Assembly: GCA_022824305.1 (NCBI GenBank) | Contig: JAJEAD010000059.1 | Coordinates: 1 to 64,000 of the forward strand | From: Gammaproteobacteria bacterium | Lineage (GTDB): Bacteria > Pseudomonadota > Gammaproteobacteria > HK1 | Length of the DNA: 64,000 bases | Direction: 5' to 3' | In this document: piece after piece, positions 1-64,000 of the stretch | Layout: the number at the start of each line of letters is the position of its first letter | Position numbering within the stretch: position 1 is the stretch's first letter | Notes under the pieces: model-generated | What the model was told of the DNA's origin: nothing | What the model saw: only the letters and a program-made list of their open reading frames with translations | Databases searched by the model: none | Position numbers and translations under genes: made by a program

Positions 1-83
1 GCCGCGCGCTCTCGCACCCGCCGCCACTCGCTGTCGGTCGCCATCACCGCGCGCTGGCGCCGGCGCTCCTCCCTCGTGCCCAT
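1..83 (-). CDS. N-terminus of a mobilisation-like small protein (partial)
   Basis: The frame enters from the left edge on the minus strand and begins at the ATG at 83-81, so about 27 codons are visible. An AGGAGGA Shine-Dalgarno lies about 6 nt upstream of this ATG; an in-frame ATG at 89-87 is too close to that site. The visible residues are highly basic (REERRRQRAV) and then read TDSEWRRVRERA. This resembles the start of MobC-like or ribbon-helix-helix proteins of mobilisable elements. The identity is inference from a short stretch, because the rest lies outside the window. Confidence 0.4.
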   Translation of the reverse strand, partial: MGTREERRRQRAVMATDSEWRRVRERA

Positions 84-494
84 CGCCATTCCTCCTCTCG
101 TCGGCCCCGCCGGGCCCGTTCCCCCGGCTTCGATACAATGCGCCCCGCCCGATGGTCCGCAGGGCCGGATTGGAGGCCAAGAATACCCTGAGGTTTGCCT
201 ATAGGCGAGAGGGTGGAGGACAATGCATCTGTATAGTCCTTGTGGCTGTCTAAGCTGCTGGAATGAAAGAGTTATCTGGAAACACTCCCCAGGAAGCTCC
301 ACAATGGGGGCAATCTCGACTCGGTTCCCCGAATGCAACTCTTCCCTTGTGGTGTCTTCCCGTTGTATAGCGCCAAGGGTGCAGTCTGTCCCTTGAAACC
401 CTTTCTATCTCATTGTAATATCAATGCTCCTGAAAGGAGAGCGTAAGACTATATAGTCAGTTGTTGATATATAGAATCTTGGTGTTTTATGTCA
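84..494. mobile_element. AT-richer end segment of an unidentified inserted element
   Basis: There is no gene in this 400-base stretch. From about 190 to 490 it is clearly less GC-rich than the rest of the window. It holds the perfect palindrome GACTATATAGTC (447-458) and small inverted repeats such as CTCCT/AGGAG near 427-438 and CAAGGG/CCCTTG. It abuts the interrupted oppC frame at about 492-495, where the minus-strand reading changes from permease sequence to TGACATAAAACACC. I read this as the terminus of an inserted or recombined element. No known IS terminal repeat was recognised and no second end is visible. Confidence 0.4.
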
Positions 495-995
495 CACCAC
501 CATGAAGAGGATCAGCACGAACATGTAGGGAATGGCCATGAGCACGTCGACGACGCGCATCATCACGCTGTCCAGGCGTCCGCCGAAGTAGCCGGCGGTG
601 GCGCCGTAGAGGGTCCCCACGACCACCGAGATGAGGGCGCCCACGATGCCGACCGCCAGCGACACCCGGGTGCCCTGCACGGTCCGGGCGAAGAGATCGC
701 GCCCGAGCTCGTCCACGCCGAACCAGTGCCCGTTCGCGAGCGAGGGCGCGCCCTTCTCCGCGACGCTGCCGAGCATCGACCAGTCGATCTCCTCGTTGGA
801 CCATGCCGCCAGGAATCCCCCGAAGAGGGCGAAGAGGGTGACCAGCGCGAGCACCGCGAGGCTGGCGACGGCGGCGCGGTTGCGCAGGAAGCGCGCGCGC
901 GCGTCCTGCCAGAGCGAGCGCCCGCCCGGCTCGCCGCCGCGAGCGCCGGAATCGGCCATTGCCAGGAGGGCGCGGCGTCCGAAGAGCAGGGGCAC
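492..995 (-). pseudogene. oppC: Oligopeptide ABC transporter permease OppC, 3' truncated
   Basis: The 167-residue product has the OppC N-terminal layout: a cytoplasmic lead (SLWQDARARFLRNRAAV), a first membrane helix, a periplasmic part and the start of the inner-membrane permease core. It then stops at YMFVLILFMVV. OppC proteins are usually near 300 residues, and the EAA loop that contacts the ATPase is missing. The frame ends exactly where the AT-richer segment begins, so truncation by insertion or recombination is the simple explanation. The longest start is GTG at 995, three bases after the oppB stop; an ATG at 959 is the alternative. Neither has a clear Shine-Dalgarno, so coupling to oppB is likely. 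oppD and oppF are absent. Confidence 0.8.
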
Positions 996-998
996 GCG

Positions 999-1922
999 TC
1001 AGTACCGGATCCGGGGGTCGATCCACGCGTAGAGGAGGTCGACCAGCAGGTTGAAGAGCACGGTCAGGGCGCCGGCGAGGATGGTGACGCCCATCAGCAC
1101 CGGGTAGTCGCGGTTCAGCGCCGAGTTGACGAAGAACTGCCCGATGCCGCCGGTGGCGAAGAAGACGTCGATGACGACCGATCCCGTGATCATGCCGACG
1201 AAGGCGGGACCGAGGTAGGAGAGCACGGGCAGCATCGAGGGCTTCAGCGCGTGCCGGAACACGATGCGGCGCCGCGACAGGCCCTTGGCGCGGGCGGTGC
1301 GGACGAAGTCGGCGTTGAGCACTTCGAGCATGGAGGAGCGCGTGATTCTCGCGATCGAGGCCATGAACGAAGTGGACAGCGCGATCACCGGCATGACGAG
1401 ATAGGGCCACTGCCCGCCCTGCCAGCCGCCTCCCGGAAGCCAGCCCAGCCAGAGCGTGAACACGAGCGTCAGGATCGGGGCCATCACGAAGTTCGGCAGC
1501 ACCTGCGCCCCGATCGACACGCCCACCGCGAGGTAGTCGAGGAAGGAGTTGTGGTGGACGGCCGCCGCGATGCCGAGCGACACGCCGGCCAGGACCGCCA
1601 CCAGGAAGGACCAGGCGCCGTAGGTGAGCGTCACCGGGAACCCCTGCGCGATGATGTCGTTGACGCTGCGGTCCGTGTAGCGGAACGAGGGCCCGAAATC
1701 GAATTGGGTGACGATGGAGACGAGGTAGCGCCAGATCTGGACCGCGAGCGGCTGGTCCAGGCCGTACTTGCGCTCGAGGTTGGCCATGACCTCGGCCGGC
1801 AGGGCCCGCTCGGAGTCGAAGGGCCCGCCGGGCGCGGCGTGCATCAGCACGTAGGAGACGACGATCAGGACGAGCAGCGTCGGTATCGCGATGGCGAGAC
1901 GCCGGAGCAGGTAGGAGAGCAC
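999..1922 (-). CDS. oppB: Oligopeptide ABC transporter inner-membrane permease OppB
   Basis: The 307-residue protein is full length for OppB/DppB. It opens with the family start (LLRRLAIAIPTLLVLIVVSY), has several hydrophobic segments, and carries the EAA loop (FVRTARAKGLSRRRIVFRHA) that docks on the ATPase. It ends with the usual WIDPRIRY tail. With OppC it would form the membrane channel for peptides or related ligands delivered by OppA. It lies 65 bases downstream of oppA and just ahead of truncated oppC. Because OppC is cut and the ATPases are missing here, the transporter is probably non-functional unless it is completed from elsewhere. Confidence 0.92.
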   Translation of the reverse strand: MLSYLLRRLAIAIPTLLVLIVVSYVLMHAAPGGPFDSERALPAEVMANLERKYGLDQPLAVQIWRYLVSIVTQFDFGPSFRYTDRSVNDIIAQGFPVTLTYGAWSFLVAVLAGVSLGIAAAVHHNSFLDYLAVGVSIGAQVLPNFVMAPILTLVFTLWLGWLPGGGWQGGQWPYLVMPVIALSTSFMASIARITRSSMLEVLNADFVRTARAKGLSRRRIVFRHALKPSMLPVLSYLGPAFVGMITGSVVIDVFFATGGIGQFFVNSALNRDYPVLMGVTILAGALTVLFNLLVDLLYAWIDPRIRY

Positions 1923-1987
1923 CGGCTACCCCGCGGATCGACGCTCACGAATGCGCCCGTTGCACGCGCGAAGCGCCCTGGATCGAG

Positions 1988-3631
1988 TCACTGCGCGCTG
2001 CGATAGAGGTTCTTCGAGTACCAGTTGTTCTCCACGTTCTCGTAGGGCCAGCCCTTGATGTCGGCGGAGAGCAGGAAGGTGTTGGCGTAGTGGTAGATCG
2101 GGATGATCGCCATGTCCTCGGCGAGGATGCGCTCGACTTCCCCGTACATCTCGTTGGGATTGTCTGCCGTCTTCGAGGCGCGCATCAGCTCGTCCACTCT
2201 CGCGTTCGAGTACTTGCCGTCGTTGGCCCCGTGCGTGGTGGTGAGCAGATCGAGGAAGGTCGAGGCCTCGTTGTAGTCGCCGCACCAGCCGGACCGGGCA
2301 AGGTCGAACTCCTGGCTGGCGCGAATGGTGAGATAGGTCTTCCACTCGAAGTTGGCGAGCTCCGTCTCGACGCCCAGCTTCTGCTTCCACATCTGGGTGA
2401 TGACGGTGGCGATCTGCTTGTGGCTCTCCGACGTGTTGTAGATCAGCCGGAGCCTCAGGCCTTCGATCCCGGCCTCCTCCATGAGCTGCCGCGCCTGCGC
2501 GTCGCGCTCGGCCTGGCTCAGGTTGCCGTAGGCGATGTCGGGCATCTCGAAGCCGGCGGTCTTGCGGTGGGTGAAGTTGTACGCCGGCCACTGTCCGCCC
2601 TTGAGCACCTGGTCGGCGATGACGTCGCGGTCGATGGCCATGCTGAGCGCCCGGCGCACCCGCACGTCCCCGAGCGCCGGATCCGCGATGTCCGTGTGGT
2701 TGATGGCGTAGTAGTAGGAGCACAGGCGCGGCACGCTCGTGGCCTGGTCGGGCAGCTCCTCTTTCAGCGCGGGGTACTGACCCGGCGGCAGCGGCTCGAG
2801 ATGGTCGAGCTCTCCGGCCCGGTAGCGGGTGAGGGCCTGGTTCACGTCGTTGATGACCAGTCCCGTGACCTTCTCGATGACCACGTTGCCGGCGTCCCAG
2901 TAGAGCGGGTTCTTCACTCGCGTGTGGTACTCGTTGAGCGCCACCTCCCCGAGGGTGTAGGCACCGTTCGAGACCATGTTCCCGGGCGCGGTCCAGTCGC
3001 TCCCGTGGGCTTCGATCGTCGCCCGGTGCGCCGGAAAGAGGGTGGCGTAGGTGGTCATCGCCGGGAAGTAGGGCAGCGGCGTGTTCAGCCTCACCTCCAG
3101 GGTGTGGTCGTCGAGGGCCTTCACGCCGAGCTCGGCGGGCGCCGCCTCGCCGGCGAGGATGGCCTTGGCGTTGACCATCTCGGTGAGCTCCAGGTACCAC
3201 CCGTAGGGAGAGGCGGTGGCGGGGTCGACCGCGCGCCGCCAGGCGTAGACGAAGTCGTGCGCGGTAACCGGATCGCCGTTCGACCACCTGGCGTCCTCGC
3301 GCAACGTGAAGGTGTAGGTCGTGTTGCCGTCGGAGGCTTCGTAGTGCGTGGCCACGCCGGGAACTAGGTTCCCCGCCGCATCCTGGCTGAGGAGTCCCTC
3401 GAAGAGGTCGCGAATGACGTGAAAGCCCGAGGTGTCCTCGTTCAACTGCGGATCGAGGGTCGGGAACTGATCGAGGAGGCGGTAGGTGAAGGTCTGGTCC
3501 TCGGCCAGCGCCTCCCCGGTCACGGGGTGGGTGTCCGCGGCCTGCGCCGGTGCGGCTGCGGTGATGGCGAGCGCCGCCAGCAGCGCGCTCAGCGGGGAAG
3601 TGAGACTCGAGTGCGAGAGTCCGGTGCGCAT
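1988..3631 (-). CDS. oppA: Periplasmic oligopeptide-binding protein OppA (ABC transporter family 5)
   Basis: The 547-residue product begins with a Sec signal peptide (hydrophobic core LSALLAALAITAAA, cleavage near AQA-AD). It continues as a family-5 solute-binding protein, with the typical TFTLREDARWSNGDPVTAHDFVYAWRR-type region near residues 100-125. The start at 3631 was chosen because AAGGAGA lies 7 nt upstream and the signal peptide begins there; the frame stays open further upstream without coding character. It is the first gene of an oppABC operon that is broken downstream. Ligand specificity cannot be read from the sequence; SBP-5 proteins bind peptides, nickel and other solutes. Confidence 0.9.
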   Translation of the reverse strand: MRTGLSHSSLTSPLSALLAALAITAAAPAQAADTHPVTGEALAEDQTFTYRLLDQFPTLDPQLNEDTSGFHVIRDLFEGLLSQDAAGNLVPGVATHYEASDGNTTYTFTLREDARWSNGDPVTAHDFVYAWRRAVDPATASPYGWYLELTEMVNAKAILAGEAAPAELGVKALDDHTLEVRLNTPLPYFPAMTTYATLFPAHRATIEAHGSDWTAPGNMVSNGAYTLGEVALNEYHTRVKNPLYWDAGNVVIEKVTGLVINDVNQALTRYRAGELDHLEPLPPGQYPALKEELPDQATSVPRLCSYYYAINHTDIADPALGDVRVRRALSMAIDRDVIADQVLKGGQWPAYNFTHRKTAGFEMPDIAYGNLSQAERDAQARQLMEEAGIEGLRLRLIYNTSESHKQIATVITQMWKQKLGVETELANFEWKTYLTIRASQEFDLARSGWCGDYNEASTFLDLLTTTHGANDGKYSNARVDELMRASKTADNPNEMYGEVERILAEDMAIIPIYHYANTFLLSADIKGWPYENVENNWYSKNLYRSAQ

Positions 3632-3950
3632 GATTCTCTCCTTCGGACTTGCCTTTCGCCCGTCAGTGCCGGTGTGTACGCCCCGGCCGCGCCGCGCGGT
3701 CGGCGTGCCGGGAAGGCGTCCATGTGGCGTGCCGAGCGCCGATCCTGCGCTCGATCGCCTGTTGTCCCTGTCGGCCGTTCCGGTTCTCGCCCGAGCGAGT
3801 GTGACACCGTTGGCCGGACAGGGCCAGCCGCTCCGCCGCCTCGCTCGTGGACCGGCGGCTGTGCCGTCCTCGGTGCGGCACGGCTCCTCCACCGATCAGT
3901 GCGGCATTCGGCCCCCCGCCGCCGCGGCGGCGGGACCCGCGACGGGCGCT
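3632..3950. other. Intergenic region between arsC and oppA
   Basis: The 319 bases hold no convincing gene; the short frames present are arginine-rich GC shadows. The oppA Shine-Dalgarno (AAGGAGA) is at the right edge of the leader, just above 3631. The segment must hold the oppA promoter, but no clear -35/-10 pair stands out in this GC-rich sequence. Confidence 0.5.
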
Positions 3951-4475
3951 TCAGGCTTCCGCCGTCTCGCGGCGCCTGCCCATCTCGCGCAGCCTGCGTT
4001 CCAGCGCGAGGCGGTCGAGCTGCTCGATCGGCAGGCTCACGAAGATCTCGAGGCGGGTAGTGAGCTCGCGGTAGACGCTGGCGAAGGCGACATGGCGTTC
4101 CGCGTCGTTGCCCTCGGTCTCGGCCGGGTCCGGAAAGCCCCAGTGCGCGGTCATCGGCTGGCCGGGCCACACCGGGCAGACTTCGCCGGCCGCGCGGTCG
4201 CAGACCGTGAACACGAAGTGGAGGGCCGGCGCTCCCGGCTGTGCGAACTCCTCCCAGTCCTTGGAGCGCAGCTCGTCCACCGGGTGGTTGCGCCGCTTCA
4301 GCAGATCCAGCGCAAAGGGATTGACGGCCCCGGTGGGGTGGCTGCCGGCGCTGAAGGCGCGGAAACGCCCGCGACCGACGCGGTTGAGGATGCACTCCGC
4401 CATGATGCTGCGCGCGGAGTTTCCCGTGCACAGAAAGAGCACGTTGTAGATCGGGGTCCTGTCTTCGCTGCTCAT
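3951..4475 (-). CDS. arsC: Thiol-dependent arsenate reductase (low-molecular-weight phosphatase fold)
   Basis: The 174-residue protein has the CX5R phosphate/arsenate loop CTGNSARS (C16-R22). It also has a cysteine pair C92/C100 (CDRAAGEVC), placed like the two redox cysteines of thioredoxin-coupled ArsC, and an FPDPA motif (D116) matching the catalytic Asp-Pro of the family. It would reduce arsenate to arsenite through a cysteine relay. It follows phoU on the same strand after 67 bases, so it is probably the last gene of the pst-phoU operon. This is sensible because Pst-type transporters can let arsenate in. A protein tyrosine phosphatase is the alternative, but the extra cysteine pair argues for ArsC. 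The C-terminal ~35 residues are a charged extension. Confidence 0.85.
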   Translation of the reverse strand: MSSEDRTPIYNVLFLCTGNSARSIMAECILNRVGRGRFRAFSAGSHPTGAVNPFALDLLKRRNHPVDELRSKDWEEFAQPGAPALHFVFTVCDRAAGEVCPVWPGQPMTAHWGFPDPAETEGNDAERHVAFASVYRELTTRLEIFVSLPIEQLDRLALERRLREMGRRRETAEA

Positions 4476-4542
4476 GGTCCTGGTGGGAGAGGGGAGGGTG
4501 GGTCGGTGGAGCGGCGCGCGGCGGCGGGCGCGCGCCCCGGTC

Positions 4543-5271
4543 TCAGGTCTTGTCCAGGAGGTCCCGGTCCAGCGATTCGGGACTCACGTGGCGCACGTCC
4601 TTGCCCTTGACGAGGTAGATGACGCACTCCGCGATGTCCTTGGAGTGGTCGCCGATACGCTCCAGGGACTTGAGAATGAAGGTGGCGTTGATGGTGTGGC
4701 CCACGTTGCGCGCGTCCTCCATGATGTAGGTCGCGAGCCGGCGCAGGCCCGCCTGGAACTCGCTGTCGAGCTCGGCGTCGCGTTTCGCGGTCTCGATCGC
4801 CTTGTCGACGTCCAGCCGGGCGAGGGAGTCGAGCGCGTCGCGCAGCATTCCGAGCGCGAGCCGGGACATCGAATGGGTGTCCCGCAGGAGCTTGTGGCTC
4901 GGAGTGGTGCCCGACTCGCCGTACATGTGGATGGTCATCCGCGCGATCGCTTCCGCTTCGTCCCCGATGCGCTCGAGGTCGCTCACCGTGCGCCCGAGCG
5001 ACATGATCATCCGGAGATCCCGGCCCATCGGCTGGCGGAGCGCGAGCATGTTCACCGCCTGCTCGTCGGCCTGGACCTCGAGGAAGTTCACCACGTGGTC
5101 GCGGGCGATCACGTTCCTCGCCGCGTCGGCGTCCTCGTAGCGCAGCGCCTCCATCGCGTTGACGATCTGCTCCTCGACCAGGCCGCCCATCCGGAACACG
5201 ACGTCGTTGAGGTCCGAGAGCTCCTGGTCGAAGCGCTTGAAGGTGTGCTCGTCGCTCTGGCGCTGAGTCAT
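4543..5271 (-). CDS. phoU: Phosphate transport regulator PhoU
   Basis: The 242-residue all-helical protein has the two PhoU repeats. Each carries the metal-binding E/D-rich signature: SDLERIGDEAEAIAR near residues 97-111 and SLERIGDHSKDIAE near 204-217. PhoU links the Pst transporter to the PhoR kinase and keeps the Pho regulon off when phosphate is plentiful. It lies 43 bases downstream of pstB in the pstSCAB-phoU operon. No strong Shine-Dalgarno precedes the ATG at 5271, so coupling to pstB translation is likely. Confidence 0.96.
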   Translation of the reverse strand: MTQRQSDEHTFKRFDQELSDLNDVVFRMGGLVEEQIVNAMEALRYEDADAARNVIARDHVVNFLEVQADEQAVNMLALRQPMGRDLRMIMSLGRTVSDLERIGDEAEAIARMTIHMYGESGTTPSHKLLRDTHSMSRLALGMLRDALDSLARLDVDKAIETAKRDAELDSEFQAGLRRLATYIMEDARNVGHTINATFILKSLERIGDHSKDIAECVIYLVKGKDVRHVSPESLDRDLLDKT

Positions 5272-5314
5272 GGCGAGGGTCGCTGCTGCATCGGCCGGTC
5301 CGGCCTCCCGGCGC

Positions 5315-6223
<909 letters not shown>

Positions 6224-6347
6224 GTTGATCGCCTCCGGGATTCAGGGCCTCCCCCCGCCCCGATGGGACACCGGCGCGCGGGGAGGGTGGGGTCGTCACT
6301 TGTTAGCATTGCGCTGTCGCCGCTCGGCTGCCTGCGTCCCGCCGGCC

Positions 6348-7655
6348 TTACCACCGGCGCTCGAACCTCTTGCGCAGCCAGATGGCGAAGGAGTTCATCG
6401 CGATGAGGAAGGCGAGCAGCACCATTATGGCGGCAGAGGTCCTCTCGACGAAGGCGCGCTCGGGACTGTCCGCCCACAGGTAGATCTGCACCGGCATCGC
6501 GGTGGCGGGCTCCAGCGGGCCGCCGGGAATGTCCACGATGAAGGCCACCATGCCGATCATGAGCAGCGGGGCCGATTCCCCGAGGGCCTGCGCCATGCCG
6601 ATGATGGTGCCGGTCAGCATGCCGGGCAGGGCCAGCGGCAGGACGTGGTGGAAGATCATCTGCATCTTCGATGCGCCCATGCCGAGCGCGGCCTCCCGAA
6701 TGGAGGGGGGCACCGACTTCAGCGCGGCCCGGCTCGCGATGATGATGGTGGGCAGGGTCATCAGGGTCAGGATGAGTCCGCCGACCAGGGGCGCGGAGCG
6801 GGGAAGGCCGAAGAAGTTGAGGAACACCGCGAGGCCGAGGAGCCCGAACACGATCGAGGGCACCGCGGCGAGGTTGCTGATGTTGACCTCGATGAGGTCC
6901 GTCCAGCGGTTCTTCGGGGCGAACTCCTCGAGGTACAGGGCGGCCGCGACCCCGATGGGGAAGGAGAGGGCGAGGGTGACCACGAGGGCGAAGAAGGAGC
7001 CGACCACCGCTCCCCAGATGCCTGCGAGCTCGGGCTCGCGCGAATCGCCGGCGGTGAAGAAGGTCGTGTTGAAGCGCTTCTCGATCCGGCCGAGCTGCAG
7101 CAGGTGGTCCACCCACGCGAGCTGGTCGTCGTCGACCCGGCGCTCGTCCTCGGGCAGGTCACGGTCGATGTGGCCCTTCATGAGCATGTCGATGTCGTCG
7201 TCGGCCGGCACCCACACCTCCACCGTGGTGCCCACGAGGGCAGGGTTCGCGAGCACCATCTCCCGGACCTGGTACGCGGCGCCGGTGCTGATCATGCCGT
7301 TCAGCTTGCGCCGGTCCCGGCGCTTCTTCACGTCCGGGAAGAGGCTGCGCAGCGACTGCTTCACCGCGCCCTGGTAGTTGGCGGCGCCGAGCGTTCTCGC
7401 GTCGCGTTCGGCGCCGAGGTCGAGCACCTCGGCGTCCAGCACGATCTCGAGCTGGACGAAGGTCTGGACGAACGCCGTGTAGCCCCGGCTGCAGATGCTG
7501 ATGAAGAGCATGGCGAGGAAGAAGATCGCGAGGCCGATGGCGACGATGCCGTACCGGCGGAAGCGACGCTCGGCCCGGTGGCGCCGGGCGAGCCGGGCCG
7601 TCACCGAGGGGCTCAGATGGATCGAGGGGCGGGCGGCCTCAGTCGTACTGCTCAC
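6348..7655 (-). CDS. pstA: Phosphate ABC transporter permease PstA (long form with DUF3333-type N-terminus)
   Basis: This 435-residue permease begins with a cytoplasmic lead and one membrane helix, then a large ~170-residue periplasmic region of the DUF3333 type. The ABC permease core follows, with an EAA loop near REAALGMGASKMQMIFHHVL. Ordinary PstA is near 280-300 residues, so this is the long form found in many Proteobacteria. The start is GTG at 7655, with GAGGAAG just upstream, inside the end of pstC (17-bp overlap), so the two are translationally coupled. Confidence 0.93.
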   Translation of the reverse strand: MSSTTEAARPSIHLSPSVTARLARRHRAERRFRRYGIVAIGLAIFFLAMLFISICSRGYTAFVQTFVQLEIVLDAEVLDLGAERDARTLGAANYQGAVKQSLRSLFPDVKKRRDRRKLNGMISTGAAYQVREMVLANPALVGTTVEVWVPADDDIDMLMKGHIDRDLPEDERRVDDDQLAWVDHLLQLGRIEKRFNTTFFTAGDSREPELAGIWGAVVGSFFALVVTLALSFPIGVAAALYLEEFAPKNRWTDLIEVNISNLAAVPSIVFGLLGLAVFLNFFGLPRSAPLVGGLILTLMTLPTIIIASRAALKSVPPSIREAALGMGASKMQMIFHHVLPLALPGMLTGTIIGMAQALGESAPLLMIGMVAFIVDIPGGPLEPATAMPVQIYLWADSPERAFVERTSAAIMVLLAFLIAMNSFAIWLRKRFERRW

Positions 7656-9027
7656 GGTACTTCCTCACCACGTGCAGGGCGATGACGTTGAGGAACAGGG
7701 TCACCACGAAGAGCATGAGTCCCAGGGCGAACGCGGCGAGCGTCTTGGGGCTGTCGAACTCCTGGTCGCCGACGAGCAGGGTCACAATCTGAACGGTGAC
7801 GGTGGAGACCGCGTCCAGCGGATTCGCGGTGAGCCGGGCGGTGAGCCCCGCCGCCATCACCACAATCATGGTCTCTCCGATGGCGCGCGAGATGGCCAGC
7901 AGCAGGCCGCCCACGATCCCGGGCAGGGCCGCGGGCAGGATGACCTGCCGGATGGTCTCGGACTTCGTCGCGCCGAGGCCGTAGGAGCCTTCGCGCAGCG
8001 ACTGGGGCACGGCGTTGATCACGTCGTCGGAGAGCGACGAGATGAAGGGAATGAGCATCAGGCCCATCACGAATCCGGCCGCGAGCGCGCTCTCCGACGA
8101 AACGCTCAGGCCCATGGACTCCCCGGCATTCCGGATGACGGGCGCCACCGTCAGCGCCGCGAAGAAGCCGTAGACCACGGTGGGGATGCCGGCGAGAATC
8201 TCGAGCAGCGGCTTGGCGACCGCCCGGACCCGGGCGTCGGCGTACTCCGCGAGGTAGACGGCGGCGAAGAGGCCGATGGGCGCGGCGATGGTCATCGCGA
8301 TCGCGGAGATGAGCAGGGTGCCGGCAAAGAGGGGCACCGCGCCGAAGGCGCCGGAGGAGCCGACCTGGTCCTCGCGGATCGCGGTCTGCGGGCTCCACTC
8401 CAGCCCGAACATGAACGCCGTGAAGGGCACGTGCCCGAAGAAGCGTATCGCCTCGAAGAGCACCGAGAGCACGATCCCGATGGTGGTGAATATCGCCACC
8501 AGCGAGCTGATGATGAGGAAGGCCATGACCGCGCGCTCGACATGGTTGCGGGCGCGCAACCCCGGGCGGATCATGCGCCAGCCGTTGCCGACGCCGGCGG
8601 TCGCGAGAGAGATCGCGACCACCGCGAGCGCCGCCGAGCTGATGCCCTGCAGCTTCCGGTAGTGCTCCGCGGCGCGCTCCATGGTGGCGTCGACTTCGGA
8701 TGCGACGACGTTGCCGCTCACCAGGTTCTTGATGTCGTTGAGCAGCAGGCCGAGCTCTTCCTCCGGCAGGCCGCGCAGCTCGGGCGGCAGCTCGGCGACG
8801 ACGAGCCAGGTGATGATGGTGGTCTCGAAGCTCAGCCACAGCCCGAGCACGATCAGGGCCGGAACGCCGCACCACAGCGCGGTCAGGGTGCCGTAGTAGC
8901 TCGGCAGGGAGTGCAGCTTGCGCACGCCTCCGGCCCGGGTCGCGACCCCGAGCGAGCGGCGCTTGCCGAGGTGGAAGGCAAACGCGGTGAACGCGAGGAG
9001 GATGATGATGAGCGTCAGCGATGACAT
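7639..9027 (-). CDS. pstC: Phosphate ABC transporter permease PstC (long form)
   Basis: The 462-residue protein has an N-terminal membrane helix, a second helix near residue 50 and a periplasmic insertion. The permease core carries the EAA-type loop REGSYGLGATKSETIRQVIL near residues 330-350. It is longer than the ~300-residue enterobacterial PstC, matching the long PstA it overlaps. The ATG at 9027 has no clear Shine-Dalgarno. It lies 103 bases after pstS, beyond a strong hairpin that probably lowers its expression relative to pstS. Confidence 0.93.
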   Translation of the reverse strand: MSSLTLIIILLAFTAFAFHLGKRRSLGVATRAGGVRKLHSLPSYYGTLTALWCGVPALIVLGLWLSFETTIITWLVVAELPPELRGLPEEELGLLLNDIKNLVSGNVVASEVDATMERAAEHYRKLQGISSAALAVVAISLATAGVGNGWRMIRPGLRARNHVERAVMAFLIISSLVAIFTTIGIVLSVLFEAIRFFGHVPFTAFMFGLEWSPQTAIREDQVGSSGAFGAVPLFAGTLLISAIAMTIAAPIGLFAAVYLAEYADARVRAVAKPLLEILAGIPTVVYGFFAALTVAPVIRNAGESMGLSVSSESALAAGFVMGLMLIPFISSLSDDVINAVPQSLREGSYGLGATKSETIRQVILPAALPGIVGGLLLAISRAIGETMIVVMAAGLTARLTANPLDAVSTVTVQIVTLLVGDQEFDSPKTLAAFALGLMLFVVTLFLNVIALHVVRKYREQYD

Positions 9028-9075
9028 GGATGTTCAGGGGCGCGGGCCGGGAGCAGGCGGACTCGCGGAAAAGAA

Positions 9076-9107
9076 GGGGAGGGCGGCCGTCGAGGGCCGC
9101 CCTCCCC
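9076..9107 (-). terminator. Rho-independent type hairpin between pstS and pstC
   Basis: A perfect 13-bp stem (GGGGAGGGCGGCC against GGCCGCCCTCCCC) surrounds a 6-nt loop. On the transcribed minus strand it is followed by TTCTTTTCC. It lies 23 bases past the pstS stop. Partial termination or 3'-end protection here would give much more PstS than permease message, as is usual for binding-protein genes. Confidence 0.75.
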
Positions 9108-9130
9108 GTGGAAGCAGCGTGCGAACGAGG

Positions 9131-10183
9131 TCAATTCGACGCGAGCTCCAGGTTCTTCATGCTCATGATGTCGCCGCGGAACTGGTCGCGCTCCGCGTCG
9201 GGCATTGGGATGAGACCCTTGTCGGCGAGGTAGCCGTCGGGGCCCCAGGCCTTCTCGGCGGAGAACTCCGAGAGGAACTCCTCGATTCCCGGGACGCTGC
9301 CGACGTGCGCCTTCTTCACGTAGAAGTAGAGCGCGCGCGAGACCGGGTAGGAGCCGTCGGAGATGTTCTCGAACTCCGGCTCCACGCCGTTCACCAACGA
9401 GCCCTGCAGCTTGTCGGAGTTCTGGTCGAGGAAGCTGAAGCCGAAGACGCCGTAGGCGTTCGGGTTGGCGTCGAGCTTCTGCACGATGAGGTTGTCGTTC
9501 TCTCCGGCCTCGATGAAGGCGCCGTCCTCGCGGATGGTGTGGCAGACCGCCTTGTAGTGACTCTTGTCCGACTTCTTCATCGCCTTGATCCAGTCGAAGT
9601 GCTTGCAGCCGCCTTCCATCGCGAGCTCCACGAATGCGTCGCGGGTGCCGGAGGTCGGGGGCGGACCGAGCACCTCGATCTTCACCGCCGGAAGGTCGGG
9701 GTTGACGTCGGCCCAGGTCTGCGCGCCGTTCGCCACCAGGGTCTCCGAGCCGTCCGCGGCCGGCACCTCGGCGGCGAGCGCCAGCCACAGATCCTTGAGC
9801 GAGATCTCGAGCCGGTCGGTCGCCCGCGAGTTCGCGAGCACGATGCCGTCGTAGCCGACCTTCACCTCGAGGATGTCGGTCACGCCGTTGCCGGCGCAGC
9901 GATCGACCTCGGAGCTCTTGATGCGACGGGACGCGTTGGTGATGTCCGGGTGCTCCACCCCGATGCCTTCGCAGAAGAGCTTCAGGCCGCCGCCGGAACC
10001 GGTCGACTCGACCTTGGGAGTCTTGAACTCCGTGGACTTGCCGAAGGTCTCGGCGACGACGGTGGCGAAGGGATACACGGTGGAAGAGCCCACGATGCTG
10101 ATGTAGTCACGTGCGCTCTGCGCCTCGGCCGTGCCGCCGAGGGTGACGGCGGCAAGGGCCGCTACGGCAATGGTCTTTCTCAT
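9131..10183 (-). CDS. pstS: Periplasmic phosphate-binding protein PstS
   Basis: The 350-residue product has a signal peptide (cleavage near AEA-QS) and then the PstS opening ISIVGSSTVYPFATVVAE. Further phosphate-binding-type motifs are ESTGSGGGLKLFCEG and PTSGTRDAF. It belongs to the longer PstS-like branch (PBP-like_2) found with long PstC/PstA. It is the first gene of the pst operon, is divergent from phoB, and is followed by a hairpin that should raise its relative level. Confidence 0.94.
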   Translation of the reverse strand: MRKTIAVAALAAVTLGGTAEAQSARDYISIVGSSTVYPFATVVAETFGKSTEFKTPKVESTGSGGGLKLFCEGIGVEHPDITNASRRIKSSEVDRCAGNGVTDILEVKVGYDGIVLANSRATDRLEISLKDLWLALAAEVPAADGSETLVANGAQTWADVNPDLPAVKIEVLGPPPTSGTRDAFVELAMEGGCKHFDWIKAMKKSDKSHYKAVCHTIREDGAFIEAGENDNLIVQKLDANPNAYGVFGFSFLDQNSDKLQGSLVNGVEPEFENISDGSYPVSRALYFYVKKAHVGSVPGIEEFLSEFSAEKAWGPDGYLADKGLIPMPDAERDQFRGDIMSMKNLELASN

Positions 10184-10293
10184 GGGGAGCGTTCTCCGTA
10201 TGGGGATACAGTTGCGGTCATGGTCGAAGAGCGATCCCCTGAACGCGCCTGAGCTCGTCCGCGAGGACCGCTGAGGCGCGTTATAGCCGCGCG

Positions 10294-10406
10294 ATGTGAC
10301 AAGATTGCCGACCGGATATTGCCGTTATGTGACATCGGGAGGCGGGCCGCCCTCGACCTGTACGGGGAGGCGGCGGTGAAGGGCGTTCCGGTAACGGGAA
10401 TGTAAG
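10294..10406. promoter_or_regulatory. Candidate Pho boxes in the pstS-phoB divergent promoter
   Basis: The 8-mer ATGTGACA occurs exactly at 10294-10301 and 10327-10334, 33 bp (three helical turns) apart. A further pair of 7-mers, CGGTAAC (10389-10395) and ATGTAAG (10400-10406), is spaced by 11 bp as in PhoB sites; ATGTAAG is the reverse complement of the Pho-box half CTTACAT. Their place between pstS and phoB supports PhoB control of both genes. The assignment rests on consensus memory, not on a scan. Confidence 0.45.
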
Positions 10407-10456
10407 ATTTGTGCGTTGGAATACGCCCCGCCGTTGATCTGCCCCGGTGAGGCCGC

Positions 10457-11146
10457 GTGAGCAAGACCATACTGATCGTGGAGGACGAGCCCGCCATCCG
10501 GGAGATGGTGGAGTCGGCTCTCAACTCCGCCGGCTTCGCGACCGCGCTGGCCGGTGACGCCAGCGAAGCGGACGCCGCCATCCGCACCGCTTCCCCTCAC
10601 CTCATCCTGCTCGACTGGATGCTGCCGGGCGTGGGCGGAGTGGAGTTCGCGCGCCGGCTGCGGCGCAGCGAGGCGACCCGCGAGACGCCGATCATCATGC
10701 TGACCGCGCGCTGCGAGGAAGGCGAGCGCCTTCAGGCCTTCGAGGCCGGCATCGACGACTACGTGGCCAAGCCCTTCTCGGTGCGCGAGCTGCTCGCCCG
10801 CATCAAGGCGGTGCTTCGCCGCAGCTCCGCCAGTGACGCCGACGCGCCGATCGAGGTCGAGGGCCTGCGCCTCGATCCGGCGAGCCATCGGGTCAGCAGC
10901 CGGGGCCGGCCCCTCAAGGTAGGGCCCACCGAGTTTCGCATGCTGCAATTCTTCATGGGCAACCAGGAGCGGGTGTTCACGCGCAGCCAGCTACTCGACC
11001 GGGTCTGGGGCAGCCACGTGTACGTGGAAGAACGAACCGTGGACGTGCACATCCGCCGGCTCAGAAAGGCGCTGATGCCCTACGGGCACGATCGTCTCGT
11101 CCAGACCGTGCACGGCACCGGCTACCGCTTCTCGCGGGAACCCTGA
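10457..11146 (+). CDS. phoB: Phosphate regulon response regulator PhoB
   Basis: The 229-residue protein has a receiver domain (acidic pocket E9-D10, phospho-acceptor D53 in LLDWMLP, VAKPF lysine near 105). A winged-helix DNA-binding domain of the OmpR/PhoB type ends with YVEERTVDVHIRRLRKAL and HGTGYRFS. It activates the Pho regulon on phosphate starvation. The start is GTG at 10457 with GGTGAGG 4 nt upstream. It pairs with phoR downstream and with divergent pstS. Confidence 0.95.
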   Translation: MSKTILIVEDEPAIREMVESALNSAGFATALAGDASEADAAIRTASPHLILLDWMLPGVGGVEFARRLRRSEATRETPIIMLTARCEEGERLQAFEAGIDDYVAKPFSVRELLARIKAVLRRSSASDADAPIEVEGLRLDPASHRVSSRGRPLKVGPTEFRMLQFFMGNQERVFTRSQLLDRVWGSHVYVEERTVDVHIRRLRKALMPYGHDRLVQTVHGTGYRFSREP

Positions 11147-11405
11147 CACGCGCCGCCTCCCATCGGAGCCGCCGGGCGTCTCCGCGCGCCTCGGGGCGAC
11201 GCTGGCGCGGCGCCCTCGGGCGCTGCCGGCCGTGGCCCACGGGCGGGTGAGAGCCGCTCCGCGCTCGATCGGAGCGCTGCGCGCGGTGCTATGCTCCGGG
11301 CTGGCGTCCATGCCGGTTGAGGTTGCGGACTTCACAGTGCCCGGGATGTAGCGATGGACTGCCGTTGATGTTCGGTCCGGTCTCGATTCGCGGATTCGGC
11401 CGGTG

Positions 11406-12764
11406 ATGCTCTCGCCCCGCCCCTGGGTCATGGAAGCGCGGCGCGTCGTGATCGGGGCGGTGGTGCTCGGCGCAATCGGCTACGCGCTGGGTTCGCCCGC
11501 CACGGCGCTGCTCGCCGGCGCGCTCGGGTACCTCGGCTGGCACCTGCGGCAGCTCTACGTGCTGCAGCAGTGGCTCGCGCACCGCAAGCGGCGGCCGATG
11601 CCAAAGGCGCTCGGAGTCTGGGCGCCGGTGCTCGACTCCCTGGAACGCCTCAACCGGCAGAGCCGAAAGCGCAAGCGCCGCCTGCGCTCCTTCATCAGCC
11701 GCTTCGAGCAGGCCGCCGGCGCCTTCCCCGACGCGGCGGTAATCCTGGACATCGACGGCGGAATCGTGTGGCTGAACCATGCCGCCAGCGAGCTTCTGGG
11801 CCTGCGCTATCCGCAGGATCTCTACCAGCACGTCTCGAACCTCATCCGCAACCCGGACTTCGTCGACTACCTCGAGCGGGGAAACTTCGAAGAGCCACTG
11901 GAAATGCCGTCCCCGGTCGAGGACGGCGCCTTCACCCTGGTGCGCATCGTGCCCTACGGCAGCGACCGCCGGCTGATGCTGGCCCGCGACGTCACCCGGC
12001 TGAATCGCCTGGAACAGATCCGGAAGGACTTCGTGGCGAACGTCTCGCACGAGCTTCGCAGCCCCCTGACCGTGATCGTCGGCTACCTGGAGACCTTCTC
12101 TGACGAGGAGCGGGTGCCTGCGCCCTGGCGGCGCCCCCTGGAGCTCATGTCCCAGCAGGCGAATCGCATGGCCCTCATCGTCGAGGACCTGCTGAAGCTC
12201 TCGCGCATCGAGCACTCCCCGGGCGAGGCGTCGACGAACGCGGTGGCCATCTCCGACCTGCTCGAGGGCGTGCGCAGCGATGCGCTGGGCCTGGGCGAGA
12301 GCACCCACCGCATTCATCTCGAATCGGAGAAGGGCGTGCGGCTGCTCGGCGACTACAACGAGCTCTACAGCGCCTTCTCGAACCTCGTCTTCAACGCCAT
12401 CCAGTACAGCCCCGAAGGCGGCGACATCTGGCTGCGCTGGAAGCTCGTCGACGACGGCGCGGCGGTGCTCGAGGTGGAGGACACCGGCATCGGCGTCGAC
12501 GAGCACCACCTTCCCCGCCTCACCGAGCGCTTCTACCGCGTCGACAAGGCGCGCTCCCGGGAGGTGGGCGGCACCGGGCTCGGCCTCGCGATCGTCAAGC
12601 ACGTGCTGATGCGCCACGATGCGACACTCGAAGTCCGCAGCCAGCTCGACCTGGGCAGCACCTTCATCTGCCGCTTTCCCGCCTCCCGCCTCGAAGCGAT
12701 CGAGCTGGCCGAGGCCGGAGAGGAGCCAACGCCGGCGGCCCTGGAAGACGCTTCCGGCGGCTGA
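11406..12764 (+). CDS. phoR: Phosphate regulon sensor histidine kinase PhoR
   Basis: The 452-residue product has an N-terminal hydrophobic pair with almost no periplasmic loop, as in PhoR. A basic linker and a PAS domain (about 100-195) follow. The HisKA box is FVANVSHELRSPLTV (H215), and the HATPase has N, G1 and G2 boxes (NAIQYSPEGG, VEDTGIGV, GGTGLGLAI). It phosphorylates PhoB and senses phosphate through PstSCAB-PhoU rather than directly. It is 259 bases after phoB, with no gene between. A GTG at 11403 is immediately upstream in frame and ATG at 11430 is a third option; none has a good Shine-Dalgarno. Confidence 0.94.
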   Translation: MLSPRPWVMEARRVVIGAVVLGAIGYALGSPATALLAGALGYLGWHLRQLYVLQQWLAHRKRRPMPKALGVWAPVLDSLERLNRQSRKRKRRLRSFISRFEQAAGAFPDAAVILDIDGGIVWLNHAASELLGLRYPQDLYQHVSNLIRNPDFVDYLERGNFEEPLEMPSPVEDGAFTLVRIVPYGSDRRLMLARDVTRLNRLEQIRKDFVANVSHELRSPLTVIVGYLETFSDEERVPAPWRRPLELMSQQANRMALIVEDLLKLSRIEHSPGEASTNAVAISDLLEGVRSDALGLGESTHRIHLESEKGVRLLGDYNELYSAFSNLVFNAIQYSPEGGDIWLRWKLVDDGAAVLEVEDTGIGVDEHHLPRLTERFYRVDKARSREVGGTGLGLAIVKHVLMRHDATLEVRSQLDLGSTFICRFPASRLEAIELAEAGEEPTPAALEDASGG

Positions 12765-13145
12765 ACGGCGTCCCGATCAGGGTATGCGGCCGCACTCCCG
12801 TCAGTCCCGCATGGCCCGTCCGTGACGGGTGATTGAACGCTCCACCATCGGCGCGGTCCTGAAGGTCGGGATGTGCCGGCTTTCCGCCGTCGGCGCGCCG
12901 AATCTCCGAATGGGTGGCTCCGGGTGACCAGGGGACTCTGGAGGTCACGAGGCCTCGCGCTCTGCCTCATGCGAGTGTCCCCGGGCGCCCGCGGGAAGTC
13001 GTCACGGGCCGTCGAGGACAGAGATTATGCTTGTGAGAATAATTCTCCCGAGCATAATCGCGTCACGTTGGCGAAGCGGCGGCGCGAGACAGGGCGGTAC
13101 TCGCAGCCGCGGCCGCCTTCGCGGTGCCCTCCAGGCAGTTCCGGC
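12765..13145. other. Intergenic region between phoR and the deaminase gene
   Basis: The 381 bases contain no convincing gene. The deaminase frame stays open upstream to 12873 but reads as arginine/serine-rich shadow, with no homology or Shine-Dalgarno. The only structure is the 37-bp interrupted palindrome at 13022-13058. Confidence 0.5.
13022..13058. promoter_or_regulatory. 37-bp interrupted palindrome with Fur-box-like core
   Basis: The outer arms GATTATGCT and AGCATAATC are perfect reverse complements. Between them lies GAGAATAATTCTC, itself a perfect 6-1-6 palindrome. In all, 15 of 18 positions pair around a central A. The core resembles the 7-1-7 Fur box (TGATAAT-N-ATTATCA), differing mainly by G/C at one symmetric position. 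It is AT-rich in a GC-rich surround and sits 87 bp before the deaminase ATG, so a repressor operator in that promoter is likely. Confidence 0.55.
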
Positions 13146-13733
13146 ATGTCAGATTCAGGTTGCGCGCTGGCCATTCGATTTCTTGACGTTATCGAGCAGG
13201 ACGTCGTCCCTCTGACCAGGGCGGGCGTGGCGCGGGGTGACAAGGTGTTCGGCGCCGCGATCCTTCGCAAGTCGGATCTCTCGCTCGTCGTCGCGGGCAC
13301 GAACCGCGAAACCGAGAACCCGCTATTCCACGGCGAGGTCGCCACCCTGAACGCCTTCTACGAGCTGCCGGCGGAAGGGCGCCCCCCGACCGCGGACTGC
13401 CTCTTCCTCTCCACCCACGAGCCCTGCTCGCTGTGCCTCTCCGCGATAACCTGGGCGGGCTTCGACAACTTCTACTACCTCTTCGGCTACGAGGACACCC
13501 GCGACGCCTTCAACATCCCCCACGACCTCAAGATCCTGCACGAGGTCTTCGGCATCGAGAACGGCGCCTACGCCCGGGAGAACGCGTTCTGGCGGAGCCG
13601 CAGTGTCGATGAGCTCGACGGTGGCGAGGACGCAAGTATCGCGAATCGACTCGATCGACTGCGGGCGACCTACGACCAGCTCTCCGCCCTGTACCAGGCA
13701 TCGAAAGGCGGCAGTGGCATTCCGCTCTGCTGA
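13146..13733 (+). CDS. Nucleoside/cytidine deaminase family protein
   Basis: The 195-residue protein has both zinc motifs of the cytidine-deaminase superfamily: HGE (H62-E64, in FHGEVATLNAF) and PCSLC (C94, C97). The layout is like bacterial nucleoside or guanine deaminases (TadA/GuaD branch). The C-terminal third (EDTRDAFNIPHDL onward) is typical of stand-alone nucleoside deaminases rather than tRNA deaminase. ATG 13146 is the start that keeps the domain intact; upstream reading is shadow. It stands alone behind a large palindrome. The substrate is not predictable from sequence. Confidence 0.82.
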   Translation: MSDSGCALAIRFLDVIEQDVVPLTRAGVARGDKVFGAAILRKSDLSLVVAGTNRETENPLFHGEVATLNAFYELPAEGRPPTADCLFLSTHEPCSLCLSAITWAGFDNFYYLFGYEDTRDAFNIPHDLKILHEVFGIENGAYARENAFWRSRSVDELDGGEDASIANRLDRLRATYDQLSALYQASKGGSGIPLC

Positions 13734-13923
13734 GGAGGGTGGTTGCGCGTGCTTCACCGTCCAGGCGCTGTCGGTGCGCCCGATTGGCCGCCGGGCATGG
13801 GCCGGTGACGGTGGCGACAGGTCCTCGCTCCGAGAGCCGGAGTGCGATCTCGTCTCATTCGGGCGCTTGCCCGGGGAGTTCCACACGCGCAGGAACCCCG
13901 TGGGGCGTGCTACCGCTCGAGAA

Positions 13924-15675
13924 TCAACGCTCGTAGCGGTAGTCAAACACGCAGGATGAGCCCACCATCTCGCGAAACCACAGCGTGGCGCCGGTGCCCA
14001 TCGAATCGGTAAGGCGGATCGGCTCGTTGAGGTTGAAGCGAACCGGCTGCTGCTGGCCGTCGTTGACGGCTACGTTGTCGGCATAGAGATAGCTTCGATC
14101 GAGGGTGTCGAGTATCGGGCACAGCCGTCCTTCGATGCCCGGAAGGTGGCCCGTGCGGTTCGGGATGATCAGCGATCCCCCGTGCGGCGCCGGTTGCATG
14201 TCGAGATCGAGAGATCCGTCAGGCTCGTAGCCGCTCGCTACTCTCGCGGAGAAACCCGGCGCGGCGCACAGCACGGTCATCGGCAGCCTCGCGTGGAGGA
14301 CGAAGTCGGCGTACCCGAAGGTGTCGGTATGCGTTTCCCGGTAGGTCTTGTTGGGATAGATCATCAGCACGTGGACGCCCGGAATAGGTGAATCCGTGTC
14401 GCCGTTCCGGACCGTGATGCGCGCCGCGATGCCGTCGGGCAAGGGAGGGCTCGCCGCGGGCAGGACGAGCTTCAGCTCCCGCTCGCCGATCAGCTCGAAG
14501 GTCGGCTTCCTGCCCGCGAGTGAGAAGGTCTCGTCCTCTATGACTGCGACGCCTTCGCCGCGCCTCTCGATGAAGTACCGCCGCCCTCCGGCGCCGGGTA
14601 CCTCACCGACCGGGCACTGGCCGAGCCGCGAGGCCAGGAGCTCGTTGCGCGTGAACTGACTGGTGCGCAGATCGTCGGTCGTCATGGAGTTGCACAGGCC
14701 TCCGGGGGAATAGAGCTCCAGGCGTCCGTCGAACATGAACAGTCGGATCCGTGACCCTCGGATCGCGTAATCGCGGTGCACCACCGCGTTCACGATGGCC
14801 TCGAACACGGCGCGCTCGCTGAACTGTGGCACGTCGGTGCGTTCAGGATCTTTCCGGGCCGCGATTCGCCGGTTGCGGACAACGAAGCGCATTGCATCGC
14901 GGATTTGCCGGTCCAGGGGACCGGCGATGTCCTGGGCGTCGAGCTGCCGGTTGCCGTCCATCCGGTCTCCGCCGTAGTACACCGCCTGGATGTACGCGTT
15001 CGGCAGCCACTCGCGCGGATCCTCGGCGGCGAGCAGCACCCCCCCGATCGTCGCGCGTTGTGTCCCTTGCCGGTCGCTTCTGAGAAACTTGAGCTTCGAC
15101 AGGGCAATGTCAACGGGCTCGTCAACGCGTGAGCTCGCGTATTGCCGCCAATACTCCGGATGCAATGTGTTGATGCCGGTATTGCGGATCACCTGCGTGT
15201 CGGTGCCCGCGGTGTCTGACTGTCCTCGCGAGCGCAACAGGCGCTGAACCTCGGCCGGCTGCATCCTTCGCTTGGTGTCCCCCCGGCGCCGAAAGCAACC
15301 GCCGGGTGAGCTGTGTACGGTGTCACCTGCCGGAATCTCGACGAGCAGAACACCGCCGGGTGCTGGCCCTGGTGTCGGTACGCGATGGATGTTGAAATCA
15401 AGTGGCGGCTTGATGCTGTCCGAGCAGACATCGCTCACAAGATTCGCCAGCGCGTCCAGTTGCGCCGGATCGAGCGATTGCGGCTCTCGGTCGTCCGATA
15501 CGCCCAGGACAAGTCGGCCGCCGGCAGCATTTGCGAAGGCCGCGAGCTCGTCGGCAAGGTCGTCACGGCGGGGAGCGGAGACCCGGCCGCCACGAAACTG
15601 AATCTCCTTAAGCTCCAGGTCGCTGTCTTCGCCGAGCCGGATCTGCTCCCAGAGGCGTGATGCGTCAACGGGCAT
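13924..15675 (-). CDS. AlbA_2 (Schlafen-type) domain protein with RecG-like HATPase_c_4 domain and C-terminal extension
   Basis: The 583-residue protein starts with an AlbA_2 domain (LELKEIQFRGG near 21-31; FANAAGGRLVLGVSD near 47-61). A region similar to the C-terminal part of RecG-related regulators follows (FSERAVFEAIVNAVVHRDYAIRG near 290). The last ~190 residues are an extra beta-rich part resembling a carboxypeptidase-regulatory-like domain (PGVHVLMIYPNKTY, TDTFGYADF) and are unusual for the family. AlbA_2 proteins are called putative transcriptional regulators or ATP-dependent DNA helicases and are common in defence islands. It is on the same strand as the phosphorothioation operon but 135 bases downstream, so it may be a separate unit. 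Confidence 0.7.
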   Translation of the reverse strand: MPVDASRLWEQIRLGEDSDLELKEIQFRGGRVSAPRRDDLADELAAFANAAGGRLVLGVSDDREPQSLDPAQLDALANLVSDVCSDSIKPPLDFNIHRVPTPGPAPGGVLLVEIPAGDTVHSSPGGCFRRRGDTKRRMQPAEVQRLLRSRGQSDTAGTDTQVIRNTGINTLHPEYWRQYASSRVDEPVDIALSKLKFLRSDRQGTQRATIGGVLLAAEDPREWLPNAYIQAVYYGGDRMDGNRQLDAQDIAGPLDRQIRDAMRFVVRNRRIAARKDPERTDVPQFSERAVFEAIVNAVVHRDYAIRGSRIRLFMFDGRLELYSPGGLCNSMTTDDLRTSQFTRNELLASRLGQCPVGEVPGAGGRRYFIERRGEGVAVIEDETFSLAGRKPTFELIGERELKLVLPAASPPLPDGIAARITVRNGDTDSPIPGVHVLMIYPNKTYRETHTDTFGYADFVLHARLPMTVLCAAPGFSARVASGYEPDGSLDLDMQPAPHGGSLIIPNRTGHLPGIEGRLCPILDTLDRSYLYADNVAVNDGQQQPVRFNLNEPIRLTDSMGTGATLWFREMVGSSCVFDYRYER

Positions 15676-15810
15676 TGTTCTTACCTATCCGGATCTCCGG
15701 CCTTGCGAAGAGAGAATGCGCCTCCAATCATGTACCGACCAGCATGGCTGGTGCGCAAAAGCATGTTTCAACGGTGGCAAACACATTGACCCCAAGCGGG
15801 AGCCTGCTCA

Positions 15811-16956
15811 TCAGTCTTCGTCTTCGATCACCGTCAGATCGCGGGGATTTGCGAGACGCCAGCGTTGGCCCTCCCGGTGCAGGTCGCCTTCGAGTGACAC
15901 ACCCAATCGTCTATCGTGGGCACTTGTGATCCTGCTGTACTCGGCCGGATGGAAGTCCACCTTGACCGATGACAGCGCACCGTCGATCACGGCCTTGATG
16001 GTCACCGTGCCTTCGGGCTCGGACTGGTCACGGGTCAAATTGGAGACGTATCCCTCGATTCGCTCGTCGTAACGCTCCTGTCCATCGCTGAGGATTCGCG
16101 CGGCCTCCTCGAGCACAGGAGCATCAGACGGCGCGAATGCCACCACGGCTCCTTCATCCGTCTGTTCTTCGTGCGGCTGTCTTGTGAGCGCCCAACTGAC
16201 GGATACGTCCAATCCACCGCCGATGTTGATCAGATTGGCGCTGGCCTGGCACAGGTTCGCACTTATGCCTTTCCCGACCCGTTCCTCGAATGCACGAATG
16301 TCTCCCCCGCGATTGAAAAGCTCCGTTGCCTCGCGCGAGGCGCGCAGCCCGGAGACGAGCATCCGGGCGACCCGCCGCTCGAAGGGATCCAACAAGGGCA
16401 GTTGTTGTGCCGATTCCGGCTTTGTCAGCGATGGTGTGACGGGGGCCAGGAGGTTGACCACGAAGCTACCAGGCTCGGTCTGGCCCAGTCGCACGTGCTC
16501 GACATAGGCAGCAGCCTTCTGGTCGCGTCCGGCACGGAACAACCGCTGGGGGCGAGAGGCCGAGCAGGCGGCGGCCAGGAGTAGCTTGCGAGAATCATCG
16601 AGGAGGCTGACGCCGGCGGAGAGAGGGATGGAGCTGTCATCGAACGTCCTGTGCAAGCGCACGCGGATCAGGTCCACCTCCGCCAGCGACAGGTCGGTGA
16701 GCACCGTTGATTGACGGCGATTCTCTACACGGCCGAGAGTCTCGACGAGCTGCATGAGTCTGGTCACATAGTCCGCAAACTTGGCAGACGCTGGTACGAG
16801 GACGGCTTCCCGTTCGTCTTCGCGCAGGCGGTACACGTCACCCGTGTTGCCATGGTAGGGACCCAGCTTCATCCAGCCATTGGCTGCCAGATACGCATGC
16901 ACACCCCGCGGGGTGACGGCCTCGGCGAGCGCGATCTCAGTGGCCTCGATATTCAT
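15811..16956 (-). CDS. Unrecognised 381-aa protein, last gene of the phosphorothioation operon
   Basis: I do not recognise this family. The start at 16956 overlaps the DUF4365 gene stop as ATGA and has an AGGGGG Shine-Dalgarno; frame upstream of it is shadow. It is soluble, with no signal peptide or membrane segment. Visible features are an N-terminal AYLAANGWMKLG stretch, a central region rich in hydrophobic and acidic residues, GQTEPGSFVVNLLAP near residue 160, and an acidic end (VIEDED). No catalytic motif stands out. Tight coupling to the DUF4365 protein suggests the two work together. Confidence 0.75.
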   Translation of the reverse strand: MNIEATEIALAEAVTPRGVHAYLAANGWMKLGPYHGNTGDVYRLREDEREAVLVPASAKFADYVTRLMQLVETLGRVENRRQSTVLTDLSLAEVDLIRVRLHRTFDDSSIPLSAGVSLLDDSRKLLLAAACSASRPQRLFRAGRDQKAAAYVEHVRLGQTEPGSFVVNLLAPVTPSLTKPESAQQLPLLDPFERRVARMLVSGLRASREATELFNRGGDIRAFEERVGKGISANLCQASANLINIGGGLDVSVSWALTRQPHEEQTDEGAVVAFAPSDAPVLEEAARILSDGQERYDERIEGYVSNLTRDQSEPEGTVTIKAVIDGALSSVKVDFHPAEYSRITSAHDRRLGVSLEGDLHREGQRWRLANPRDLTVIEDED

Positions 16957-17468
16957 GGCTTCTGCCCCCTCAGCCGCGCCGTCAGCGGCGCGATCCCATC
17001 CGGGCCGAATCGTTGCACGGTCGGAACCACGATCATCCTTGACGCAGCGTCCGTCGGTTCGGATCCCGGTAGCGATGCCCACCAGCCGCAACGCCGCATC
17101 GTCATATGTTCAACGCTGCACTCCAGCCATTCTGCCTCGTTCGACGGTAGCTCGAGGACGAGAAGTATCAGAGGCGTCATGCGGGTGGTGGTGAGATCGT
17201 TGTAGTTCTTTCCGGACAGCCTGAAATGGAGGCCGTCTTCTTTCCCGTCCGGAGCGGATGTCGCCTTGAGCTGTACGTCGAACTGCGTCCGCATCGAGTC
17301 ACCGGAGCGAATGGTCGCATCGATGCTGTCCATGTCGGGCTGAGGGCCACGCTGACAGGTATAGCCAGCCTTGGCGGCGAGTGCAGCAAGGTAAGCGAAC
17401 GACAGCTCGGCCTTGCGATCGTTGTCGGTCAGTATCCCGTCAATCATTGGCACCAACCTTGCGAACAT
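16953..17468 (-). CDS. DUF4365 domain protein
   Basis: The 171-residue product matches the DUF4365 pattern: an N-terminal helix with AELSFAYLAALAAKAGY, then D/S/I residues (MDSIDATIRSGD), the QFDVQLKAT strand with a Q-x-K, and a later LILLVLELP strand. The D...QLK arrangement is reminiscent of PD-(D/E)XK-like folds, so a nuclease or nucleic-acid-binding role is possible but unproven. ATG 17468 is taken as the start; ATG 17447 (AAGG upstream) is an alternative. It overlaps the next gene by 4 bases and follows the helicase by 37. Confidence 0.7.
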   Translation of the reverse strand: MFARLVPMIDGILTDNDRKAELSFAYLAALAAKAGYTCQRGPQPDMDSIDATIRSGDSMRTQFDVQLKATSAPDGKEDGLHFRLSGKNYNDLTTTRMTPLILLVLELPSNEAEWLECSVEHMTMRRCGWWASLPGSEPTDAASRMIVVPTVQRFGPDGIAPLTARLRGQKP

Positions 17469-17505
17469 GATCTCGAGGTTTTCCGTCCTCTCATTTTTCT
17501 GTCGT

Positions 17506-19173
17506 TTATTGCACCGACTCCGAAAGAAGGTGTTCCACTCCGACTTCGCGCAGCACTCGGGACCACGCGGTGCTCTCGCTCTGAGCGAGACGCTCCACCG
17601 CGTCCTCGAAGAGCGCACGCTTGGATCTGAGGATGCGCTCCAAGGCTTCCTCGATTGTCCCGCGGCAACAGAAACGGTATACCCGCACCTTACGGGTCTG
17701 CCCAATGCGCACTACCCGATCGCGTGCCTGATCGTTGGACGAAGGATTCCACCACTGATTGAACAGGAACACGTGGTTAGCTTCCACCAGAGTGAGCCCT
17801 TCCCCCCCAATGCGGGTCGAGGCGAGTAGCGCGGTCGCCTGAACGCCACCGTTGCGAAAGCGGGTCACGGCGCGCTCACGCTCCACGCTGTCCATCTCCC
17901 CGACCAACAGCGCCGCCGCTTCCTCGCCCCATCGTTGCGTGATCCGGCGTTGCAGCTCCCGTAGCGCTTCGAGCCGGTACGAGAAGACGACCGCCTTTTC
18001 CCCCTGCTCGCGAATGCGATCGAGTAGGGTGAGGACCCGTTCTACCTTGCAGCTCTGTCCGCTCTCTGGGTCGATGTCGCACAGGGACTGCAGCCGGGTG
18101 AGGAGCGCAAGCTCGTCTCCCTTTTCTCCGGTGCGATAACGCCTCACCGCTTCTCGGTACGCCCGGGTCTGGGCAGCGGAGAGATCCAGCACTTCGATGC
18201 TATCGAGTACCGGCGGAAGCTCCTCCAGGACTTCCTGCTTGCGACGTCGCAGGATGTAGGGGCGCGCCCGGCTACGCAGCGAGGAGGGGTGCAGCTTCCC
18301 GTCGGTGGGAGCAAAGTGCTCCGGCGCCACTAGGGAGAGCAGGGTAGCCAAGTCCTCAAGGTCTCGTTCTAGCGGAGTGCCTGTGAGCGCCCAGAAGCGC
18401 CCGGGCCTGAGTTGAAAGCTGCCCGAGGTGACCCTAGCGTCGCGCTTGCGAAGGCGATGCGCCTCGTCCGCAACCATGAGGCCGGGCGGACTCTCTCGCA
18501 GGACCGTGGGGGGGGTACGGAGCTGTTCGTAGTGGGTCAGCAACACGTGACAGCGTCCGGCCACCGTCCTCCAGGCGTCCTCGCGGATCCGTGCCGGCGG
18601 AGTGAGGATAGCGACACCGAGCTCCGGAGCCCAGCGTCCAAGTTCCCGTTCCCAGGTCGCGACCAAACCCTTCGGACAGACGACCAGAGCGTTTCGAATT
18701 GCCGCACGGTTGAACAGCAGGCGCATGGCCGAGATTACCTGTACCGTCTTCCCCAGTCCCATATCGTCGGCCAGAATCGCGCCGCATCGCCCGAGCAGCC
18801 ACTCTACGCCTTGGCGCTGGAAGGGGTAGAGCGCCTTCAGCTCCGGCGAGTCCAGGAGCAAAGGTCGGATCAATTCGCCGGTCCCCAGCCGGAGTGTGCG
18901 GTACTCCGCCAGCGTCTCGCTTCGAACCCGTCCCCCACCGAAATGGGGCATCGCTGGAACGATGACCTGCGGACTCCGCCCCGCCCGGACCAAGTCCCGG
19001 TACTGTGCGTCGAGGTCCAAGGCCCACTCGCTCGCCAATGCGAGTCTGCGTGCAACAGTAGCGGCCTCACTCCTGCCTTCCGAGTGTGAACGGAGGCGAA
19101 GTATCAAGCCGTTGGTGCCCTCATCCTCCTCCCCCCCGACCTGCATCAAGCACTTGAACGAAGGATCAGTCAT
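17506..19173 (-). CDS. SNF2-family DEAH helicase/translocase
   Basis: The 555-residue protein has the two-lobed SNF2 core: Walker A DMGLGKT (about 137-143), DEAH (about 236-239), motif III LTGTP, and motif VI RVVRIGQTRKVRVYRF. It is short and carries no obvious extra nuclease or target-recognition domain. ATG 19173 was chosen because the reading above it is shadow and AAAGGCGG precedes it. SNF2 ATPases move along double-stranded DNA and often power restriction or remodelling modules. Its place 10 bases after a DGQHR gene recalls restriction genes linked to modified-DNA systems. Confidence 0.9.
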   Translation of the reverse strand: MTDPSFKCLMQVGGEEDEGTNGLILRLRSHSEGRSEAATVARRLALASEWALDLDAQYRDLVRAGRSPQVIVPAMPHFGGGRVRSETLAEYRTLRLGTGELIRPLLLDSPELKALYPFQRQGVEWLLGRCGAILADDMGLGKTVQVISAMRLLFNRAAIRNALVVCPKGLVATWERELGRWAPELGVAILTPPARIREDAWRTVAGRCHVLLTHYEQLRTPPTVLRESPPGLMVADEAHRLRKRDARVTSGSFQLRPGRFWALTGTPLERDLEDLATLLSLVAPEHFAPTDGKLHPSSLRSRARPYILRRRKQEVLEELPPVLDSIEVLDLSAAQTRAYREAVRRYRTGEKGDELALLTRLQSLCDIDPESGQSCKVERVLTLLDRIREQGEKAVVFSYRLEALRELQRRITQRWGEEAAALLVGEMDSVERERAVTRFRNGGVQATALLASTRIGGEGLTLVEANHVFLFNQWWNPSSNDQARDRVVRIGQTRKVRVYRFCCRGTIEEALERILRSKRALFEDAVERLAQSESTAWSRVLREVGVEHLLSESVQ

Positions 19174-19183
19174 TGTCCGCCTT

Positions 19184-20548
19184 TCACGCGGACCCTTGGC
19201 GAGTGATGATATGCGCGCGAGCCGTGGCAATCTCCTGCCACATTTTCTCTATACGGTTCTCCTGTGGAGGTTCGGGATAAAGTAGATCCCTCCAATCTGC
19301 GCGCAAGGTACTCGTGTCGTCCTCGTTGAGCGCATCAAGTCCCACAATCCACCGCAGCAAGCGTGCTCCGATATCCACAGCAAGTTTCCGATCCTCGCTG
19401 CGCATGCGCCATGACTGTTCCTCTGGCGCGGACGGCACAAGTAGCAAGTAACGCCAAGGCGCGTTGTGGAGATCCCACGGAACTTCAGCTAGCGGTTTCA
19501 GCGCCGTTTCCATCGACGAAACATCAGCTTGCGCACCCAATCCTGCGCTGTCGAGCAGAGAGCGAGCGATTTCGCCAAACAGCTCTTGTCCTATGGGCCA
19601 AAACAGCAGATGATCCCGATAGTCGTCGGGATTGGGATCGGGCAATTCATGGCTACGCATGCGCTCAGGACCCTCACGAAGCACGGGAAGGGCAAGTAGC
19701 AGGGCATCCCAGCAATTGCAAAGTGTCTGGTAGTAGCGATCAATCTCGCTCTCATCAGGTCGGAATTGCAGAAAGATCCGGAGATCCTTGGCGCGTCCCC
19801 ATTGTCGGCGCCGCTCAGTGGTCATCAACAGAATCTTGTTGACTTCGTAGAGGGTCTGGAGACTGGTGAAGTGGGACGAGCCGGACTTGAGGTTCTTACC
19901 CTTAGTCAAGACACGAAATGACTGATGTTCAGGATATGGGGCGCGAAAAAACTCATGGTCTGTGATCAGTCTGCGAGTAACGATGGCGAAAACATCGTCC
20001 TCGTCCATGATGATGTTCGTGTCTGCATCGGTAGCCTTAGCGTAACGGTTGAGACTGGAGAAAAGACGCCGATAACGTTGCAACCACAGACTGTCATCTA
20101 CACCCTGGTGCTCCCGAACGACCACAATGACCGACAACTGCTCGTCAGCAAATCCCAGCGGCGCTCCCGCCGGATCCGACATCAGTTCCTGTATGGCCTT
20201 CAAGCGATGTTGCCCATCGAGGGCGTAGTAGCGAGGGTCCACCTCGAAGGACAGCTCTCCAAAGGTGTCGCCGAAGCGGGATTCCATGGGAGTCCACCGT
20301 GGGTTGCCGCCGATAGCAGCAACAACGAGGGAGGCGAAGAAGCGGTCGTCGCGACGCGACAGGAAGTTGACGATCTGGTTCTTGACTCTTGATTCATTGA
20401 GTACGCGCTGTATGGCGTCGCTCAATGTCTTGTCTTCCCACAAATCGCTCGCAAGCTGCACTTCGCGCGCCACCTCACGCATGGTCATGCGGACAATGTA
20501 GTAGTCCCAGTCGCCCATGCGCGCTCTAATCGCTGGATAGAGTTGCAT
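19184..20548 (-). CDS. DGQHR-domain protein, second copy (DndB-like)
   Basis: The 454-residue protein carries YALDGQHRLKAI near residues 107-118, with a following R..F..LNRYAK helix. This is the hallmark of DGQHR/DndB-like proteins, whose core belongs to the ParB/DUF262-type nucleotidase superfamily. In Dnd clusters such proteins regulate or accompany phosphorothioation. The sequence around it is visibly AT-richer than the ssp genes. It is not a simple duplicate of the neighbouring DGQHR gene: similarity by eye is limited to the motif region. It may sense modification state or hydrolyse nucleotide for a restriction complex; this is inference. Confidence 0.8.
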   Translation of the reverse strand: MQLYPAIRARMGDWDYYIVRMTMREVAREVQLASDLWEDKTLSDAIQRVLNESRVKNQIVNFLSRRDDRFFASLVVAAIGGNPRWTPMESRFGDTFGELSFEVDPRYYALDGQHRLKAIQELMSDPAGAPLGFADEQLSVIVVVREHQGVDDSLWLQRYRRLFSSLNRYAKATDADTNIIMDEDDVFAIVTRRLITDHEFFRAPYPEHQSFRVLTKGKNLKSGSSHFTSLQTLYEVNKILLMTTERRRQWGRAKDLRIFLQFRPDESEIDRYYQTLCNCWDALLLALPVLREGPERMRSHELPDPNPDDYRDHLLFWPIGQELFGEIARSLLDSAGLGAQADVSSMETALKPLAEVPWDLHNAPWRYLLLVPSAPEEQSWRMRSEDRKLAVDIGARLLRWIVGLDALNEDDTSTLRADWRDLLYPEPPQENRIEKMWQEIATARAHIITRQGSA

Positions 20549-20593
20549 AGTCTTGCTTGCCCTCTGATACGCCAGTCACGCCAATCCACGTAC

Positions 20594-22420
20594 CTACACT
20601 TTCTCCTTCCTCTTCTTCTCGATCTTGTCCAACTCGCGCTCGATCCGCCTTATGTGATTACCAGCCAGTTTGTTGGCTTCCCCATTTACAGCGTCCGTTA
20701 GCGGTCTGCCGCCGTCTGGGTACTTCAGTTTGAGCGGCGGTCGAATCTCCCTTCTGTACCCCCGAAATACCGTGCCACGTAGAGATTCAAGAAGAAGATC
20801 CCTTGAAGCAGGCCAATCGCCCTTCCACTGTTTAGGTATTGGCCAACCATATGCCGTCGTAAGGAGCTGTAGGTATGCACCCAATGCGGACTCCGCGTGC
20901 TCTAGACGGTAGTTGACAATAACATCACTGTGATCTTCCACTATATGACGCAATAGTTTTCGTTGGGGTGTTCTGCGGTGAAGCTCTAGCCATTTGTCAT
21001 GGTACAAGCGGTTCAGTGCTGTCACGAACCACTTCGCGTACTCCATCCATGGGGGCCGAGAAAAGATGTAGTGTAAATTGCCAAACGCGCAGAAGACGCC
21101 GCGCATGCCAATGTCGAGATCTACAGGGGGCTTCAGCCATTCGCCCTTCAATTCCTCGATTTCCTGCTTGAGAGTGACAAGCAAGCGATCGACATCCTGC
21201 TTTACGGCATCGGGGGCAAGGTTCGTTCCAAAGCGCAACTCATAGAACGCATGACGTGCAAGATCGGACTGCTGAGACTTCTCGTGCTTCCGCTCCAGCT
21301 CACGGAGGGCCGTGACATATGAGCGGTAAGGATAAAAGTTCTCAAGTACATGGGCAACGGCTGGTAGTAACTCTTTGCCAGCCAGTTCTCGCAACTGCTT
21401 AGAATCGGAGTGGTTCAGTGTTCGATCATGGAAGGCATCGTGTAGCCTATTTGCCGGGTTGATACCCAAGGCGATCTCTTGATCGGCGTCGAAATCCTCA
21501 CCAAGTATGTAGTACTCGAACCAATCATGGATCTCCTTGATGCCTTTGACCGCCGCGGGCGCATGGACGCGTCGCTGCTCGCTTTCCTCTCCACGCCAGT
21601 CATAGAATAACAGCGGCAAGCGTCCAGATATCCGTTGATCAGCCGACATCAGGTCATTCGCATGAGAGAGTTGTACTAACTCTTGCGTACAGACCGCGTT
21701 TACGCTCTCATCGGAAAGCAGTATCTCTCGCGTTGGATTGACCCTCTGGGCTTGGGTGTTGATGTAGACAAATATGCTGCGTACTACGTCGAGGACACTC
21801 GGTGGGTCTGTTTGATCGGTGTCTGCTCGGAAGGATACCACTACAATGGGTATCCGCCACGTGCGGAAGTTGGGATGAGCATCCGTTTGACGGTCATGTC
21901 TGAAGCGCTTTAGGGCCGACAGCCGATGTTGTCCATCAATGGCGACAAGTTTTGTTCGAATATCGTTCCACTCCAAGACGGCGTACTGAGGATAGTCACG
22001 TATCCAGCGAACGCAGTGAAAGGTCGGCCTTTCTATCAGATCCCATTCATTGCCATCCTTTTGTACGGAAGACTTGATGGCCCTGGGCATCTGCGAAAGA
22101 ACTAGGTCGTCATCGTCCTGCATCGGAAGCAGCGTTAGCGTGAGAGGGTTGAAGAACTTGATTTTTTCCGCATCCTGTAGATATGGAAGCAGTGAGTTCG
22201 TTATCCGGTCATTGTCGACGTCGCGTTGAAAGAGATCACTTACTGGCCATCGCTCGGAGCCCCTGATGTCGCTGATTAGGGAGATCCAATCCAACTGTAC
22301 GGGAGTGAGCGCGGATTGAATGTAGAAGGCATTAATTCCGGCACCGGATCCGAATTGCCCGTATACACCGTGGAGCTGATGGTTGTATTGTTGTTTTACT
22401 ATCGGGGGGTTGACAGGCAT
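20594..22420 (-). CDS. DGQHR-domain protein, first copy
   Basis: The 608-residue protein has LVAIDGQHRLSALKRFRHD (about 163-181), followed by the second conserved patch FVYINTQAQRVNPTREILLSDES (about 218-240). This arrangement is typical of full-length DGQHR proteins. The C-terminal half is helical and ends in a very basic tail (ELDKIEKKRKEKV). TAGGA sits 8 nt before ATG 22420. The gene is about half AT, in contrast to the 65-70% GC genes around the operon, which suggests a different recent origin. It lies 9 bases after the GIY-YIG-like gene and 45 bases before the second DGQHR gene. Confidence 0.8.
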   Translation of the reverse strand: MPVNPPIVKQQYNHQLHGVYGQFGSGAGINAFYIQSALTPVQLDWISLISDIRGSERWPVSDLFQRDVDNDRITNSLLPYLQDAEKIKFFNPLTLTLLPMQDDDDLVLSQMPRAIKSSVQKDGNEWDLIERPTFHCVRWIRDYPQYAVLEWNDIRTKLVAIDGQHRLSALKRFRHDRQTDAHPNFRTWRIPIVVVSFRADTDQTDPPSVLDVVRSIFVYINTQAQRVNPTREILLSDESVNAVCTQELVQLSHANDLMSADQRISGRLPLLFYDWRGEESEQRRVHAPAAVKGIKEIHDWFEYYILGEDFDADQEIALGINPANRLHDAFHDRTLNHSDSKQLRELAGKELLPAVAHVLENFYPYRSYVTALRELERKHEKSQQSDLARHAFYELRFGTNLAPDAVKQDVDRLLVTLKQEIEELKGEWLKPPVDLDIGMRGVFCAFGNLHYIFSRPPWMEYAKWFVTALNRLYHDKWLELHRRTPQRKLLRHIVEDHSDVIVNYRLEHAESALGAYLQLLTTAYGWPIPKQWKGDWPASRDLLLESLRGTVFRGYRREIRPPLKLKYPDGGRPLTDAVNGEANKLAGNHIRRIERELDKIEKKRKEKV

Positions 22421-22429
22421 CTCTAGTTC

Positions 22430-23056
22430 CTACTTTAAGCTGAATGGGGGGCGGCAGAACTGCATAAGGAGCCGTTCGATCAATTTGTCGACGTCGTCTT
22501 GTGCAAGGTCTCCAAAGGCTCTGTCTAGTCCTCGCTCTGTCTTTATGCAGACGAAAATCAGATCACTCACGCTGACCTTGAGTCCGAGCGTCGTGACGTA
22601 GTTTGTGAACCTGGAGTGAAATGCACTTCCGGTTGTGTGTTCCAGATAGCGGCGTCTTAGGTTGCTAGTTCGACCGACGTAAAGGGGAGGCATCAGTAGA
22701 CTAGCTTCCAGGAGGATCTGTTGAAGTGCATGTCGCGTGGGGTTATCCGCATAGATGTTGTTCCAGGTCGCACGGATGTCGTCTGTGGCGTGGAACGCGG
22801 CCTTGGGTCGTACTCGCAAGTTCATGGATTGCCATGTGAAGGACACATCTATCTCTTTTTCCGATACGTGGTCGTACGAAACCATGTTACCTATGATTTG
22901 CATGAGTTCATCATGGTTCTCACGGTAGAACCATAGAGGCAGAAACCAAGCGTAACAGCCGGGTTCTTCAGGTACGTCGTGGCGTGTTTCTTTGGTGTAG
23001 AAGGCGAGCCGGCCGTCGACGCTTTCCAGGTTTCGGAAGGCGTTTAGAGGTCCCAT
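22430..23056 (-). CDS. GIY-YIG-like nuclease with long insertion
   Basis: The 208-residue protein has PGCYAWF (GxY at 33-35) and PLYVGRTSNLRRRYLEH (YVG at 126-128, Arg near 136, His140). A C-terminal Glu (E194) precedes a RPPFS end. This matches the order of GIY-YIG catalytic elements (GxY, YxG, R, H/Y, E). About 90 residues separate GxY from YVG, where usual members have about ten, so either the fold holds an insertion or the first motif is fortuitous. ATG 23056 is 8 bases past the cysteine desulfurase stop; the longer upstream frame is shadow. It is a good candidate for the DNA-cutting subunit. Confidence 0.65.
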   Translation of the reverse strand: MGPLNAFRNLESVDGRLAFYTKETRHDVPEEPGCYAWFLPLWFYRENHDELMQIIGNMVSYDHVSEKEIDVSFTWQSMNLRVRPKAAFHATDDIRATWNNIYADNPTRHALQQILLEASLLMPPLYVGRTSNLRRRYLEHTTGSAFHSRFTNYVTTLGLKVSVSDLIFVCIKTERGLDRAFGDLAQDDVDKLIERLLMQFCRPPFSLK

Positions 23057-23064
23057 GTCGTTGA

Positions 23065-24309
23065 CTATGCTCCCAACTCTTGTAAGCGACAGACCGCTTC
23101 GGCAATACGGCGGGAGGCATAGTGGAGTTCGGCGCGGGTTGTGCTGCGGCCTACGGCAATTCGAAGCGAAGCATGGGCTTGTTCTTTGCTGCGACCGATT
23201 GCACGCAGAACGGGCGAGGGTTCTGGAGTGCCGGAATGGCACGCTGACGCAGCTGAGATGTGGAGATCTGGGAGACGGGCGACTAGTGCATCCGCATCGA
23301 TGTCCTTGAATGTCAGTGAGCTGAAGCCGGGCAATCGATTGTCCAAGGCGCCATTCAGTGTGGTGTGTTTGATTCTGTCTTGGATTAGTGTCTCGAAGTC
23401 GTTTCGGAGTGTGGCTATTCTTCGTGCATCTTCGGGGAGTCGCTCGGAGGCGAGTCGGACCGCCTCGCCGAAGCCGGTGATGGCTGGGGTGTTGGATGTA
23501 CCGGGGCGCAGACTATGTTCGTGCCCGCCACCAAACAAGAGAGGAACGATGGGTGCGCGTGTGGGGCCGCCGCACACCCACAAGCCGCCTACACCTTTCG
23601 GGCCATAGCACTTGTGGGCGCTGAAGGAGGCGAAGTCGAGACCGAGTATTTCGACGTCGAAGGGGATCTTTCCGAGGGCTTGCGTCGCGTCGCTGTGTAC
23701 GAGGGCACCATGGTCATGGGCGAGACGAGCAGCGGCGGCGAGGGGCTGGATGGTTCCGATTTCGTTGTTAGCGGTCTGGATGGACAGCAGTAGGGTGTCG
23801 TCCCCAATAGTCGCTTCGAGTGCGGCAAGGTCGACGGTGCCGTCCGAGTGCACCGGGGCGATAGCGAGGTGGTAGCCTCGTTTGCTTAGGTGCCGACAGG
23901 GGCCGAGCACCGAGGGATGTTCAATGCCGAGGGTGACGATGCGTCGGCGGGAGTCGCCGCGTTTTTCGGCCGCGGCGGCAACGCCTAGAATGGCAAGGTT
24001 GTTGCTTTCAGTGGCGCCGCTCGTAAAGACGATTTCCTCCGGGAGGGCGTTGATGGCCGCGGCGACCTGTTCGCGCGCTGTTTCAACGTATTGGGCTGCG
24101 CGCTGTCCGGCCGTATGGGAGCTGGAAGGATTTGCAAACTCGTGGACTGCGATGCGCCTCATCAGGTCCGCTACAGCGGGATCGCAGGGGGTGGAGGCTG
24201 CGTAGTCGAGATAGATCCGCCGCGTAGGTGCCTGCCCAGCCGACTTGGCGCCGGCTGGCGGCTCGGGACGTTCGAGTGCGGGATCACTCACAGGTGACAG
24301 ACCAGGCAC
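23065..24309 (-). CDS. sspA: Cysteine desulfurase of the DNA phosphorothioation operon (SspA/DndA-like)
   Basis: The 414-residue PLP enzyme has the IscS/NifS layout: LDYAASTP, TSGATESNN, H131 in IEHPS, PLP lysine K233 in SAHKCYGPKG, and catalytic C357 in SAASACHSG. It mobilises sulfur from cysteine and hands it to the ATP-pyrophosphatase. The start is GTG at 24309 with GGGAGG 5 nt upstream. It overlaps the preceding gene by 22 bases. Without its neighbours it could be a housekeeping IscS; the operon placement makes SspA/DndA the better call. Confidence 0.85.
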   Translation of the reverse strand: MPGLSPVSDPALERPEPPAGAKSAGQAPTRRIYLDYAASTPCDPAVADLMRRIAVHEFANPSSSHTAGQRAAQYVETAREQVAAAINALPEEIVFTSGATESNNLAILGVAAAAEKRGDSRRRIVTLGIEHPSVLGPCRHLSKRGYHLAIAPVHSDGTVDLAALEATIGDDTLLLSIQTANNEIGTIQPLAAAARLAHDHGALVHSDATQALGKIPFDVEILGLDFASFSAHKCYGPKGVGGLWVCGGPTRAPIVPLLFGGGHEHSLRPGTSNTPAITGFGEAVRLASERLPEDARRIATLRNDFETLIQDRIKHTTLNGALDNRLPGFSSLTFKDIDADALVARLPDLHISAASACHSGTPEPSPVLRAIGRSKEQAHASLRIAVGRSTTRAELHYASRRIAEAVCRLQELGA

Positions 24310-25100
24310 CCGTCCTCCCCGTCGTCGTCCAGTTCCGAGAAACCGAAGGCTTGAGCGAGATTTCGTGGTCGTCTGCGGGCGGCGAGGCGCTCGCGCCGCT
24401 CACGCTCTCGTTGCAGGATTTGTTCACGACGCTCCGCCCGTTCGAGATCGGTCAAACTCTCATCCCGAATCCAGGTGTAGCCTTGCTCAATCTTCTCGTA
24501 GCCCTTGGCGAGTTCGAAGAGTTCCGGGTGGCGCTCGCGTAGGCGTACCCATTCGGCCTTTTGCTGGAAGAAGCAGAAGTAGCAGCCGGAACGTGAGCGC
24601 CACTCGTAGTAGCTCGGCAGACCGACTCCGCTCTCCTCGAGAATGCGCATCACCCCCGGTTTGTCGATGCCGTCATCCTTGAACGGAAAGACCGCTCGAA
24701 TGTTGTCCTTTGTAGATATGTATCCGCTGCGTCGCTCATCGGAACGCAGACCAACGTAAAGCAGCGTGGGATCGTCGCCGACATATCGCTCGAAGGGCTC
24801 TATCTTCAGCAGGCGGGTGCACCATCGCTGCTTGGGGGAGGGGAGGTAGTCGCCGTAGAGCTTCAGATAGTGGTCGAAGCCGCGCTCGGCGTGATGGGAA
24901 GCAAGGCGTTCGATCGGCTTACCCAGGTACGCTTCGATTCGGGTCAGGTACTCGTAGGTCTCCGGTAGCTCTTTGTGCGTATCGCAGAAGACGTACTCGA
25001 AGTTACGTTCCGGATTACGGTCTCTGAGGTAGAGCGCGAGCGCGGTACTGTCCTTGCCTCCGGAGAGCATGACAACGTGTCTGTGATTGGCAGTAGTCAT
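24288..25100 (-). CDS. sspD: PAPS-reductase-like ATP pyrophosphatase (SspD/DndC-like)
   Basis: The 270-residue protein has the PP-loop SGGKDS (13-18), the RWCTRLLK segment with C94, and CYFC (C173, C176). C94, C173 and C176 are arranged as iron-sulfur ligands in DndC-type enzymes. A further CLVC (C265, C268) lies at the extreme C-terminus. It would adenylate the DNA backbone and insert sulfur supplied by the desulfurase. It overlaps sspC by ATGA and sspA by 22 bases. At 270 residues it is nearer to SspD than to the larger DndC. A BREX-4 BrxP is the other PAPS-reductase-like option but its partners are absent. Confidence 0.82.
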   Translation of the reverse strand: MTTANHRHVVMLSGGKDSTALALYLRDRNPERNFEYVFCDTHKELPETYEYLTRIEAYLGKPIERLASHHAERGFDHYLKLYGDYLPSPKQRWCTRLLKIEPFERYVGDDPTLLYVGLRSDERRSGYISTKDNIRAVFPFKDDGIDKPGVMRILEESGVGLPSYYEWRSRSGCYFCFFQQKAEWVRLRERHPELFELAKGYEKIEQGYTWIRDESLTDLERAERREQILQRERERRERLAARRRPRNLAQAFGFSELDDDGEDGCLVCHL

Positions 25101-28100
25101 TCGGCTGCGTGTTGCACCTCTTCAGGATCTCTTTCGATACTTGCTGGTAGCAGGTCGCGTGCTGCCAGAGCCAGCGCCATCAACTGCGAGCGGTGATCGA
25201 GGCCGCTTCGCTTCGCTGCGCGTTGCAGTTTCTGCATGAGCTGCGCTACGGGGACACGTTCCTCCCTTGACACTGCCACCACCGCGCGGCGTTCGCTCGT
25301 CCCTGGCTCCAATAGACCAATGCTCGCTACGGTTGCTGCCGCGTCGCCTCCCGCAGCGGCAACCAACTCGCTGAGAGTGTCGCACTCCGCCGCCAGAACG
25401 CGCAACTGCGATGCGAAGGCCTCGGCGTCCTGATCGCGCCAGTGAGTGGGTGGCTTGCCGCCTAGAGCTGAGCGGGCGAGCCCTTCGCGCCAGTCTCGGC
25501 CATTCTGCGTGGGCGCCTGTGCGGCCTCTTTCAGGAACACGCGTAACTTGGTGTTGCCGGCGTACTGCACGAGGGGCAGGGTGCGGTGGCGCAGGGCCTC
25601 TCGCAGTTCTCGGCCGCGTTCGTGCATGCCGAGGGATTCCCGTACTTGCTCTTCGACCTCATCAAGCAGGTCCGGAAACGCGCGCGTCAGGTCTCGAATG
25701 CTTCCGCGCAAACGACGCGCGAATAGCGTTGGGCCGTCGGTGGATTTGAAATCCACGCCTAGCGCCCGAGGTAGGTCCTCGAGCAGCAGGGAGCGGGGGT
25801 CTCTTGCATTGTGCAGCAGCTCCCGCACGGCCCGGGAGGACGCAGGGAGGCGCTGCGTGGAGCGCGCGTAGGGCGGCAGCGTTCCGGTCAAACGTACGAG
25901 CTCTCGCACGATTTCGATGAGGCCAGCGGTGTTCTCCTTCGACTCGTCGTTGCCGGGGCGCGTCGTCTGCCGAGCCAGGTCTCCCAGGGCTTCGATCACC
26001 CGGCGCTCACGTGCGTTGAGCCGATAGCAGCGCAACGCAAAGGTGTGAGGCCGGCGTACCAGGCGCTCCAAGGTCTCTATGCCGACGTCGGGGACGAAGA
26101 GGCCATCCTCGTAGAGCGCCAACTCCTCTCCCTTGACTTGAAGAACGGCGGCTATCAGCACCGGCAGAGGGCCTTCCCGGAGCCCGAAAGGGGGAGCGGT
26201 GAGCGATTCGATCAGCTCGGTGAGCGGACGCTGGCGATCTCTCGCTCCAGCGAGAAAGCGTTCGATTTCTCGCCAGACGGGCTTCCATGGCGAACGGCCT
26301 CGGCTGGCCGGTGCGTGCAGCCGGAAGGCGTCATCGACGGCTTTGCCGTGAAAACCGCCCTCGACGAGCAGGGCCTGGTACATGCTGTACTCGGGCGGGA
26401 AGCCCTCGATACCGAGGCGTTCGCGGTGGCTGTCGAAGACCATTCGCTCCAGCAGGTTGCGGCGTGCCCGTGCGGCGGCACTCGACAGGTCTGCACGGTT
26501 CAGCAGTTCGTTGCGCAGCGGAGGAGCATCTTCGTACGTCTCATCGCAGATCCTCGAGAGCAGGTCCTGCAGCTCGCGCGGGTGCTTTGGATCCGGAGAG
26601 CACCTTCGCCCCTGGTAGAACCACATCGAAGCCCCTGGGTCGAGCACGTGACCGAGCAGACCGAGGGTGCGGCCCGCGGCGCGTTCGAAACGGCTGCGCG
26701 CGTCTGCGCTGCGTGCCATGACCTCCTGCCGGGCAACTGGGTCTCCCTCCAGTTCGGGGAGGTTCTCTCGTACCCATTGCCAGCACTCGAGTTCGTTCAG
26801 TTCCTCGGCGAGCCGCGCTGCGGTGTGGGGTGCCGCTATCAGTACCGGCTTGGTCGTGCTGAGTACGCGGCTGAGGGCGCGCGCCCGTTCATCGCGGGTC
26901 TTGGTGTCGAGCGAAGTATCGACCAGGAAGAGCACGAATCCGTCGGCCCGTGACGTTTCGGTGAGGGCGCTTTCCACCGAATCAGCGGAGAACGTCGCCA
27001 TTCGTGGCTCGAAAAAGCGCAGCGTGCCGGTCCTTATGTAGTGTGCCCGAGCCACCAGCGGCCGCGGCCGACCGGCGCGCAGCAGGCGCTGGTGCAAAGG
27101 CTCGCCGCCGTGCTGTCCGCGCGCCGCCTCGAATGCGGCCTCAAGATCGATGTCGGAACCTTCCCACAGCCCAAATGCCCTGCGATGGCGCCGGTAGACG
27201 ATGATGGATTCGCGCTCCAGCAGGGCAATCGCCTCGTCTGCGCTGTCGCGGTTGCTCTCGTTGAAGGCGGCGTGGAGCAGTTCCCGGCTCGGTCGTAGTC
27301 CGACCGAATCGCCATACAGGGCGAGTAATCCGATGCTCTTGACGAGGTCACGAGCAAGCGGCGGTGCGGCGGCGGGTACGCGCTCGATCGCGTGCGCGAT
27401 CAGGCTCCACTTTCGGGCGTCTTGTCCGGTGAACGCCGCTGTGCCGAGTGCGCTGAAGACGTAGTCGTAGAGAGCAGGCAGGCCGTAGAGTGGGGCGTGT
27501 CGCGCTGAGGCGCTTTCCCGTGAGAGAAACTCCTGGAAGCCGTGAGGCTCATGGCTGCTCAGGAATGCGAAGAGCGAACGCTCATGCTGTGCGATCTTGC
27601 TGCGGAAGAGCGGCCACAGGATCAGCGCAGTGACAGGATGCAGAGGCAAGCAGTCGAAGACTCGATCTCGGAGGCCTTCGCGTTCGAGTGCTTCGCGCAA
27701 GCCTGCCTTGGCCGAGATGCGATTGAAGCGCCGCTCGTAGGTAGGTCCGAGGTGGGTTTCGAGTGCGCAACCTATGAGGTCGAGGAACTGCTCGCCGGGC
27801 AGGGAGAAAGGAATGTCTCGGAAGCGACCCTGAACCTTCTGCCACTCGGTACGGCGTGCTCCTGCGCCATCGGCAACGTAGTCTCCGAAGCTGGAGTGCA
27901 GCACGCCCATGAATAGCAGGGGAGTTGCGGTGCGGGCCGCTGCTTCGGCGATCTGCTGCAAGAGGAAGACATCCTCGCCGGGTTCCTGGGCCGCGTACTC
28001 GAGGTACTTGCCGAGTTCGTCCACGATCAGCAGAAGACCGCCCGGAGTGCCGGCGGCGGCTTGGATGAGCAGCTCGGTGGCTGCGGCGCCCGCGGTTGCC

Positions 28101-28555
28101 GGGTTCTTGAGCAGCCGGCGTGCCCGGCTCGCAATGGAGCGAGTCGCGGCGCCGCTTGAAAGCAAGGCGTTCAGGATAGCCGGGAGAAGGGGCGCTCGCT
28201 CGGCCTGCACCAGCACCGGCTGAAGCGGCTTCTTGCGGCGGAGGTGAGTCTTGCGCAACTCGCGAGCCTGGGGGTGTCCGGGCTTGGCATTCGCGAGCAA
28301 ATCGGTGAGGAACAAGGCAAACGCGGACTTTCCGGTGCCGTAAGGGCCAGTCAGGGTCCAGGCCCGGGCGCCGCCTTCTCTCCCGAGTTCCTGCAGGATC
28401 TGTCCGGCGAATCCCAGCAATGCGGGAGTGGCCAGGTAGTCGCCCGAATCGTGCGGCGCTTTCCAGTCGTGGGGCAGATGTACCGAACGATGGAATCGCC
28501 CGCGGACGTGCACGTGCTGATCCAGCGTGGTCGTCGGGAGTTTGCCCCGATTCAT
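25097..28555 (-). CDS. sspC: Large P-loop ATPase (SspC-like)
   Basis: The 1152-residue protein has Walker A GPYGTGKSAF (70-79) and Walker B LLLIVDELGKYLEYA (about 174-188; D179, E180). A sensor-like region with LLFMGVLHSSF and an EWQKVQGRF segment follow, and then about 800 residues of mostly helical sequence. It is linked by ATGA overlaps to the DUF4007 gene upstream and the PP-loop gene downstream, which is the sspBCD order. In such systems the ATPase is needed for modification, probably by driving the nickase and sulfur-transfer proteins on DNA. BrxC/PglY is a distant alternative; no PglZ or BrxL accompanies it. Confidence 0.75.
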   Translation of the reverse strand: MNRGKLPTTTLDQHVHVRGRFHRSVHLPHDWKAPHDSGDYLATPALLGFAGQILQELGREGGARAWTLTGPYGTGKSAFALFLTDLLANAKPGHPQARELRKTHLRRKKPLQPVLVQAERAPLLPAILNALLSSGAATRSIASRARRLLKNPATAGAAATELLIQAAAGTPGGLLLIVDELGKYLEYAAQEPGEDVFLLQQIAEAAARTATPLLFMGVLHSSFGDYVADGAGARRTEWQKVQGRFRDIPFSLPGEQFLDLIGCALETHLGPTYERRFNRISAKAGLREALEREGLRDRVFDCLPLHPVTALILWPLFRSKIAQHERSLFAFLSSHEPHGFQEFLSRESASARHAPLYGLPALYDYVFSALGTAAFTGQDARKWSLIAHAIERVPAAAPPLARDLVKSIGLLALYGDSVGLRPSRELLHAAFNESNRDSADEAIALLERESIIVYRRHRRAFGLWEGSDIDLEAAFEAARGQHGGEPLHQRLLRAGRPRPLVARAHYIRTGTLRFFEPRMATFSADSVESALTETSRADGFVLFLVDTSLDTKTRDERARALSRVLSTTKPVLIAAPHTAARLAEELNELECWQWVRENLPELEGDPVARQEVMARSADARSRFERAAGRTLGLLGHVLDPGASMWFYQGRRCSPDPKHPRELQDLLSRICDETYEDAPPLRNELLNRADLSSAAARARRNLLERMVFDSHRERLGIEGFPPEYSMYQALLVEGGFHGKAVDDAFRLHAPASRGRSPWKPVWREIERFLAGARDRQRPLTELIESLTAPPFGLREGPLPVLIAAVLQVKGEELALYEDGLFVPDVGIETLERLVRRPHTFALRCYRLNARERRVIEALGDLARQTTRPGNDESKENTAGLIEIVRELVRLTGTLPPYARSTQRLPASSRAVRELLHNARDPRSLLLEDLPRALGVDFKSTDGPTLFARRLRGSIRDLTRAFPDLLDEVEEQVRESLGMHERGRELREALRHRTLPLVQYAGNTKLRVFLKEAAQAPTQNGRDWREGLARSALGGKPPTHWRDQDAEAFASQLRVLAAECDTLSELVAAAGGDAAATVASIGLLEPGTSERRAVVAVSREERVPVAQLMQKLQRAAKRSGLDHRSQLMALALAARDLLPASIERDPEEVQHAAE

Positions 28556-29550
28556 GTCCCTTCAATTCCGTAGTAGTCCGCCAAGAGCTCCAGAGGGTCG
28601 CGTTCCTCCTTGCGGATTACCCTGCGTTGGCCGGCGGTCTCGTCGTACTGGAACCCCCGACTGGAGGGCATCCGTTCCAGGATTTCGACCAAGTCTCGGT
28701 CGCGCAGCTTGAACGCCGCTCCGGGACTGCCCGGGTCAAAGAGCACGCGCTCCAGCGCCAGAACCTCTCCGCCCGGCGAGTTGTGGAGCCAGTAGTCGGC
28801 GAGTGCGAATGCGAGCACATCGTCGGGCAGACTGGGCCGCGGTCCACGTTCGAACGCGAAGCGACCGGCACCGGCGCGGCTAAGCAATCCGAGTTCGGCG
28901 AGCGGACAATCGAAGCTGTCCTCGAGGGGACGCCGGCGGTCGTCCCTCGCGGGAAGGTAGGTGCGCAGGAAGACATCCACATCCCGCTTTATCGAAGGAA
29001 GAGAGCTGCGGGTCGCCCGGGCTTCGTGTGCGCAGCGCAGCAGCCAGCGTGCAAGCTCGTCTCGGGTAAAGACGCTCTCGCCCCAACGAGTGAAAGCCAG
29101 ATGCCAAGTGGAAGCAGGGAACGGTCTCGAAGCGAGCTGCCAGTGGAGCAGCCAGAGCGTCCCCGGGTCTTCCAGGTAGGGGTCGGCTCCCGCCCGCGCG
29201 TCGGGTGCAGCACTCTTCCGGGCGGCGGAGGATGACGCGGAACCAAAGAGGAGCTCGGCGAGTGGAGTGAGGGCGCCGCGTCGCCCGTGCATCTCGATGA
29301 GCCCAAGCGCCTCGCACCAGAAACGGATTGAGGCGACCATGTTCTTGCCGACGCCGAGCCGAACGAGAGCGTCAGGTTGGGCGAACACCTCGGGGTCGGC
29401 CTGCACGGCGGCTATCCCCTTGGGCAGCCACGCGTAACGGAATGGGAAGGTCTGGTGGCCGGAAAAGCTGTACCGGGTCGAATTTCCCCACCAGCTTGAG
29501 CCTTGGGTCGGGGTTGTTTGGCTCTCCGAGCGGGCCGTCAGCCCCACCAT
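28552..29550 (-). CDS. sspB: DUF4007 protein (SspB-like nickase candidate)
   Basis: The 332-residue protein carries the DUF4007 signature: FSGHQTFPFRYAWLPKG (29-45) and LGVGKNMVASIRFW (65-78). A mostly helical remainder rich in Arg and Asp follows. SspB of the Ssp phosphorothioation system is a DUF4007 protein reported to nick DNA; that part is family knowledge. It is the first gene of the operon. AGGAGG lies only 3 nt from ATG 29550, a tight spacing that may lower initiation. A 164-base gap with no gene separates it from the PIN toxin and must hold the operon promoter; TGTAAACT on the minus strand is a possible -10. Confidence 0.8.
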   Translation of the reverse strand: MVGLTARSESQTTPTQGSSWWGNSTRYSFSGHQTFPFRYAWLPKGIAAVQADPEVFAQPDALVRLGVGKNMVASIRFWCEALGLIEMHGRRGALTPLAELLFGSASSSAARKSAAPDARAGADPYLEDPGTLWLLHWQLASRPFPASTWHLAFTRWGESVFTRDELARWLLRCAHEARATRSSLPSIKRDVDVFLRTYLPARDDRRRPLEDSFDCPLAELGLLSRAGAGRFAFERGPRPSLPDDVLAFALADYWLHNSPGGEVLALERVLFDPGSPGAAFKLRDRDLVEILERMPSSRGFQYDETAGQRRVIRKEERDPLELLADYYGIEGT

Positions 29551-29714
29551 GCTCCTCCTGCAAGCGGTTTGAGAGAGTTTACACCGCGGGGGCCACGGGG
29601 TCGCCCCTTCGGGGGTCGCTAATCGCCCATTTGAGTGTCCGCGGTGGGCCTGCCCGATGTCGGAATTTCGCTCATGCAGATCCGAGGAAAGGATGTCCGG
29701 CGGTCGCCGTGAGC

Positions 29715-30131
29715 TTACGTGTGAACCGGCGTTTCGAGGCCCTCCAGCCGTGCCGCTTCACTCAGCGTTCGGTCGAGCGTGGCGAGCGGGAGGCGCATCC
29801 GCAGGGCGAGCTCGAGGTACATGGCGTCATCGACGGAGAGACGGTGCGCGTTCGCGAGCCCGAGCGTCCTGCCCCATACGCGCGAAGTGGAGACGGGGTC
29901 GATCTCGATGGGCAGCGCGTCCAGGTGGGCGTAGAGCTGCTCCCATTCATCGGGGTCGATTCGTCCCCGGCGGGTTGCAACGAGGAGCACATTGGCCACC
30001 TCCATCGGCCACAGTGCCGGTGCGAAGGCACGTCCCTCGACGAGTGAGTCCCGCAGATGGTCGGTCACCTCGGTAGCTTCGTCGGGGAAGAGCCAGGCCA
30101 GGGCGACCGAGCAATCGAGCACGAAGGCCAT
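29715..30131 (-). CDS. vapC: PIN-domain toxin, VapC family
   Basis: The 138-residue protein has the acidic PIN residues: D6 (FVLDCSVALAWLF), E44 (MEVANVLL), D101/D102 (LSVDDAMYLELAL) and D120 (LATLD). VapC toxins are Mg-dependent RNases that cut tRNA or rRNA. The start overlaps the antitoxin stop by one base (TGATG), the usual coupled arrangement. Confidence 0.9.
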   Translation of the reverse strand: MAFVLDCSVALAWLFPDEATEVTDHLRDSLVEGRAFAPALWPMEVANVLLVATRRGRIDPDEWEQLYAHLDALPIEIDPVSTSRVWGRTLGLANAHRLSVDDAMYLELALRMRLPLATLDRTLSEAARLEGLETPVHT

Positions 30132-30373
30132 CAGAAGCGGCGACCCGCTTCGATCATCCGGCGGACCGAGAGTCCCCGGAGGCGGTGAGTCTCCTGGAAC
30201 GTCTTGAGGCCGGCGATGGCCGTTCGGACCCTGTCGGCATCATGGGCTCCGAACGGAATCAACTCGGCCACCGGGCAATTGTGTTTCGTGATGACGAAGC
30301 GCTCCCCGGATTTCACCCTCTGGAGCAGCTTCGGCAGATGCGTCTTCGCATCAAATGCACCGATTTCAGTCAC
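30131..30373 (-). CDS. vapB: Phd/YefM-type antitoxin paired with the PIN toxin
   Basis: The 80-residue protein opens with IGAFDAKTHLPKLLQRVKSGE and FVITKHNCPVAELIP, the DNA-binding half of Phd/YefM antitoxins, and ends with a basic toxin-binding tail. The start is GTG at 30373 with no strong Shine-Dalgarno. It would neutralise VapC and repress its own promoter. Confidence 0.88.
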   Translation of the reverse strand: MTEIGAFDAKTHLPKLLQRVKSGERFVITKHNCPVAELIPFGAHDADRVRTAIAGLKTFQETHRLRGLSVRRMIEAGRRF

Positions 30374-30390
30374 TTAGAGAGTTGCTCAAT

Positions 30391-30413
30391 ATAGACTGGT
30401 TATAGACTAGTCT
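30391..30413. promoter_or_regulatory. Toxin-antitoxin operator repeats
   Basis: Two direct repeats, ATAGACTGGT (30391-30400) and ATAGACTAGT (30402-30411), overlap the perfect palindrome AGACTAGTCT (30404-30413). They lie 18-40 bases upstream of the antitoxin start. TATAAC on the minus strand (30404-30399) could be its -10. This is a typical place for autorepression. Confidence 0.5.
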
Positions 30414-30574
30414 GTATCTTGGATCATTTCAATCCACCTGCCTGCAAGCTGTTCGACCATTGCCTGTCGGCGCTTGATGCAGTGCTGATTCAGCATCGTC
30501 CTGGCCCGCTGGCGCACTTCCCATGTGCAAATCGTCGGGTGGGGCGCTCCCCTCTGGACTGGCAACCAGGCAGA
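30407..30574 (-). pseudogene. Short coding-like remnant upstream of the antitoxin
   Basis: This minus-strand frame is open from 30574 to a TAG at 30409-30407. It reads like real protein (VRQRARTMLNQHCIKRR, then MVEQLAGRWIEMIQD). ATG 30496 would give 29 residues; GTG 30517 and TTG 30565 are longer options. No Shine-Dalgarno is evident. Its end overlaps the TA operator. I do not recognise it; it may be the tail of a lost gene. Confidence 0.25.
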
Positions 30575-30661
30575 TCACCAAGGTTAGTGAGGGTTCACTT
30601 AGACGGAAGATGCTGGGCAAACATCTGCTGATGCGTTCAACGCAGTAGACTTGAGTCCGCG

Positions 30662-30952
30662 ATGGCAAGCACCGACCCCACTTGCGACACCAGTCCGGCG
30701 GCCGCAGCCGCCCAGCTCGAACAGCTTCGGCGCATGGGACCGGCTGGGCGCCTCAGAGCGGGACTGCGTTTCAGCCAATCGATGATTGCGCTCTCGCGCG
30801 CCGCGTTGCGCAGGCGCAACCCTGAACTCGATGAACGCGCATTGCGGCTGCTGTGGATTGAGCAAACCTACGGTACCGATCTGGCGCGCAAGGTCGAGCG
30901 CCACATGGAACGCGTTGGATGGCCGAGCGCGACGAGTACCTTGCAGGGCTGA
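30662..30952 (+). CDS. Small conserved-looking hypothetical protein
   Basis: The 96-residue product is helical and basic, with SQSMIALSRAALRRRNPELD and ERALRLLWIEQTYGTDLAR. I recall similar small proteins encoded directly before nucleotidyltransferase-like genes, but cannot name the family. Start ATG 30662 has no strong Shine-Dalgarno. The gene is isolated between the toxin-antitoxin pair and ppk, on the opposite strand. Confidence 0.5.
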   Translation: MASTDPTCDTSPAAAAAQLEQLRRMGPAGRLRAGLRFSQSMIALSRAALRRRNPELDERALRLLWIEQTYGTDLARKVERHMERVGWPSATSTLQG

Positions 30953-31014
30953 CGCCGTTCATCGACTTGCTCGAACGGGCGCTCAGGGAGGTCCGCGATC
31001 AGCGCTCTCGGTAG
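30919..31014 (+). pseudogene. Possible 31-codon remnant of a partner gene
   Basis: A short frame starting at ATG 30919 overlaps the previous gene out of frame. It reads ERDEYLAGLTPFIDLLERA and then stops at 31014. This looks like the first helix of the nucleotidyltransferase that often follows such small proteins, after which the sequence is lost. It is offered with low confidence because of its length. The 182 bases beyond it up to ppk show nothing else. Confidence 0.2.
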
Positions 31015-31196
31015 TGCCTCCCCAGGCTGAGAGCGGCGTTCGGTTCTTTCCCTCGCTCAGCCGGAGGCGCTGTCGGCAACTCGGCAAGGTGCCCGAAGAG
31101 GGGCGAGCTCACAGTTGGAAGACTTGCAGCCTCGTCGATTCGTCCCGCCGGGAGTCGGGAAGCTCCGGATTCTCGCCGCTCGGCCGATCCACGCCC

Positions 31197-33371
31197 TCAG
31201 GCGACCCGGGACCTCCGGCGGCGCTTGGCGCTGGTGCGGCGGGTGCCGGTCTCGGCGAGCTTGGAGAGCAGCAGGTTCTGGGCGGCGACGGGGCGATCGG
31301 CGCTGCGGACGGCGCGCTCGTAGCTGCCGTCGCCTTGCATGAGCCAGGCCTGGGTGTCGTCGGCGAGGTAGGGCTCGAGGCCTTCCTTGTAGATGCGCCG
31401 CTTGAGGCGCCGGTCGAGGACGGGGAAGCAGGTCTCCACCCGCCGGTGGAGGTTGCGGCCCATCCAGTCCGCGCTCGAGCAGTAGACGAGGGGCTTCCCG
31501 CCGTTCTCGAAGTAGAAGACCCGGGTGTGCTCGAGGAAGCGCCCGACGATGGAGCGCACGCGGATGTTGTCGGAAACCCCCGGCACGCCGGGACGCAGCC
31601 CGCAGATGCCGCGCACGATGAGGTCGATGGAGACCCCGGCCTGGGAGGCCCGGTACAGGGCCCGGATCACCTCCGGCTCGATGATCGCGTTCATCTTGGC
31701 GACGATGCGGGCCGGCTTGCCCGCCCGTGCCGCCTTCGCCTCGTTCCCGATGTACTCGATCATCGCCTTTTGCAGGCTGAAGGGGGACTGCAGGAGGCGG
31801 CGCAGCTTGGTGGCGGTGCCGAGGCTGGTGAGCTGCATGAAGATGCGGTGCGCGTCCTCGCCCATGTCGGGGTCGGCGGTGAGGAGGCCGTAGTCGGTGT
31901 ACACCCGCGCGGTGCGGGCGTGGTAGTTGCCGGTGCCCAGATGCGTGTAGCGCTTGAGGCTCGACCCTTCGCGCCGCACCACGAGCAGCATCTTCGCGTG
32001 GGTCTTGTAGCCGACGATGCCGTAGACGACGTGGGCGCCCGCCTCCTGGAGGCGCGAGGCGAGCGAGATGTTCGCCTCCTCGTCGAAGCGCGCCCGCAGC
32101 TCCACCACCACCGTGACCTCCTTCCCGGCCCGCGCCGCGGTCACCAGGGAGTCCACCAGCACCGATTCCGAGCCGGTCCGGTAGAGGGTCTGCTTGATCG
32201 CGAGCACGTTCGGGTCGGTGGCGGCCTGGCGCACGAAGTCGATGACCGGCACGAATGACTCGAAGGGATGGTGGAGGAGGATGTCGCCGGCCGCGATCGC
32301 CTCGAAGATGCCGTCCTGCTGGCTGAGCCGCGCCGGCAGACCCGGCGTGAAGCTCGGGTACTTGAGATCCGGGCGGTCCACGAGATCGGGCAGGGTCATC
32401 AGCCGGTGGAGGTTGACCGGCCCGTGCACCCGGTAGAGGCTCGCTTCCTCGAGGTCGAAGCGCCGGCGCAGGAAGGCGACCACGTCCGGGGGACAGGTGT
32501 CGTCGACCTCGAGGCGCACCGCGTCTCCGTAGCGGCGCGAGGGGAGCTCGCCCTCCAGCGCCCGCAGCAGGTCGTCCACTTCCTCCTCGTCGACGAAGAG
32601 GTCGCTGTTTCGGGTCACCCGGAACTGGTAGCAGTCGGTGACCTCCATGCCGGGGAAGAGGTCGCCGACGTGCGCGTGAATGATGGAGGAGAGGAACACG
32701 AAGTCGTGGGGCCCGCTCGACACCGACTCCGGCAGTCGGATGAGTCGCGGAAGCGGGCGGGGCGCCTGCACCACCGCCATTCCGCCTTCCAGCCCGAACG
32801 CGTCCTCGCCGGTGAGAAGGACGATGAAGTGCAGTCCCTTGTTGTGCACCCGGGGGAAGGGGTGGGCCGGGTCCATGCGAATGGGGCTCACGATGGGCAG
32901 GATCTGCTCTTCGAAGTAGGCTCCGATCCACTCCTTCTGCGCCGTCGTCCAGCCCCCCCGGCGCAGGAAGCGGATGCCCTCGCGCTCCAGCGCCGGCAGC
33001 ATCTCGTCGTTCAGCAGGCTGTACTGGTCGCGCACCAGGGCGTGGGCGATGGGGCTGATCCGCGCCAGCACCTCGGTCGGGCTCATGTTGTCCGGGCCCG
33101 CCTGCACCGAGCCGTAGCTCACCTGCTGCATGAGGCCGCCCACCCGCACCTCGAAGAACTCGTCCAGGTTCGAGCCCGCGATGCACAGGAAGCGCAGGCG
33201 CTCGAGCAGGGGAGTCTCCGGGTCGCGCGCCTGCTCCAGCACCCGGCGGTGGAACGCGAGCAGGCTCAGCTCCCGGTTGATGTAGAGGTCGGGGTTTTCG
33301 AGGTTCGGGGCGTCCATGACAGTATCGGTGGCCGTTTTCACACGGGCTCCGGAGGCGGGACGGGCGCTCAT
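31197..33371 (-). CDS. ppk1: Polyphosphate kinase 1
   Basis: The 724-residue protein is full length for PPK1. The N-terminal domain has INRELSLLAFHRRVLEQA and AGSNLDEFFEVRV. The catalytic domains have IKQTLYRTGSES, YKTHAKMLLVVRREG (the histidine of the autophosphorylation region) and HLGTGNYH, followed by SADWMGRNLHRRVE. It makes polyphosphate reversibly from ATP. ATG 33371 is preferred (GAGGGAG upstream). A long form starting at TTG 33392 and a shorter one from ATG 33317 are possible. It fits the Pho theme, but the defence block separates it from phoBR. Confidence 0.96.
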   Translation of the reverse strand: MSARPASGARVKTATDTVMDAPNLENPDLYINRELSLLAFHRRVLEQARDPETPLLERLRFLCIAGSNLDEFFEVRVGGLMQQVSYGSVQAGPDNMSPTEVLARISPIAHALVRDQYSLLNDEMLPALEREGIRFLRRGGWTTAQKEWIGAYFEEQILPIVSPIRMDPAHPFPRVHNKGLHFIVLLTGEDAFGLEGGMAVVQAPRPLPRLIRLPESVSSGPHDFVFLSSIIHAHVGDLFPGMEVTDCYQFRVTRNSDLFVDEEEVDDLLRALEGELPSRRYGDAVRLEVDDTCPPDVVAFLRRRFDLEEASLYRVHGPVNLHRLMTLPDLVDRPDLKYPSFTPGLPARLSQQDGIFEAIAAGDILLHHPFESFVPVIDFVRQAATDPNVLAIKQTLYRTGSESVLVDSLVTAARAGKEVTVVVELRARFDEEANISLASRLQEAGAHVVYGIVGYKTHAKMLLVVRREGSSLKRYTHLGTGNYHARTARVYTDYGLLTADPDMGEDAHRIFMQLTSLGTATKLRRLLQSPFSLQKAMIEYIGNEAKAARAGKPARIVAKMNAIIEPEVIRALYRASQAGVSIDLIVRGICGLRPGVPGVSDNIRVRSIVGRFLEHTRVFYFENGGKPLVYCSSADWMGRNLHRRVETCFPVLDRRLKRRIYKEGLEPYLADDTQAWLMQGDGSYERAVRSADRPVAAQNLLLSKLAETGTRRTSAKRRRRSRVA

Positions 33372-33573
33372 CTCACCGGTCTCCCTCGACAATTATGGGG
33401 CATCGGGCAGGCGAGGGCGCTTGACGGCGATCAAGTGGACGAAACGCTTCGCTGCCGTCGAGGGCATCTCTCGGGAACAAAGGGAGACAGGCCGGGCGCA
33501 TCGGGTCCCTGCGTGCGGCCCACTGTCACGGCATCTCCGCGCCTTCATGACGCAGTTCGGACAGCCATGGCGG

Positions 33574-35271
33574 CTACAGCTCACGAGCCGCCATCCGGTC
33601 CCGGATGTGCTCGGCCTGGCGGATGGCGAGGGTCACGATCAGCAGCGTGGGATTGGGCGCCATCGAGGTCGTGAACTGGCTCCCGTCCGAAACGAAGAGG
33701 TTCTCGATGTCGTGGCTTCGCCCGAAAGCGTCCAGCACGCCCCGTTCCGGATCCCGGCTCATGCGGCAGGTTCCCATGTTGTGCGAGGCGGGAAGGGGTG
33801 GAGCGACCCACACGCGGCTCGCGCCCGCGGCCTCCGCCAGCGCCCTGGTCCTCTCGTTGGCGTAGCGCTTCATCGCGATGTCGTTCGGGTGGTCGTCGAG
33901 GTGCAGGGTCGGGATGGGCAGGCCGAAGTCGTCCTTCTCGGTCGGGTGCAGGGTGATCCGGTTCGTCTCCAACGGCAGGTCTTCGCCGTTGAAGTGAAAG
34001 CCGCCGATGTGGGCGTAGTCCTCGATCCAGCTCGTGTACTCCCGGCCCCAGCCCCTGGGGTTCATGAAGGCGGCGAGGAAGGTGAGGCCGAGACCGAGGG
34101 AGCCGCTGAAGTAGCCGGCCGCGAATCCCCGGGAGTCGTCGTGGCCGGCCTCGTCGCGCACGATGCCTCCCGTGACCCGCCCCCGGTACATGTGCACCGG
34201 CTGCTCGAAGACCCCGTAGAGGTAGCCGGTGGTGTGGCGCATGTAGTTGCGCCCGAGCTGACCCGAGGAGTTGGCGAGCCCGTCGGGAAAGCGGCTCGAT
34301 TCGGAGTTGAGCAGCAGGCGGGTGGTCTCGAAGGCGTTCGCGGCCACGCACACGATGCGCGCGCGCTGGCGCTGCGTCTCGCCCGCGCCGTCGATGTAGA
34401 CGACCTCCCGCACCCGGTTGCGATCGTCGTGCTCGATGCGCACCGCCATGCAGCGGGTGCGCACCTCGCAACGGCCCGACGCCTCCGCCGCGGGAAGCTC
34501 GGAGTTCATCGTCGACCACTTCGCGCCCGAGCGGCAGCCCTGCATGCAGAAGCCGATCTGGTCGCAACTGTTCCGCCCCCCGTAGGGCACGGAGTTGATC
34601 GCGGTCGGGTTGGTGTCGTAGTCCCGGTAGCCCATGCGCTTCGCCCCGAGCGCGAGCAGCTTGTACACGTTGTTGCCGGGATGCAGGGGGATGCCGTTCC
34701 GGCCCGTGACCCCCATCTTCTTCTCGGCGCGCACGTACCAGGGCTCGATCTCCTCGAAGGTGAAGGGCCAGTCGGCGAGGTTCGCTCCCTCCACCTCGCC
34801 GTAGACGCTGCGCGCCCGGAACTCGTGGGGCTGCACGCGGGGGCACATCGCGGTCCAGTGCAGGGTGGAGCCGCCGTAGCCCTTGCACACCCAGGTCGGC
34901 GCTGCCGCGAAGTCGCGCGCCACCGGCGAGGAGCCCGTGGCGTCGCGCTTGTCCTTCCAGGTGAAGCGCTCCCACATCTCCCACTCGTCGTTGACGAAGT
35001 CGTCCATCGTGAAGCGCGGCCCCGCCTCCAGCAGCACGACGTCGATGCCCTGACGGGTCAGCTCGTTGGCCAGCGTGCCGCCCCCCGCGCCCGAGCCGAT
35101 GACCACCACGACGGAATCGTCGTTCCGGTCGTAGGTGACGGTGGGCACGTCGCGCTCGACGCTGCGCACCAGCTTCTTCAGCGCCGGCTTCCCTTCTCCT
35201 TCTCGCTTCGGTACGCGCGGGTGCCGCGCTCTCTGCCGCTGGCCGCGCCGGCGCTGCCCGCTGCGACTCAT
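33574..35271 (-). CDS. GMC-family FAD oxidoreductase (gluconate 2-dehydrogenase large-subunit type)
   Basis: The 565-residue protein has the FAD Rossmann motif VVVVIGSGAGGGTLANEL near residue 60, the GYGGSTLHWTAMCPR region, and the C-terminal HNMGTCRM and NPTLLIVTLA segments that hold the catalytic histidine and asparagine of GMC enzymes. Its start overlaps the small-subunit stop as ATGA. No signal peptide is present; in such complexes the small subunit may carry export information. No cytochrome subunit follows. Substrate is unknown (sugars, alcohols or polyols are typical). Confidence 0.88.
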   Translation of the reverse strand: MSRSGQRRRGQRQRARHPRVPKREGEGKPALKKLVRSVERDVPTVTYDRNDDSVVVVIGSGAGGGTLANELTRQGIDVVLLEAGPRFTMDDFVNDEWEMWERFTWKDKRDATGSSPVARDFAAAPTWVCKGYGGSTLHWTAMCPRVQPHEFRARSVYGEVEGANLADWPFTFEEIEPWYVRAEKKMGVTGRNGIPLHPGNNVYKLLALGAKRMGYRDYDTNPTAINSVPYGGRNSCDQIGFCMQGCRSGAKWSTMNSELPAAEASGRCEVRTRCMAVRIEHDDRNRVREVVYIDGAGETQRQRARIVCVAANAFETTRLLLNSESSRFPDGLANSSGQLGRNYMRHTTGYLYGVFEQPVHMYRGRVTGGIVRDEAGHDDSRGFAAGYFSGSLGLGLTFLAAFMNPRGWGREYTSWIEDYAHIGGFHFNGEDLPLETNRITLHPTEKDDFGLPIPTLHLDDHPNDIAMKRYANERTRALAEAAGASRVWVAPPLPASHNMGTCRMSRDPERGVLDAFGRSHDIENLFVSDGSQFTTSMAPNPTLLIVTLAIRQAEHIRDRMAAREL

Positions 35272-35666
35272 TCCTCCGGCACCCACGCGGCGTCGTCGAA
35301 TCCGCGCTTCACGTAGCCGCCGAGGTGGGAGGAGGGTCCCTCGTAGCCGAAACGCGCCCGGACCACGGGGTTTCGGTAGAGCCCGCGCACAGTCGCCCCC
35401 CGGACGTCGTTGAAGAAGTCCGAACCCTCGATCTCCTTCAGGACCTCCACCTTGCGCTCGTCCGGGAGATCGACGAAGGGCCGCTCCATCGCGGCATCCA
35501 GCAGCTCCACGCCCTCGACCAGCAGGCGGGCGCGCTCCTCGTCCGATGCGTTCGCAATCCCTCGCACCACGTCGGCGTAGGGAGTGTCGTCGAGCACGTC
35601 GTGCGGAAAGAGCTGTCGCGCCATCGCGACGAGTGTGGCCCGACAGTGCGCGTCCAGCTCCAGCAC
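35268..35666 (-). CDS. Gluconate 2-dehydrogenase subunit 3-like small subunit
   Basis: The 132-residue protein has the opening helix DAHCRATLVAMARQLFPHD and the later FFNDVRGATVRGLYRNPVVRARFGYEGPS, both characteristic of subunit 3 proteins that accompany GMC dehydrogenases. The longest start is GTG at 35666. It is coupled by ATGA to the large subunit. The 276 bases upstream hold nothing recognisable. Confidence 0.82.
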   Translation of the reverse strand: MLELDAHCRATLVAMARQLFPHDVLDDTPYADVVRGIANASDEERARLLVEGVELLDAAMERPFVDLPDERKVEVLKEIEGSDFFNDVRGATVRGLYRNPVVRARFGYEGPSSHLGGYVKRGFDDAAWVPEE

Positions 35667-35942
35667 GGCGCGGCCCCCCGGATCAGGTCCGGCCGCTCAC
35701 CGAAGGATGCCCCTCAACCACTCGCGCGTCTCGAGCCGTCGCTCCGCCCGAGGCCCGCCGTCAACCGCGTGCCGGTCGCCTCAGCGCCGCCGGCGTGCCC
35801 CACCCCTTCCCGCAACCGGGTCGGCCGGGCGCGCAGTGCCATCGGCGGGGCCTCGATTTCGGCGCATGCAGCCGAGACGGTGTGGACCGTCGGTCCCATG
35901 CCGATCATGTAGCGCATCCGATACGCACCTTCAAGCGCAGGG

Positions 35943-37202
35943 TCAGGGGCCGAGCGCGGTGAGTGGCGTCAGCACCACTCCGTCGGGCCGGGTGTAGCCG
36001 TGGCCGATCCCCACGATCACCGTGAGTGCGCCCGGTGGGCCGGTGCGGTCCGGATCCACCCGATCCCGCAGCTTGAGCAGGTTCCTCACCCCTTCCTCTA
36101 TGGGTCCCTCGCCGCCGAGCTTGATCTCGACCCCCATCCACGCGCCGCCTGCCGTCTCGACGATGGCGTCCACTTCCAGGCCGGTATTGTCGCGGTAGTG
36201 ATACACCTCGGCGTCGTGCGCCTGGGAGTAGACCCGAAGATCCCTCACGACCAGGGACTCGAAGAAGAACCCGAAAGAGCCGAGATCGGCCCGCAGCCGG
36301 TCCGGGCCGGAACGAAGCGCGGCGACGGCCAGCGACGGATCGACGAAGTGCCGCTTGGGTGATCGGCGCAACCGGGACCGGGAACGGAGATGCGCGGGCC
36401 ACGCCGGCTGATCCTCGGTCACGAAGACGCGCTCGAGCGCGTTCAGGTAGCTCTGCACGGTCTCCGGGTGCAGAGGACCCGCATTTCCTCCCGCGTCGGC
36501 GGCGATGACGGAGACTGCCGCCTCCGTGGCCACGTTCCGGGCCAACGATTGCAACACTCGCCGCACCAGCACCGGGTCGCGACGGATTCCGTCCACGCGC
36601 CTGATGTCGGTGCGACGAATCTCCTCCAGGTAGTCTCGGACGAAGCGCTGGGCATCGTTCGTCGCGGCGCCGATCATGCCGGGCCAGCCGCCCCGGCAAA
36701 CGAGATCGACGAGATCCGCGAGCGTCGTCCGGCTGTGCTGCGCCGGCACCGGCTCGGCGCGCAGCATGGCTTCAAGAGACATCGCTCCGGTCGAGTGCCC
36801 GGATTCAAGGAGCGACATCGGCCGCATCGAGAGTCGGGACACCCGGCCCGCGCCGGTGTGCCGAGTGGTGTCGTCAGGGGGCAGCGCCGAGCCGGTCAGG
36901 ATGAATCGGCCCGTCCCGCCGCCCATGTCTACCGCACGGCGCACGTGGTTCCAGATCGACGGCGCGGTCTGCCATTCGTCAATCAGGCGCGGCGCCGCTC
37001 CTTCCAGGACGAGGCTCGGCTCGAGCTCGGCGGCGTGCCGCAGTCCGGCGTCCACGTCGAGCAGTACCTCGCTTGCCGTGTGACGCCGGCCGGTCGCTGT
37101 CTTCCCGCAGGCTCGGGGCCCCTCGATCAGCACCGCTCCGGCCGATCCGAGTCTCGCACCAAGCTCCCTGTCGACGATTCGCGGGCGGTAGTTCTCTGCC
37201 AA
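35943..37202 (-). CDS. AAA-type ATPase with DUF4143 C-terminal domain
   Basis: The 419-residue protein has a P-loop GPRACGKT (28-35), a Walker-B-like RLIDEW, FILTGSA (sensor region), and a DUF4143 end with DNTGLEVDAIVETAGGAWMGVEIKLG. D...E-x-K suggests a PD-(D/E)XK-like nuclease fold. The start is TTG at 37202, with GGGAG and AAGGA just upstream. Such genes are mobile, patchily distributed and of unclear role, and are often found near toxin-antitoxin genes. Three tandem repeats lie upstream. Confidence 0.85.
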   Translation of the reverse strand: MAENYRPRIVDRELGARLGSAGAVLIEGPRACGKTATGRRHTASEVLLDVDAGLRHAAELEPSLVLEGAAPRLIDEWQTAPSIWNHVRRAVDMGGGTGRFILTGSALPPDDTTRHTGAGRVSRLSMRPMSLLESGHSTGAMSLEAMLRAEPVPAQHSRTTLADLVDLVCRGGWPGMIGAATNDAQRFVRDYLEEIRRTDIRRVDGIRRDPVLVRRVLQSLARNVATEAAVSVIAADAGGNAGPLHPETVQSYLNALERVFVTEDQPAWPAHLRSRSRLRRSPKRHFVDPSLAVAALRSGPDRLRADLGSFGFFFESLVVRDLRVYSQAHDAEVYHYRDNTGLEVDAIVETAGGAWMGVEIKLGGEGPIEEGVRNLLKLRDRVDPDRTGPPGALTVIVGIGHGYTRPDGVVLTPLTALGP

Positions 37203-37247
37203 TCCTTCGCTCCCGGTCGATCCGTCCCGGCTCCCGAGCGGACTTCC

Positions 37248-37316
37248 TCAACCGTGGTTTCGCAACGAATTCAACCGTGGTTTTGCAATAGTTTCAACCG
37301 GCGTTCTGCAACTCGA
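37248..37316. repeat. Three tandem 23-bp repeats upstream of the DUF4143 ATPase
   Basis: Units at 37248-37270, 37271-37293 and 37294-37316 all start TCAACCG and share the core GTT-T-GCAA; the first two differ mainly in the last few bases. The third has diverged. On the minus strand each reads TTGCaAAACCACGGTTGA, a head-to-tail array 46 bases before the TTG start. It looks like a binding array for a regulator, possibly the ATPase itself. Confidence 0.7.
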
Positions 37317-37550
37317 TCCAACTCCCGGCGTGAAGGCAGGCATCTACTCTCCCCTCGAGTTTCGGTAGCCGCCCTCGCCCGCGGCGCGCTTGGCGTCAGC
37401 CGTGTTCGCCTGTTCATTGGTCGGCCTCAGGTTTGCGCCATCCTCTCCCTCTTGCGCACAGCGATGACGAGCATGGCCCACAGGACCGTCCTCCCGGACC
37501 CGGGTGATCGAGCCCGCAACTCTTGAACTTTCTTCAAGATGTCTCATAAA

Positions 37551-37578
37551 GTGAACAATAAAACTGTTTATTGCTCAC
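37551..37578. promoter_or_regulatory. 28-bp inverted repeat before hipBA (probable HipB operator)
   Basis: The arms GTGAACAATAAA and TTTATTGCTCAC pair with a single mismatch around ACTG. The repeat ends 15 bases before the hipB ATG and overlaps the leader, the usual place for antitoxin autorepression. A second repeat, CTTGAA...TTCAAG, lies 13 bases further upstream. Confidence 0.65.
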
Positions 37579-37593
37579 AGGATAAGACAGACG

Positions 37594-37929
37594 ATGAGAA
37601 CGTCAGCGACACAGGCGCTTCCCAGAGCAGCCAGACAGGCCCTCGCCAAGCTGGGCGCGGACATCGCGGTCGCCCGCAAGAAACGTCGCATCTCGACGGT
37701 CTCGATGGCTGAGCGTGCGTTCATCAGCCGCGGCACCCTCTACAAGGTCGAAAGAGGCTCTCCATCGGTCTCGATGGGCATCTACGCTACGGTCCTGGCC
37801 ATCCTGGGGCTCGCCGACCGCCTCGCCCAGGCGGCCGACCGGCGCAACGATTCCCTCGGACTGGACATCGAAGAGGATCGGCTGCCCAGGAAGGTGCGCC
37901 CGCGCCGCCGCACCCCGACCCCGCCATGA
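37594..37929 (+). CDS. hipB: HipB-like XRE-family antitoxin
   Basis: The 111-residue protein has a helix-turn-helix (LGADIAVARKKRRISTVSM, then AERAFISRGTLYKVERG) and a basic, proline-rich tail. AGGATAA lies about 9 nt before ATG 37594. Its stop overlaps the hipA start (ATGA). It should bind the upstream inverted repeat and hold HipA inactive. Confidence 0.88.
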   Translation: MRTSATQALPRAARQALAKLGADIAVARKKRRISTVSMAERAFISRGTLYKVERGSPSVSMGIYATVLAILGLADRLAQAADRRNDSLGLDIEEDRLPRKVRPRRRTPTPP

Positions 37930-39149
37930 CCGACACCATCGAGGTCTTTGTCGACGATGGCGGAGAAACACGTTTCGTCGGCCGGTGCCGTTACATCGCC
38001 AGTCACCGCGGCCAAAGCTCGGTCTTCGAATACGGCGACGCATGGCTCGGCCGCGCCAGTGCTTTCGCCCTGGATCCAGCGAACCTGCCGCTGGAACAAC
38101 AGCAGACATATACCTCCTCCGGCAAGTCGGCATTGCCTGGTGCGATGCGCGACACCGCACCGGACCGCTGGGGCCAACAGCTTGTACGGCGCGCGTTTCG
38201 CAAAGGCGGCGAGCAACGCGCCTTGTCCGAGATCGACTATCTCCTCGCCATCAACGATCAGACCAGAATTGGCGCTCTCCGGTACCGCCGGGAAGGTGAG
38301 GAGACCTTCGACCACAACATTGGCCGCTACCGCGTGCCTCCCCTGATCCGGCTGCCGGCGCTCCTCAACGCCGCCGACGCGGTACTCTCCAACACCGACA
38401 CCGCGGAAGACCTGAAGCTCCTGCTGAACGAGGGCTCGCCACTCGGTGGCGCTCGCCCGAAATCTGCCGTCATCGACGATGAGGGTCGCCCGGCGATCGC
38501 CAAGTTTCCGAAGACCGATGACGATCGCAGCATCCCGCATGGCGAAGTGCTGGCGATGACGCTCGCCACCGCCGCCGGCATCAATGTTGCCGAGTCGACA
38601 CTCCTGGATGTGGCCGGCCGGCCGGTGTCCCTGATAACGCGCTTCGACCGTGATCGAGACCGGAGAATTCCGTTCATTTCCGCCATGACCCTGCTCGGGC
38701 TCAGCGACGGCGACGACGCGACTTACACGGACATCTCAGAGGTCATCAGAATGTACTCGAGCGCGCCGACCGAAGACCTGCATGAGCTGTGGAGGCGTAT
38801 GGTCTTCAACGTGATGGTCGGCAATCTCGACGATCACCTCCGCAACCACGGCTTCCTCTACGACCGCGACAACAAGTGGCGTCTTTCGCCGGCCTATGAC
38901 CTCAACCCGGTGCCGCTGGCCGAGAAGGCGCGGGAGTTGACGACGTGGATATCGGATGAGGGGCCGGATGCCGACCTGGACCTTGCCCGCAACGCTGCGC
39001 CGTACTTCGAGCTGGACCTGGTCCGGGGCAATGCCATCATCGATGAAGTCGCGGCTGTACTGGGTAGCTGGAAGGACATCGCGCGAGGGCTGCGGATGAG
39101 CGCATCGGATCTCGCTGCCTATGCGACGGCGATCAGGGATGCGGCATAG
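37926..39149 (+). CDS. hipA: HipA-like serine/threonine kinase toxin
   Basis: The 407-residue protein has the N-terminal couple-hipA subdomain with GAMRDTAPDRWGQQL near 72-85, the ejectable phosphoserine loop GGARPKSAV near 174-182, the kinase catalytic stretch VGNLDDHLRNHGF (about 298-310), and the metal-binding AYDLNP (D325). HipA toxins phosphorylate aminoacyl-tRNA synthetases and cause dormancy. All key residues are present, so it is probably active. Confidence 0.9.
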   Translation: MTDTIEVFVDDGGETRFVGRCRYIASHRGQSSVFEYGDAWLGRASAFALDPANLPLEQQQTYTSSGKSALPGAMRDTAPDRWGQQLVRRAFRKGGEQRALSEIDYLLAINDQTRIGALRYRREGEETFDHNIGRYRVPPLIRLPALLNAADAVLSNTDTAEDLKLLLNEGSPLGGARPKSAVIDDEGRPAIAKFPKTDDDRSIPHGEVLAMTLATAAGINVAESTLLDVAGRPVSLITRFDRDRDRRIPFISAMTLLGLSDGDDATYTDISEVIRMYSSAPTEDLHELWRRMVFNVMVGNLDDHLRNHGFLYDRDNKWRLSPAYDLNPVPLAEKARELTTWISDEGPDADLDLARNAAPYFELDLVRGNAIIDEVAAVLGSWKDIARGLRMSASDLAAYATAIRDAA

Positions 39150-39433
39150 AAGGAGAAACGCGCCGGTCGATTCATCGCTCCGTGCAACGTCCCTCGCCGG
39201 GGCGCTGGTCGAGGCCGGGCGCTACCTGAGCAACCTGTCCACCGCGCCGTAGCGCGGCGCGCATTGAGGGGAACGTACGGGGGGCCGCAGCCCTGCGCGG
39301 TAGTGTTCGCCGGGCGGAAGGTCCGAGCCTGGATGGCCGAGGTGCTGGCGGGCGTTCAGGGCCGGCACCACGGCACTCGCACCGATCTGGCCGCCGCCGG
39401 AGGCCACACCCGCCCAGCGCCCGGAAGGGGCTA

Positions 39434-39454
39434 GCTCGCCCTCAGGGGGCGAGC
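39434..39454. terminator. Hairpin at the convergent hipA / Fe-S gene ends
   Basis: An 8-bp perfect stem GCTCGCCC/GGGCGAGC with a 5-nt loop overlaps the stop of the minus-strand Fe-S gene. There is no T-tract on either side. The 285 bases between it and hipA hold no clear gene, only short coding-like scraps. Confidence 0.35.
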
Positions 39455-40785
39455 CCGTAGCTCTTCGCCATGAGCTCGATGGGGTGGAAGGGGCCCTGGC
39501 GGGGGGGCGCCGCGCCGCCCGTCACGGAGGGTATGCCGTGGGCGATCCGGTCCCCGGCGAGCGGGCACTCCGAGGCGAGGAAGCGGCGGCCGCTCTCCGC
39601 GCTCTGGCGCATCACCCGCTCGCCCACCTTCATGCTCGTGTCGTAGTTCTCCTTCAGGATCCCCCACGTTCCCCCGTGGCCGGAGCAGCCCTCCGAGATC
39701 ATGACGTCGCACCCGGGGATCGCGCGCAGCATCACCGCCGCCTTGGCGCCGACGCCCTGGGCTCGGGCGTGGCAGGCGAGATGCAGCACGACGCCGCCGT
39801 CCAGGGGCGCGAGCCCCTCCGCGAGCCCGTCGGTGCGCTCGATCGCGACCACGTACTCGCAGATGTCGAAGGCGTTGGCGGCGAGGCGCTCGACCGCCTT
39901 GTCTCCCGGCAGGTACCGGGGCCAGGTCGTCTTCAGCATCAAGGCGCAGGAGGGGACGAGGGTGACGACGTCGTAACCGTCGTCCATCCACCGGCCGAGC
40001 TCCGCCGCCACCCGCCGGGCGCGGCGCGTCACCTCACCCAGGTCGCCTTCCTCGAGCTGCGGCATGCCGCAGCACTCCGGGTAGGCGATCCCGGTCTCGA
40101 CTCCGTTGCGGGCGAGCACCGCGCGCGCCGCGAGCCCGATGCCCGGGTTGTGATACTCGACGAAGCAGGTCGCGTAGATGACGGCCTTGCGGCGCGCGGC
40201 GGGCGCGTCGGGGGCCGGTGTGGGCGGCGCCGCCTTCGCCTGCCGGCTGAAGGTCGCGGAGTGGGCGCGAGGCAGCTCGCTCTCGCGGTGAATGCCGGTC
40301 GTCCACTCCAGGATCGGTCGCGTCACCGGATTGCGGGGCCGGGAGGCCCAGTTGACGATGGGGGCGACCGAGGTCATCAGGCGCCCGTTCCGGTCCGTCT
40401 TCCGGAGCTCCCTGACCACTCGGCCGGTCCGGCCCGCTTTCGCCTCCCGGGCGCGACTGCGCACCATGAGGCTCGGGAAATCCACCGCGTACGCGTGGGG
40501 CGCCACGTAGGGGCAGACGGGATAGCACATGTCGCACAGGGTGCAGGCGTCGGCGACCGGGGCGAAACGCTCGAGCGGCGCGGAGGCGATGCCGCCGGGC
40601 TCGCGGTCCGCGATGTCGAAGAGGCGGGGGAAGGAGTCGCAGAGCATCTCGCAGCGCCGGCAGGCGCTGCACACTTCGAAAACCCGGCGGGCCTCGGTCT
40701 CGAGCGCGGCGGGGTCGAGCCAGGAAGGACTCCGCCAGTCGACCGCGGGCCGGGCCGCCGCGGCCGTCGTCTCGTTCTCCGCCAT
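39442..40785 (-). CDS. GlpC/HdrD-like Fe-S electron-transfer protein
   Basis: The 447-residue protein has two ferredoxin-type [4Fe-4S] motifs: C39, C42, C45, C49 and C81, C84, C87, C91. Two cysteine-rich CCG-type regions follow (PECCGMPQLEEGD near 235 and a CSGHGG variant near 385). This is the layout of GlpC, of glycolate oxidase iron-sulfur subunits and of HdrD. It probably passes electrons from the dehydrogenase encoded upstream to quinones or another carrier. GGGAG precedes ATG 40785. It is the last gene of the M24-TMADH operon, 16 bases after the 39-aa gene. Confidence 0.85.
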   Translation of the reverse strand: MAENETTAAAARPAVDWRSPSWLDPAALETEARRVFEVCSACRRCEMLCDSFPRLFDIADREPGGIASAPLERFAPVADACTLCDMCYPVCPYVAPHAYAVDFPSLMVRSRAREAKAGRTGRVVRELRKTDRNGRLMTSVAPIVNWASRPRNPVTRPILEWTTGIHRESELPRAHSATFSRQAKAAPPTPAPDAPAARRKAVIYATCFVEYHNPGIGLAARAVLARNGVETGIAYPECCGMPQLEEGDLGEVTRRARRVAAELGRWMDDGYDVVTLVPSCALMLKTTWPRYLPGDKAVERLAANAFDICEYVVAIERTDGLAEGLAPLDGGVVLHLACHARAQGVGAKAAVMLRAIPGCDVMISEGCSGHGGTWGILKENYDTSMKVGERVMRQSAESGRRFLASECPLAGDRIAHGIPSVTGGAAPPRQGPFHPIELMAKSYGLAP

Positions 40786-40801
40786 GCGCGCGCTCCCGTC
40801 C

Positions 40802-40921
40802 TCAGTCGCGGGGCTTGCCGGGACCCCAGGTGTCCGAGAGCGTGTATCCGAGCGGGAAGGGATCGCTCGGGTGCACGCCCGGCAGCTCCATCTCGTGGTC
40901 GGGACGTGTCCCGGTCGCCAT
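40802..40921 (-). CDS. 39-residue protein in the TMADH operon
   Basis: ATG 40921 has a strong AAGGAG 10 nt upstream, and the frame runs to TGA at 40804-40802, 16 bases before the Fe-S gene. The product is hydrophilic, with PGVHPSDPFPLGYTLSDTW and a GPGKPRD end, and no membrane segment. A good ribosome site, tight placement between two metabolic genes and non-random composition support a real gene. I do not recognise it. It might be a small subunit or assembly peptide for the dehydrogenase or Fe-S protein. Confidence 0.6.
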   Translation of the reverse strand: MATGTRPDHEMELPGVHPSDPFPLGYTLSDTWGPGKPRD

Positions 40922-41011
40922 GAGCGTTTCTCCTTCCGGCCCGATCCGCACCCGCTGAATAAGGAAAGGACCCGATCAAGTCAAATCGCGCGCCGGCGCC
41001 GATGCCGCGGG

Positions 41012-43087
41012 TCAGGGCAGGGCGAACTCCTCCGCCAGCGCGGTCAGCTCGCGGCGGAAGGGAATGTCGGCCGGGCTCTCGCCGAGCTCGCGGGCGAAGC
41101 GGTGGCCCTCGTAGACCGCGGCCGCGATGGTCGCCGGCGCGTGGCAGTCGCCGATCCGGCGCACCGCCCGGATCCCGGCGTCGGCGAGGCGGGTCTCGTC
41201 CGCAGTCAGCGCGTGGTAGAGGGCGTCATCGGGCAGGCGTGACGTGATCATCACCACCGAGGCCGCGGGCAGTACGCGCTCGCGGGCGCTGTACACGCAG
41301 CGCACGCGGCTCTCCTGCCCGCCGATTCCGCCGAGCTCATGCCCGGTGATCAACTCCACCCCGAGCTCCATCAGGCGGGCGACCACGCGTCCGTGCTCGA
41401 GAGTGTTGCGCGTCCAGTCCGAGACGGTGATCTCGGGGGTGACCAGCGTCACCGCGAGGCCCGCCGCGGCCAGCTTCTCCGCGATCACCCCGCCCATGTA
41501 GTAGTGGTCGTCGTCGTAGACGAGCACCGGGCCCGGCGGGGTGGCGCCGTCCATGATGTCGTCAGGGGTGAAGACGTTCGCCCCATCGGCGCCGGGGATC
41601 GGCGCCTGGTGCGCGCGCCCGAAGCCGTCCCGGCGCCAGCGCGCTCCGGTGGCGATGCACACCTGCGACGCCCCGAGCTCGAGCACCGCGGCGAGATCGA
41701 GGCGGCTCGCGGGGTACACCTCGACGTTGCCCATCTGCTGGAGCTGGTAGACCCGGTAGTCGCGCACCCGTCCCCAGGCCGCGAGGCCGGGCAGGGCGCA
41801 TTCGCGCGCGACCCGGCCCCCGAGGCTCTCGCCCGCCTCCGCGAGCGTGACCGCGTAGCCGCGCTGGCCGGCCGCGCGCGCCGCTTCGAGCCCGGCCGGC
41901 CCCGCGCCCACCACGAGCACGGTGTCGTCGGTGGCCTTGGCGGGAATGCGCTCGGGGTGCCAGCCGCGGCGCCACTCCTCGCCCTTGGTCGGGTTCTGCG
42001 TGCAGCGCATCGGAGACATGACCTGGTTCCACGACACGCAGATGTTGCAGCCGATGCACTCGCGGATGTCTTCCGGGCGTCCTTCCTCGATCTTTCGCGG
42101 CAGGAAGGGGTCCGCGATGGAGGGGCGGGCCGCGCCGATGAAGTCGAGCACGCCCTTGCGCACGAGCGAGGCCATCCGGTCCGGCGAGGTGTAGCGGCCG
42201 ACGGAGACCACCGGCCTGGTCGTCACCTGCTTCACGAACGAGATGAAGGGCTCCTGGAACCCCTCCTCGGAGAAGCGGCTGGTCTGGGAGTCGTTGTCCC
42301 AGTCCGCCACGTTCACGTCCCACAGATCCGGCAGCTCCGCCAGCATCTCGACGATCTCGCGCCCTTCCTTGTCCCACTCCATGCCGTCGGCGCCGCGCAT
42401 CTCGTCGACCGCGAAGCGCGCCACCACGCCCATGGTGTCGCCCACCGCCTCCTTCGCGTCCTCGATCAGCTCGCGGAAGAGCCGCACCCGGTTCTCGAGC
42501 GACCCGCCGTACTCGTCGCTGCGGTGGTTGTAGCGGCGCAGCATGAAGTGGCCCGCGACCGAGAGGTCGTGCGCCGCGTAGCAGCACACGATGTCGAAGC
42601 CGGCGCGCTTCGCCCGCTTCACCGCTTCGAGGTGCCAGCGGCGGTACTCCCGGATGTCGCGCTTGTCCATCGCGCGGGCCTGCGCCGGGACGCTGCCGAC
42701 CAGGGGCATGTGGCTCGGGAAGATCGGGGCCTCGCGGCTGTAGAGGTTGGCGGCGTAGATGCCGTTGTGGGCCAGCTCGATGAGGGCAAGGGCGCCGTGC
42801 GCGTGCACCGCGTCGCACATGCGCGCGAGACAGGGGACGTCCTCGTCGGACCACATGCGGCACTCGGTGCCGGGGGTGAGGTCCGAGGAGGGATGAAAGT
42901 CGACCTGCTCGGTGGACACCACCGCCCATCCCCCTTCCGCCTTCACGCCCCGCATCGCCGCCATGCTGGAGGGAAAGGTGCGCCCCATGCCGTTGCAGTG
43001 CGGCACCTGGTAGAAGCGGTTCTTCGCGGTCACCGGGCCAATCGCCACCGGCTCGAAGAGCACGTCGTGTCGCGGATCTCTGCTCAT
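41012..43087 (-). CDS. Trimethylamine/dimethylamine dehydrogenase (6-S-cysteinyl-FMN, 4Fe-4S)
   Basis: The 691-residue protein keeps the main TMADH landmarks. C31 in FYQVPHC is the site of covalent FMN. The CYAAH segment keeps the active-site Tyr and His. DWDND keeps Trp and Asp of the amine pocket, followed by ARPSIADPFLP. The cluster motif is CIGCNIC...MRC, and the GEEWRRGWHPE block is close to TMADH. The C-terminal half has the ADP/FAD-like Rossmann motif VLVVGAGPAGLEAARAAG. It demethylates tri- or dimethylamine to give formaldehyde. ATG 43087 has AAGGAG upstream; the longer frame beyond it is shadow. The next genes are a 39-aa protein and an Fe-S protein, not ETF. Confidence 0.85.
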   Translation of the reverse strand: MSRDPRHDVLFEPVAIGPVTAKNRFYQVPHCNGMGRTFPSSMAAMRGVKAEGGWAVVSTEQVDFHPSSDLTPGTECRMWSDEDVPCLARMCDAVHAHGALALIELAHNGIYAANLYSREAPIFPSHMPLVGSVPAQARAMDKRDIREYRRWHLEAVKRAKRAGFDIVCCYAAHDLSVAGHFMLRRYNHRSDEYGGSLENRVRLFRELIEDAKEAVGDTMGVVARFAVDEMRGADGMEWDKEGREIVEMLAELPDLWDVNVADWDNDSQTSRFSEEGFQEPFISFVKQVTTRPVVSVGRYTSPDRMASLVRKGVLDFIGAARPSIADPFLPRKIEEGRPEDIRECIGCNICVSWNQVMSPMRCTQNPTKGEEWRRGWHPERIPAKATDDTVLVVGAGPAGLEAARAAGQRGYAVTLAEAGESLGGRVARECALPGLAAWGRVRDYRVYQLQQMGNVEVYPASRLDLAAVLELGASQVCIATGARWRRDGFGRAHQAPIPGADGANVFTPDDIMDGATPPGPVLVYDDDHYYMGGVIAEKLAAAGLAVTLVTPEITVSDWTRNTLEHGRVVARLMELGVELITGHELGGIGGQESRVRCVYSARERVLPAASVVMITSRLPDDALYHALTADETRLADAGIRAVRRIGDCHAPATIAAAVYEGHRFARELGESPADIPFRRELTALAEEFALP

Positions 43088-43176
43088 GGGCTCCAGTCTC
43101 CTTTCAGTATCGTGCGCGAGCGCTCCGGCTGAGGGGGCGTGGATCCGGGCTCTCGCCTGCGTGTCGATGCCGCGCC

Positions 43177-44400
43177 TCACTCGATGACGGGCATCTCCCG
43201 GGGCGCGCGCCGGGTCAGAAGCTCGCCCCCATCGGGGGTGATGACGATGTTCTCTTCGTGGACCAGTATCTTGCGTTCCGGTCCGTCCTTGCCGTCGACG
43301 AAGAAGGGCAGTCCCGGCTCGATGGTGAGGGTCATGTTCTCGATCAGCACCTGATCGTCGATGGGGCTGTTGGAGGGCGGCTCGCACATCCGCAGTCCGA
43401 TGCCATGACCGAGACGGCCCGAACCGAAGCCCTCGCGATTGACCTCCTTTCCCTCCGCTTCGGCGAGCACCTCGGCCTGCGCCAGCCAGACGTCCGAAGT
43501 CCGCCTTCCCGGTCGCGCCGCGGCAATCCCCGCTTCGGTCGCCCGCCACACCGCGTCGTAGGCGTGCTTCACCGCGTCCGACGGCTCGCCTACGGAGAAG
43601 TCGCGGTCGAAGTCGCAGAAGTAGCCTCGGTACGAGACGCCGGTATCGAGGATCAGCACGTCGCCCGCTTCCAGGCGGTGGTCGCCGGGCCCGAGGTTGA
43701 TGCAGGGGTAGCCGCCCGCTCCCGAGGTGCAGATGAGATAGGGGATCTTCTCGCCGCCCCTTCTCAGCACCTCGATCTGGAACTTTGCGGCGACCTCCCG
43801 CTCGCTGTCTCCCCGCATCGCGTAGGAAGGCAGGGCCTCGAAGGCGGACGAGACAAGCTGGCAGACATGGCGCATCAGTGCGATCTCGGCCGGCGACTTG
43901 ACCATGCGCATCGTGCGCAGCATCCAGTCCCCGTCGACGAGCTCGAGGGGCGCGACGCCCTCGCGAACCCGCAGAAAATCCCGGACCGGCATCGTCACCC
44001 GGCTCTCGCGGCCGAGCTCCGCTCCGATGCGGCCGTGTCTGCCCCTCGCCGCCTTCAGCGCGTCGATGCACAGGGACACGCCGTCGTCCTCGGGGTTGGG
44101 CGCCACCCAGCTCCGAATGTCGCCGATCCAGGGCGCGGTGCGACGGGCAATGATCTCGTTGCCGGAAGGCAGAACGAGCACGGGGTCGCCCGAACCCGGC
44201 AGCACGCAGTAGCGAGGGCGCGTCAGGTTCTGCCACACCGGCGCGTCAAAGCCGGTGAGATAGCGGAAGTTGTCCTCGCTGGTGATGAAGAGGGCGTCCA
44301 GCCCTTGCTCGTCCATGCGGGCCTGGACCGCCGAGATTCGGCTGCGGTGCTCGTCCGGGCTGATGGCGGGCGGTGCGGTGGGGTTCGATTCCACGCTCAT
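43177..44400 (-). CDS. M24-family metallopeptidase-like enzyme
   Basis: The 407-residue protein has a creatinase-type N-terminal domain and a pita-bread C-terminal domain. All five metal ligands are visible: D in ILDTG, D in CDFDRDF, H in GHGIG, E in TIEPG and E in HEENIV. ATG 44400 has GAGGA 8 nt upstream. Xaa-Pro peptidase is the default name. In a cluster for small methylated N-compounds, an ectoine-hydrolase-like (DoeA/EutD) or similar role is as likely. True creatinase lacks the metal ligands, so that is unlikely. It heads the TMADH operon. Confidence 0.8.
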   Translation of the reverse strand: MSVESNPTAPPAISPDEHRSRISAVQARMDEQGLDALFITSEDNFRYLTGFDAPVWQNLTRPRYCVLPGSGDPVLVLPSGNEIIARRTAPWIGDIRSWVAPNPEDDGVSLCIDALKAARGRHGRIGAELGRESRVTMPVRDFLRVREGVAPLELVDGDWMLRTMRMVKSPAEIALMRHVCQLVSSAFEALPSYAMRGDSEREVAAKFQIEVLRRGGEKIPYLICTSGAGGYPCINLGPGDHRLEAGDVLILDTGVSYRGYFCDFDRDFSVGEPSDAVKHAYDAVWRATEAGIAAARPGRRTSDVWLAQAEVLAEAEGKEVNREGFGSGRLGHGIGLRMCEPPSNSPIDDQVLIENMTLTIEPGLPFFVDGKDGPERKILVHEENIVITPDGGELLTRRAPREMPVIE

Positions 44401-44523
44401 GACGGGGTCCTCAGTCGTTCGCTCCGCCGCACCGGGAATCGGGCGCCGGCTCGATGGGTTGCACGAGAGTATCGCCGGCCTTCCGCATGATGATGCGTTC
44501 CGGTTTGCAGACGGAGCGATAGA

Positions 44524-45546
44524 ATGGTCACCGGAAATCAGATTGTCTCCAAGGGCCACAACTCCCGCACCATGACCTCCTTCTCCCCCACGCGCATCAT
44601 CGACATCGCGCCGCTCTTCTCGGGCGGCGACCCGGCGACGGAGCGCGCCGTTGCCGAAGCGCTCGCGGAGCATGGCAGCTTCGTCGCGGCCGGCTTTGCG
44701 GGCGCGGAGGGCTTCCGCGGGCGGATCGCCGATCTGCTCTCCTTCTTCTCGATGGAGGAAGCGCACAAGCTGGTGTGCGCCACCTGCCGGCACGTGCCGC
44801 GGAACCCGAACATCTACCGGGGCTTCTACCCGTTGCCGAAGAAGCCGCACTGGTCCCACAACGAGATCTTCGACATCGGCCCCGAGCCCGCGATGACCTG
44901 CCCCGAGGTGCCGGGGGCCGAGTCCTTCCGAGAGTCCAACGTCTGGCCCCGGGTCGAGCCGGTGCCGGAGTGGCGCGACAGGATGCTGGCGATGCTGCGC
45001 CTCCAGCGGGAAGTGGCGATGGTGCTGATGTCGGCCATCGCCCGCGGGTTCGGTCTCGAGGAAGAAACGCTGCTGGCGCCCGGCCGAGGGCGCAACGCGA
45101 CGCTCCGGCTGCTGCACTATGCGCCCGCTCCGCCGGAGTTCAGCTTCGAGGGCCATGTCGAAGACGAGAGCGAATGGCTTGACGACGGGCGCCGCCTGAT
45201 CGCCCGCAGCCACGTCGACACCGGCCTGCTCTCGCTCCTGTGGCAGGACGAGACCGGCGGCCTCCAGATGCGGGGCTCCGACGGGTGCTGGCGGGAAGTG
45301 CCCCTGGCGCCCGACGGGCTCTCGGTGCACTGCGGCGATCTCCTGAGGACGCTGACCGGAGGCCGTCTCGAAGGCACGCTGCACCGCGCCGTCAGCCGCG
45401 GCGGGGACCGGTGCTCGGTCGGCTTCTTCCTGGAGCCGGACTTCGAGACCGAGGTCGTCGCGCCCGCCGGCGGCCCGCCCGTGAGCTACGCGCGGCACCT
45501 CGTCAACGAGTTTCCCGACCGCTTCGAGGCGCCGCGGGCGGCGTGA
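44524..45546 (+). CDS. 2-oxoglutarate/Fe(II) dioxygenase, isopenicillin-N-synthase type
   Basis: The 340-residue protein has the iron triad H230-x-D232 (ARSHVDTG) and H287 (GTLHRAV), plus the 2-oxoglutarate-binding R296-x-S298. The N-terminal DIOX_N region (RIIDIAPLFSG) is present. ATG 44524 is chosen because GGAG sits 7 nt upstream; ATG 44572 would give a slightly shorter protein. It is transcribed divergently from the M24-TMADH operon and ends 3 bases from the convergent FAD oxidase gene. Substrate unknown; hydroxylation of a small N-compound would fit the region. Confidence 0.85.
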   Translation: MVTGNQIVSKGHNSRTMTSFSPTRIIDIAPLFSGGDPATERAVAEALAEHGSFVAAGFAGAEGFRGRIADLLSFFSMEEAHKLVCATCRHVPRNPNIYRGFYPLPKKPHWSHNEIFDIGPEPAMTCPEVPGAESFRESNVWPRVEPVPEWRDRMLAMLRLQREVAMVLMSAIARGFGLEEETLLAPGRGRNATLRLLHYAPAPPEFSFEGHVEDESEWLDDGRRLIARSHVDTGLLSLLWQDETGGLQMRGSDGCWREVPLAPDGLSVHCGDLLRTLTGGRLEGTLHRAVSRGGDRCSVGFFLEPDFETEVVAPAGGPPVSYARHLVNEFPDRFEAPRAA

Positions 45547-45549
45547 GCC

Positions 45550-46971
45550 TCAGCCGGCGCCCGGCGCCGCGCCGGGGTGCAGGGCCTCGATCGCCGCCGG
45601 GTCCAGGTGCCTGACGCGCGGCCACTCCTTCGACTTGCCGGGGTTCAGCAGTCCTTGGGGGTCGAGGCGCTTCTTCCAGGACAGGTGCCGGTAGTCGGCG
45701 TGCTTCATGCCCCCGTCCTCGATGATGAAGGTGTGGGGGTCCGATACCGGACAGCCGTGGTCTTCGTAGATGCGGATGATCTCGTAGAGGCGCTCGTCGG
45801 TGGTGTAGAAGACCACGGGCAGGTCGGCCGCCACCAGCTCATCGTTCAACCGGAAGAACTCGTGGTGCATCAGGACCTCGTCGCCGAGGATCTCGCGCAC
45901 CGCATCGACCCTTTCGGCGTCGATCGGCGCGGGGACCCGGACCTGGAGATAGGTGACGCTCGGGTCGACGTTCAGCACCTGCAGCGTCGTGTGGTTGAAG
46001 GAGAACTCGAACACGTGGGGCAGCCCTTCCGCCGCCATCTCCGTCTCGTCCAGGCTCAAGTCCGTCCTTCCCCCCCACTCCCGAACCAGCCCCACGAAGG
46101 CCGGCAGGTCCCCGCGGTCGATGAGCGTGAGCATGAGATGGCGTCCGGTCTCGACCCGCCCCTCGAGCTTCGCGAAGTAGGGCGTGAACCCGGCGTCCAC
46201 GGTGCAGACCAGCTTGCGGCGCAGGTCGCGGCGATGCCCCAGCGCCGTCCCGGCGTCGAAGGCGGCGCGGTAGGTCGGAAAGGAGGAGATGCAGTTGATC
46301 CAGTCGCGCTCGGGCGCGGTCTTCATCGTGAGCTCGGTGATCACGCCGTTGATGCCCCAGGCGTGGTGGAGGAGGTTCACGTCCTCGCCCGTGAACTCGT
46401 GGCGGACGGGCTCGGCCTCGAGCGAGAGCGCGCTGATGCGGATGATGTTGCCGTAGTCCTGCAGCATGCCGTGCTCGATGGAGCCGATGCCGACCGAGCC
46501 GCCGCCGACGAAGCCGCCGATGGTGGCGATGCGCTGGGTGGACGAGAAGATCGGCAGCTCCTTGCCGTGGGCGCGGAGCGCCTCGTTCAGGCGGTGCAGG
46601 TTGCAGCCCGCCTCGACCCGCACGAAGTCCTCGCCGATCTCGAGCACCCGGTCGAGCCCGGTCATCTCGACCACCAGCCCGCCCTCCAGGGGCACGGCCT
46701 GACCGTAGTTGCCGCTGCCGCGCCCGCGCAGGGTCACCGGAACCCGCTTCGCGTAGGCGAGCTTCAGCACCCGCACCAGCTCCTCCTGCGTACGGGGCCG
46801 GGCCACCAGGTCGGCGATGCACCCGTCCAGCTTGCGGGCGAGGATCGGGCTGTACCAGAAGAAGTCCCGGGACTTGGCCTTCAGGATCTTCGGGTTGTCG
46901 AAGGTGGGAACGTCTCCGAGCGCGCGGCGGAATGCCTGCCAGTCGATGGCGTTGTCAGCGGGTGTGTTCAT
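45550..46971 (-). CDS. FAD-linked oxidase (PCMH-type FAD-binding domain)
   Basis: The 473-residue protein has the p-cresol-methylhydroxylase/glycolate-oxidase-type FAD domain: VTLRGRGSGNYGQAVPLEGGLVVE near 79-102, and GGFVGGGSVGIGSIEHGM near 151-168. The end LDPQGLLNPGKS is typical. The enzyme probably oxidises a 2-hydroxy acid or a heterocycle. GGAG lies 5 nt before ATG 46971, which overlaps the upstream amidohydrolase by ATGA. It is the last gene of the minus-strand operon that starts at the quinone reductase-like gene. Confidence 0.85.
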   Translation of the reverse strand: MNTPADNAIDWQAFRRALGDVPTFDNPKILKAKSRDFFWYSPILARKLDGCIADLVARPRTQEELVRVLKLAYAKRVPVTLRGRGSGNYGQAVPLEGGLVVEMTGLDRVLEIGEDFVRVEAGCNLHRLNEALRAHGKELPIFSSTQRIATIGGFVGGGSVGIGSIEHGMLQDYGNIIRISALSLEAEPVRHEFTGEDVNLLHHAWGINGVITELTMKTAPERDWINCISSFPTYRAAFDAGTALGHRRDLRRKLVCTVDAGFTPYFAKLEGRVETGRHLMLTLIDRGDLPAFVGLVREWGGRTDLSLDETEMAAEGLPHVFEFSFNHTTLQVLNVDPSVTYLQVRVPAPIDAERVDAVREILGDEVLMHHEFFRLNDELVAADLPVVFYTTDERLYEIIRIYEDHGCPVSDPHTFIIEDGGMKHADYRHLSWKKRLDPQGLLNPGKSKEWPRVRHLDPAAIEALHPGAAPGAG

Positions 46972-48299
46972 GACTCTCCGTTCCTGAATGGTTCCCGATA
47001 CCCGGCGGCCGGCCGAGCGTCGCCGCCGCTGCCGGACAGGTACTCCTCCAGACTCTGCCGCGCGGCGCCGCGCACGACGTCCGCGCTGTGGAATGCGCCG
47101 GCGACCAGGAGATCGGCGCTTCGGCACCGATCGACCGGTTGCGCGTCGAGACCGAGCGCGCGGCGGGCGTCGGTGCTCACCGCCCTCAGCCAGGGAGCGA
47201 AGGGCGGGTCCAGGTGGGCGGTGAGGACCGCGAGCTCCAGGGCGTGCATGGGGTCGAGCCGGCCCACCGGGCAGAATGCGTCGGCGACGTTGTCCGAGCC
47301 GAACGCGACCCTCACGCCCGCATCGCGGAGCTCCCGCACCCGGGTGATGCCGCGGCGCTGCGGAGTCCCTTCTCCGCGCCCCTGCAGGTAGAGGTTCGTG
47401 GCGGGGAGCGCCACGATGGAGACGCCGGAGCGGGCAATCAGCTCGATTACGCGCGCGAGCCGCTCGCCTTCGAGGTTCATCAGCGCGCAGGCGTGCCCGC
47501 ACAGCACCGGCCCTTCGAAGCCGGTCTCGACGAGCGCCCGCGCGATCGCCTCCAGGCCCTCGGGCCCCTGTCCGAGGCTCTCGTCCACGTGAAAGTCGAG
47601 CGCCAGGGAGTGTCGCTCGGCGAGCTCGATCACGCGACGCAGGCGGGCGGGCATGTCGGCCTGCCCGAGCACGAACACGCCCAGGGCTCCGTCGCCCGAG
47701 GCGAGCAGGCGGGCGGCGGCGGAGACGTAGCTCCGGTCGTCGAAGTCCGGAAGCGAGAGCAGCGCGCAACGCTGCACCGTCACCGGCGGCGAGGCCTCCG
47801 CGGCGAGCTCGCCGATGATCTCCCAGGCGAGCGGAGCGCTCCCCTGCGGGACATGCTCCGCGTCCCAGTCGACGTGGGTCCTGACGGCGCCGCACCCGCT
47901 CGCGCGAAGCTCGGCCAGCCCCCGGCCCGCGCGCTCCCGGAGGTCTTCGCGGGTCCAGCGGGCCCGGTCCGCCTGCTGGTCCTCGATCGCCCGGTGCAGG
48001 TCGCCACCCACCGGGCCGAGTCTCGACACCGTGTGGCACTTGTCGAGGTGGCAGTGGGGCTCCGCCAGGCGCGGCAGCACCACGCGACCGCCGAGATCGC
48101 GCTCGGCGGCGGCGTCCACCGGCGCGCCGCGCGCGAGCAGGCGGCGCACGCGCCCCTCCTCGATCAGCAGGTCTCCCCGCAGGCAGTCGTGCTCGGCACG
48201 CCCGCCGAAGGCTTCGGGCTCCTCCACCAGTGCGCGGGGAACGCGCGCGTCCCGCAGTACCAGGCGGCAGCGCGCGCCGGGCTCAGGCCGGGAACGCAT
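46968..48299 (-). CDS. Cytosine-deaminase-like amidohydrolase
   Basis: The 443-residue protein has the metal-dependent amidohydrolase motifs: HCH in AEPHCHLDKCH, H in DFHVDESL, H in CGHACAL, and D in AFGSDNVADAF. This is the cytosine/creatinine deaminase branch. It would deaminate or open a heterocyclic amide. It overlaps creatininase by 17 bases upstream and the FAD oxidase by 4 bases downstream, so the three are probably made together. Confidence 0.85.
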   Translation of the reverse strand: MRSRPEPGARCRLVLRDARVPRALVEEPEAFGGRAEHDCLRGDLLIEEGRVRRLLARGAPVDAAAERDLGGRVVLPRLAEPHCHLDKCHTVSRLGPVGGDLHRAIEDQQADRARWTREDLRERAGRGLAELRASGCGAVRTHVDWDAEHVPQGSAPLAWEIIGELAAEASPPVTVQRCALLSLPDFDDRSYVSAAARLLASGDGALGVFVLGQADMPARLRRVIELAERHSLALDFHVDESLGQGPEGLEAIARALVETGFEGPVLCGHACALMNLEGERLARVIELIARSGVSIVALPATNLYLQGRGEGTPQRRGITRVRELRDAGVRVAFGSDNVADAFCPVGRLDPMHALELAVLTAHLDPPFAPWLRAVSTDARRALGLDAQPVDRCRSADLLVAGAFHSADVVRGAARQSLEEYLSGSGGDARPAAGYREPFRNGES

Positions 48300-49086
48300 C
48301 CAGGCCGTCCGGCGACAGGCGGTCGAGCTCGCGCAGCATGGCGATCAGGTGCTCGACCCCGCGATCGAGCAGCAGCTCCCCCTTCTCCACGCTCGCGGCG
48401 GCGGCGTTGCCGCAGGCGCCCTCGCGATTCAGGTCATGGATGAGCCACGCCACCTTGACCGCTCTCGAGCCGACGCCGAGGTAGTCGTGGTCCTCCGCCC
48501 ATTGCTCGCTGCGGGAGCGGAAGTCCCGGGCGAGGTTCATGTCCACGAGGTGGCCCCGCGCGGCCAGCATCACCGAGGTCTCGCCGTCTCCGCCGTGGAT
48601 GCCGTGGACGAGCTCGCGCGAGTCGAAGAGGTCCGAGCTGTCGAAGAGGGAGGACCAGGAGCACGTGGCCGCGAGCATGCCGTGCCGTGCCCGCAGGTCC
48701 CGCGCGACGATGTCGAGCGCGGCCGTGTTGCCGCCGTGGCCGTTGTAGAACAGGAGCTTGCGCACCCCGGCGCGGGCGACGCTCGCGCCTATCTCCATCC
48801 ACGCGCGCATCAGGGTCTCCGCCGACAGGGTGAGCGTGCCGGGATAGGCGATGTGCTCGTTGCTCTTGCCGATGGGCATGGTGGGCAGGAAGAGGACCGG
48901 CAGGTCCCCGAGGCGAGGCGCGGCGCGGGTGACGATCTCCTCGATGATGTCCCGGTCGACCGAGACCGGCAGATGGGGTCCGTGCTGCTCGATGGCGCCC
49001 ACCGGGAGGACGGCGATGGTCCGGGACGCGTCGAGCGCGCGAAACTCCGCCGCCGTCAGGTCGGCCCAGTAGCGCTTGGCGCTCAT
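48283..49086 (-). CDS. Creatininase-family amidohydrolase
   Basis: The 267-residue protein has the binuclear metal ligands of creatininase: E33, H35 and D44 (GAIEQHGPHLPVSVD), H117 in NGHGGN, and E169 in GDGETS. The fold covers creatinine amidohydrolases, MftE-like peptidases and formamide hydrolases. Next to a cytosine-deaminase-like enzyme and a Rid protein, breakdown of a cyclic amide such as creatinine, hydantoin or a pyrimidine derivative is plausible. ATG 49086 overlaps the Rid stop as ATGA. Confidence 0.87.
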   Translation of the reverse strand: MSAKRYWADLTAAEFRALDASRTIAVLPVGAIEQHGPHLPVSVDRDIIEEIVTRAAPRLGDLPVLFLPTMPIGKSNEHIAYPGTLTLSAETLMRAWMEIGASVARAGVRKLLFYNGHGGNTAALDIVARDLRARHGMLAATCSWSSLFDSSDLFDSRELVHGIHGGDGETSVMLAARGHLVDMNLARDFRSRSEQWAEDHDYLGVGSRAVKVAWLIHDLNREGACGNAAAASVEKGELLLDRGVEHLIAMLRELDRLSPDGLDAFPA

Positions 49087-49487
49087 GACGGCGTGCCCGG
49101 CCTGGCCGCGATGGCTTCCACCTCCACCTTGAAGACCTCCCGGGCGAATCCCGCGACCACCATCAGGGTGGACGCGGGCGGCGGGTCGACCGATTCGATG
49201 AAGGCGTCACGGGCAGCCATGTAGTCAGGGAGGTAGGCCCGGTCGGTCACGTAGGCATTCAGCCTGACCACGTCCGCCGCGCCCATGCCCGCCTCGTCGA
49301 GCACCGCGCGGATGTTCTCGAAGCAGAGCGTGGCCTGGGCGGGCGCATCTTCCGGCACCGCGTCGTCGGGCCCGATCCCGAGCTGACCCGAGCAGAACAG
49401 GAGGTGTGCTCCGGCCCCGACCGAGACGCCGTGCGAGTAGCGCGCGAAGGGGGGACGGATGAGCGGGGGGGTGAAGTGGGAGAGCAT
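49083..49487 (-). CDS. Rid/YjgF family protein (first copy)
   Basis: The 134-residue protein has the family pattern YSHGVSVGAGAHLLFCSGQLGI, with VRLNAYVTDRAYLPDYMAARDAFI and a C-terminal PPASTLMVVAGFAR. The Arg of the active site (family VP-AR...E pattern) appears as GFAR. Rid proteins hydrolyse reactive enamines or imines, or process aminoacrylate-type intermediates, which fits an adjacent deaminase and amidohydrolase. GGAGGAGG lies 8 nt before ATG 49487; the longer frame above is shadow. Confidence 0.87.
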   Translation of the reverse strand: MLSHFTPPLIRPPFARYSHGVSVGAGAHLLFCSGQLGIGPDDAVPEDAPAQATLCFENIRAVLDEAGMGAADVVRLNAYVTDRAYLPDYMAARDAFIESVDPPPASTLMVVAGFAREVFKVEVEAIAARPGTPS

Positions 49488-49522
49488 GTTCGAAGCCTCC
49501 TCCGTGCGGATTCGACCCTGCC

Positions 49523-50113
49523 TTAGAGGCGCTGGATCCGGCGGCGGACCTTCTCCACGAACGCGCGGCGCTGCTCGTGCGTGGTCGAGTCCATGAGATG
49601 GAGCCCGAGCCAGAAGGTCCGGCACCGGCGATGACAGCAGTTCCGGAGCGACCGGAAGAAGAACTTTCTCGCCGGTGCGCCCATCCCGAAGGTCCACCAC
49701 CACCATGGCGAGCCGAGCGTGGTCACCACCCCCATGAGGCGGATGTTGGTCAGGTGCGGCGTCCAGTCCATCTTGTCGGTCGGCAGGGTGAAGGTGGCGT
49801 GCGGCACCCACACCCGGTCGACCCAGCCCTTGAGCATCGCCGGCTGCCCGTACCACCAGGTCGGGTAGACGAAAATCAGGCCGGTGCACCAGCGTAGCTG
49901 ATCGAGGTGCGTCTTCACGGGGACCTCGTTCACGCCGGGGGTGGGGTAGCCGAGCCATTCCTTCTCGTCCATCACCGGCTCGAATCCCTCCGCGTAGAGG
50001 TCGATCACCCGCACCTCGTGGCCCCGGCCCTCCGCGGTCTCCACCACCGTGTTCTTGAGGGCGGCGTTGAAGCTCGAGCCCGAGGGATGGCAGTGGACGA
50101 CGAGGAGCTTCAT
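49523..50113 (-). CDS. NAD(P)H quinone reductase-like flavodoxin-fold protein
   Basis: The 195-residue protein has the flavodoxin_2 pattern: LLVVHCHPSGSSFNAALK (FMN phosphate region), then IFVYPTWWYGQPAMLKGWVDRVW (about 90-112), and VVTTLGSPWWWW. It reduces quinones or nitro/azo compounds with NAD(P)H and FMN. ATG 50113 fits the family start; the extra ten residues upstream are unlikely. It is the first gene of the operon leading to the Rid and creatininase genes, and 105 bases after the CocE-type gene. Confidence 0.87.
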   Translation of the reverse strand: MKLLVVHCHPSGSSFNAALKNTVVETAEGRGHEVRVIDLYAEGFEPVMDEKEWLGYPTPGVNEVPVKTHLDQLRWCTGLIFVYPTWWYGQPAMLKGWVDRVWVPHATFTLPTDKMDWTPHLTNIRLMGVVTTLGSPWWWWTFGMGAPARKFFFRSLRNCCHRRCRTFWLGLHLMDSTTHEQRRAFVEKVRRRIQRL

Positions 50114-50218
50114 CGCCCCCGCCCCGGACGTACGCTCACCCAAGGCCGCGGGCGCGAGGCCCGGAGGACGTTCGCGCGCGAACGGTGTGCCCCTCGACTG
50201 GCGCGCAAACCCGCGGCC

Positions 50219-52258
50219 TCAGACCCCGTTGCGGGGGATCGACTCGTCCCACTCCCGGGAGAACACCTTCTCCTCGCTCTCGAAGGCGTCCAGGCGCGCG
50301 TGGATTCGGAAGTGAGTGGCATCGCAGCTCAGCTCGCAGGACACCGCGATGCGGGTGTCGATCTGCCCCGGCCGGGCGAACCGGTTCTCTCCGGTGAGCA
50401 CGGTGCGGGCGGAGAGCGGGTCGCCGGCGAGGAGCGAGCGCTCGCAGGTCGTGCGCTTCGCGAACTCCCACCCGTGCCGGTCGAAGCGCACCCGGCCGCT
50501 GTAGTCCGTGTCGCGCACCGTGAGCACGCCCGTCCCGACGTCGCGCTCCTGGGTGATCCGGTGCGGGACTTCGGGCTCGAGCAGGGTCGTGGGGTGGGTC
50601 GCGCTCATGCGCGGAGGCGGGACGGGCGCGAGGCGCTCGTCCTCCGGACGGGGCCTTCGCACCGGCAGGCCGAGGTGGCTCTCGCCGGTGGTCACGCCGA
50701 GCGTGGTCAGGGTCGGGGAGGGCCACACGAGCGGCCAGCATCCGGTCGCGACCGCGACCCGCAGGCGATGCCCGGGCAGGAAGCGGTGCGCGATGTCGTT
50801 CATCGCCACGCTCACGGTGTAGACGCGGCCGGGCTCCAGGTCCCTCGGCGACTCGTGTCCCTCCCGGTGGGTGAGGTTCAGCAGTCCGTAGGTCACGCGG
50901 CACGAGGAATCGTCGGGCGCGAGGTCGCAGAGGCGCACGTGGAGCAGGCCCTGGGGCTGGTCCAGCGTCATCTTCAGGGTGAGCACCGGCGCCCCGAAGA
51001 TCTCCAGGGCTTCTTCGAGCGGCGCGCTGTCGAAGCAGAGCGAGCGGGCGTCGTCGGTGAGCTGGTCCGGGGGTTCGGTGGGGTCTCCGGCCCCGTGGCT
51101 CGACCACGCGGTGGCGCAGAGCCCGGCCTCGGCCGGACTTCGCACGCTCAACGTGACGGACGGGCCGGGCTGCGGGTCCAGCCCGTCCGGGTTGAGGGCG
51201 TAGCGCCGCTGCTCGATGCGCTCGGAGGGCCAGCCCGCCTCGCAGATCCAGCGCCCGGGGCGGAAGGGATGGTGGCTGCGCGGCGGGACGCTCTCCTGCA
51301 TCCACACGCGGTAGGCGGGCTCGTCCATGATTCCGTTGTCCACGTCCTTGAGCCAGTGGTCCCACCAGCGCAGCGCCTCGTCGGGATAGCCCATCATGGG
51401 ACCGGGCGCGGCCTGGTGCATGTACTGGTGGCCCCAGGGGCCGATGATGGCCTTGCAGGGGGACGAGAGGCCCGCGAGCAGGCGCGGCACCGGATTGGAG
51501 TAGGCATCGGCCCATCCGCCCATCGCGTAGACGGGGACCTCGATGTCGGCGTAGTTCTCGCACACCGACCCGTGCTTCCAGAACTCGTCTCGGGTCTGGT
51601 GGCGCAGCCAATCGATGATCCACGGGCGGTTCGCTTCGAGGCGCTCGAGCCACATGTCGCGCCACGCGTCGCCGACGAGCGCCGGATCGGGCGGACGCGC
51701 GTTGTGCCCGAACATCGTGAAGGACCAGTCCGGGTTGGCGTTGAGCAGGCAGCCGCCCATGTAGTGGATGTCGTCCGCGTAGCGGTCGTCGGTGAAGTAC
51801 ACCGCGATGATGCACCGCAGCGCGGGCGGGCGCCGGGCCGCGACCTGGAGCGAGTTGAAGCCGCCCCAGCTCTTGCCGAACATGCCGACCCGGCCGTCGC
51901 ACCAGGGCTGCGCCGCAATCCAGGCGATGACCTCCAGCGCGTCGTCCTGCTCCTGCTTCAGGTACTCGTCGAGGAGCAGGCCGGTGGACTCTCCGCTGCC
52001 GCGCATGTCGACCCGGAGCGAGGCGTAGCCGTGTCCTGCGAAGAAGGGGTGCATCGCCTCGTCGCGCCCCGCGGTGCCGTCCCGGGTGCAGTAGGGGATG
52101 TACTCGAGGATCGCGGGCACCGGATGCTCGAGCGCGTCGCGGGGCAGCCAGTAGCGCACCGAGAGGCGGGCGCCGTCGGCGAGCGGAATGAACTCGCATT
52201 CCACCTCGCGAATCTCGCAGGGGAAGGTCTCGACCACCGTTGCTCGTTCCGTCGTCAT
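50219..52258 (-). CDS. CocE/NonD-family hydrolase (X-Pro dipeptidyl-peptidase S15 type)
   Basis: The 679-residue protein has an alpha/beta hydrolase core with the nucleophile motif GKSWGGF near 150, an acid in GGWADAYSNP near 270, and the histidine in GPWGHQYMHQ. A C-terminal jelly-roll domain (X-Pro dipeptidyl-peptidase C-term) follows. GAGGAG sits 9 nt before ATG 52258. No signal peptide, so cytoplasmic. It cleaves amides or esters; the true substrate is unknown. It is divergent from the FAD amine oxidase. Confidence 0.87.
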   Translation of the reverse strand: MTTERATVVETFPCEIREVECEFIPLADGARLSVRYWLPRDALEHPVPAILEYIPYCTRDGTAGRDEAMHPFFAGHGYASLRVDMRGSGESTGLLLDEYLKQEQDDALEVIAWIAAQPWCDGRVGMFGKSWGGFNSLQVAARRPPALRCIIAVYFTDDRYADDIHYMGGCLLNANPDWSFTMFGHNARPPDPALVGDAWRDMWLERLEANRPWIIDWLRHQTRDEFWKHGSVCENYADIEVPVYAMGGWADAYSNPVPRLLAGLSSPCKAIIGPWGHQYMHQAAPGPMMGYPDEALRWWDHWLKDVDNGIMDEPAYRVWMQESVPPRSHHPFRPGRWICEAGWPSERIEQRRYALNPDGLDPQPGPSVTLSVRSPAEAGLCATAWSSHGAGDPTEPPDQLTDDARSLCFDSAPLEEALEIFGAPVLTLKMTLDQPQGLLHVRLCDLAPDDSSCRVTYGLLNLTHREGHESPRDLEPGRVYTVSVAMNDIAHRFLPGHRLRVAVATGCWPLVWPSPTLTTLGVTTGESHLGLPVRRPRPEDERLAPVPPPRMSATHPTTLLEPEVPHRITQERDVGTGVLTVRDTDYSGRVRFDRHGWEFAKRTTCERSLLAGDPLSARTVLTGENRFARPGQIDTRIAVSCELSCDATHFRIHARLDAFESEEKVFSREWDESIPRNGV

Positions 52259-52473
52259 GTCGTCTCGCTCCTCGTCGCCTCGTTCCGCGCTGGGGACCGG
52301 TTCCGGGCAAAGCGCGCGTACCATATGCCAACAACGGGGCGGAGATCATGCGTGCCGGCACGGGTGCGCGACGCTGAGCGGGTGCGCTGGCCAGGAAATC
52401 AGTGAGATATTGCGGCTAACATCGCCGCGCGAGCGGCGGCGCCTCGCCGGCCGCGGCGTGGAGGTACGGTTCC

Positions 52474-53775
52474 ATGGCGCAGTCCCCTCTCTTCTCGGCC
52501 GACTTCAAGGCCGAGCCCTACTGGTGGGAGGACGCTCCGCCGCCCGCCGACGGCGAGACGGCGCTTCCCGCGCGGGCGGACGTCGCGGTCATCGGCTCCG
52601 GCTACACTGGCCTGCACGCGGCGCTGCAGACGGCGAGGGCGGGCCGGGACACCGTGGTGCTGGAAGCGGAGGCGGCCGGCCACGGGTGCAGCAGCCGGAA
52701 CGGCGGGCAGGTATCCATCGGCTACCGGCCTACCCACGCCGAGCTCCGCCGGGAGCTCGGCCGGGAGCTTGCCGATCGCATTCACGGCGAGAGCTTCGAC
52801 GCCTTCGACTACCTCGGTGACTTCATCGGGCGCGAGGAGATCGACTGCGCCTGGCGGCGAGTGGGGCGCTTTCACGGCGCCCACCGGGCGAGCGCCTACG
52901 AGGCGCTCGCCCGCGAGATCGAGAACGAGCCGAGGGAGCGCCCGGTCGAGGCCCACATGGTGACCCGGGCCGAGCAGCGCGAGGAGATCGGCAGCGACGC
53001 CTACCACGGCGGCGTGGTGTACCCGCAGCACGCCTCGCTGCACCCCGGGCTCTATCACCTCGGGCTTCTCGCGAGGGCCGAGGCGGCGGGAGCGAGAGTG
53101 GTCACCCGGTGCCGGGTCGAGGCCGTGGAGCGCGACGGAGAGGCCTTCGTCCTGCGCACCGCGCGCGGGCCGCTCCGCGCGCGCGACGTGGTGGTGGCGA
53201 CCAACGGATACACCGGCCCCCTGAGTCCCTGGCACCGCCGGCGGGTGATCCCCATCGGCAGCTACGTGATCGCGACCGAGCCGATCGGCGCCAACCTGAT
53301 GCAGGTGCTGTGCCCGAAGGACCGGGTGGTGAGCGACAGCCGAAAGGTGGTCTTCTACTACCGGGCGAGCCCCGACCGGCAACGGATCCTGTTCGGCGGG
53401 CGGGTCGCGCTCAAGGAGACCGATCCCACCGTGAGCGCACCGCGCCTGCACGCGGTCATGCGCCGCGTCTTTCCCGAGCTCGCGGGAACCCGGATCTCGC
53501 ACTCCTGGGTCGGCTTCGTCGCCTACACCTTCGACAGCATGCCCCACATCGGCGTGCACGACGGCGTGCACTATGCGATGGGCTACTGCGGCTCCGGCCT
53601 CTCGCTCGCGAGCTACTGCGGCATGCGTGTGGGACAGAAGGTGCTGGGCAGCAAGGAGGGCGACACCGCTCTCGACAACCTGCCCTTCAAGACCCGCCCT
53701 CTGTACCGTGGAGACCCCTGGTTCCTCGGCCCCGCAATCCTCTACTACAAGGTCCGGGACCGCTTCGGCATCTGA
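52474..53775 (+). CDS. FAD-dependent amine oxidoreductase (DAO / gamma-glutamylputrescine oxidase type)
   Basis: The 433-residue protein has the opening PYWWEDAPPP and the FAD motif VAVIGSGYTGLHAALQTARAG (about 37-57). GCSSRNGGQV (about 71-80) is the segment typical of PuuB-like oxidases, and DSMPHIG with GYCGSGLSLASYCG lies near the C-terminus. It oxidises a secondary or primary amine to imine or aldehyde. GGAGG is 9 nt before ATG 52474. It stands between the CocE gene and the betaine transporter and fits amine catabolism. Confidence 0.87.
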   Translation: MAQSPLFSADFKAEPYWWEDAPPPADGETALPARADVAVIGSGYTGLHAALQTARAGRDTVVLEAEAAGHGCSSRNGGQVSIGYRPTHAELRRELGRELADRIHGESFDAFDYLGDFIGREEIDCAWRRVGRFHGAHRASAYEALAREIENEPRERPVEAHMVTRAEQREEIGSDAYHGGVVYPQHASLHPGLYHLGLLARAEAAGARVVTRCRVEAVERDGEAFVLRTARGPLRARDVVVATNGYTGPLSPWHRRRVIPIGSYVIATEPIGANLMQVLCPKDRVVSDSRKVVFYYRASPDRQRILFGGRVALKETDPTVSAPRLHAVMRRVFPELAGTRISHSWVGFVAYTFDSMPHIGVHDGVHYAMGYCGSGLSLASYCGMRVGQKVLGSKEGDTALDNLPFKTRPLYRGDPWFLGPAILYYKVRDRFGI

Positions 53776-53883
53776 GTCCTGGAGCCACCGACCGGATTGC
53801 GTGCTCCTCCGATGAAGCGGGAATTGGGCTCCTGCTATAGTCGGACGGAGTCCGTCTCCGCTCCCGAAGGACGCACGCTCGCC

Positions 53884-54378
53884 ATGCCACCGCGCCGGTC
53901 CCCGATTGCCTCCTCCCTCCTGGCCGGCGTGGCCGTGCTGGCCCTGATGGGCGGTTGCGGCGAGGAAGACACGCCGCCTGCGTCAGCCGGCGCCGAGAGC
54001 GCCCCCGAATCGCCCGCCGCTGCGCCGGAGGCGGGCGGCGCGGCGCCCGCGATCACGCTCGAGGTCACGGCGGACAAGACGCACGCGGTTCAGCCGGGAG
54101 ACGAGATAGGCATCACGGTGAGCGTCGAGGGCTTCACCCTGGACGCCGCCGGCATCGGGGCGGAGGCGGAGCCGGGCCGCGGCCACTATCACGTCTACTT
54201 CGGCGGCTCGGAAGGAGAGCCCCTGCTCGTCTCCGCCGACGCGAACGCTGTCGTCAAGGTTTCGGACGACGTCACCGACGGCACGCATTCGCTGCTGATT
54301 CAGCTTCGGGGGAACGATCATTCGCCGCTCGATCCGCCGATCGAGACCAAGGTGCGCCTCATCATTTACCGGCTTTGA
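53884..54378 (+). CDS. Small probable lipoprotein of unknown function
   Basis: The 164-residue product has a hydrophobic N-terminus ending LALMGGC, a near-lipobox with the leucine one place early. An Ala/Pro/Glu-rich linker and a compact C-terminal domain with GRGHYHVYFGGSEG and DGTHSLLIQLRGNDHSP follow. The His-containing motifs resemble those in DUF4399-like periplasmic proteins, but I cannot name the family firmly. ATG 53884 gives the signal sequence. It is 40 bases before proX and may be co-transcribed. Confidence 0.6.
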   Translation: MPPRRSPIASSLLAGVAVLALMGGCGEEDTPPASAGAESAPESPAAAPEAGGAAPAITLEVTADKTHAVQPGDEIGITVSVEGFTLDAAGIGAEAEPGRGHYHVYFGGSEGEPLLVSADANAVVKVSDDVTDGTHSLLIQLRGNDHSPLDPPIETKVRLIIYRL

Positions 54379-54418
54379 CACCCAGCCTCGGGAACGAGGG
54401 ATCAGAAGGAGGAAGACG

Positions 54419-55369
54419 ATGAAGACATGTGCGAAGAGTCTCGCGACGGCAGTGCTGGCCGCGGCAGCGCTTGCCGTTCCCCCCGCGGTCGCGGCGGTGG
54501 AGTCCGAGGATCCGATAAAGCTCACCATCCACGACTGGACCGGCCAGTACATCACCACCAACATCATGGGCGCGGTGCTGGAGGAGATGGGCTACAACGT
54601 CGAGTACGTGCAGGCGGACTACATCGCGCAGTTCGCGGGCCTGGAGGCCGGTGACCTGCACGTCGCGATGGAGATGTGGGAGACCACCGGCAAGGACGCG
54701 ATGGAAGCGTCGCTCGCCACCGGCAAGACGGTCGATCTGGGCGAGACCGGCATGGTGGCGATCGAGGAGTGGTGGTATCCGATGTACATGAAGGAGAAGT
54801 GTCCGGGTCTGCCCGACTGGAACGCGCTCAACGAATGCGCGGAAGCGTTCGCCACGCCCGAGACGCATCCGAAGGGACGCTATCTCGGCGGTCCCGTAAC
54901 CTGGGGCGGCTACGACGACGAAAGGGCGGACGCGCTGGGCCTCGACTACGAGGTGGTCCATGCGGGCACCGACGCGGCGCTCTTCGCCGAGCTCGAGTCG
55001 GCCATGCAGCGTGAAGCGCCGATCCTGCTCTGGATCTACACGCCGCACTGGGCGCCCATCAAGTACGAAGGCGAGTGGGTCGATTTTCCTCGCTACACGG
55101 ACGAGTGCTACAAGGACCCGAGCTGGGGCATGAATCCCGACAAGGCCTATGACTGCGGAAAGCCCCGCGGCTGGATCAAGAAGGTCGGGTGGAAGGACGG
55201 CGAGGCAAAGTGGCCGAAGGCCTACCAGGCCGTGCGCAACTTCACGATCAGCAACCAGGAAATGGGCGAAATGGTGGGGCAGGTCGATCTCGACGGCAGG
55301 AGCGTCGATGAGGTGGTCGCGGACTGGATGACGGCGAACAAGGACCGCTGGATGGCATGGACGATGTAG
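54419..55369 (+). CDS. proX: Glycine betaine-type ABC transporter substrate-binding protein
   Basis: The 316-residue protein has a Sec signal peptide (cleavage near VAA-VES) and then an OpuAC/ProX-like domain: IHDWTGQYITTNIMGAVLEEMGY, DLHVAMEMW, EEWWYPMYMKE and a C-terminal FTISNQEMGEMVG. The many Trp/Tyr residues fit an aromatic cage for a quaternary amine. AAGGAGG is 8 nt before ATG 54419. It is the first gene of the transporter unit. Confidence 0.88.
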   Translation: MKTCAKSLATAVLAAAALAVPPAVAAVESEDPIKLTIHDWTGQYITTNIMGAVLEEMGYNVEYVQADYIAQFAGLEAGDLHVAMEMWETTGKDAMEASLATGKTVDLGETGMVAIEEWWYPMYMKEKCPGLPDWNALNECAEAFATPETHPKGRYLGGPVTWGGYDDERADALGLDYEVVHAGTDAALFAELESAMQREAPILLWIYTPHWAPIKYEGEWVDFPRYTDECYKDPSWGMNPDKAYDCGKPRGWIKKVGWKDGEAKWPKAYQAVRNFTISNQEMGEMVGQVDLDGRSVDEVVADWMTANKDRWMAWTM

Positions 55370-55404
55370 TCCGGTAGGCTGTCCTGCCCTGCTGCGAATC
55401 CACG

Positions 55405-55432
55405 GCGCGGGCCGCCCTCGTGCGGCCCGCGC
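55405..55432 (+). terminator. Hairpin between the binding-protein and ATPase genes
   Basis: An 11-bp perfect stem (GCGCGGGCCGC/GCGGCCCGCGC) with a 6-nt loop lies in the 90-base gap after proX. No T-tract follows, so it more likely protects the proX mRNA 3' end or causes partial read-through than acts as a full terminator. Confidence 0.5.
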
Positions 55433-55459
55433 GTTCCCGTCCCGTCTCCCGAGCCTGCC

Positions 55460-56518
55460 ATGTCCGCAGACCCCCCAGCGCGCGCCGGCGCCTCCGGCTC
55501 GGGACTGATGCTTGAATGCGCCGGCGTGTGGAAGGTCTTCGGCGACGGCGCCTCCGACCTTCTTGCCGAACGCGCCGGCGCCGTCACGCTCGAGGACCTG
55601 CACACGCGCGGGCTGATCGGAGCGGTTCGCGATGCGAGCCTGCGGGTACGCGAAGGCGAGATCTTCGTGATCATGGGGCTTTCCGGATCCGGCAAGTCGA
55701 CCCTGGTGCGCTGCATGTCGCGCCTGATCGAGCCCAGCGCCGGTCGCATTCTCTTCGACGGCGAGGACCTCCTGGGCATGCCGGAGAAGAAGCTCATCGA
55801 GCTGCGCCGCCACGAGATGGGCATGGTGTTCCAGCACTTCGCGCTGCTTCCGCACCTGAACGTGCTCGGCAACGTCGCCTTCCCCCTGGAAGTGCAGGGC
55901 ATGGCGCGCAGGGAACGCGAGGGCAGGGCCATGGAAGTCATCGAGCTGGTGGGCCTGAGCGGGCGCGAGCGCTACTATCCGCGCGAGCTCTCCGGCGGAC
56001 AGCAGCAGCGCGTCGGGATCGCGCGCTCACTCGCGGTCGAGCCCCGGATCTGGTTTCTCGACGAGCCCTTCTCGGCGCTCGATCCACTGATTCGCCGCGA
56101 GATGCAGGACGAGTTCATGCGCCTGCAGTCCATGCTGCGCAAGACCATCGTGTTCATCACCCACGACTTCGACGAGGCGATCCGGCTCGCTGACCGCATC
56201 GCCATCATGAAGGACGGGGCCATCATCCAGATCGGCACCCCCGAAGAGCTGGTCACGCACCCGGCCGACGACTACGTGGCCGATTTCACCCGGGAGATCC
56301 CGCGCGCCAAGGTCCTCTCGGTGCGCGCGGTCATGGGTGAGCCGGTCGAGTCGTGGGCAGGTGAAGTGCGCGCGAAGGAGAAGGTGCAGGAGGTTGCCGC
56401 CGCCGTGGCCCGGGGACGCGCGCCCTTCGCGGTCCTCGACGAGAGCGGCGCGGTGGTCGGATCGCTCACCCGCGAGGACATCTTCAGGGTCCTGGTTGGA
56501 CTCGAGACCCGCGCGTGA
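55460..56518 (+). CDS. proV: Glycine betaine ABC transporter ATP-binding protein
   Basis: The 352-residue protein has Walker A GLSGSGKST, signature [13 protein letters not shown], Walker B IWFLDEPFSALDP, and the ProV-specific insert with EMGMVFQHFALLPHLNVLGNV. The C-terminal CBS region is short: one recognisable half (AVLDESGAVVGSLTREDIF). No clear Shine-Dalgarno precedes ATG 55460; ATG 55508 is an alternative. Its stop overlaps the proW start (GTGA). Confidence 0.92.
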   Translation: MSADPPARAGASGSGLMLECAGVWKVFGDGASDLLAERAGAVTLEDLHTRGLIGAVRDASLRVREGEIFVIMGLSGSGKSTLVRCMSRLIEPSAGRILFDGEDLLGMPEKKLIELRRHEMGMVFQHFALLPHLNVLGNVAFPLEVQGMARREREGRAMEVIELVGLSGRERYYPRELSGGQQQRVGIARSLAVEPRIWFLDEPFSALDPLIRREMQDEFMRLQSMLRKTIVFITHDFDEAIRLADRIAIMKDGAIIQIGTPEELVTHPADDYVADFTREIPRAKVLSVRAVMGEPVESWAGEVRAKEKVQEVAAAVARGRAPFAVLDESGAVVGSLTREDIFRVLVGLETRA

Positions 56519-58521
56519 GCGCGCCTGCGTCGCGCGACCGGTGGCTCGCCGCAGGTCTGCCGCGGCGATATGCGATCGCGTGGCTGGTCCTCCTCCTCGT
56601 CGCGATCGCCGTCCACCTCGCGCGCGGAGCGCTCCCCGCCCTGGCGACGTATCCGGAGCCGTGGTTCCTTCCCCTGCGCTTCTGGGTCAGCGACCTGATG
56701 AAGTGGCTGGTCAACGACTTCGACCTGGGGCTCTTCACTTTCCAGGAGATGACCCGTTCCATCGCGTGGTTGCTCGAGTGGCCGCTGCGCGCCGCGCAGA
56801 GCCTCTTTGCCGAAGGGTTCTCGCGCGGCATCGGGCGCGACGCGGAAGAGATCGTTCCGCGGATTCCCTGGATTGCGCTGATCGTGGCGTGCGCGCTGAT
56901 GGGCCTCTCCGCCCGTGGGCGCGGCCTCGCCGCCCTGGTCGCGGGGGCTCTGCTGTACCTCGCGGTCTTCGGGCAGTGGGACAGCGCGATGGTGACCCTG
57001 GCCTCCATCGTGATCGCGGTGCCGCTCGGCGCAGGCGCGGGCCTCCTGCTCGGGATCGCGGGGTTCCGCAGCGTCCGGCTCGAACGCGTGCTCGTTCCCC
57101 TGCTGGACCTCATGCAGACGGTGCCGATCTTCGCCTACCTGGTGCCGGTCCTCTTCCTCTTCGGGTTCGGTCCGGTGGCCGCAATGGTCGCCACCATCAT
57201 CTACGCCACGCCGCCGATGGTGCGGGTGACGATGCTCGCCCTGCGCCAGGTGCCCGCCGACGTCGTCGAGTTCGGGCGCATGGCCGGGTGCTCCCGCCGC
57301 CAGCTCCTGTGGAAGGTGCTCGTGCCTTCCGCCCGCCCTTCGCTGATGGTGGGGATCAACCAGGTGATCATGCTCTCGCTGAACATGGTGATCATCGCCT
57401 CCATGATCGGGGCGGGCGGGCTCGGTTACGACGTGCTCACCTCGCTCAAGCGTCTGCGGATCGGGGACGGGGTGGAGGCCGGGCTCGCGATCACGCTGCT
57501 CGCCATCGCTCTCGATCGCCTCTCCCAGGCTTTCGCGAACCGTCCACCCCGCGCGCACCGGGACACGACTCCGCCCTTCTTCCGCCGCCACCCCTTCCTG
57601 ATCGCCGCGACCGCGCTGCTCGCCGTCTCCTGGATGGCGGGTTCCGTGCTCCCCGGAGTGCAGGACTACCCGGAGACTCTCGAGATAAGCACCGCGCAGA
57701 TGTGGTCGGATCTCATCAAGTGGATCAACGTCAACTTCTACGACCACCTGGAGGCGGTCAAGACCTGGCTGCTCTTCCATCTGCTCATCCCGGTCAAGCG
57801 CTTTCTGACCACGGTGCCGTGGATCGCCGTGGTCGCCGCCGTCGCCATTGCCGGGCACCGGCTCGGAGGCTGGCGTCTCGCGGCGCTGACCGGCTCCCTC
57901 GCCCTGTTCATGGCGGTGACCGGCAACTGGGAGAAGTCGATGATCACGGTCTACCTGTGCGGGGTGTCCGTGCTGGTCGCTTCGCTCATCGGGATCCCGG
58001 TCGGGATCTGGGCGGCCCGCAACGAGCGCGTGCACCGGGTCGTGCAGGTGGTCATCGATACGCTCCAGACCCTGCCCTCCTTCGTCTACCTGATTCCGGT
58101 GGTGATGCTGTTCCGGGTCGGAGACTTCTCGGCGATGATCGCGGTGGTCGCCTACGCGGTGGCGCCCGCGGTGCGCTACACCGCGCACGGGCTTCGGCAG
58201 GTCCCGGCGCAGCTCATCGAGGCGGCGACCGCGGCCGGATGCACGCGCCGCCAGACCCTCTGGAAGGTGCAGTTTCCGATTGCGCTGCCGGAGATCATGC
58301 TCGGCATCAATCAGACCATCATGCTGGCGCTCAGCATGCTGGTGATCACCGCGCTCGTCGGCACCCGTGATCTCGGTCAGGAGGTCTACATCGCGCTGAC
58401 CAAGGCCGATACCGGGCGCGGGATCGTGGCGGGCCTGTGCGTCGCATTCATCGCGATCATCTCCGATCGCCTGATCAGCGCCTGGGTGCGCAGGAAGAAA
58501 CGAGAGCTGGGCCTGGAATGA
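56515..58521 (+). CDS. proW: Fused tandem glycine betaine ABC transporter permease
   Basis: The 668-residue protein contains two ProW-like permease domains in one chain. Each has its own DLMKWLVNDF/DLIKWINVNF lead, DLMQTVPIFAYLVPV/DTLQTLPSFVYLIPV core, and EAA loop (VVEFGRMAGCSRRQLLWKVL and LIEAATAAGCTRRQTLWKVQ). Ordinary ProW is about 300-350 residues and works as a homodimer; here the dimer is covalent. The start is GTG at 56515 overlapping the proV stop. The stop overlaps the kinase start as ATGA. Confidence 0.92.
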   Translation: MSAPASRDRWLAAGLPRRYAIAWLVLLLVAIAVHLARGALPALATYPEPWFLPLRFWVSDLMKWLVNDFDLGLFTFQEMTRSIAWLLEWPLRAAQSLFAEGFSRGIGRDAEEIVPRIPWIALIVACALMGLSARGRGLAALVAGALLYLAVFGQWDSAMVTLASIVIAVPLGAGAGLLLGIAGFRSVRLERVLVPLLDLMQTVPIFAYLVPVLFLFGFGPVAAMVATIIYATPPMVRVTMLALRQVPADVVEFGRMAGCSRRQLLWKVLVPSARPSLMVGINQVIMLSLNMVIIASMIGAGGLGYDVLTSLKRLRIGDGVEAGLAITLLAIALDRLSQAFANRPPRAHRDTTPPFFRRHPFLIAATALLAVSWMAGSVLPGVQDYPETLEISTAQMWSDLIKWINVNFYDHLEAVKTWLLFHLLIPVKRFLTTVPWIAVVAAVAIAGHRLGGWRLAALTGSLALFMAVTGNWEKSMITVYLCGVSVLVASLIGIPVGIWAARNERVHRVVQVVIDTLQTLPSFVYLIPVVMLFRVGDFSAMIAVVAYAVAPAVRYTAHGLRQVPAQLIEAATAAGCTRRQTLWKVQFPIALPEIMLGINQTIMLALSMLVITALVGTRDLGQEVYIALTKADTGRGIVAGLCVAFIAIISDRLISAWVRRKKRELGLE

Positions 58522-59411
58522 CACGAGGACCGACAACCATGACCGACCCGAAGGAACGCGCCGCGCGCCTCCCCTGCTGGACGGGCGACGTCGCCCCCGA
58601 GCCCCTCGGCGGCGGCATCACCAACGTCAACTTCACCGTGACGGATGCGGGCGAGCGCTACGTCGTGCGCATCGGCGAGGACATCCCCGTCCACGGGGTG
58701 TACCGGGTGAACGAGCTGGCCACCGCCCGGGCGGCGCACGCCGCCGGCATCTCGCCGGAGATCGTCCACGCCGAGCCCGGCGCGCTGGTCATGAGATGGG
58801 TGGACGGCCAAACGCTCGAGCCCGAGGACGTGCGCGAGCCGGCCCGCATCGAGCGCGTGCTCGACACCGTGATGCGCTGCCACCGGGAGATCCCTTCGCA
58901 CTTTCGCGGGGCGACGCCCATCTTCTGGGTCTTCCAGGTCGTACGCGGGTACGCCCGGACCCTGCGCGAGGACGGGAGCCGGATGGCAGGGCGGCTGGAC
59001 GAGCTGCTCGCGCGCTCCGCCCACCTCGAGTCGGTCGTCGGCCCCGTCGACATCGTGTTCGGTCACAACGATCTGCTCGCGGCGAACTTCATCGACGACG
59101 GCGATCGGATGTGGCTGATCGACTGGGAGTACGCCGGCTTCAACAGCCCGCTCTTCGACCTCGGCGGCCTCGCCGCCAACAACGAGCTGGACGAGGAGGC
59201 GGAGCGCCGGCTGCTCGAGCGCTACTTCGGGACTCCGTCGGGCGAGGCGAGGATCGCGAGCTACGCCGCGATGAAGTGCGCCTCCGCGTTGCGCGAGGCG
59301 ATGTGGAGCATGGTCTCCGAGATCCACTCGGAGATCGACTTCGACTACGTCGCCTACACCGAGGAGAACCTCGAGCGCTTCGAGCGGGCCTGGGAGGCGG
59401 TCGGAGGCTGA
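58518..59411 (+). CDS. Choline/ethanolamine-kinase-like phosphotransferase
   Basis: The 297-residue protein has the aminoglycoside/choline kinase fold: GGGITNVNFTV (nucleotide loop), the catalytic FGHNDLLAANFI and the metal-binding LIDWEYAGFNSP. ATG 58518 overlaps the permease stop; ATG 58539 with GAGGA upstream is the alternative. Coupling to a betaine/choline-type importer suggests it phosphorylates the imported amino alcohol, such as choline, on entry. Confidence 0.85.
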   Translation: MTRGPTTMTDPKERAARLPCWTGDVAPEPLGGGITNVNFTVTDAGERYVVRIGEDIPVHGVYRVNELATARAAHAAGISPEIVHAEPGALVMRWVDGQTLEPEDVREPARIERVLDTVMRCHREIPSHFRGATPIFWVFQVVRGYARTLREDGSRMAGRLDELLARSAHLESVVGPVDIVFGHNDLLAANFIDDGDRMWLIDWEYAGFNSPLFDLGGLAANNELDEEAERRLLERYFGTPSGEARIASYAAMKCASALREAMWSMVSEIHSEIDFDYVAYTEENLERFERAWEAVGG

Positions 59412-59457
59412 GCGCGACCGGGAGCGCTTCCCGGGCTCCGTGGTGAGGGTGAGGATC

Positions 59458-59487
59458 GCCCGGCCCCGCTTCCGCGCGGGGCCGGGC
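59458..59487. terminator. Bidirectional hairpin between convergent genes
   Basis: A perfect 12-bp GC-rich stem (GCCCGGCCCCGC/GCGGGGCCGGGC) with a 6-nt loop sits between the kinase stop and the Rid gene stop. No T-run flanks it, but the position between converging genes supports a terminator role. Confidence 0.6.
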
Positions 59488-59493
59488 AGGGCG

Positions 59494-59889
59494 TCAGGAC
59501 GGCGACCTCGCCGCCCAGGCCTCGACTTCCACCAGCATGTCGGGGCTCGCGAGGCCGTCCACGATGACCAGCGTGGAGGCCGGCGCGCACTCGTCGCCCA
59601 GGATCGCGCTCCGGGCCGCGCGGTAGTCGTCGATGAAGCGCGAGTCGGTGAGGTAGACGTTGGTCTTCACCAGGTCCTCCTTGCGCATGCGGTGCGCGCG
59701 CAGCGCGGCGAGGATGTTCCTGAACACCTGCTCGCTCTGTTTGCGGATGCCGTTCGCGAGGCGTCCCTTGGCATTGATGCCGATCTGGCCGGCGATGACC
59801 AGCCACTCGGAGTTCGCGGGCACGTGGACGGTGTGGGAGTAGACTCCGCCCGGCTGGTGCATGGTCTTGGGGTTGAGATGCTCGTTCAT
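59494..59889 (-). CDS. Rid/YjgF family protein (second copy)
   Basis: The 131-residue protein has YSHTVHVPANSEWLVIAGQIGI, the NGIRKQSEQVFRNI helix and CAPASTLVIVDGLASPDM. In the place of the catalytic Arg of deaminase-type RidA it reads GLAS, so enamine hydrolysis may be lost and the role may differ. AAGGAG lies 8 nt before ATG 59889. It is divergent from the maleate-isomerase-like gene. It is not a recent copy of the Rid protein encoded at 49.1-49.5 kb. Confidence 0.85.
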   Translation of the reverse strand: MNEHLNPKTMHQPGGVYSHTVHVPANSEWLVIAGQIGINAKGRLANGIRKQSEQVFRNILAALRAHRMRKEDLVKTNVYLTDSRFIDDYRAARSAILGDECAPASTLVIVDGLASPDMLVEVEAWAARSPS

Positions 59890-60218
59890 GTCATGGCTCC
59901 TTGAGGGGTGGGAATCACGCATCGCTTCGCCGGTCCCCATGATGCCGGAACCCGAGCCCGGTTTTCCCGCCTCCGGAGCGCAGTCCCGGCGCGGCCCGGG
60001 CGGAGCGGGATCGGGGCGTGCCATCGCTCCGGGCGGAGCGGCGGGTTCATCGCCTCGAGAAGCCCTTTCCCCGCGTGCCGCGAAGCGGCGAGCGCGGTGA
60101 GTCGCCGCCCTGCGAGCATGTATCATCACGGTGGGCGCGCGAGCAGCGCGCCCTCGCATCGGGGCCGGTGCCGGCGCCCGCTGCGGAACTGCACGAGTCC
60201 AAATCCGGAGACGACGAC
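59890..60218. other. Divergent intergenic region
   Basis: The 329 bases hold no gene. They must contain the promoters of the second Rid gene (leftward) and of the maleate-isomerase-like gene (rightward). I see the two Shine-Dalgarno sites at the edges but no clear promoter or operator motif. Confidence 0.5.
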
Positions 60219-60998
60219 GTGAGCGCATTGCCCCAGGAAGTGTCGGTGACCACCCAGCCTCTCTCCTTCGCGTACCGCCCGGACGCCGGGCCCGCGCGCT
60301 ACCGCATCGGGCTCATCGCGCTCGACAGCGACGTCGCGACCGAGCGCGATTTCCACAACATGATGCCCGACGACGCGATGTACTACACGACCCGGATCCA
60401 GCACTACAATCCGGTCAACCTCGAGAACCTGCGCCGCATGGCGGGCGAGCTCACCTCGGCCACCGAGAAGCTGATCCCCAACCAGCGCCTCGGCTCGATC
60501 GCCTATAGCTGCACGTCGGGCACGGTCGCGATCGGATACGAGGACGTGGCCGAACGCATCCGCGCCGGCGGACGGCCCGACATTCCCGTGGTGACTCCGA
60601 TCACGTCCGCTGTCGCCGCGTTCCGCAAGCTCGGGGTGGAGAGCGTCTCTCTGCTGACGCCCTACGTAGACTCCGTGAACCAGGCCATGCGCTCCTACAT
60701 CGAGAAACGCGGAGTAGCGGTGCGCAACATCGGCAGCTTCTGCCTGGACAGCGACATCGACATGGCCGAGGTGCCGCCCGAGGCCATTCTGCAGGCCGCG
60801 ATCGAGACCTGCCGGAAGGACGTGGACGCGCTCTTCATCTCCTGCACCGCGCTGCGCGCCGTGGACATCATCGAGCGCGCCGAGCACGCGCTCGGCAAGC
60901 CGGTGATGAGCGCCATCCAGACGCTGTTCTGGCAGTCGCTCCGCGAAGCGGGCTGCCCGAGCCCGGTGGAAGGCTACGGGCGCCTTCTCCGGGTCTGA
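60219..60998 (+). CDS. Maleate isomerase / EutA-like Asp-Glu racemase superfamily protein
   Basis: The 259-residue protein has the two active-site cysteines of the family: C98 in AYSCTSGT and C209 in FISCTALRA, in symmetric halves. This is the maleate cis-trans isomerase/arylmalonate decarboxylase group, which also contains EutA of ectoine-use clusters. The start is GTG 60219 with CCGGAG upstream; the longer frame is shadow. An ectoine or malonate-type role fits the osmolyte theme, but no eutBCDE set is present. Confidence 0.78.
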   Translation: MSALPQEVSVTTQPLSFAYRPDAGPARYRIGLIALDSDVATERDFHNMMPDDAMYYTTRIQHYNPVNLENLRRMAGELTSATEKLIPNQRLGSIAYSCTSGTVAIGYEDVAERIRAGGRPDIPVVTPITSAVAAFRKLGVESVSLLTPYVDSVNQAMRSYIEKRGVAVRNIGSFCLDSDIDMAEVPPEAILQAAIETCRKDVDALFISCTALRAVDIIERAEHALGKPVMSAIQTLFWQSLREAGCPSPVEGYGRLLRV

Positions 60999-61038
60999 GC
61001 GCGGACGGCGCCGAGGGCGATTTCCGGCGCGAGCGGGC

Positions 61039-62676
<1,638 letters not shown>

Positions 62677-62701
62677 ACGATTTCTCTTGGAGCGAAGTGC
62701 A

Positions 62702-64000
62702 ATGTCCCTTGTGAAGTACGAAAAACGCGACGGCGTGGGACTCGTCCTCGTCGACAACCCGCCGGTGAACGCCTTCAGCGTCGGAGTGCCGCGCGGCATC
62801 ATGGAGTCGCTGGCCGCGGCTGCGGCCGACCCTGACGTGTCGGCGGTGGTGGTGGCGGGCAGCGGGCGCACCTTCATCGCCGGCGCGGACATCAAGCGCC
62901 TGGGCGCCTGGCCGGAGGGCGAGCCCAATCTTCGCGACGCCATCGAGGTGTGCGAAGCGAGCGAGAAGCCGGTGGTCGCCGCGATCCACGGCCATGCCCT
63001 CGGCGGCGGGCTCGAGCTCGCGATGGCCTGCCACTATCGGGTCAGCACCGCGGATGCACGCCTCGGCCAGCCCGAGGTGAAGATCGGCGTGCCGCCCGGG
63101 GCGGGAGGCACGCAGCGTCTGCCACGCCTGGTGGGCGCGGCAAAAGCGCTCGAGATGATCCTGAGCGGAGCCCCCATAAGCGGCGCGCAGGCCGCCGGCG
63201 TGGGGCTCGTGGACCGGGCGGTGGAGCGGGATCTCGTCGACAAGGCGGTCGCCTTCGCGGCCGAGCGGGCCGCCTCCGGCGGTCCCCACCCGAGGGTGCG
63301 CGACCGCGAGGTCCGGGTCGACGACCCCGGTATCTTCGACGCGATGCGAAAGCAGATCGAGCGCCGTGCCCGCGGCATGCGCGCGCCCTACGCGTGCATC
63401 GAGTGCGTCGAGGCGGCGGTACAGCTCCCCTTCGACGAGGGCATCGCGAGAGAGTACGAAATCTTCGATGCGCAGGTCCGCTCGCCGGAGGCGGCGGCGC
63501 TGCGCCACCTCTTCTTCGCGGAGCGGCAGATCGCGCGCGTTCCGGGCATCGGCAAGGACATCGTGACGCGCGACATCCGCGAGGGCGCGGTGATCGGCGC
63601 GGGGACCATGGGCAGCGGCATCGCCATGAACTTCGCCAACGCGGGCATTCCGGTGAAGCTCTTCGACCTGGGCGGCGAGCAGCTCGACCGGGCCATGGCC
63701 GCCATCGAGCGGAACTACGCGTCCACGGTGAGCAAGGGGCGCCTGAGCGAGGCGGCGATGCGTGAGCGTCTCGAGCGCATCACGCCGGTGCTCGAGCTCG
63801 AAGCGGTCGCCTCGGCGGACTTCGTCATCGAGGCGGTCTTCGAGGAGATGGCGCTCAAGCTCGACACCTTCGCCCGCCTCGACGCCATCTGCAAGCCGGA
63901 GGCGATCATCGCCAGCAACACCTCCTACCTCGACGTGAACCGCATCGCCGCCGCCACCGGGCGCGCCTCCCAGGTGCTCGGCACCCACTTCTTCAGCCCC
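62702..64000 (+). CDS. FadJ/FadB-type enoyl-CoA hydratase / 3-hydroxyacyl-CoA dehydrogenase (partial)
   Basis: The frame is open from ATG 62702 (GGAG upstream) to the window edge, 433 codons. The crotonase half shows the oxyanion and acid residues (HGHALGGGLELAMACHYR; GQPEVKIGVPPGAGGTQR). A linker leads to the NAD-binding start AVIGAGTMGSGIAMNF near residue 300 and to FVIEAVFEEMALK. The family is usually near 700 residues, so the rest lies outside. It should act with the upstream CoA ligase in beta-oxidation of a short or unusual acid. Confidence 0.92.
   Translation, partial: MSLVKYEKRDGVGLVLVDNPPVNAFSVGVPRGIMESLAAAAADPDVSAVVVAGSGRTFIAGADIKRLGAWPEGEPNLRDAIEVCEASEKPVVAAIHGHALGGGLELAMACHYRVSTADARLGQPEVKIGVPPGAGGTQRLPRLVGAAKALEMILSGAPISGAQAAGVGLVDRAVERDLVDKAVAFAAERAASGGPHPRVRDREVRVDDPGIFDAMRKQIERRARGMRAPYACIECVEAAVQLPFDEGIAREYEIFDAQVRSPEAAALRHLFFAERQIARVPGIGKDIVTRDIREGAVIGAGTMGSGIAMNFANAGIPVKLFDLGGEQLDRAMAAIERNYASTVSKGRLSEAAMRERLERITPVLELEAVASADFVIEAVFEEMALKLDTFARLDAICKPEAIIASNTSYLDVNRIAAATGRASQVLGTHFFSP

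Follow-up and report, generated by a model that had tools for sequence, protein, structure and literature searches.

The window analysed here is a stretch of 64,000 nt from a Gammaproteobacteria bacterium (HK1), namely positions 1 to 64,000 of the forward strand of contig JAJEAD010000059.1 (assembly GCA_022824305.1). The list of open reading frames contains ten ORFs in a single run on the minus strand, from 29550 to 15811 (Table 1), and their identities were obtained by hmmscan with Pfam, NCBIfam and PADLOC profiles. The ten-gene run described in an initial annotation of this DNA is genuine, and the upper limit of 45 bp given there for the spacing between genes is correct. With refined starts, the junctions measure −4, −4, −22, 8, 9, 45, 10, 37 and −4 bp from 5′ to 3′, the widest gap being 45 bp; the value of −22 depends on a GTG start for SspA. 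A terminator-like site is located just past the last stop codon (15804–15788) and is the only one on the minus strand between 15600 and 30200, an interval in which a promoter scan detected no promoter-like site. Since terminator-like sites on both strands of this interval are rarer than expected by chance (7 versus a shuffle mean of 10.4) and no promoter-like site was seen, these scans say little.

Table 1. Genes of the minus-strand operon, in order of transcription, with the main evidence for each assignment.
Coordinates	Strand	Feature	Evidence
28552..29550	-	SspB (DUF4007), DNA-binding part of phosphorothioation module	Pfam DUF4007 259 bits; PADLOC SspB 276.5
25097..28555	-	SspC, large AAA ATPase	PADLOC SspC 948.4 bits, 1-1063 of 1065
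24288..25100	-	SspD, PP-loop/PAPS-reductase-like sulfurtransferase	PADLOC SspD 368.8 bits; Pfam PF01507
23065..24309	-	SspA, cysteine desulfurase	PADLOC SspA 440 bits; Pfam Aminotran_5
22430..23056	-	GIY-YIG nuclease-like protein, 208 aa	leave-one-out HMM, conserved residues, structural match
20594..22420	-	long DGQHR protein, 608 aa, putative phosphorothioate reader	leave-one-out HMM, motifs
19184..20548	-	short DGQHR protein, DndB-like, 454 aa	Pfam DndB 110.6 bits
17506..19173	-	SNF2-family helicase, 555 aa from ATG (574 aa from upstream TTG)	Pfam SNF2-rel_dom 149.6 bits
16953..17468	-	DUF4365 protein, PADLOC PDC-M02A	PADLOC PDC-M02A 149.4 bits
15811..16956	-	PADLOC PDC-M02B, 381 aa	PADLOC PDC-M02B 392.9 bits

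The four promoter-proximal genes are clear homologs of sspB, sspC, sspD and sspA, as first annotated, and SspB (the sole DUF4007 match in the genome), SspC and SspD stand together with a cysteine desulfurase, the composition of an SspABCD module. For the desulfurase, the PADLOC profile of DndA scores as well as that of SspA (437.9 versus 440 bits). To judge from homology, the operon probably writes sulfur marks into DNA.

The absence of the known restriction partners held for the operon: none of its ten proteins matched SspE, SspFGH or DndFGH in Pfam, PADLOC or NCBIfam, none had a DUF1524 match in Pfam, and profile searches for SspE or DndFGH homology hidden in the distal proteins found none. 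Beyond the operon, the search covered a genome that is 94.7% complete. At 92743–94446 the same contig encodes a HEC-06/Orf5-type protein that combines DUF262 with DUF1524; it reached at most 71.6 bits against SspE and could act as an effector in the same genome. A second DUF262 match was observed on another contig (C2). Only the end of the SspH profile was matched, by one 782-aa frame that we take for FtsK, and DndC was not found in the genome. The TIGR03237 (DndFGH-type) profile matched neither the genome nor the controls; the genome-wide search for DndFGH-type proteins is therefore uninformative.

Motifs and predicted folds of the GIY-YIG and long DGQHR proteins

The GIY-YIG gene begins with an ATG 8 bp past the sspA stop codon. 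Its product scored only 16.2 bits against Pfam PF01541, below the gathering cut-off of 22.6, a value reached by none of the family relatives tested and by one protein of a second subfamily (26.9). The family assignments of this protein and of the long DGQHR protein were both repeated without the window sequence, and an HMM of 59 relatives built in this way placed the GIY-YIG protein first among the 327 ORFs of the window (E 1.2e-9). GIY-YIG nucleases carry the catalytic signature G-x-Y ... Y-x-G ... R ... E. This signature is complete in all 54 aligned sequences, including the window protein, with G33, Y35, Y126, G128, R136, H140 and E194 invariant. Among the structures in the match tables, the ten best matches of the predicted model (pLDDT 73.6) were UvrC GIY-YIG domains, R.Eco29kI and T4 EndoII, which we take to be a member of the GIY-YIG superfamily; the next match had a Z of 3.0. 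UvrC 1yd6 ranked first (Z 8.5, 91 aligned residues, rmsd 3.2), with Z values of 7.2 for T4 EndoII and 6.1–6.5 for R.Eco29kI, and Foldseek alone gave no significant E-value. The 208-aa protein is thus predicted to have a GIY-YIG fold, and the invariant signature together with the fold match supports the nuclease function first assigned to it, as a predicted activity.

The long DGQHR protein has a putative ParB/Srx-type N-terminus followed by a helical C-terminus. It scored 32.8 bits against TIGR03187 (cut-off 58.85), and an HMM made from 85 relatives without the window sequence ranked it first among the 327 ORFs (E 2.4e-33). Residues Q65, R66 and D67, the stretch D162-GQHR-166, F217 and N221 are invariant in 45 sequences, in agreement with the motifs QR, DGQHR and FxxxN by which an excerpt of PMC4619093 defines the ParB/Srx superfamily. 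Immediately before QR the window protein has F, whereas 24 of the 44 remaining sequences have L and 20 have M. Residues ~22–226 of the predicted model (pLDDT 67.2, Foldseek E-values not significant) matched, within the tabulated structures, ParB 7bnk (Z 5.2), PadC (5.2), ParB 6sdk (4.9), Srx (4.5), BrxU (4.2) and SspE (4.1), among unrelated helix matches reaching 6.0. The common motifs and these weak structural matches bear out the kinship with the DUF262 sensor domain that had been suggested. No Pfam match to GmrSD_N (DUF262) was found in the 608-aa protein. Its motifs recur in the half of SspE and DndI that senses phosphorothioates (PT), but the sensing tyrosine of these proteins is not kept at the position before QR in the family.

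The window pair is strongly divergent, both proteins being 14–23% identical to their relatives. At 608 aa, the long DGQHR protein is shorter than the median of its relatives (756 aa, 79 sequences), and its row in the DGQHR tree has an end branch of 6.5 and no clear placement.

Recurrence of the pair beside Ssp and Dnd genes

With the long DGQHR profile alone we collected 80 genome loci, which span 12 named phyla. A homologous GIY-YIG ORF lies directly upstream on the same strand in 57 of them; the two genes overlap by at most 46 bp or are separated by at most 7 bp in 53 cases, and the four longer overlaps are taken for over-long ORF starts. The count becomes 55 once overlapping ORFs are resolved (L102 and L110 are lost). 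A different GIY-YIG subfamily is encoded one gene upstream in 11 loci, and an HNH-type protein replaces GIY-YIG in two, one of which was put to Pfam HNH_4. Both nucleases are missing upstream in the ten other loci, two of these being a locus that starts inside the DGQHR gene (L097) and a fragment (L135).

Ssp or Dnd modification genes were present within the fetched flanks of 66 of the 80 loci and elsewhere in the genome for 9 of the remaining 14, leaving five loci with a PT gene in neither place. For comparison, strong SspD matches (E 1e-88 or better, covering 231–277 of 277 positions) occurred in 11 of 398 genomes of the window's phylum; at E 0.001 the search returned 191 of 398 genomes, mostly through general PAPS-reductase-type matches. 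The pair was found in none of the ten other SspD loci of this phylum sample (1/11 with the window). Single queries were unproductive: a search with P0002 by itself had no match among 273 further genomes of the class, and a contig scan with a single window protein gave no relatives. Plasmid records were fetched for 5 of 7 entries of one listing and 3 of 12 of another. Two partial relatives turned up in viral contigs. Compact loci include L003, on a plasmid of Asticcacaulis excentricus CB 48, with genes for GIY-YIG, DGQHR and SspA–D, and L113 of Pseudomonas graminis WP_8, with SspB, SspC, SspD, GIY-YIG and DGQHR. The co-occurrence expected from the initial annotation was thus found widely for GIY-YIG and long DGQHR with Ssp or Dnd genes, but the whole set of six distal genes was seen in no other locus examined.

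The neighbourhood profiles were built from seeds and iterated, which inflates their scores and made related ones fuse (DndB and short DGQHR; PbeA and the SF2 helicase). Among 34 loci with both GIY-YIG and Ssp genes, other effector-type genes were also present in 16 and absent from the fetched DNA of 18, as judged with a profile set that lacks SspF and DndFGH and on several short contigs.

In 30 Ssp loci, the pairwise distances of the GIY-YIG and DGQHR proteins correlated at 0.96, and those of SspB, SspC and SspD with one another at 0.91–0.97; between either member of the pair and SspB/C/D the correlation was only 0.54–0.57. The abutting genes and the correlation of 0.96 argue that GIY-YIG and DGQHR act together. 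This bears on an alternative that we regard as unlikely, in which the long DGQHR protein would, like DndB, regulate the modification genes or the density of PT, with GIY-YIG as a stand-alone suicide or backup effector. Several DGQHR proteins do match Pfam DndB weakly and some plasmid ones are annotated as DndB; furthermore, excerpts of PMC10853773 describe DndB as an ATP-dependent negative regulator and contain the list by Rakesh et al. of URI nucleases near Dnd genes. However, of 32 Dnd loci, 28 have a separate DndB-type gene in addition to the long DGQHR gene, next to dndC in 22 cases, a count in which the merged DndB and short-DGQHR profiles leave the exact subfamily undistinguished. The window proteins also fall far below the cut-off of 328 of the DndB equivalog TIGR03233, with 75.9 bits for the short DGQHR protein and no match for the 608-aa protein. 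A plain DndB identity of the long DGQHR protein was rejected on these two grounds.

We consider a role of the pair in the modification itself very unlikely; GIY-YIG would in that case nick DNA for sulfur insertion or mend PT-linked lesions under the guidance of DGQHR. SspABCD or DndABCDE govern PT without such genes, as stated in parts of PMC8092258 and PMC11662687, and the pair both re-assorts relative to SspB/C/D and is missing from all ten further SspD loci sampled in the phylum. A tight association with the Ssp or Dnd type would also fit a modification-side role, and such an association was observed. In trees of a quick kind, which count as well toward the split restriction arm proposed below, the modification type changed once over 72 labelled rows of the DGQHR tree (at least 14 changes in 1000 shuffles; L135 left out, 13 rows unlabelled) and once over 56 rows of the GIY-YIG tree (shuffles at least 12). 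With whole-genome labels and the window left out, two changes were counted in 78 DGQHR rows, against at least 18 after shuffling and at least 9 after shuffling within phyla; L068 and L106, whose genomes contain DndC as well as SspD, were for this reason given no label. One exception, the Myxococcota locus L078 with an HNH partner, groups with the Ssp rows of the tree, yet DndC is present in its genome and SspD was not matched there. The tracking of modification type may reflect mere co-inheritance of whole operons.

The short DGQHR, SNF2 and PDC-M02 genes

The six distal genes had been interpreted as one restriction machine with two DGQHR proteins as sensors, SNF2 as motor, and GIY-YIG and DUF4365 as nucleases. 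They are indeed unfamiliar, being neither SspE, SspFGH nor DndFGH, but their grouping as one module is not supported: only GIY-YIG and long DGQHR recur as a unit. The close same-strand spacing in the window is in favor of a single machine and the lone terminator-like site past the last gene points weakly in the same direction; the distribution of the other four genes makes this reading highly improbable.

The short DGQHR protein scored below the GmrSD_N cut-off (15.4 versus 33.2 bits). Its relatives adjoin Ssp or Dnd genes and are preceded by a GIY-YIG ORF of their own in the four loci that this count covers, four further loci being left out of it. It is a separate PT-linked gene, whose product may be an additional reader or a regulator resembling DndB.

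The SNF2 gene looks generic and is a candidate member of the system only. Its 12 best plasmid relatives are 30–36% identical, and the named ones are SNF2-related or DEAD/DEAH helicases. Strong SNF2 matches beside long DGQHR genes elsewhere were limited to two DrmD-type genes (L080, L100), with weak ones in L059 and L067.

The DUF4365 protein and the last protein, initially called unknown and with no Pfam or NCBIfam match, are encoded by adjacent genes overlapping by 4 bp and correspond to the two components of PDC-M02. Neither component was found beside the long DGQHR genes of the 85 other loci. Conversely, no modification genes lie beside PDC-M02 in 15 other loci, ten from nine other genomes (all that were found) and five of 18 plasmid records, several on short contigs. 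PDC-M02 was therefore rejected as a part of the PT system; the two genes are probably an independent cassette, and SNF2 and PDC-M02 probably separate additions to the operon. Two of the PDC-M02 loci contain other matches, a helicase weakly matching the PbeA profile (42 bits) in L153 and two DUF262 genes with weak SspE-profile matches (76 and 49 bits) in L045. No paper on PDC-M02 was found in the open-licence literature.

A putative split restriction arm and its relation to known systems

We favor as the probable reading that GIY-YIG and long DGQHR constitute a split restriction arm, in which DGQHR would read the mark and gate the GIY-YIG nuclease. Based on homology, SspA–D would introduce single-strand PT into host DNA. 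The long DGQHR protein, as a ParB/Srx-fold NTPase, would recognize the cognate mark, and its binding or hydrolysis of NTP would switch the separate nuclease. DNA without the mark would then be nicked or cut, so that own and phage DNA would be told apart. The mark might activate the nuclease, as it does in SspE, or restrain it, as in DndI. The pair would be a two-gene effector that accompanies Ssp and Dnd systems alike and is not peculiar to this operon.

The pair may be a little-noticed partner of the sulfur-marking genes. Among the matches listed from the open-licence literature (preprints, supplements and subscription papers excluded), the text available contained no description of GIY-YIG and DGQHR as a PT-linked unit. 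We see about an even chance that the pair is an undescribed, cross-phylum PT-dependent module, with lineages specialised for Ssp or Dnd (single- or double-strand marks), and that it provides the restriction arm for a share of the partnerless sspBCD loci. According to an excerpt of PMC8092258, Wang et al. counted 2,211 of 2,678 sspBCD loci without sspE or sspFGH and asked about more restriction partners; the pair is a concrete and widespread two-gene candidate for loci of this kind. If the proposal is true, the nuclease of PT defence would be separable from its reader NTPase and the two perhaps exchangeable (GIY-YIG, HNH), and the family would offer a natural series for how a protein tells single-strand from double-strand sulfur marks.

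The closest comparison is with SspABCD-SspE. As described in parts of PMC9646914 and PMC13251355, the DUF262 NTPase at the N-terminus of SspE carries a DGQQR motif, reads PT and licenses the nuclease. The modification genes are the same, a known or putative ParB/Srx-type domain with a DGQ(Q/H)R motif stands beside a nuclease in both cases, and SspE structures are among the weak matches of the long DGQHR protein. However, the nuclease of the pair is a GIY-YIG protein on its own chain, whereas that of SspE is a C-terminal DUF1524 HNH domain, and the sensor is DGQHR instead of DUF262, without the PT-sensing tyrosine. DndI is the Dnd counterpart of SspE (PMC11662687, in part), and IscS-DndBCDE-DndI likewise joins a reader NTPase and nickase to a PT modification module. 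SspE and DndI combine reader NTPase and HNH nuclease in one chain, of which the pair would be the split counterpart; DndI, a single DUF262-HNH chain, is described there with Dnd, while the pair goes with both Ssp and Dnd.

SspFGH and DndFGH are restriction arms for the same sort of modification module (PMC8092258, in part), but they have no homologs in the operon and the pair is devoid of a translocase. The DndB and DGQHR families (TIGR03233, TIGR03187, TIGR04172) share the DGQHR domain, and their link to PT appears in an excerpt of PMC3226654; unlike them, the DGQHR protein of the pair has a long helical C-terminus and a GIY-YIG partner, scores below both cut-offs, and in Dnd loci usually stands besides a DndB-type gene. 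The URI/GIY-YIG nucleases near Dnd genes (PMC10853773) are also superfamily nucleases tied to PT modification, but they are described there as boundary, stand-alone and probably suicide effectors, and that section of the paper names neither a DGQHR partner nor Ssp loci. Finally, the operon ends with the two genes that constitute the PADLOC 2.0 candidate PDC-M02, which, unlike here, is without adjacent modification genes in its 15 other loci.

Gene content of the operon

Gene calls in the window confirmed a ten-gene operon on the minus strand, running from 29550 down to 15811, in which neighbouring genes overlap by no more than 22 bp or lie no more than 45 bp apart. The initial annotation had recognized Ssp genes of phosphorothioate (PT) modification and had noted that the classical Ssp/Dnd restriction partners are missing; both observations held, SspB, SspC, SspD and SspA being the first four genes in this order. 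A Schlafen AlbA_2/HATPase_c_4 gene lies 135 bp downstream on the same strand and is possibly co-transcribed with the operon. Further defence-type genes of the region encode an AAA_14/DUF4143 protein (PADLOC PDC-S01) and a HipA-type kinase; some 63 kb away from the operon, the same contig of this genome encodes a DUF262-DUF1524 protein.

Features of the operon, its surroundings and compared loci
Feature	Location	Strand	Remark
SspB, SspC, SspD, SspA		-	first four operon genes
GIY-YIG-like gene	22430-23056	-	
DGQHR gene, 608 aa (long)	20594-22420	-	
DGQHR/DndB gene, 454 aa (short)	19184-20548	-	
SNF2 gene	17506-19173	-	
DUF4365 gene	16953-17468	-	PADLOC PDC-M02A, 149 bits
Gene without Pfam match	15811-16956	-	PADLOC PDC-M02B, 393 bits
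Schlafen AlbA_2/HATPase_c_4	13924-15675	-	
AAA_14/DUF4143	35943-37202	-	
HipA-type kinase	37926-39149	+	
DUF262-DUF1524, HEC-06/Orf5 type	92743-94446 of contig (L141:8843-10546)		
GIY-YIG ORF, Asticcacaulis plasmid	L003:14307-14966		
HNH-type genes, Myxococcota	L078:3214-4452; L132:5978-7291		
Ssp locus, Poribacteria	L108:8422-20767		

A GIY-YIG and DGQHR gene pair across genomes

The six distal genes had been proposed to form one PT-sensing restriction module. This was not borne out: what is conserved as a unit is the combination of a GIY-YIG nuclease-like protein and a DGQHR protein. A profile was built from six DGQHR proteins and searched against one genome per species; of its 81 matches, 80 named loci were kept and annotated with profiles built for this analysis. 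In 57 of these loci the DGQHR ORF is directly preceded, on the same strand, by a same-family GIY-YIG ORF, with overlaps of at most 46 bp or gaps of at most 7 bp in 53 of them and longer overlaps in four. Among the loci 12 named phyla are represented, and every one of these includes at least one that is GIY-positive.

Eleven more loci, all actinobacterial (L109, L112, L114-L116, L122-L124, L128-L130), carry a second GIY-YIG subfamily, located one gene farther upstream and followed by a GHKL ATPase; one of two proteins tested passed the Pfam GIY-YIG cut-off. In L087, L096, L110 and L074 these two genes lie on the strand opposite the DGQHR gene. Because the ATPase neighbourhood persists there, the second subfamily may belong to the ATPase. 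This opposite-strand arrangement was seen in Burkholderiales and L074, and the two genes are a neighbour pair of their own. Two Myxococcota loci encode an HNH-type protein in place of the GIY-YIG protein before the long DGQHR gene; that of L078, the one tested, matches Pfam HNH_4. The remaining 10 loci, one starting inside the DGQHR gene and one a fragment, have neither partner.

Plasmid relatives of the 608-aa protein numbered seven records, five of which were fetched. A DGQHR protein of 768-786 aa adjoins SspA-D in Asticcacaulis and three cyanobacteria, and the Nonomuraea locus is of Dnd type. A GIY-YIG-like ORF ends at the DGQHR start in four of the five, the exception being the Cyanobacterium HL-69 plasmid. 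On the Asticcacaulis plasmid pASTEX02, the GIY-YIG ORF before the DndB-named gene has no gene-table entry; long DGQHR proteins are listed as DndB there and in two of the three cyanobacterial plasmids.

Profiles built without the window recovered its GIY-YIG ORF (E 1.2e-9) and DGQHR ORF (E 2.4e-33), each as the best of 327 ORFs. The window pair is nevertheless an outlier, with 14-23% identity to its relatives, a DGQHR protein shorter than the median (608 versus 756 aa), and no resolved position for that protein in a quick tree of 85 rows. A search with one protein as query detected no relative among 273 other genomes of the class, and the phylum sample's 10 other SspD loci all lack the pair. 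Since an SF2 helicase/GHKL ATPase/PLD set (5 of 10), SspG/SspH, SspE or Pbe-like genes are present there instead, SspBCD takes alternative partners, the pair being one of several. The three-gene set adjoining SspBCD (about 545, 590 and 310 aa, respectively) recurs in L047, L049, L050, L051 and L053, and also in L005, L006, L040, L056, L062, L084 and L117; for L051, PADLOC gives distant names only (mREase_IV/PbeA, MzaB, ZacB/DrmC).

The short DGQHR protein has PT-linked relatives and was detected in 5 of 398 phylum genomes, the window's own being one of them. Another GIY-YIG type precedes it in all four relative loci examined; in the window it has no GIY-YIG gene of its own. L108 is the only other locus seen with both DGQHR kinds, and there SspD, the long pair, a short GIY-YIG and DGQHR pair, SspB and SspC form one Ssp locus. 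The SNF2 gene is generic. PDC-M02B, which with PDC-M02A makes up a candidate pair in PADLOC, occurs in 10 of 398 phylum genomes (own included), and modification genes were absent at all 10 other PDC-M02 loci and at five plasmid loci examined.

Association with PT modification genes

Of the 80 loci, 66 have modification genes of Ssp (34) or Dnd (32) type within the fetched flanks, which extend to at most 10 kb. For the other 14, DndC or SspD lies elsewhere in the genome in nine and was found nowhere in the genome in five. For scale, 11 of the 398 genomes from the window's phylum, its own among them, have strong SspD matches, and an excerpt of a 2011 survey counts DndD in 70 of 1,466 genomes (PMC3226654).

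On the quick DGQHR tree, a single change in 72 labelled rows divides Ssp and Dnd loci, whereas 1,000 shuffles gave at least 14. When whole-genome data were used to complete the labels and the window was left out, two changes in 78 rows compare with at least 18 in shuffles and at least nine in within-phylum shuffles; phylum itself changes 23 times on this tree. The N-terminal 330 residues alone gave two changes, and the GIY-YIG tree one in 56 rows. The exception is the HNH-partnered L078, which falls in the Ssp half although its genome holds only DndC. The split is consistent with readers tuned to their mark, and also with old joint inheritance.

Pairwise distances were compared in 30 Ssp loci carrying all five genes. 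The correlation was 0.96 between GIY-YIG and DGQHR and 0.91-0.97 among SspB, C and D, against 0.54-0.57 between the pair and SspB/C/D (best of 500 permutations at most 0.33). By these values, the pair and the modification genes appear to be two blocks that are inherited together and re-assort to some extent.

Motifs, predicted structures and relation to SspE and DndI

Residues G33, Y35, W37, P124, Y126, G128, R136, H140, E194 and P203 are invariant in 54 GIY-YIG sequences. The AlphaFold2 model of this protein (pLDDT 73.6) resembles UvrC GIY-YIG domains (Z 8.5, rmsd 3.2, 91 aligned), T4 EndoII (Z 7.2) and R.Eco29kI (Z 6.5); the next structure is Hpy188I (Z 3.0), and clearly unrelated ones reach at most 2.5. 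Foldseek alone gave no significant match to this model, though its five best rows were GIY-YIG enzymes.

QRD, DGQHR and F...N are invariant in 45 DGQHR sequences, a motif set that an excerpt of PMC4619093 describes as common to DGQHR and DUF262. The long DGQHR model (pLDDT 67.2) has modest structural matches only, headed by unrelated helices with Z up to 6.0. ParB, PadC, sulfiredoxin, BrxU and SspE each appear among the matches with Z values of 5.2 to 3.6, at residues ~22-311, mostly 22-226.

The initial idea of DGQHR as the sensor was right as a lead; we infer PT sensing, the direction of control and an anti-phage action of the pair. In excerpts on SspE and DndI, NTPase domains with a DGQQR motif detect PT and regulate an HNH nickase (PMC9646914, PMC13251355, PMC11662687). 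The SspE residues P61, Y63 and Q64 named in such an excerpt (PMC13251355) place its PT-sensing Tyr directly before QR, whereas the long DGQHR protein of the pair, aligned by motif and not by structure, has L, M or F there, hydrophobic but not Tyr.

Follow-up and report, generated by a model that had tools for sequence, protein, structure and literature searches.

The gene at positions 22,430 to 23,056 on the minus strand of the window (the whole 64,000-nucleotide stretch of DNA analysed here) belongs to a family of GIY-YIG proteins with a long insertion between their two signature strands, and it probably encodes an endonuclease that does the cutting in a restriction effector of two genes, linked to DNA phosphorothioation (PT). 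The gene and the parts of it that carry this reading are as follows.

22430..23056, minus strand: GIY-YIG-like nuclease gene (GIY), 208 amino acids, stop codon included; assigned from its translation, the family HMM and the invariant catalytic columns
22943..22960, minus strand: first signature strand, G33-C-Y35-A-W-F38 (GxY), with G33, Y35 and W37 invariant; strand 33-38 in the model
22691..22942, minus strand: insertion between the signature strands, residues 39-122, placed from the model and the family length range
22673..22681, minus strand: second signature strand, Y126-V-G128, with Y126 and G128 invariant; strand 126-130 in the model
22637..22651, minus strand: R136-x3-H140 on the following helix, invariant in 48/48; helix 133-142 in the model
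22475..22477, minus strand: E194, a predicted metal ligand on helix 186-201, invariant in 48/48

The resemblance to GIY-YIG nucleases that the initial annotation had noted is real and beyond chance. Several stop codons interrupt the plus strand of this interval in the frame read, placing the gene on the minus strand. A family HMM made only from homologs in other genomes found the window open reading frame (ORF) at an E value of 1.6e-8 before it was included; the ORF scored 34.9 bits, and 2000 shuffled versions of it reached at most 6.2 bits. The match and the shuffling control exclude a chance ORF or a misread strand. The Pfam GIY-YIG model (PF01541) aligns to residues 125-167 only (E 0.0082), and its 16.9 bits fall under the curated cut-off of 22.6 bits, which is a database threshold and not a structural feature. 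We attribute this partial match to the insertion, which separates the two GIY-YIG motifs and breaks the profile. Family-wide, 22 of 48 members match PF01541 at E<=0.1 (best 1.2e-4). No model of Pfam, NCBIfam or PADLOC covers the family, and PHROGs returned no match for it. The window protein is a divergent member, only about 13-22% identical to the rest, and as a sole query it found no relatives in genome contigs, class genomes, plasmids or viral contigs.

The family was reached through the neighboring gene product, a protein with a DGQHR motif (DGQHR#1), which as a query found weak plasmid relatives. At most of the plasmid loci the ORF directly 5' of the DGQHR gene reads GxYAWYY ... PIYIG and either bears the label hypothetical or lacks annotation altogether. 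Scanning genome contigs with a pattern derived from the DGQHR alignment added 80 further loci. A GIY HMM seeded with three of the upstream ORFs only, the window being left out, identified 60 homologs; every one of them lies directly 5' of a DGQHR gene, and most are next to an Ssp or Dnd cluster. The loci were thus collected through the DGQHR motif and not through PT genes. When 399 genomes of the phylum were searched with a profile, the window copy alone was returned, which marks the family as rare. The GIY gene lacks annotation in Asticcacaulis excentricus plasmid pASTEX02 (L006:7298-7966) and is called a hypothetical protein in Asticcacaulis sp. DW145 (L008:7307-7966). In a Trichormus variabilis 0441 plasmid (L005:7291-7974) an in-frame stop splits it, and the two parts are annotated as separate hypothetical proteins; the same is seen in ATCC 29413. 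The DGQHR gene downstream in strain 0441 has no such interruption.

The residues that a GIY-YIG nuclease would use are conserved throughout. An alignment of 48 homologs contains ten invariant columns (G33, Y35, W37, P124, Y126, G128, R136, H140, E194 and P203). They include G33 and Y35 of GCY (33-35), Y126 and G128 of YVG (126-128), R136, H140 and E194, all read earlier from the sequence alone in catalytic order and with correct numbering, and all invariant in 48/48; three more, W37, P124 and P203, go beyond that reading. In R136 and E194 (both 48/48) the family has counterparts of two hallmarks of the superfamily, the Arg of the helix that follows YIG and the Glu that binds the metal. The spacing from Y126 to R136 is 10 residues, the same as from Y17 to R27 in I-TevI (PMC2630997, PMC1952068), and that from R136 to H140 is 4, as in the R-x3-H formed by R104 and H108 of Eco29kI. 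No conserved C-terminal Asn of the UvrC/I-TevI kind was found in the family, whose last residue is N in 17/48 and R in 16/48; this Asn belongs to the UvrC/HEase lineage only, is absent in Slx1 (PMC1564403) and is not required across all subfamilies. A near-invariant C-terminal G-R of the family is also absent from the window protein, which has S206 and L207 instead. Judged from these residues, the protein is very likely an active nuclease. That it is a catalytically dead GIY-YIG fold serving as a binding or regulatory subunit, a reading that the missing Asn and the lost G-R tail would suit, is scarcely credible given Y35, Y126, R136, H140 and E194 in 48 of 48 sequences.

The initial annotation had placed about 90 residues between the signature strands, and the count bears this out: the gap from the GxY Tyr to the YIG Tyr is 90 residues in the window protein and 88-124 (median 108) over 48 members. 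It had also described the connection as a long helical segment. The connection is long, but it is only partly helical in the AlphaFold model, with helices at 45-59, 93-103 and 105-119 and a low-confidence stretch at 60-89. The model has a mean pLDDT of 74.6, mostly >80 in the core, and predicts strands at 33-38, 126-130 and 167-171 and helices at 133-142 and 186-201. Both motifs thus fall in predicted strands, and the 11 top matches in a Foldseek search of PDB folds are all Eco29kI or UvrC GIY-YIG domains. The UvrC match has a TM score of about 0.64 on the UvrC length; the Foldseek E values (0.23-1.2) are each individually insignificant, a weakness that an insertion of this length would be expected to produce. 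Motif invariance, the predicted strand positions and the UvrC TM score of 0.64 agree with GxY and YxG lying on neighboring strands of a three-stranded sheet. A comparison of the family profile with UvrC (E 0.015) aligned two separate pieces, 'PespGlY' and 'PlYIGvaknLreRlkqH', one for each half-motif. The window protein almost certainly has a GIY-YIG fold. The distinct long-insertion subfamily that had been suspected is borne out by the 60 homologs, their invariant catalytic residues, the two-part UvrC match and the predicted fold. This conserved family shows that about 90-120 residues can be inserted between the two signature strands, and standard GIY-YIG models therefore tend to miss it.

The genes around GIY place it in a PT operon, as follows.

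28552..29550, minus strand: SspB (DUF4007); PF13182 E 5e-77, PADLOC SspB
25097..28555, minus strand: SspC ATPase; PADLOC SspC E 1e-285
24288..25100, minus strand: SspD, PAPS-reductase-like sulfur transferase; PADLOC SspD E 5e-111
23065..24309, minus strand: SspA cysteine desulfurase; PADLOC SspA E 2e-132
20594..22420, minus strand: DGQHR#1, a 608-amino-acid protein of the DndB/ParB superfamily; TIGR03187 E 5.9e-8 (under cut-off), PF14072 E 0.0027
19184..20548, minus strand: DGQHR#2, a 454-amino-acid DndB homolog; PF14072 E 1.1e-31, TIGR03233 E 3e-21
17506..19230, minus strand: SNF2-type helicase, 574 amino acids or shorter (start codon uncertain); PF00176, PF00271

The contiguous, PADLOC-matched SspB, SspC, SspD and SspA identify an SspBCDA single-strand phosphorothioation cluster. 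It lies upstream of GIY, with DGQHR#1, DGQHR#2 and the helicase downstream; 8 nt separate the SspA stop from the GIY start and 9 nt the GIY stop from the DGQHR#1 start. The GC content of GIY (51.8%) and DGQHR#1 (51.9%), against 59-66% for sspABCD, suggests that the two arrived together. The helicase resembles the helicase part of ZorD/DpdE, and no nuclease domain was found in it; no methyltransferase was found among the operon genes scanned. GIY carries the sole recognized endonuclease domain among the genes of the operon, and nucleases replace it elsewhere (see below); this context supports the earlier suggestion that it would be the operon's likeliest DNA-cutting subunit. The initial annotation had named neither the SspBCDA operon nor the constant DGQHR partner.

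The link to PT extends to the other carriers. The neighbors are SspB/C at 33 of the 61 loci, DndB and DndC at 17, and SspD, on short contigs, at 2. Of the other nine carrier genomes, 7 have SspD, or DndC above the curated cut-off, in a genome-wide search, and the two without either are MAGs. SspD or DndC is thus present in 59 of 61 carrier genomes, compared with about 6% of sampled genomes (in the phylum sample, DndC in 8/249 and SspD in 8/249, the SspD count including the window's own genome).

GIY and the DGQHR gene have also evolved together. Over 56 loci their pairwise distances correlate at r 0.93, rising to 0.96 for the Ssp-type loci; against SspD, either protein reaches only 0.43-0.48 (0.46-0.48 for GIY), and no permutation out of 2000 exceeded 0.14. 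The pair therefore looks to have been inherited as a unit and recombined with different modification modules. We rejected the idea that GIY is a mere marker of Ssp loci, since it accompanies Dnd as well and its co-evolution is with DGQHR and not with SspD. The partner family has invariant motifs in 38 sequences, the window copy included (Q65 R66, D162-R166, F217 and N221; that is, QR, DGQHR and FxxxN), and motifs of the form QR, DGQ(H/Q)R and FxxxN are common to DGQHR and the GmrS/DUF262 domain (PMC4619093). The predicted structure of DGQHR#1 is poor (pLDDT 66.6), and a fold search with it matched no solved structure; the SspE-like role that we infer for this protein has its basis in sequence motifs only. 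There is a strong probability that GIY works with DGQHR#1, which we propose to be its obligate partner and the sensor/NTPase.

At some loci another nuclease holds the GIY position. A full SspE (PADLOC, 1081 bits) sits between SspD and the DGQHR gene at L069:7405-9762, and an HNH-type protein sits directly 5' of the DGQHR gene at L057:3103-4449; GIY is missing from both. Fifteen Dnd loci of the actinobacterial type that lack the long GIY (L016, L017, L019-L023, L025-L027, L029, L033, L051, L065 and L089, the last an IMG/VR contig) have a canonical short-spacing GIY-YIG two genes upstream, in the row short GIY-YIG, MzaB/MutL-like HATPase (in most) and DGQHR, mostly near DndA/B/C. The canonical GIY-YIG of L017 had no PADLOC match. 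Canonical and long GIY-YIG occur together in L030, L081 and L087, and the canonical form is therefore a module in its own right and does not strictly substitute for the long one. In the cyanobacterial Ssp loci L064, L085, L084, L005 and L004, an extra set is attached to Ssp: downstream of the GIY-DGQHR pair come genes for a PbeA/RadD-like helicase, an MzaB-like HATPase, a PLD-family protein and SspA.

The observations support a model in which the GIY and DGQHR proteins quite probably form a PT-linked effector against invading DNA. SspBCDA would put PT marks on host DNA, and DGQHR#1, related to the NTPase half of SspE/DndI/GmrS, would bind DNA, read its PT state via nucleotide hydrolysis, and hold or release the GIY-YIG subunit. 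The latter would then nick or cut DNA without the expected mark, such as that of a phage or plasmid, with chemistry performed by Y35, Y126, R136, H140 and a metal on E194. The whole would amount to an SspE-like effector split over two polypeptides, GIY-YIG replacing HNH. The sign of the PT effect, taken here as protection and not as a trigger, is the least certain part of this model. The insertion most likely contacts the DGQHR partner and/or DNA. We give about even chances to the fuller version, in which the two genes form a PT-sensing restriction system common to single-strand (Ssp) and double-strand (Dnd) phosphorothioation, the insertion is a docking or gating module for DGQHR, and the system is the partner of part of the sspBCD clusters that lack SspE and SspFGH.

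Rakesh et al. described standalone URI/GIY-YIG nucleases at Dnd-locus boundaries and proposed a suicide role for them (PMC10853773), and the corresponding alternative here is an abortive-infection effector, a nuclease silenced by DGQHR and freed on host DNA when a phage inhibits the PT system. Such a role would also fit the way in which the pair moves among Ssp and Dnd clusters without following the SspD tree. However, GIY lies inside a tight operon (8-9 nt gaps) and not at a boundary or on the opposite strand, and its slot can hold SspE, a PT-sensing nickase; we consider this alternative unlikely. It is very improbable that the protein is a type IV enzyme cutting PT-modified DNA, like ScoMcrA, with DGQHR as the PT reader: proteins with a ParB-like fold such as SspE and DndI do read PT (PMC11662687), but an enzyme of that kind, encoded alongside the genes that write PT, would turn on its own cell unless kept under tight control. 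Even less probable is a part in modification, in which GIY would work with SspB-D and nick the strand to let sulfur in. GIY is operonic with sspA-D, and a review counts DNA-nicking components in PT installation (PMC12707154), but most Ssp carriers in the phylum samples have no GIY (the window copy is the only one in 399 genomes, with SspD in 7 other genomes of 249), GIY also rides with Dnd, whose modification proteins differ, and it does not co-evolve with SspD.

The PT-linked effector that we favor resembles several known systems in part. The type II restriction enzyme R.Eco29kI is the best PDB match and has the same Y-Y-R-H-E active site, R-x3-H spacing and insertion-enlarged core, but its tyrosines Y49 and Y76 are 27 residues apart, as opposed to 91 in the window protein, its partner is a methyltransferase and not a PT system, it has no known DGQHR partner, and it keeps N154. 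Assignment to the Eco29kI type calls for Y-Y-R-H-E-N and an adjacent methyltransferase; the window family has no conserved Asn, and its neighbors are PT genes. The UvrC N-terminal domain and I-TevI share, respectively, both half-motifs and the Tyr-to-Arg spacing, but about 10 residues separate their motifs, and their C-terminal Asn is not conserved in the long-insertion family. SspE and DndI combine a ParB-like NTPase (D-G-Q-Q-R in DndI) with an HNH nuclease and treat PT as the mark of self (PMC11662687). These DUF262-DUF1524 proteins are likewise nucleases of PT clusters with a D-G-Q-(Q/H)-R ParB-like NTPase half, and SspE can fill the GIY slot, but they are single polypeptides with HNH, whereas two genes and a GIY-YIG are involved here. 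An SspE has DUF262 and DUF1524 in one protein; neither is in the GIY protein, and DGQHR#1 is of the DndB/DGQHR type, without HNH. SspFGH is also a restriction partner of sspABCD but consists of different genes, SspF having a Walker A motif and SspH being DNA translocase-like, with no GIY-YIG or DGQHR reported (PMC8092258).

The URI genes near Dnd are also GIY-YIG superfamily nucleases beside PT genes, and to that extent the association was known (PMC10853773). The account of those genes is short and ties them to Dnd only and to cluster boundaries, and its main text mentions neither a long insertion nor pairing with DGQHR nor a link to Ssp. No description of the GIY-YIG/DGQHR pair, the long insertion or the Ssp link was found in the literature searched, whose scope did not extend to bioRxiv, most subscription journals or supplementary tables. 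What is new is the long-insertion subfamily and a candidate PT-linked effector module. Wang et al. (2021) found 2,211 of 2,678 sspBCD clusters without SspE and SspFGH and asked about other restriction partners (PMC8092258). Part of this gap could be filled by the GIY-DGQHR pair, a concrete and cloneable candidate that would also suit Dnd loci without DndFGH; GIY itself is a strong candidate for the 'scissors' that some PT systems lack.

A GmrSD-family protein whose best PADLOC match is HEC-06/Orf5 (G000:C74:92788-93468; L093) lies about 63 kb from the Ssp operon and is not a linked SspE. The region after the operon in the window looks like a defense island, encoding the PADLOC candidate PDC-M02B (15811-17091; E 3e-118), a Schlafen/AlbA_2-HATPase protein (13924-15675) and a DUF4365 protein (16953-17705). 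On the other side, 5' of SspB, lies a small gene pair (29715-30373) that by eye resembles a PIN toxin and a Phd-type antitoxin.
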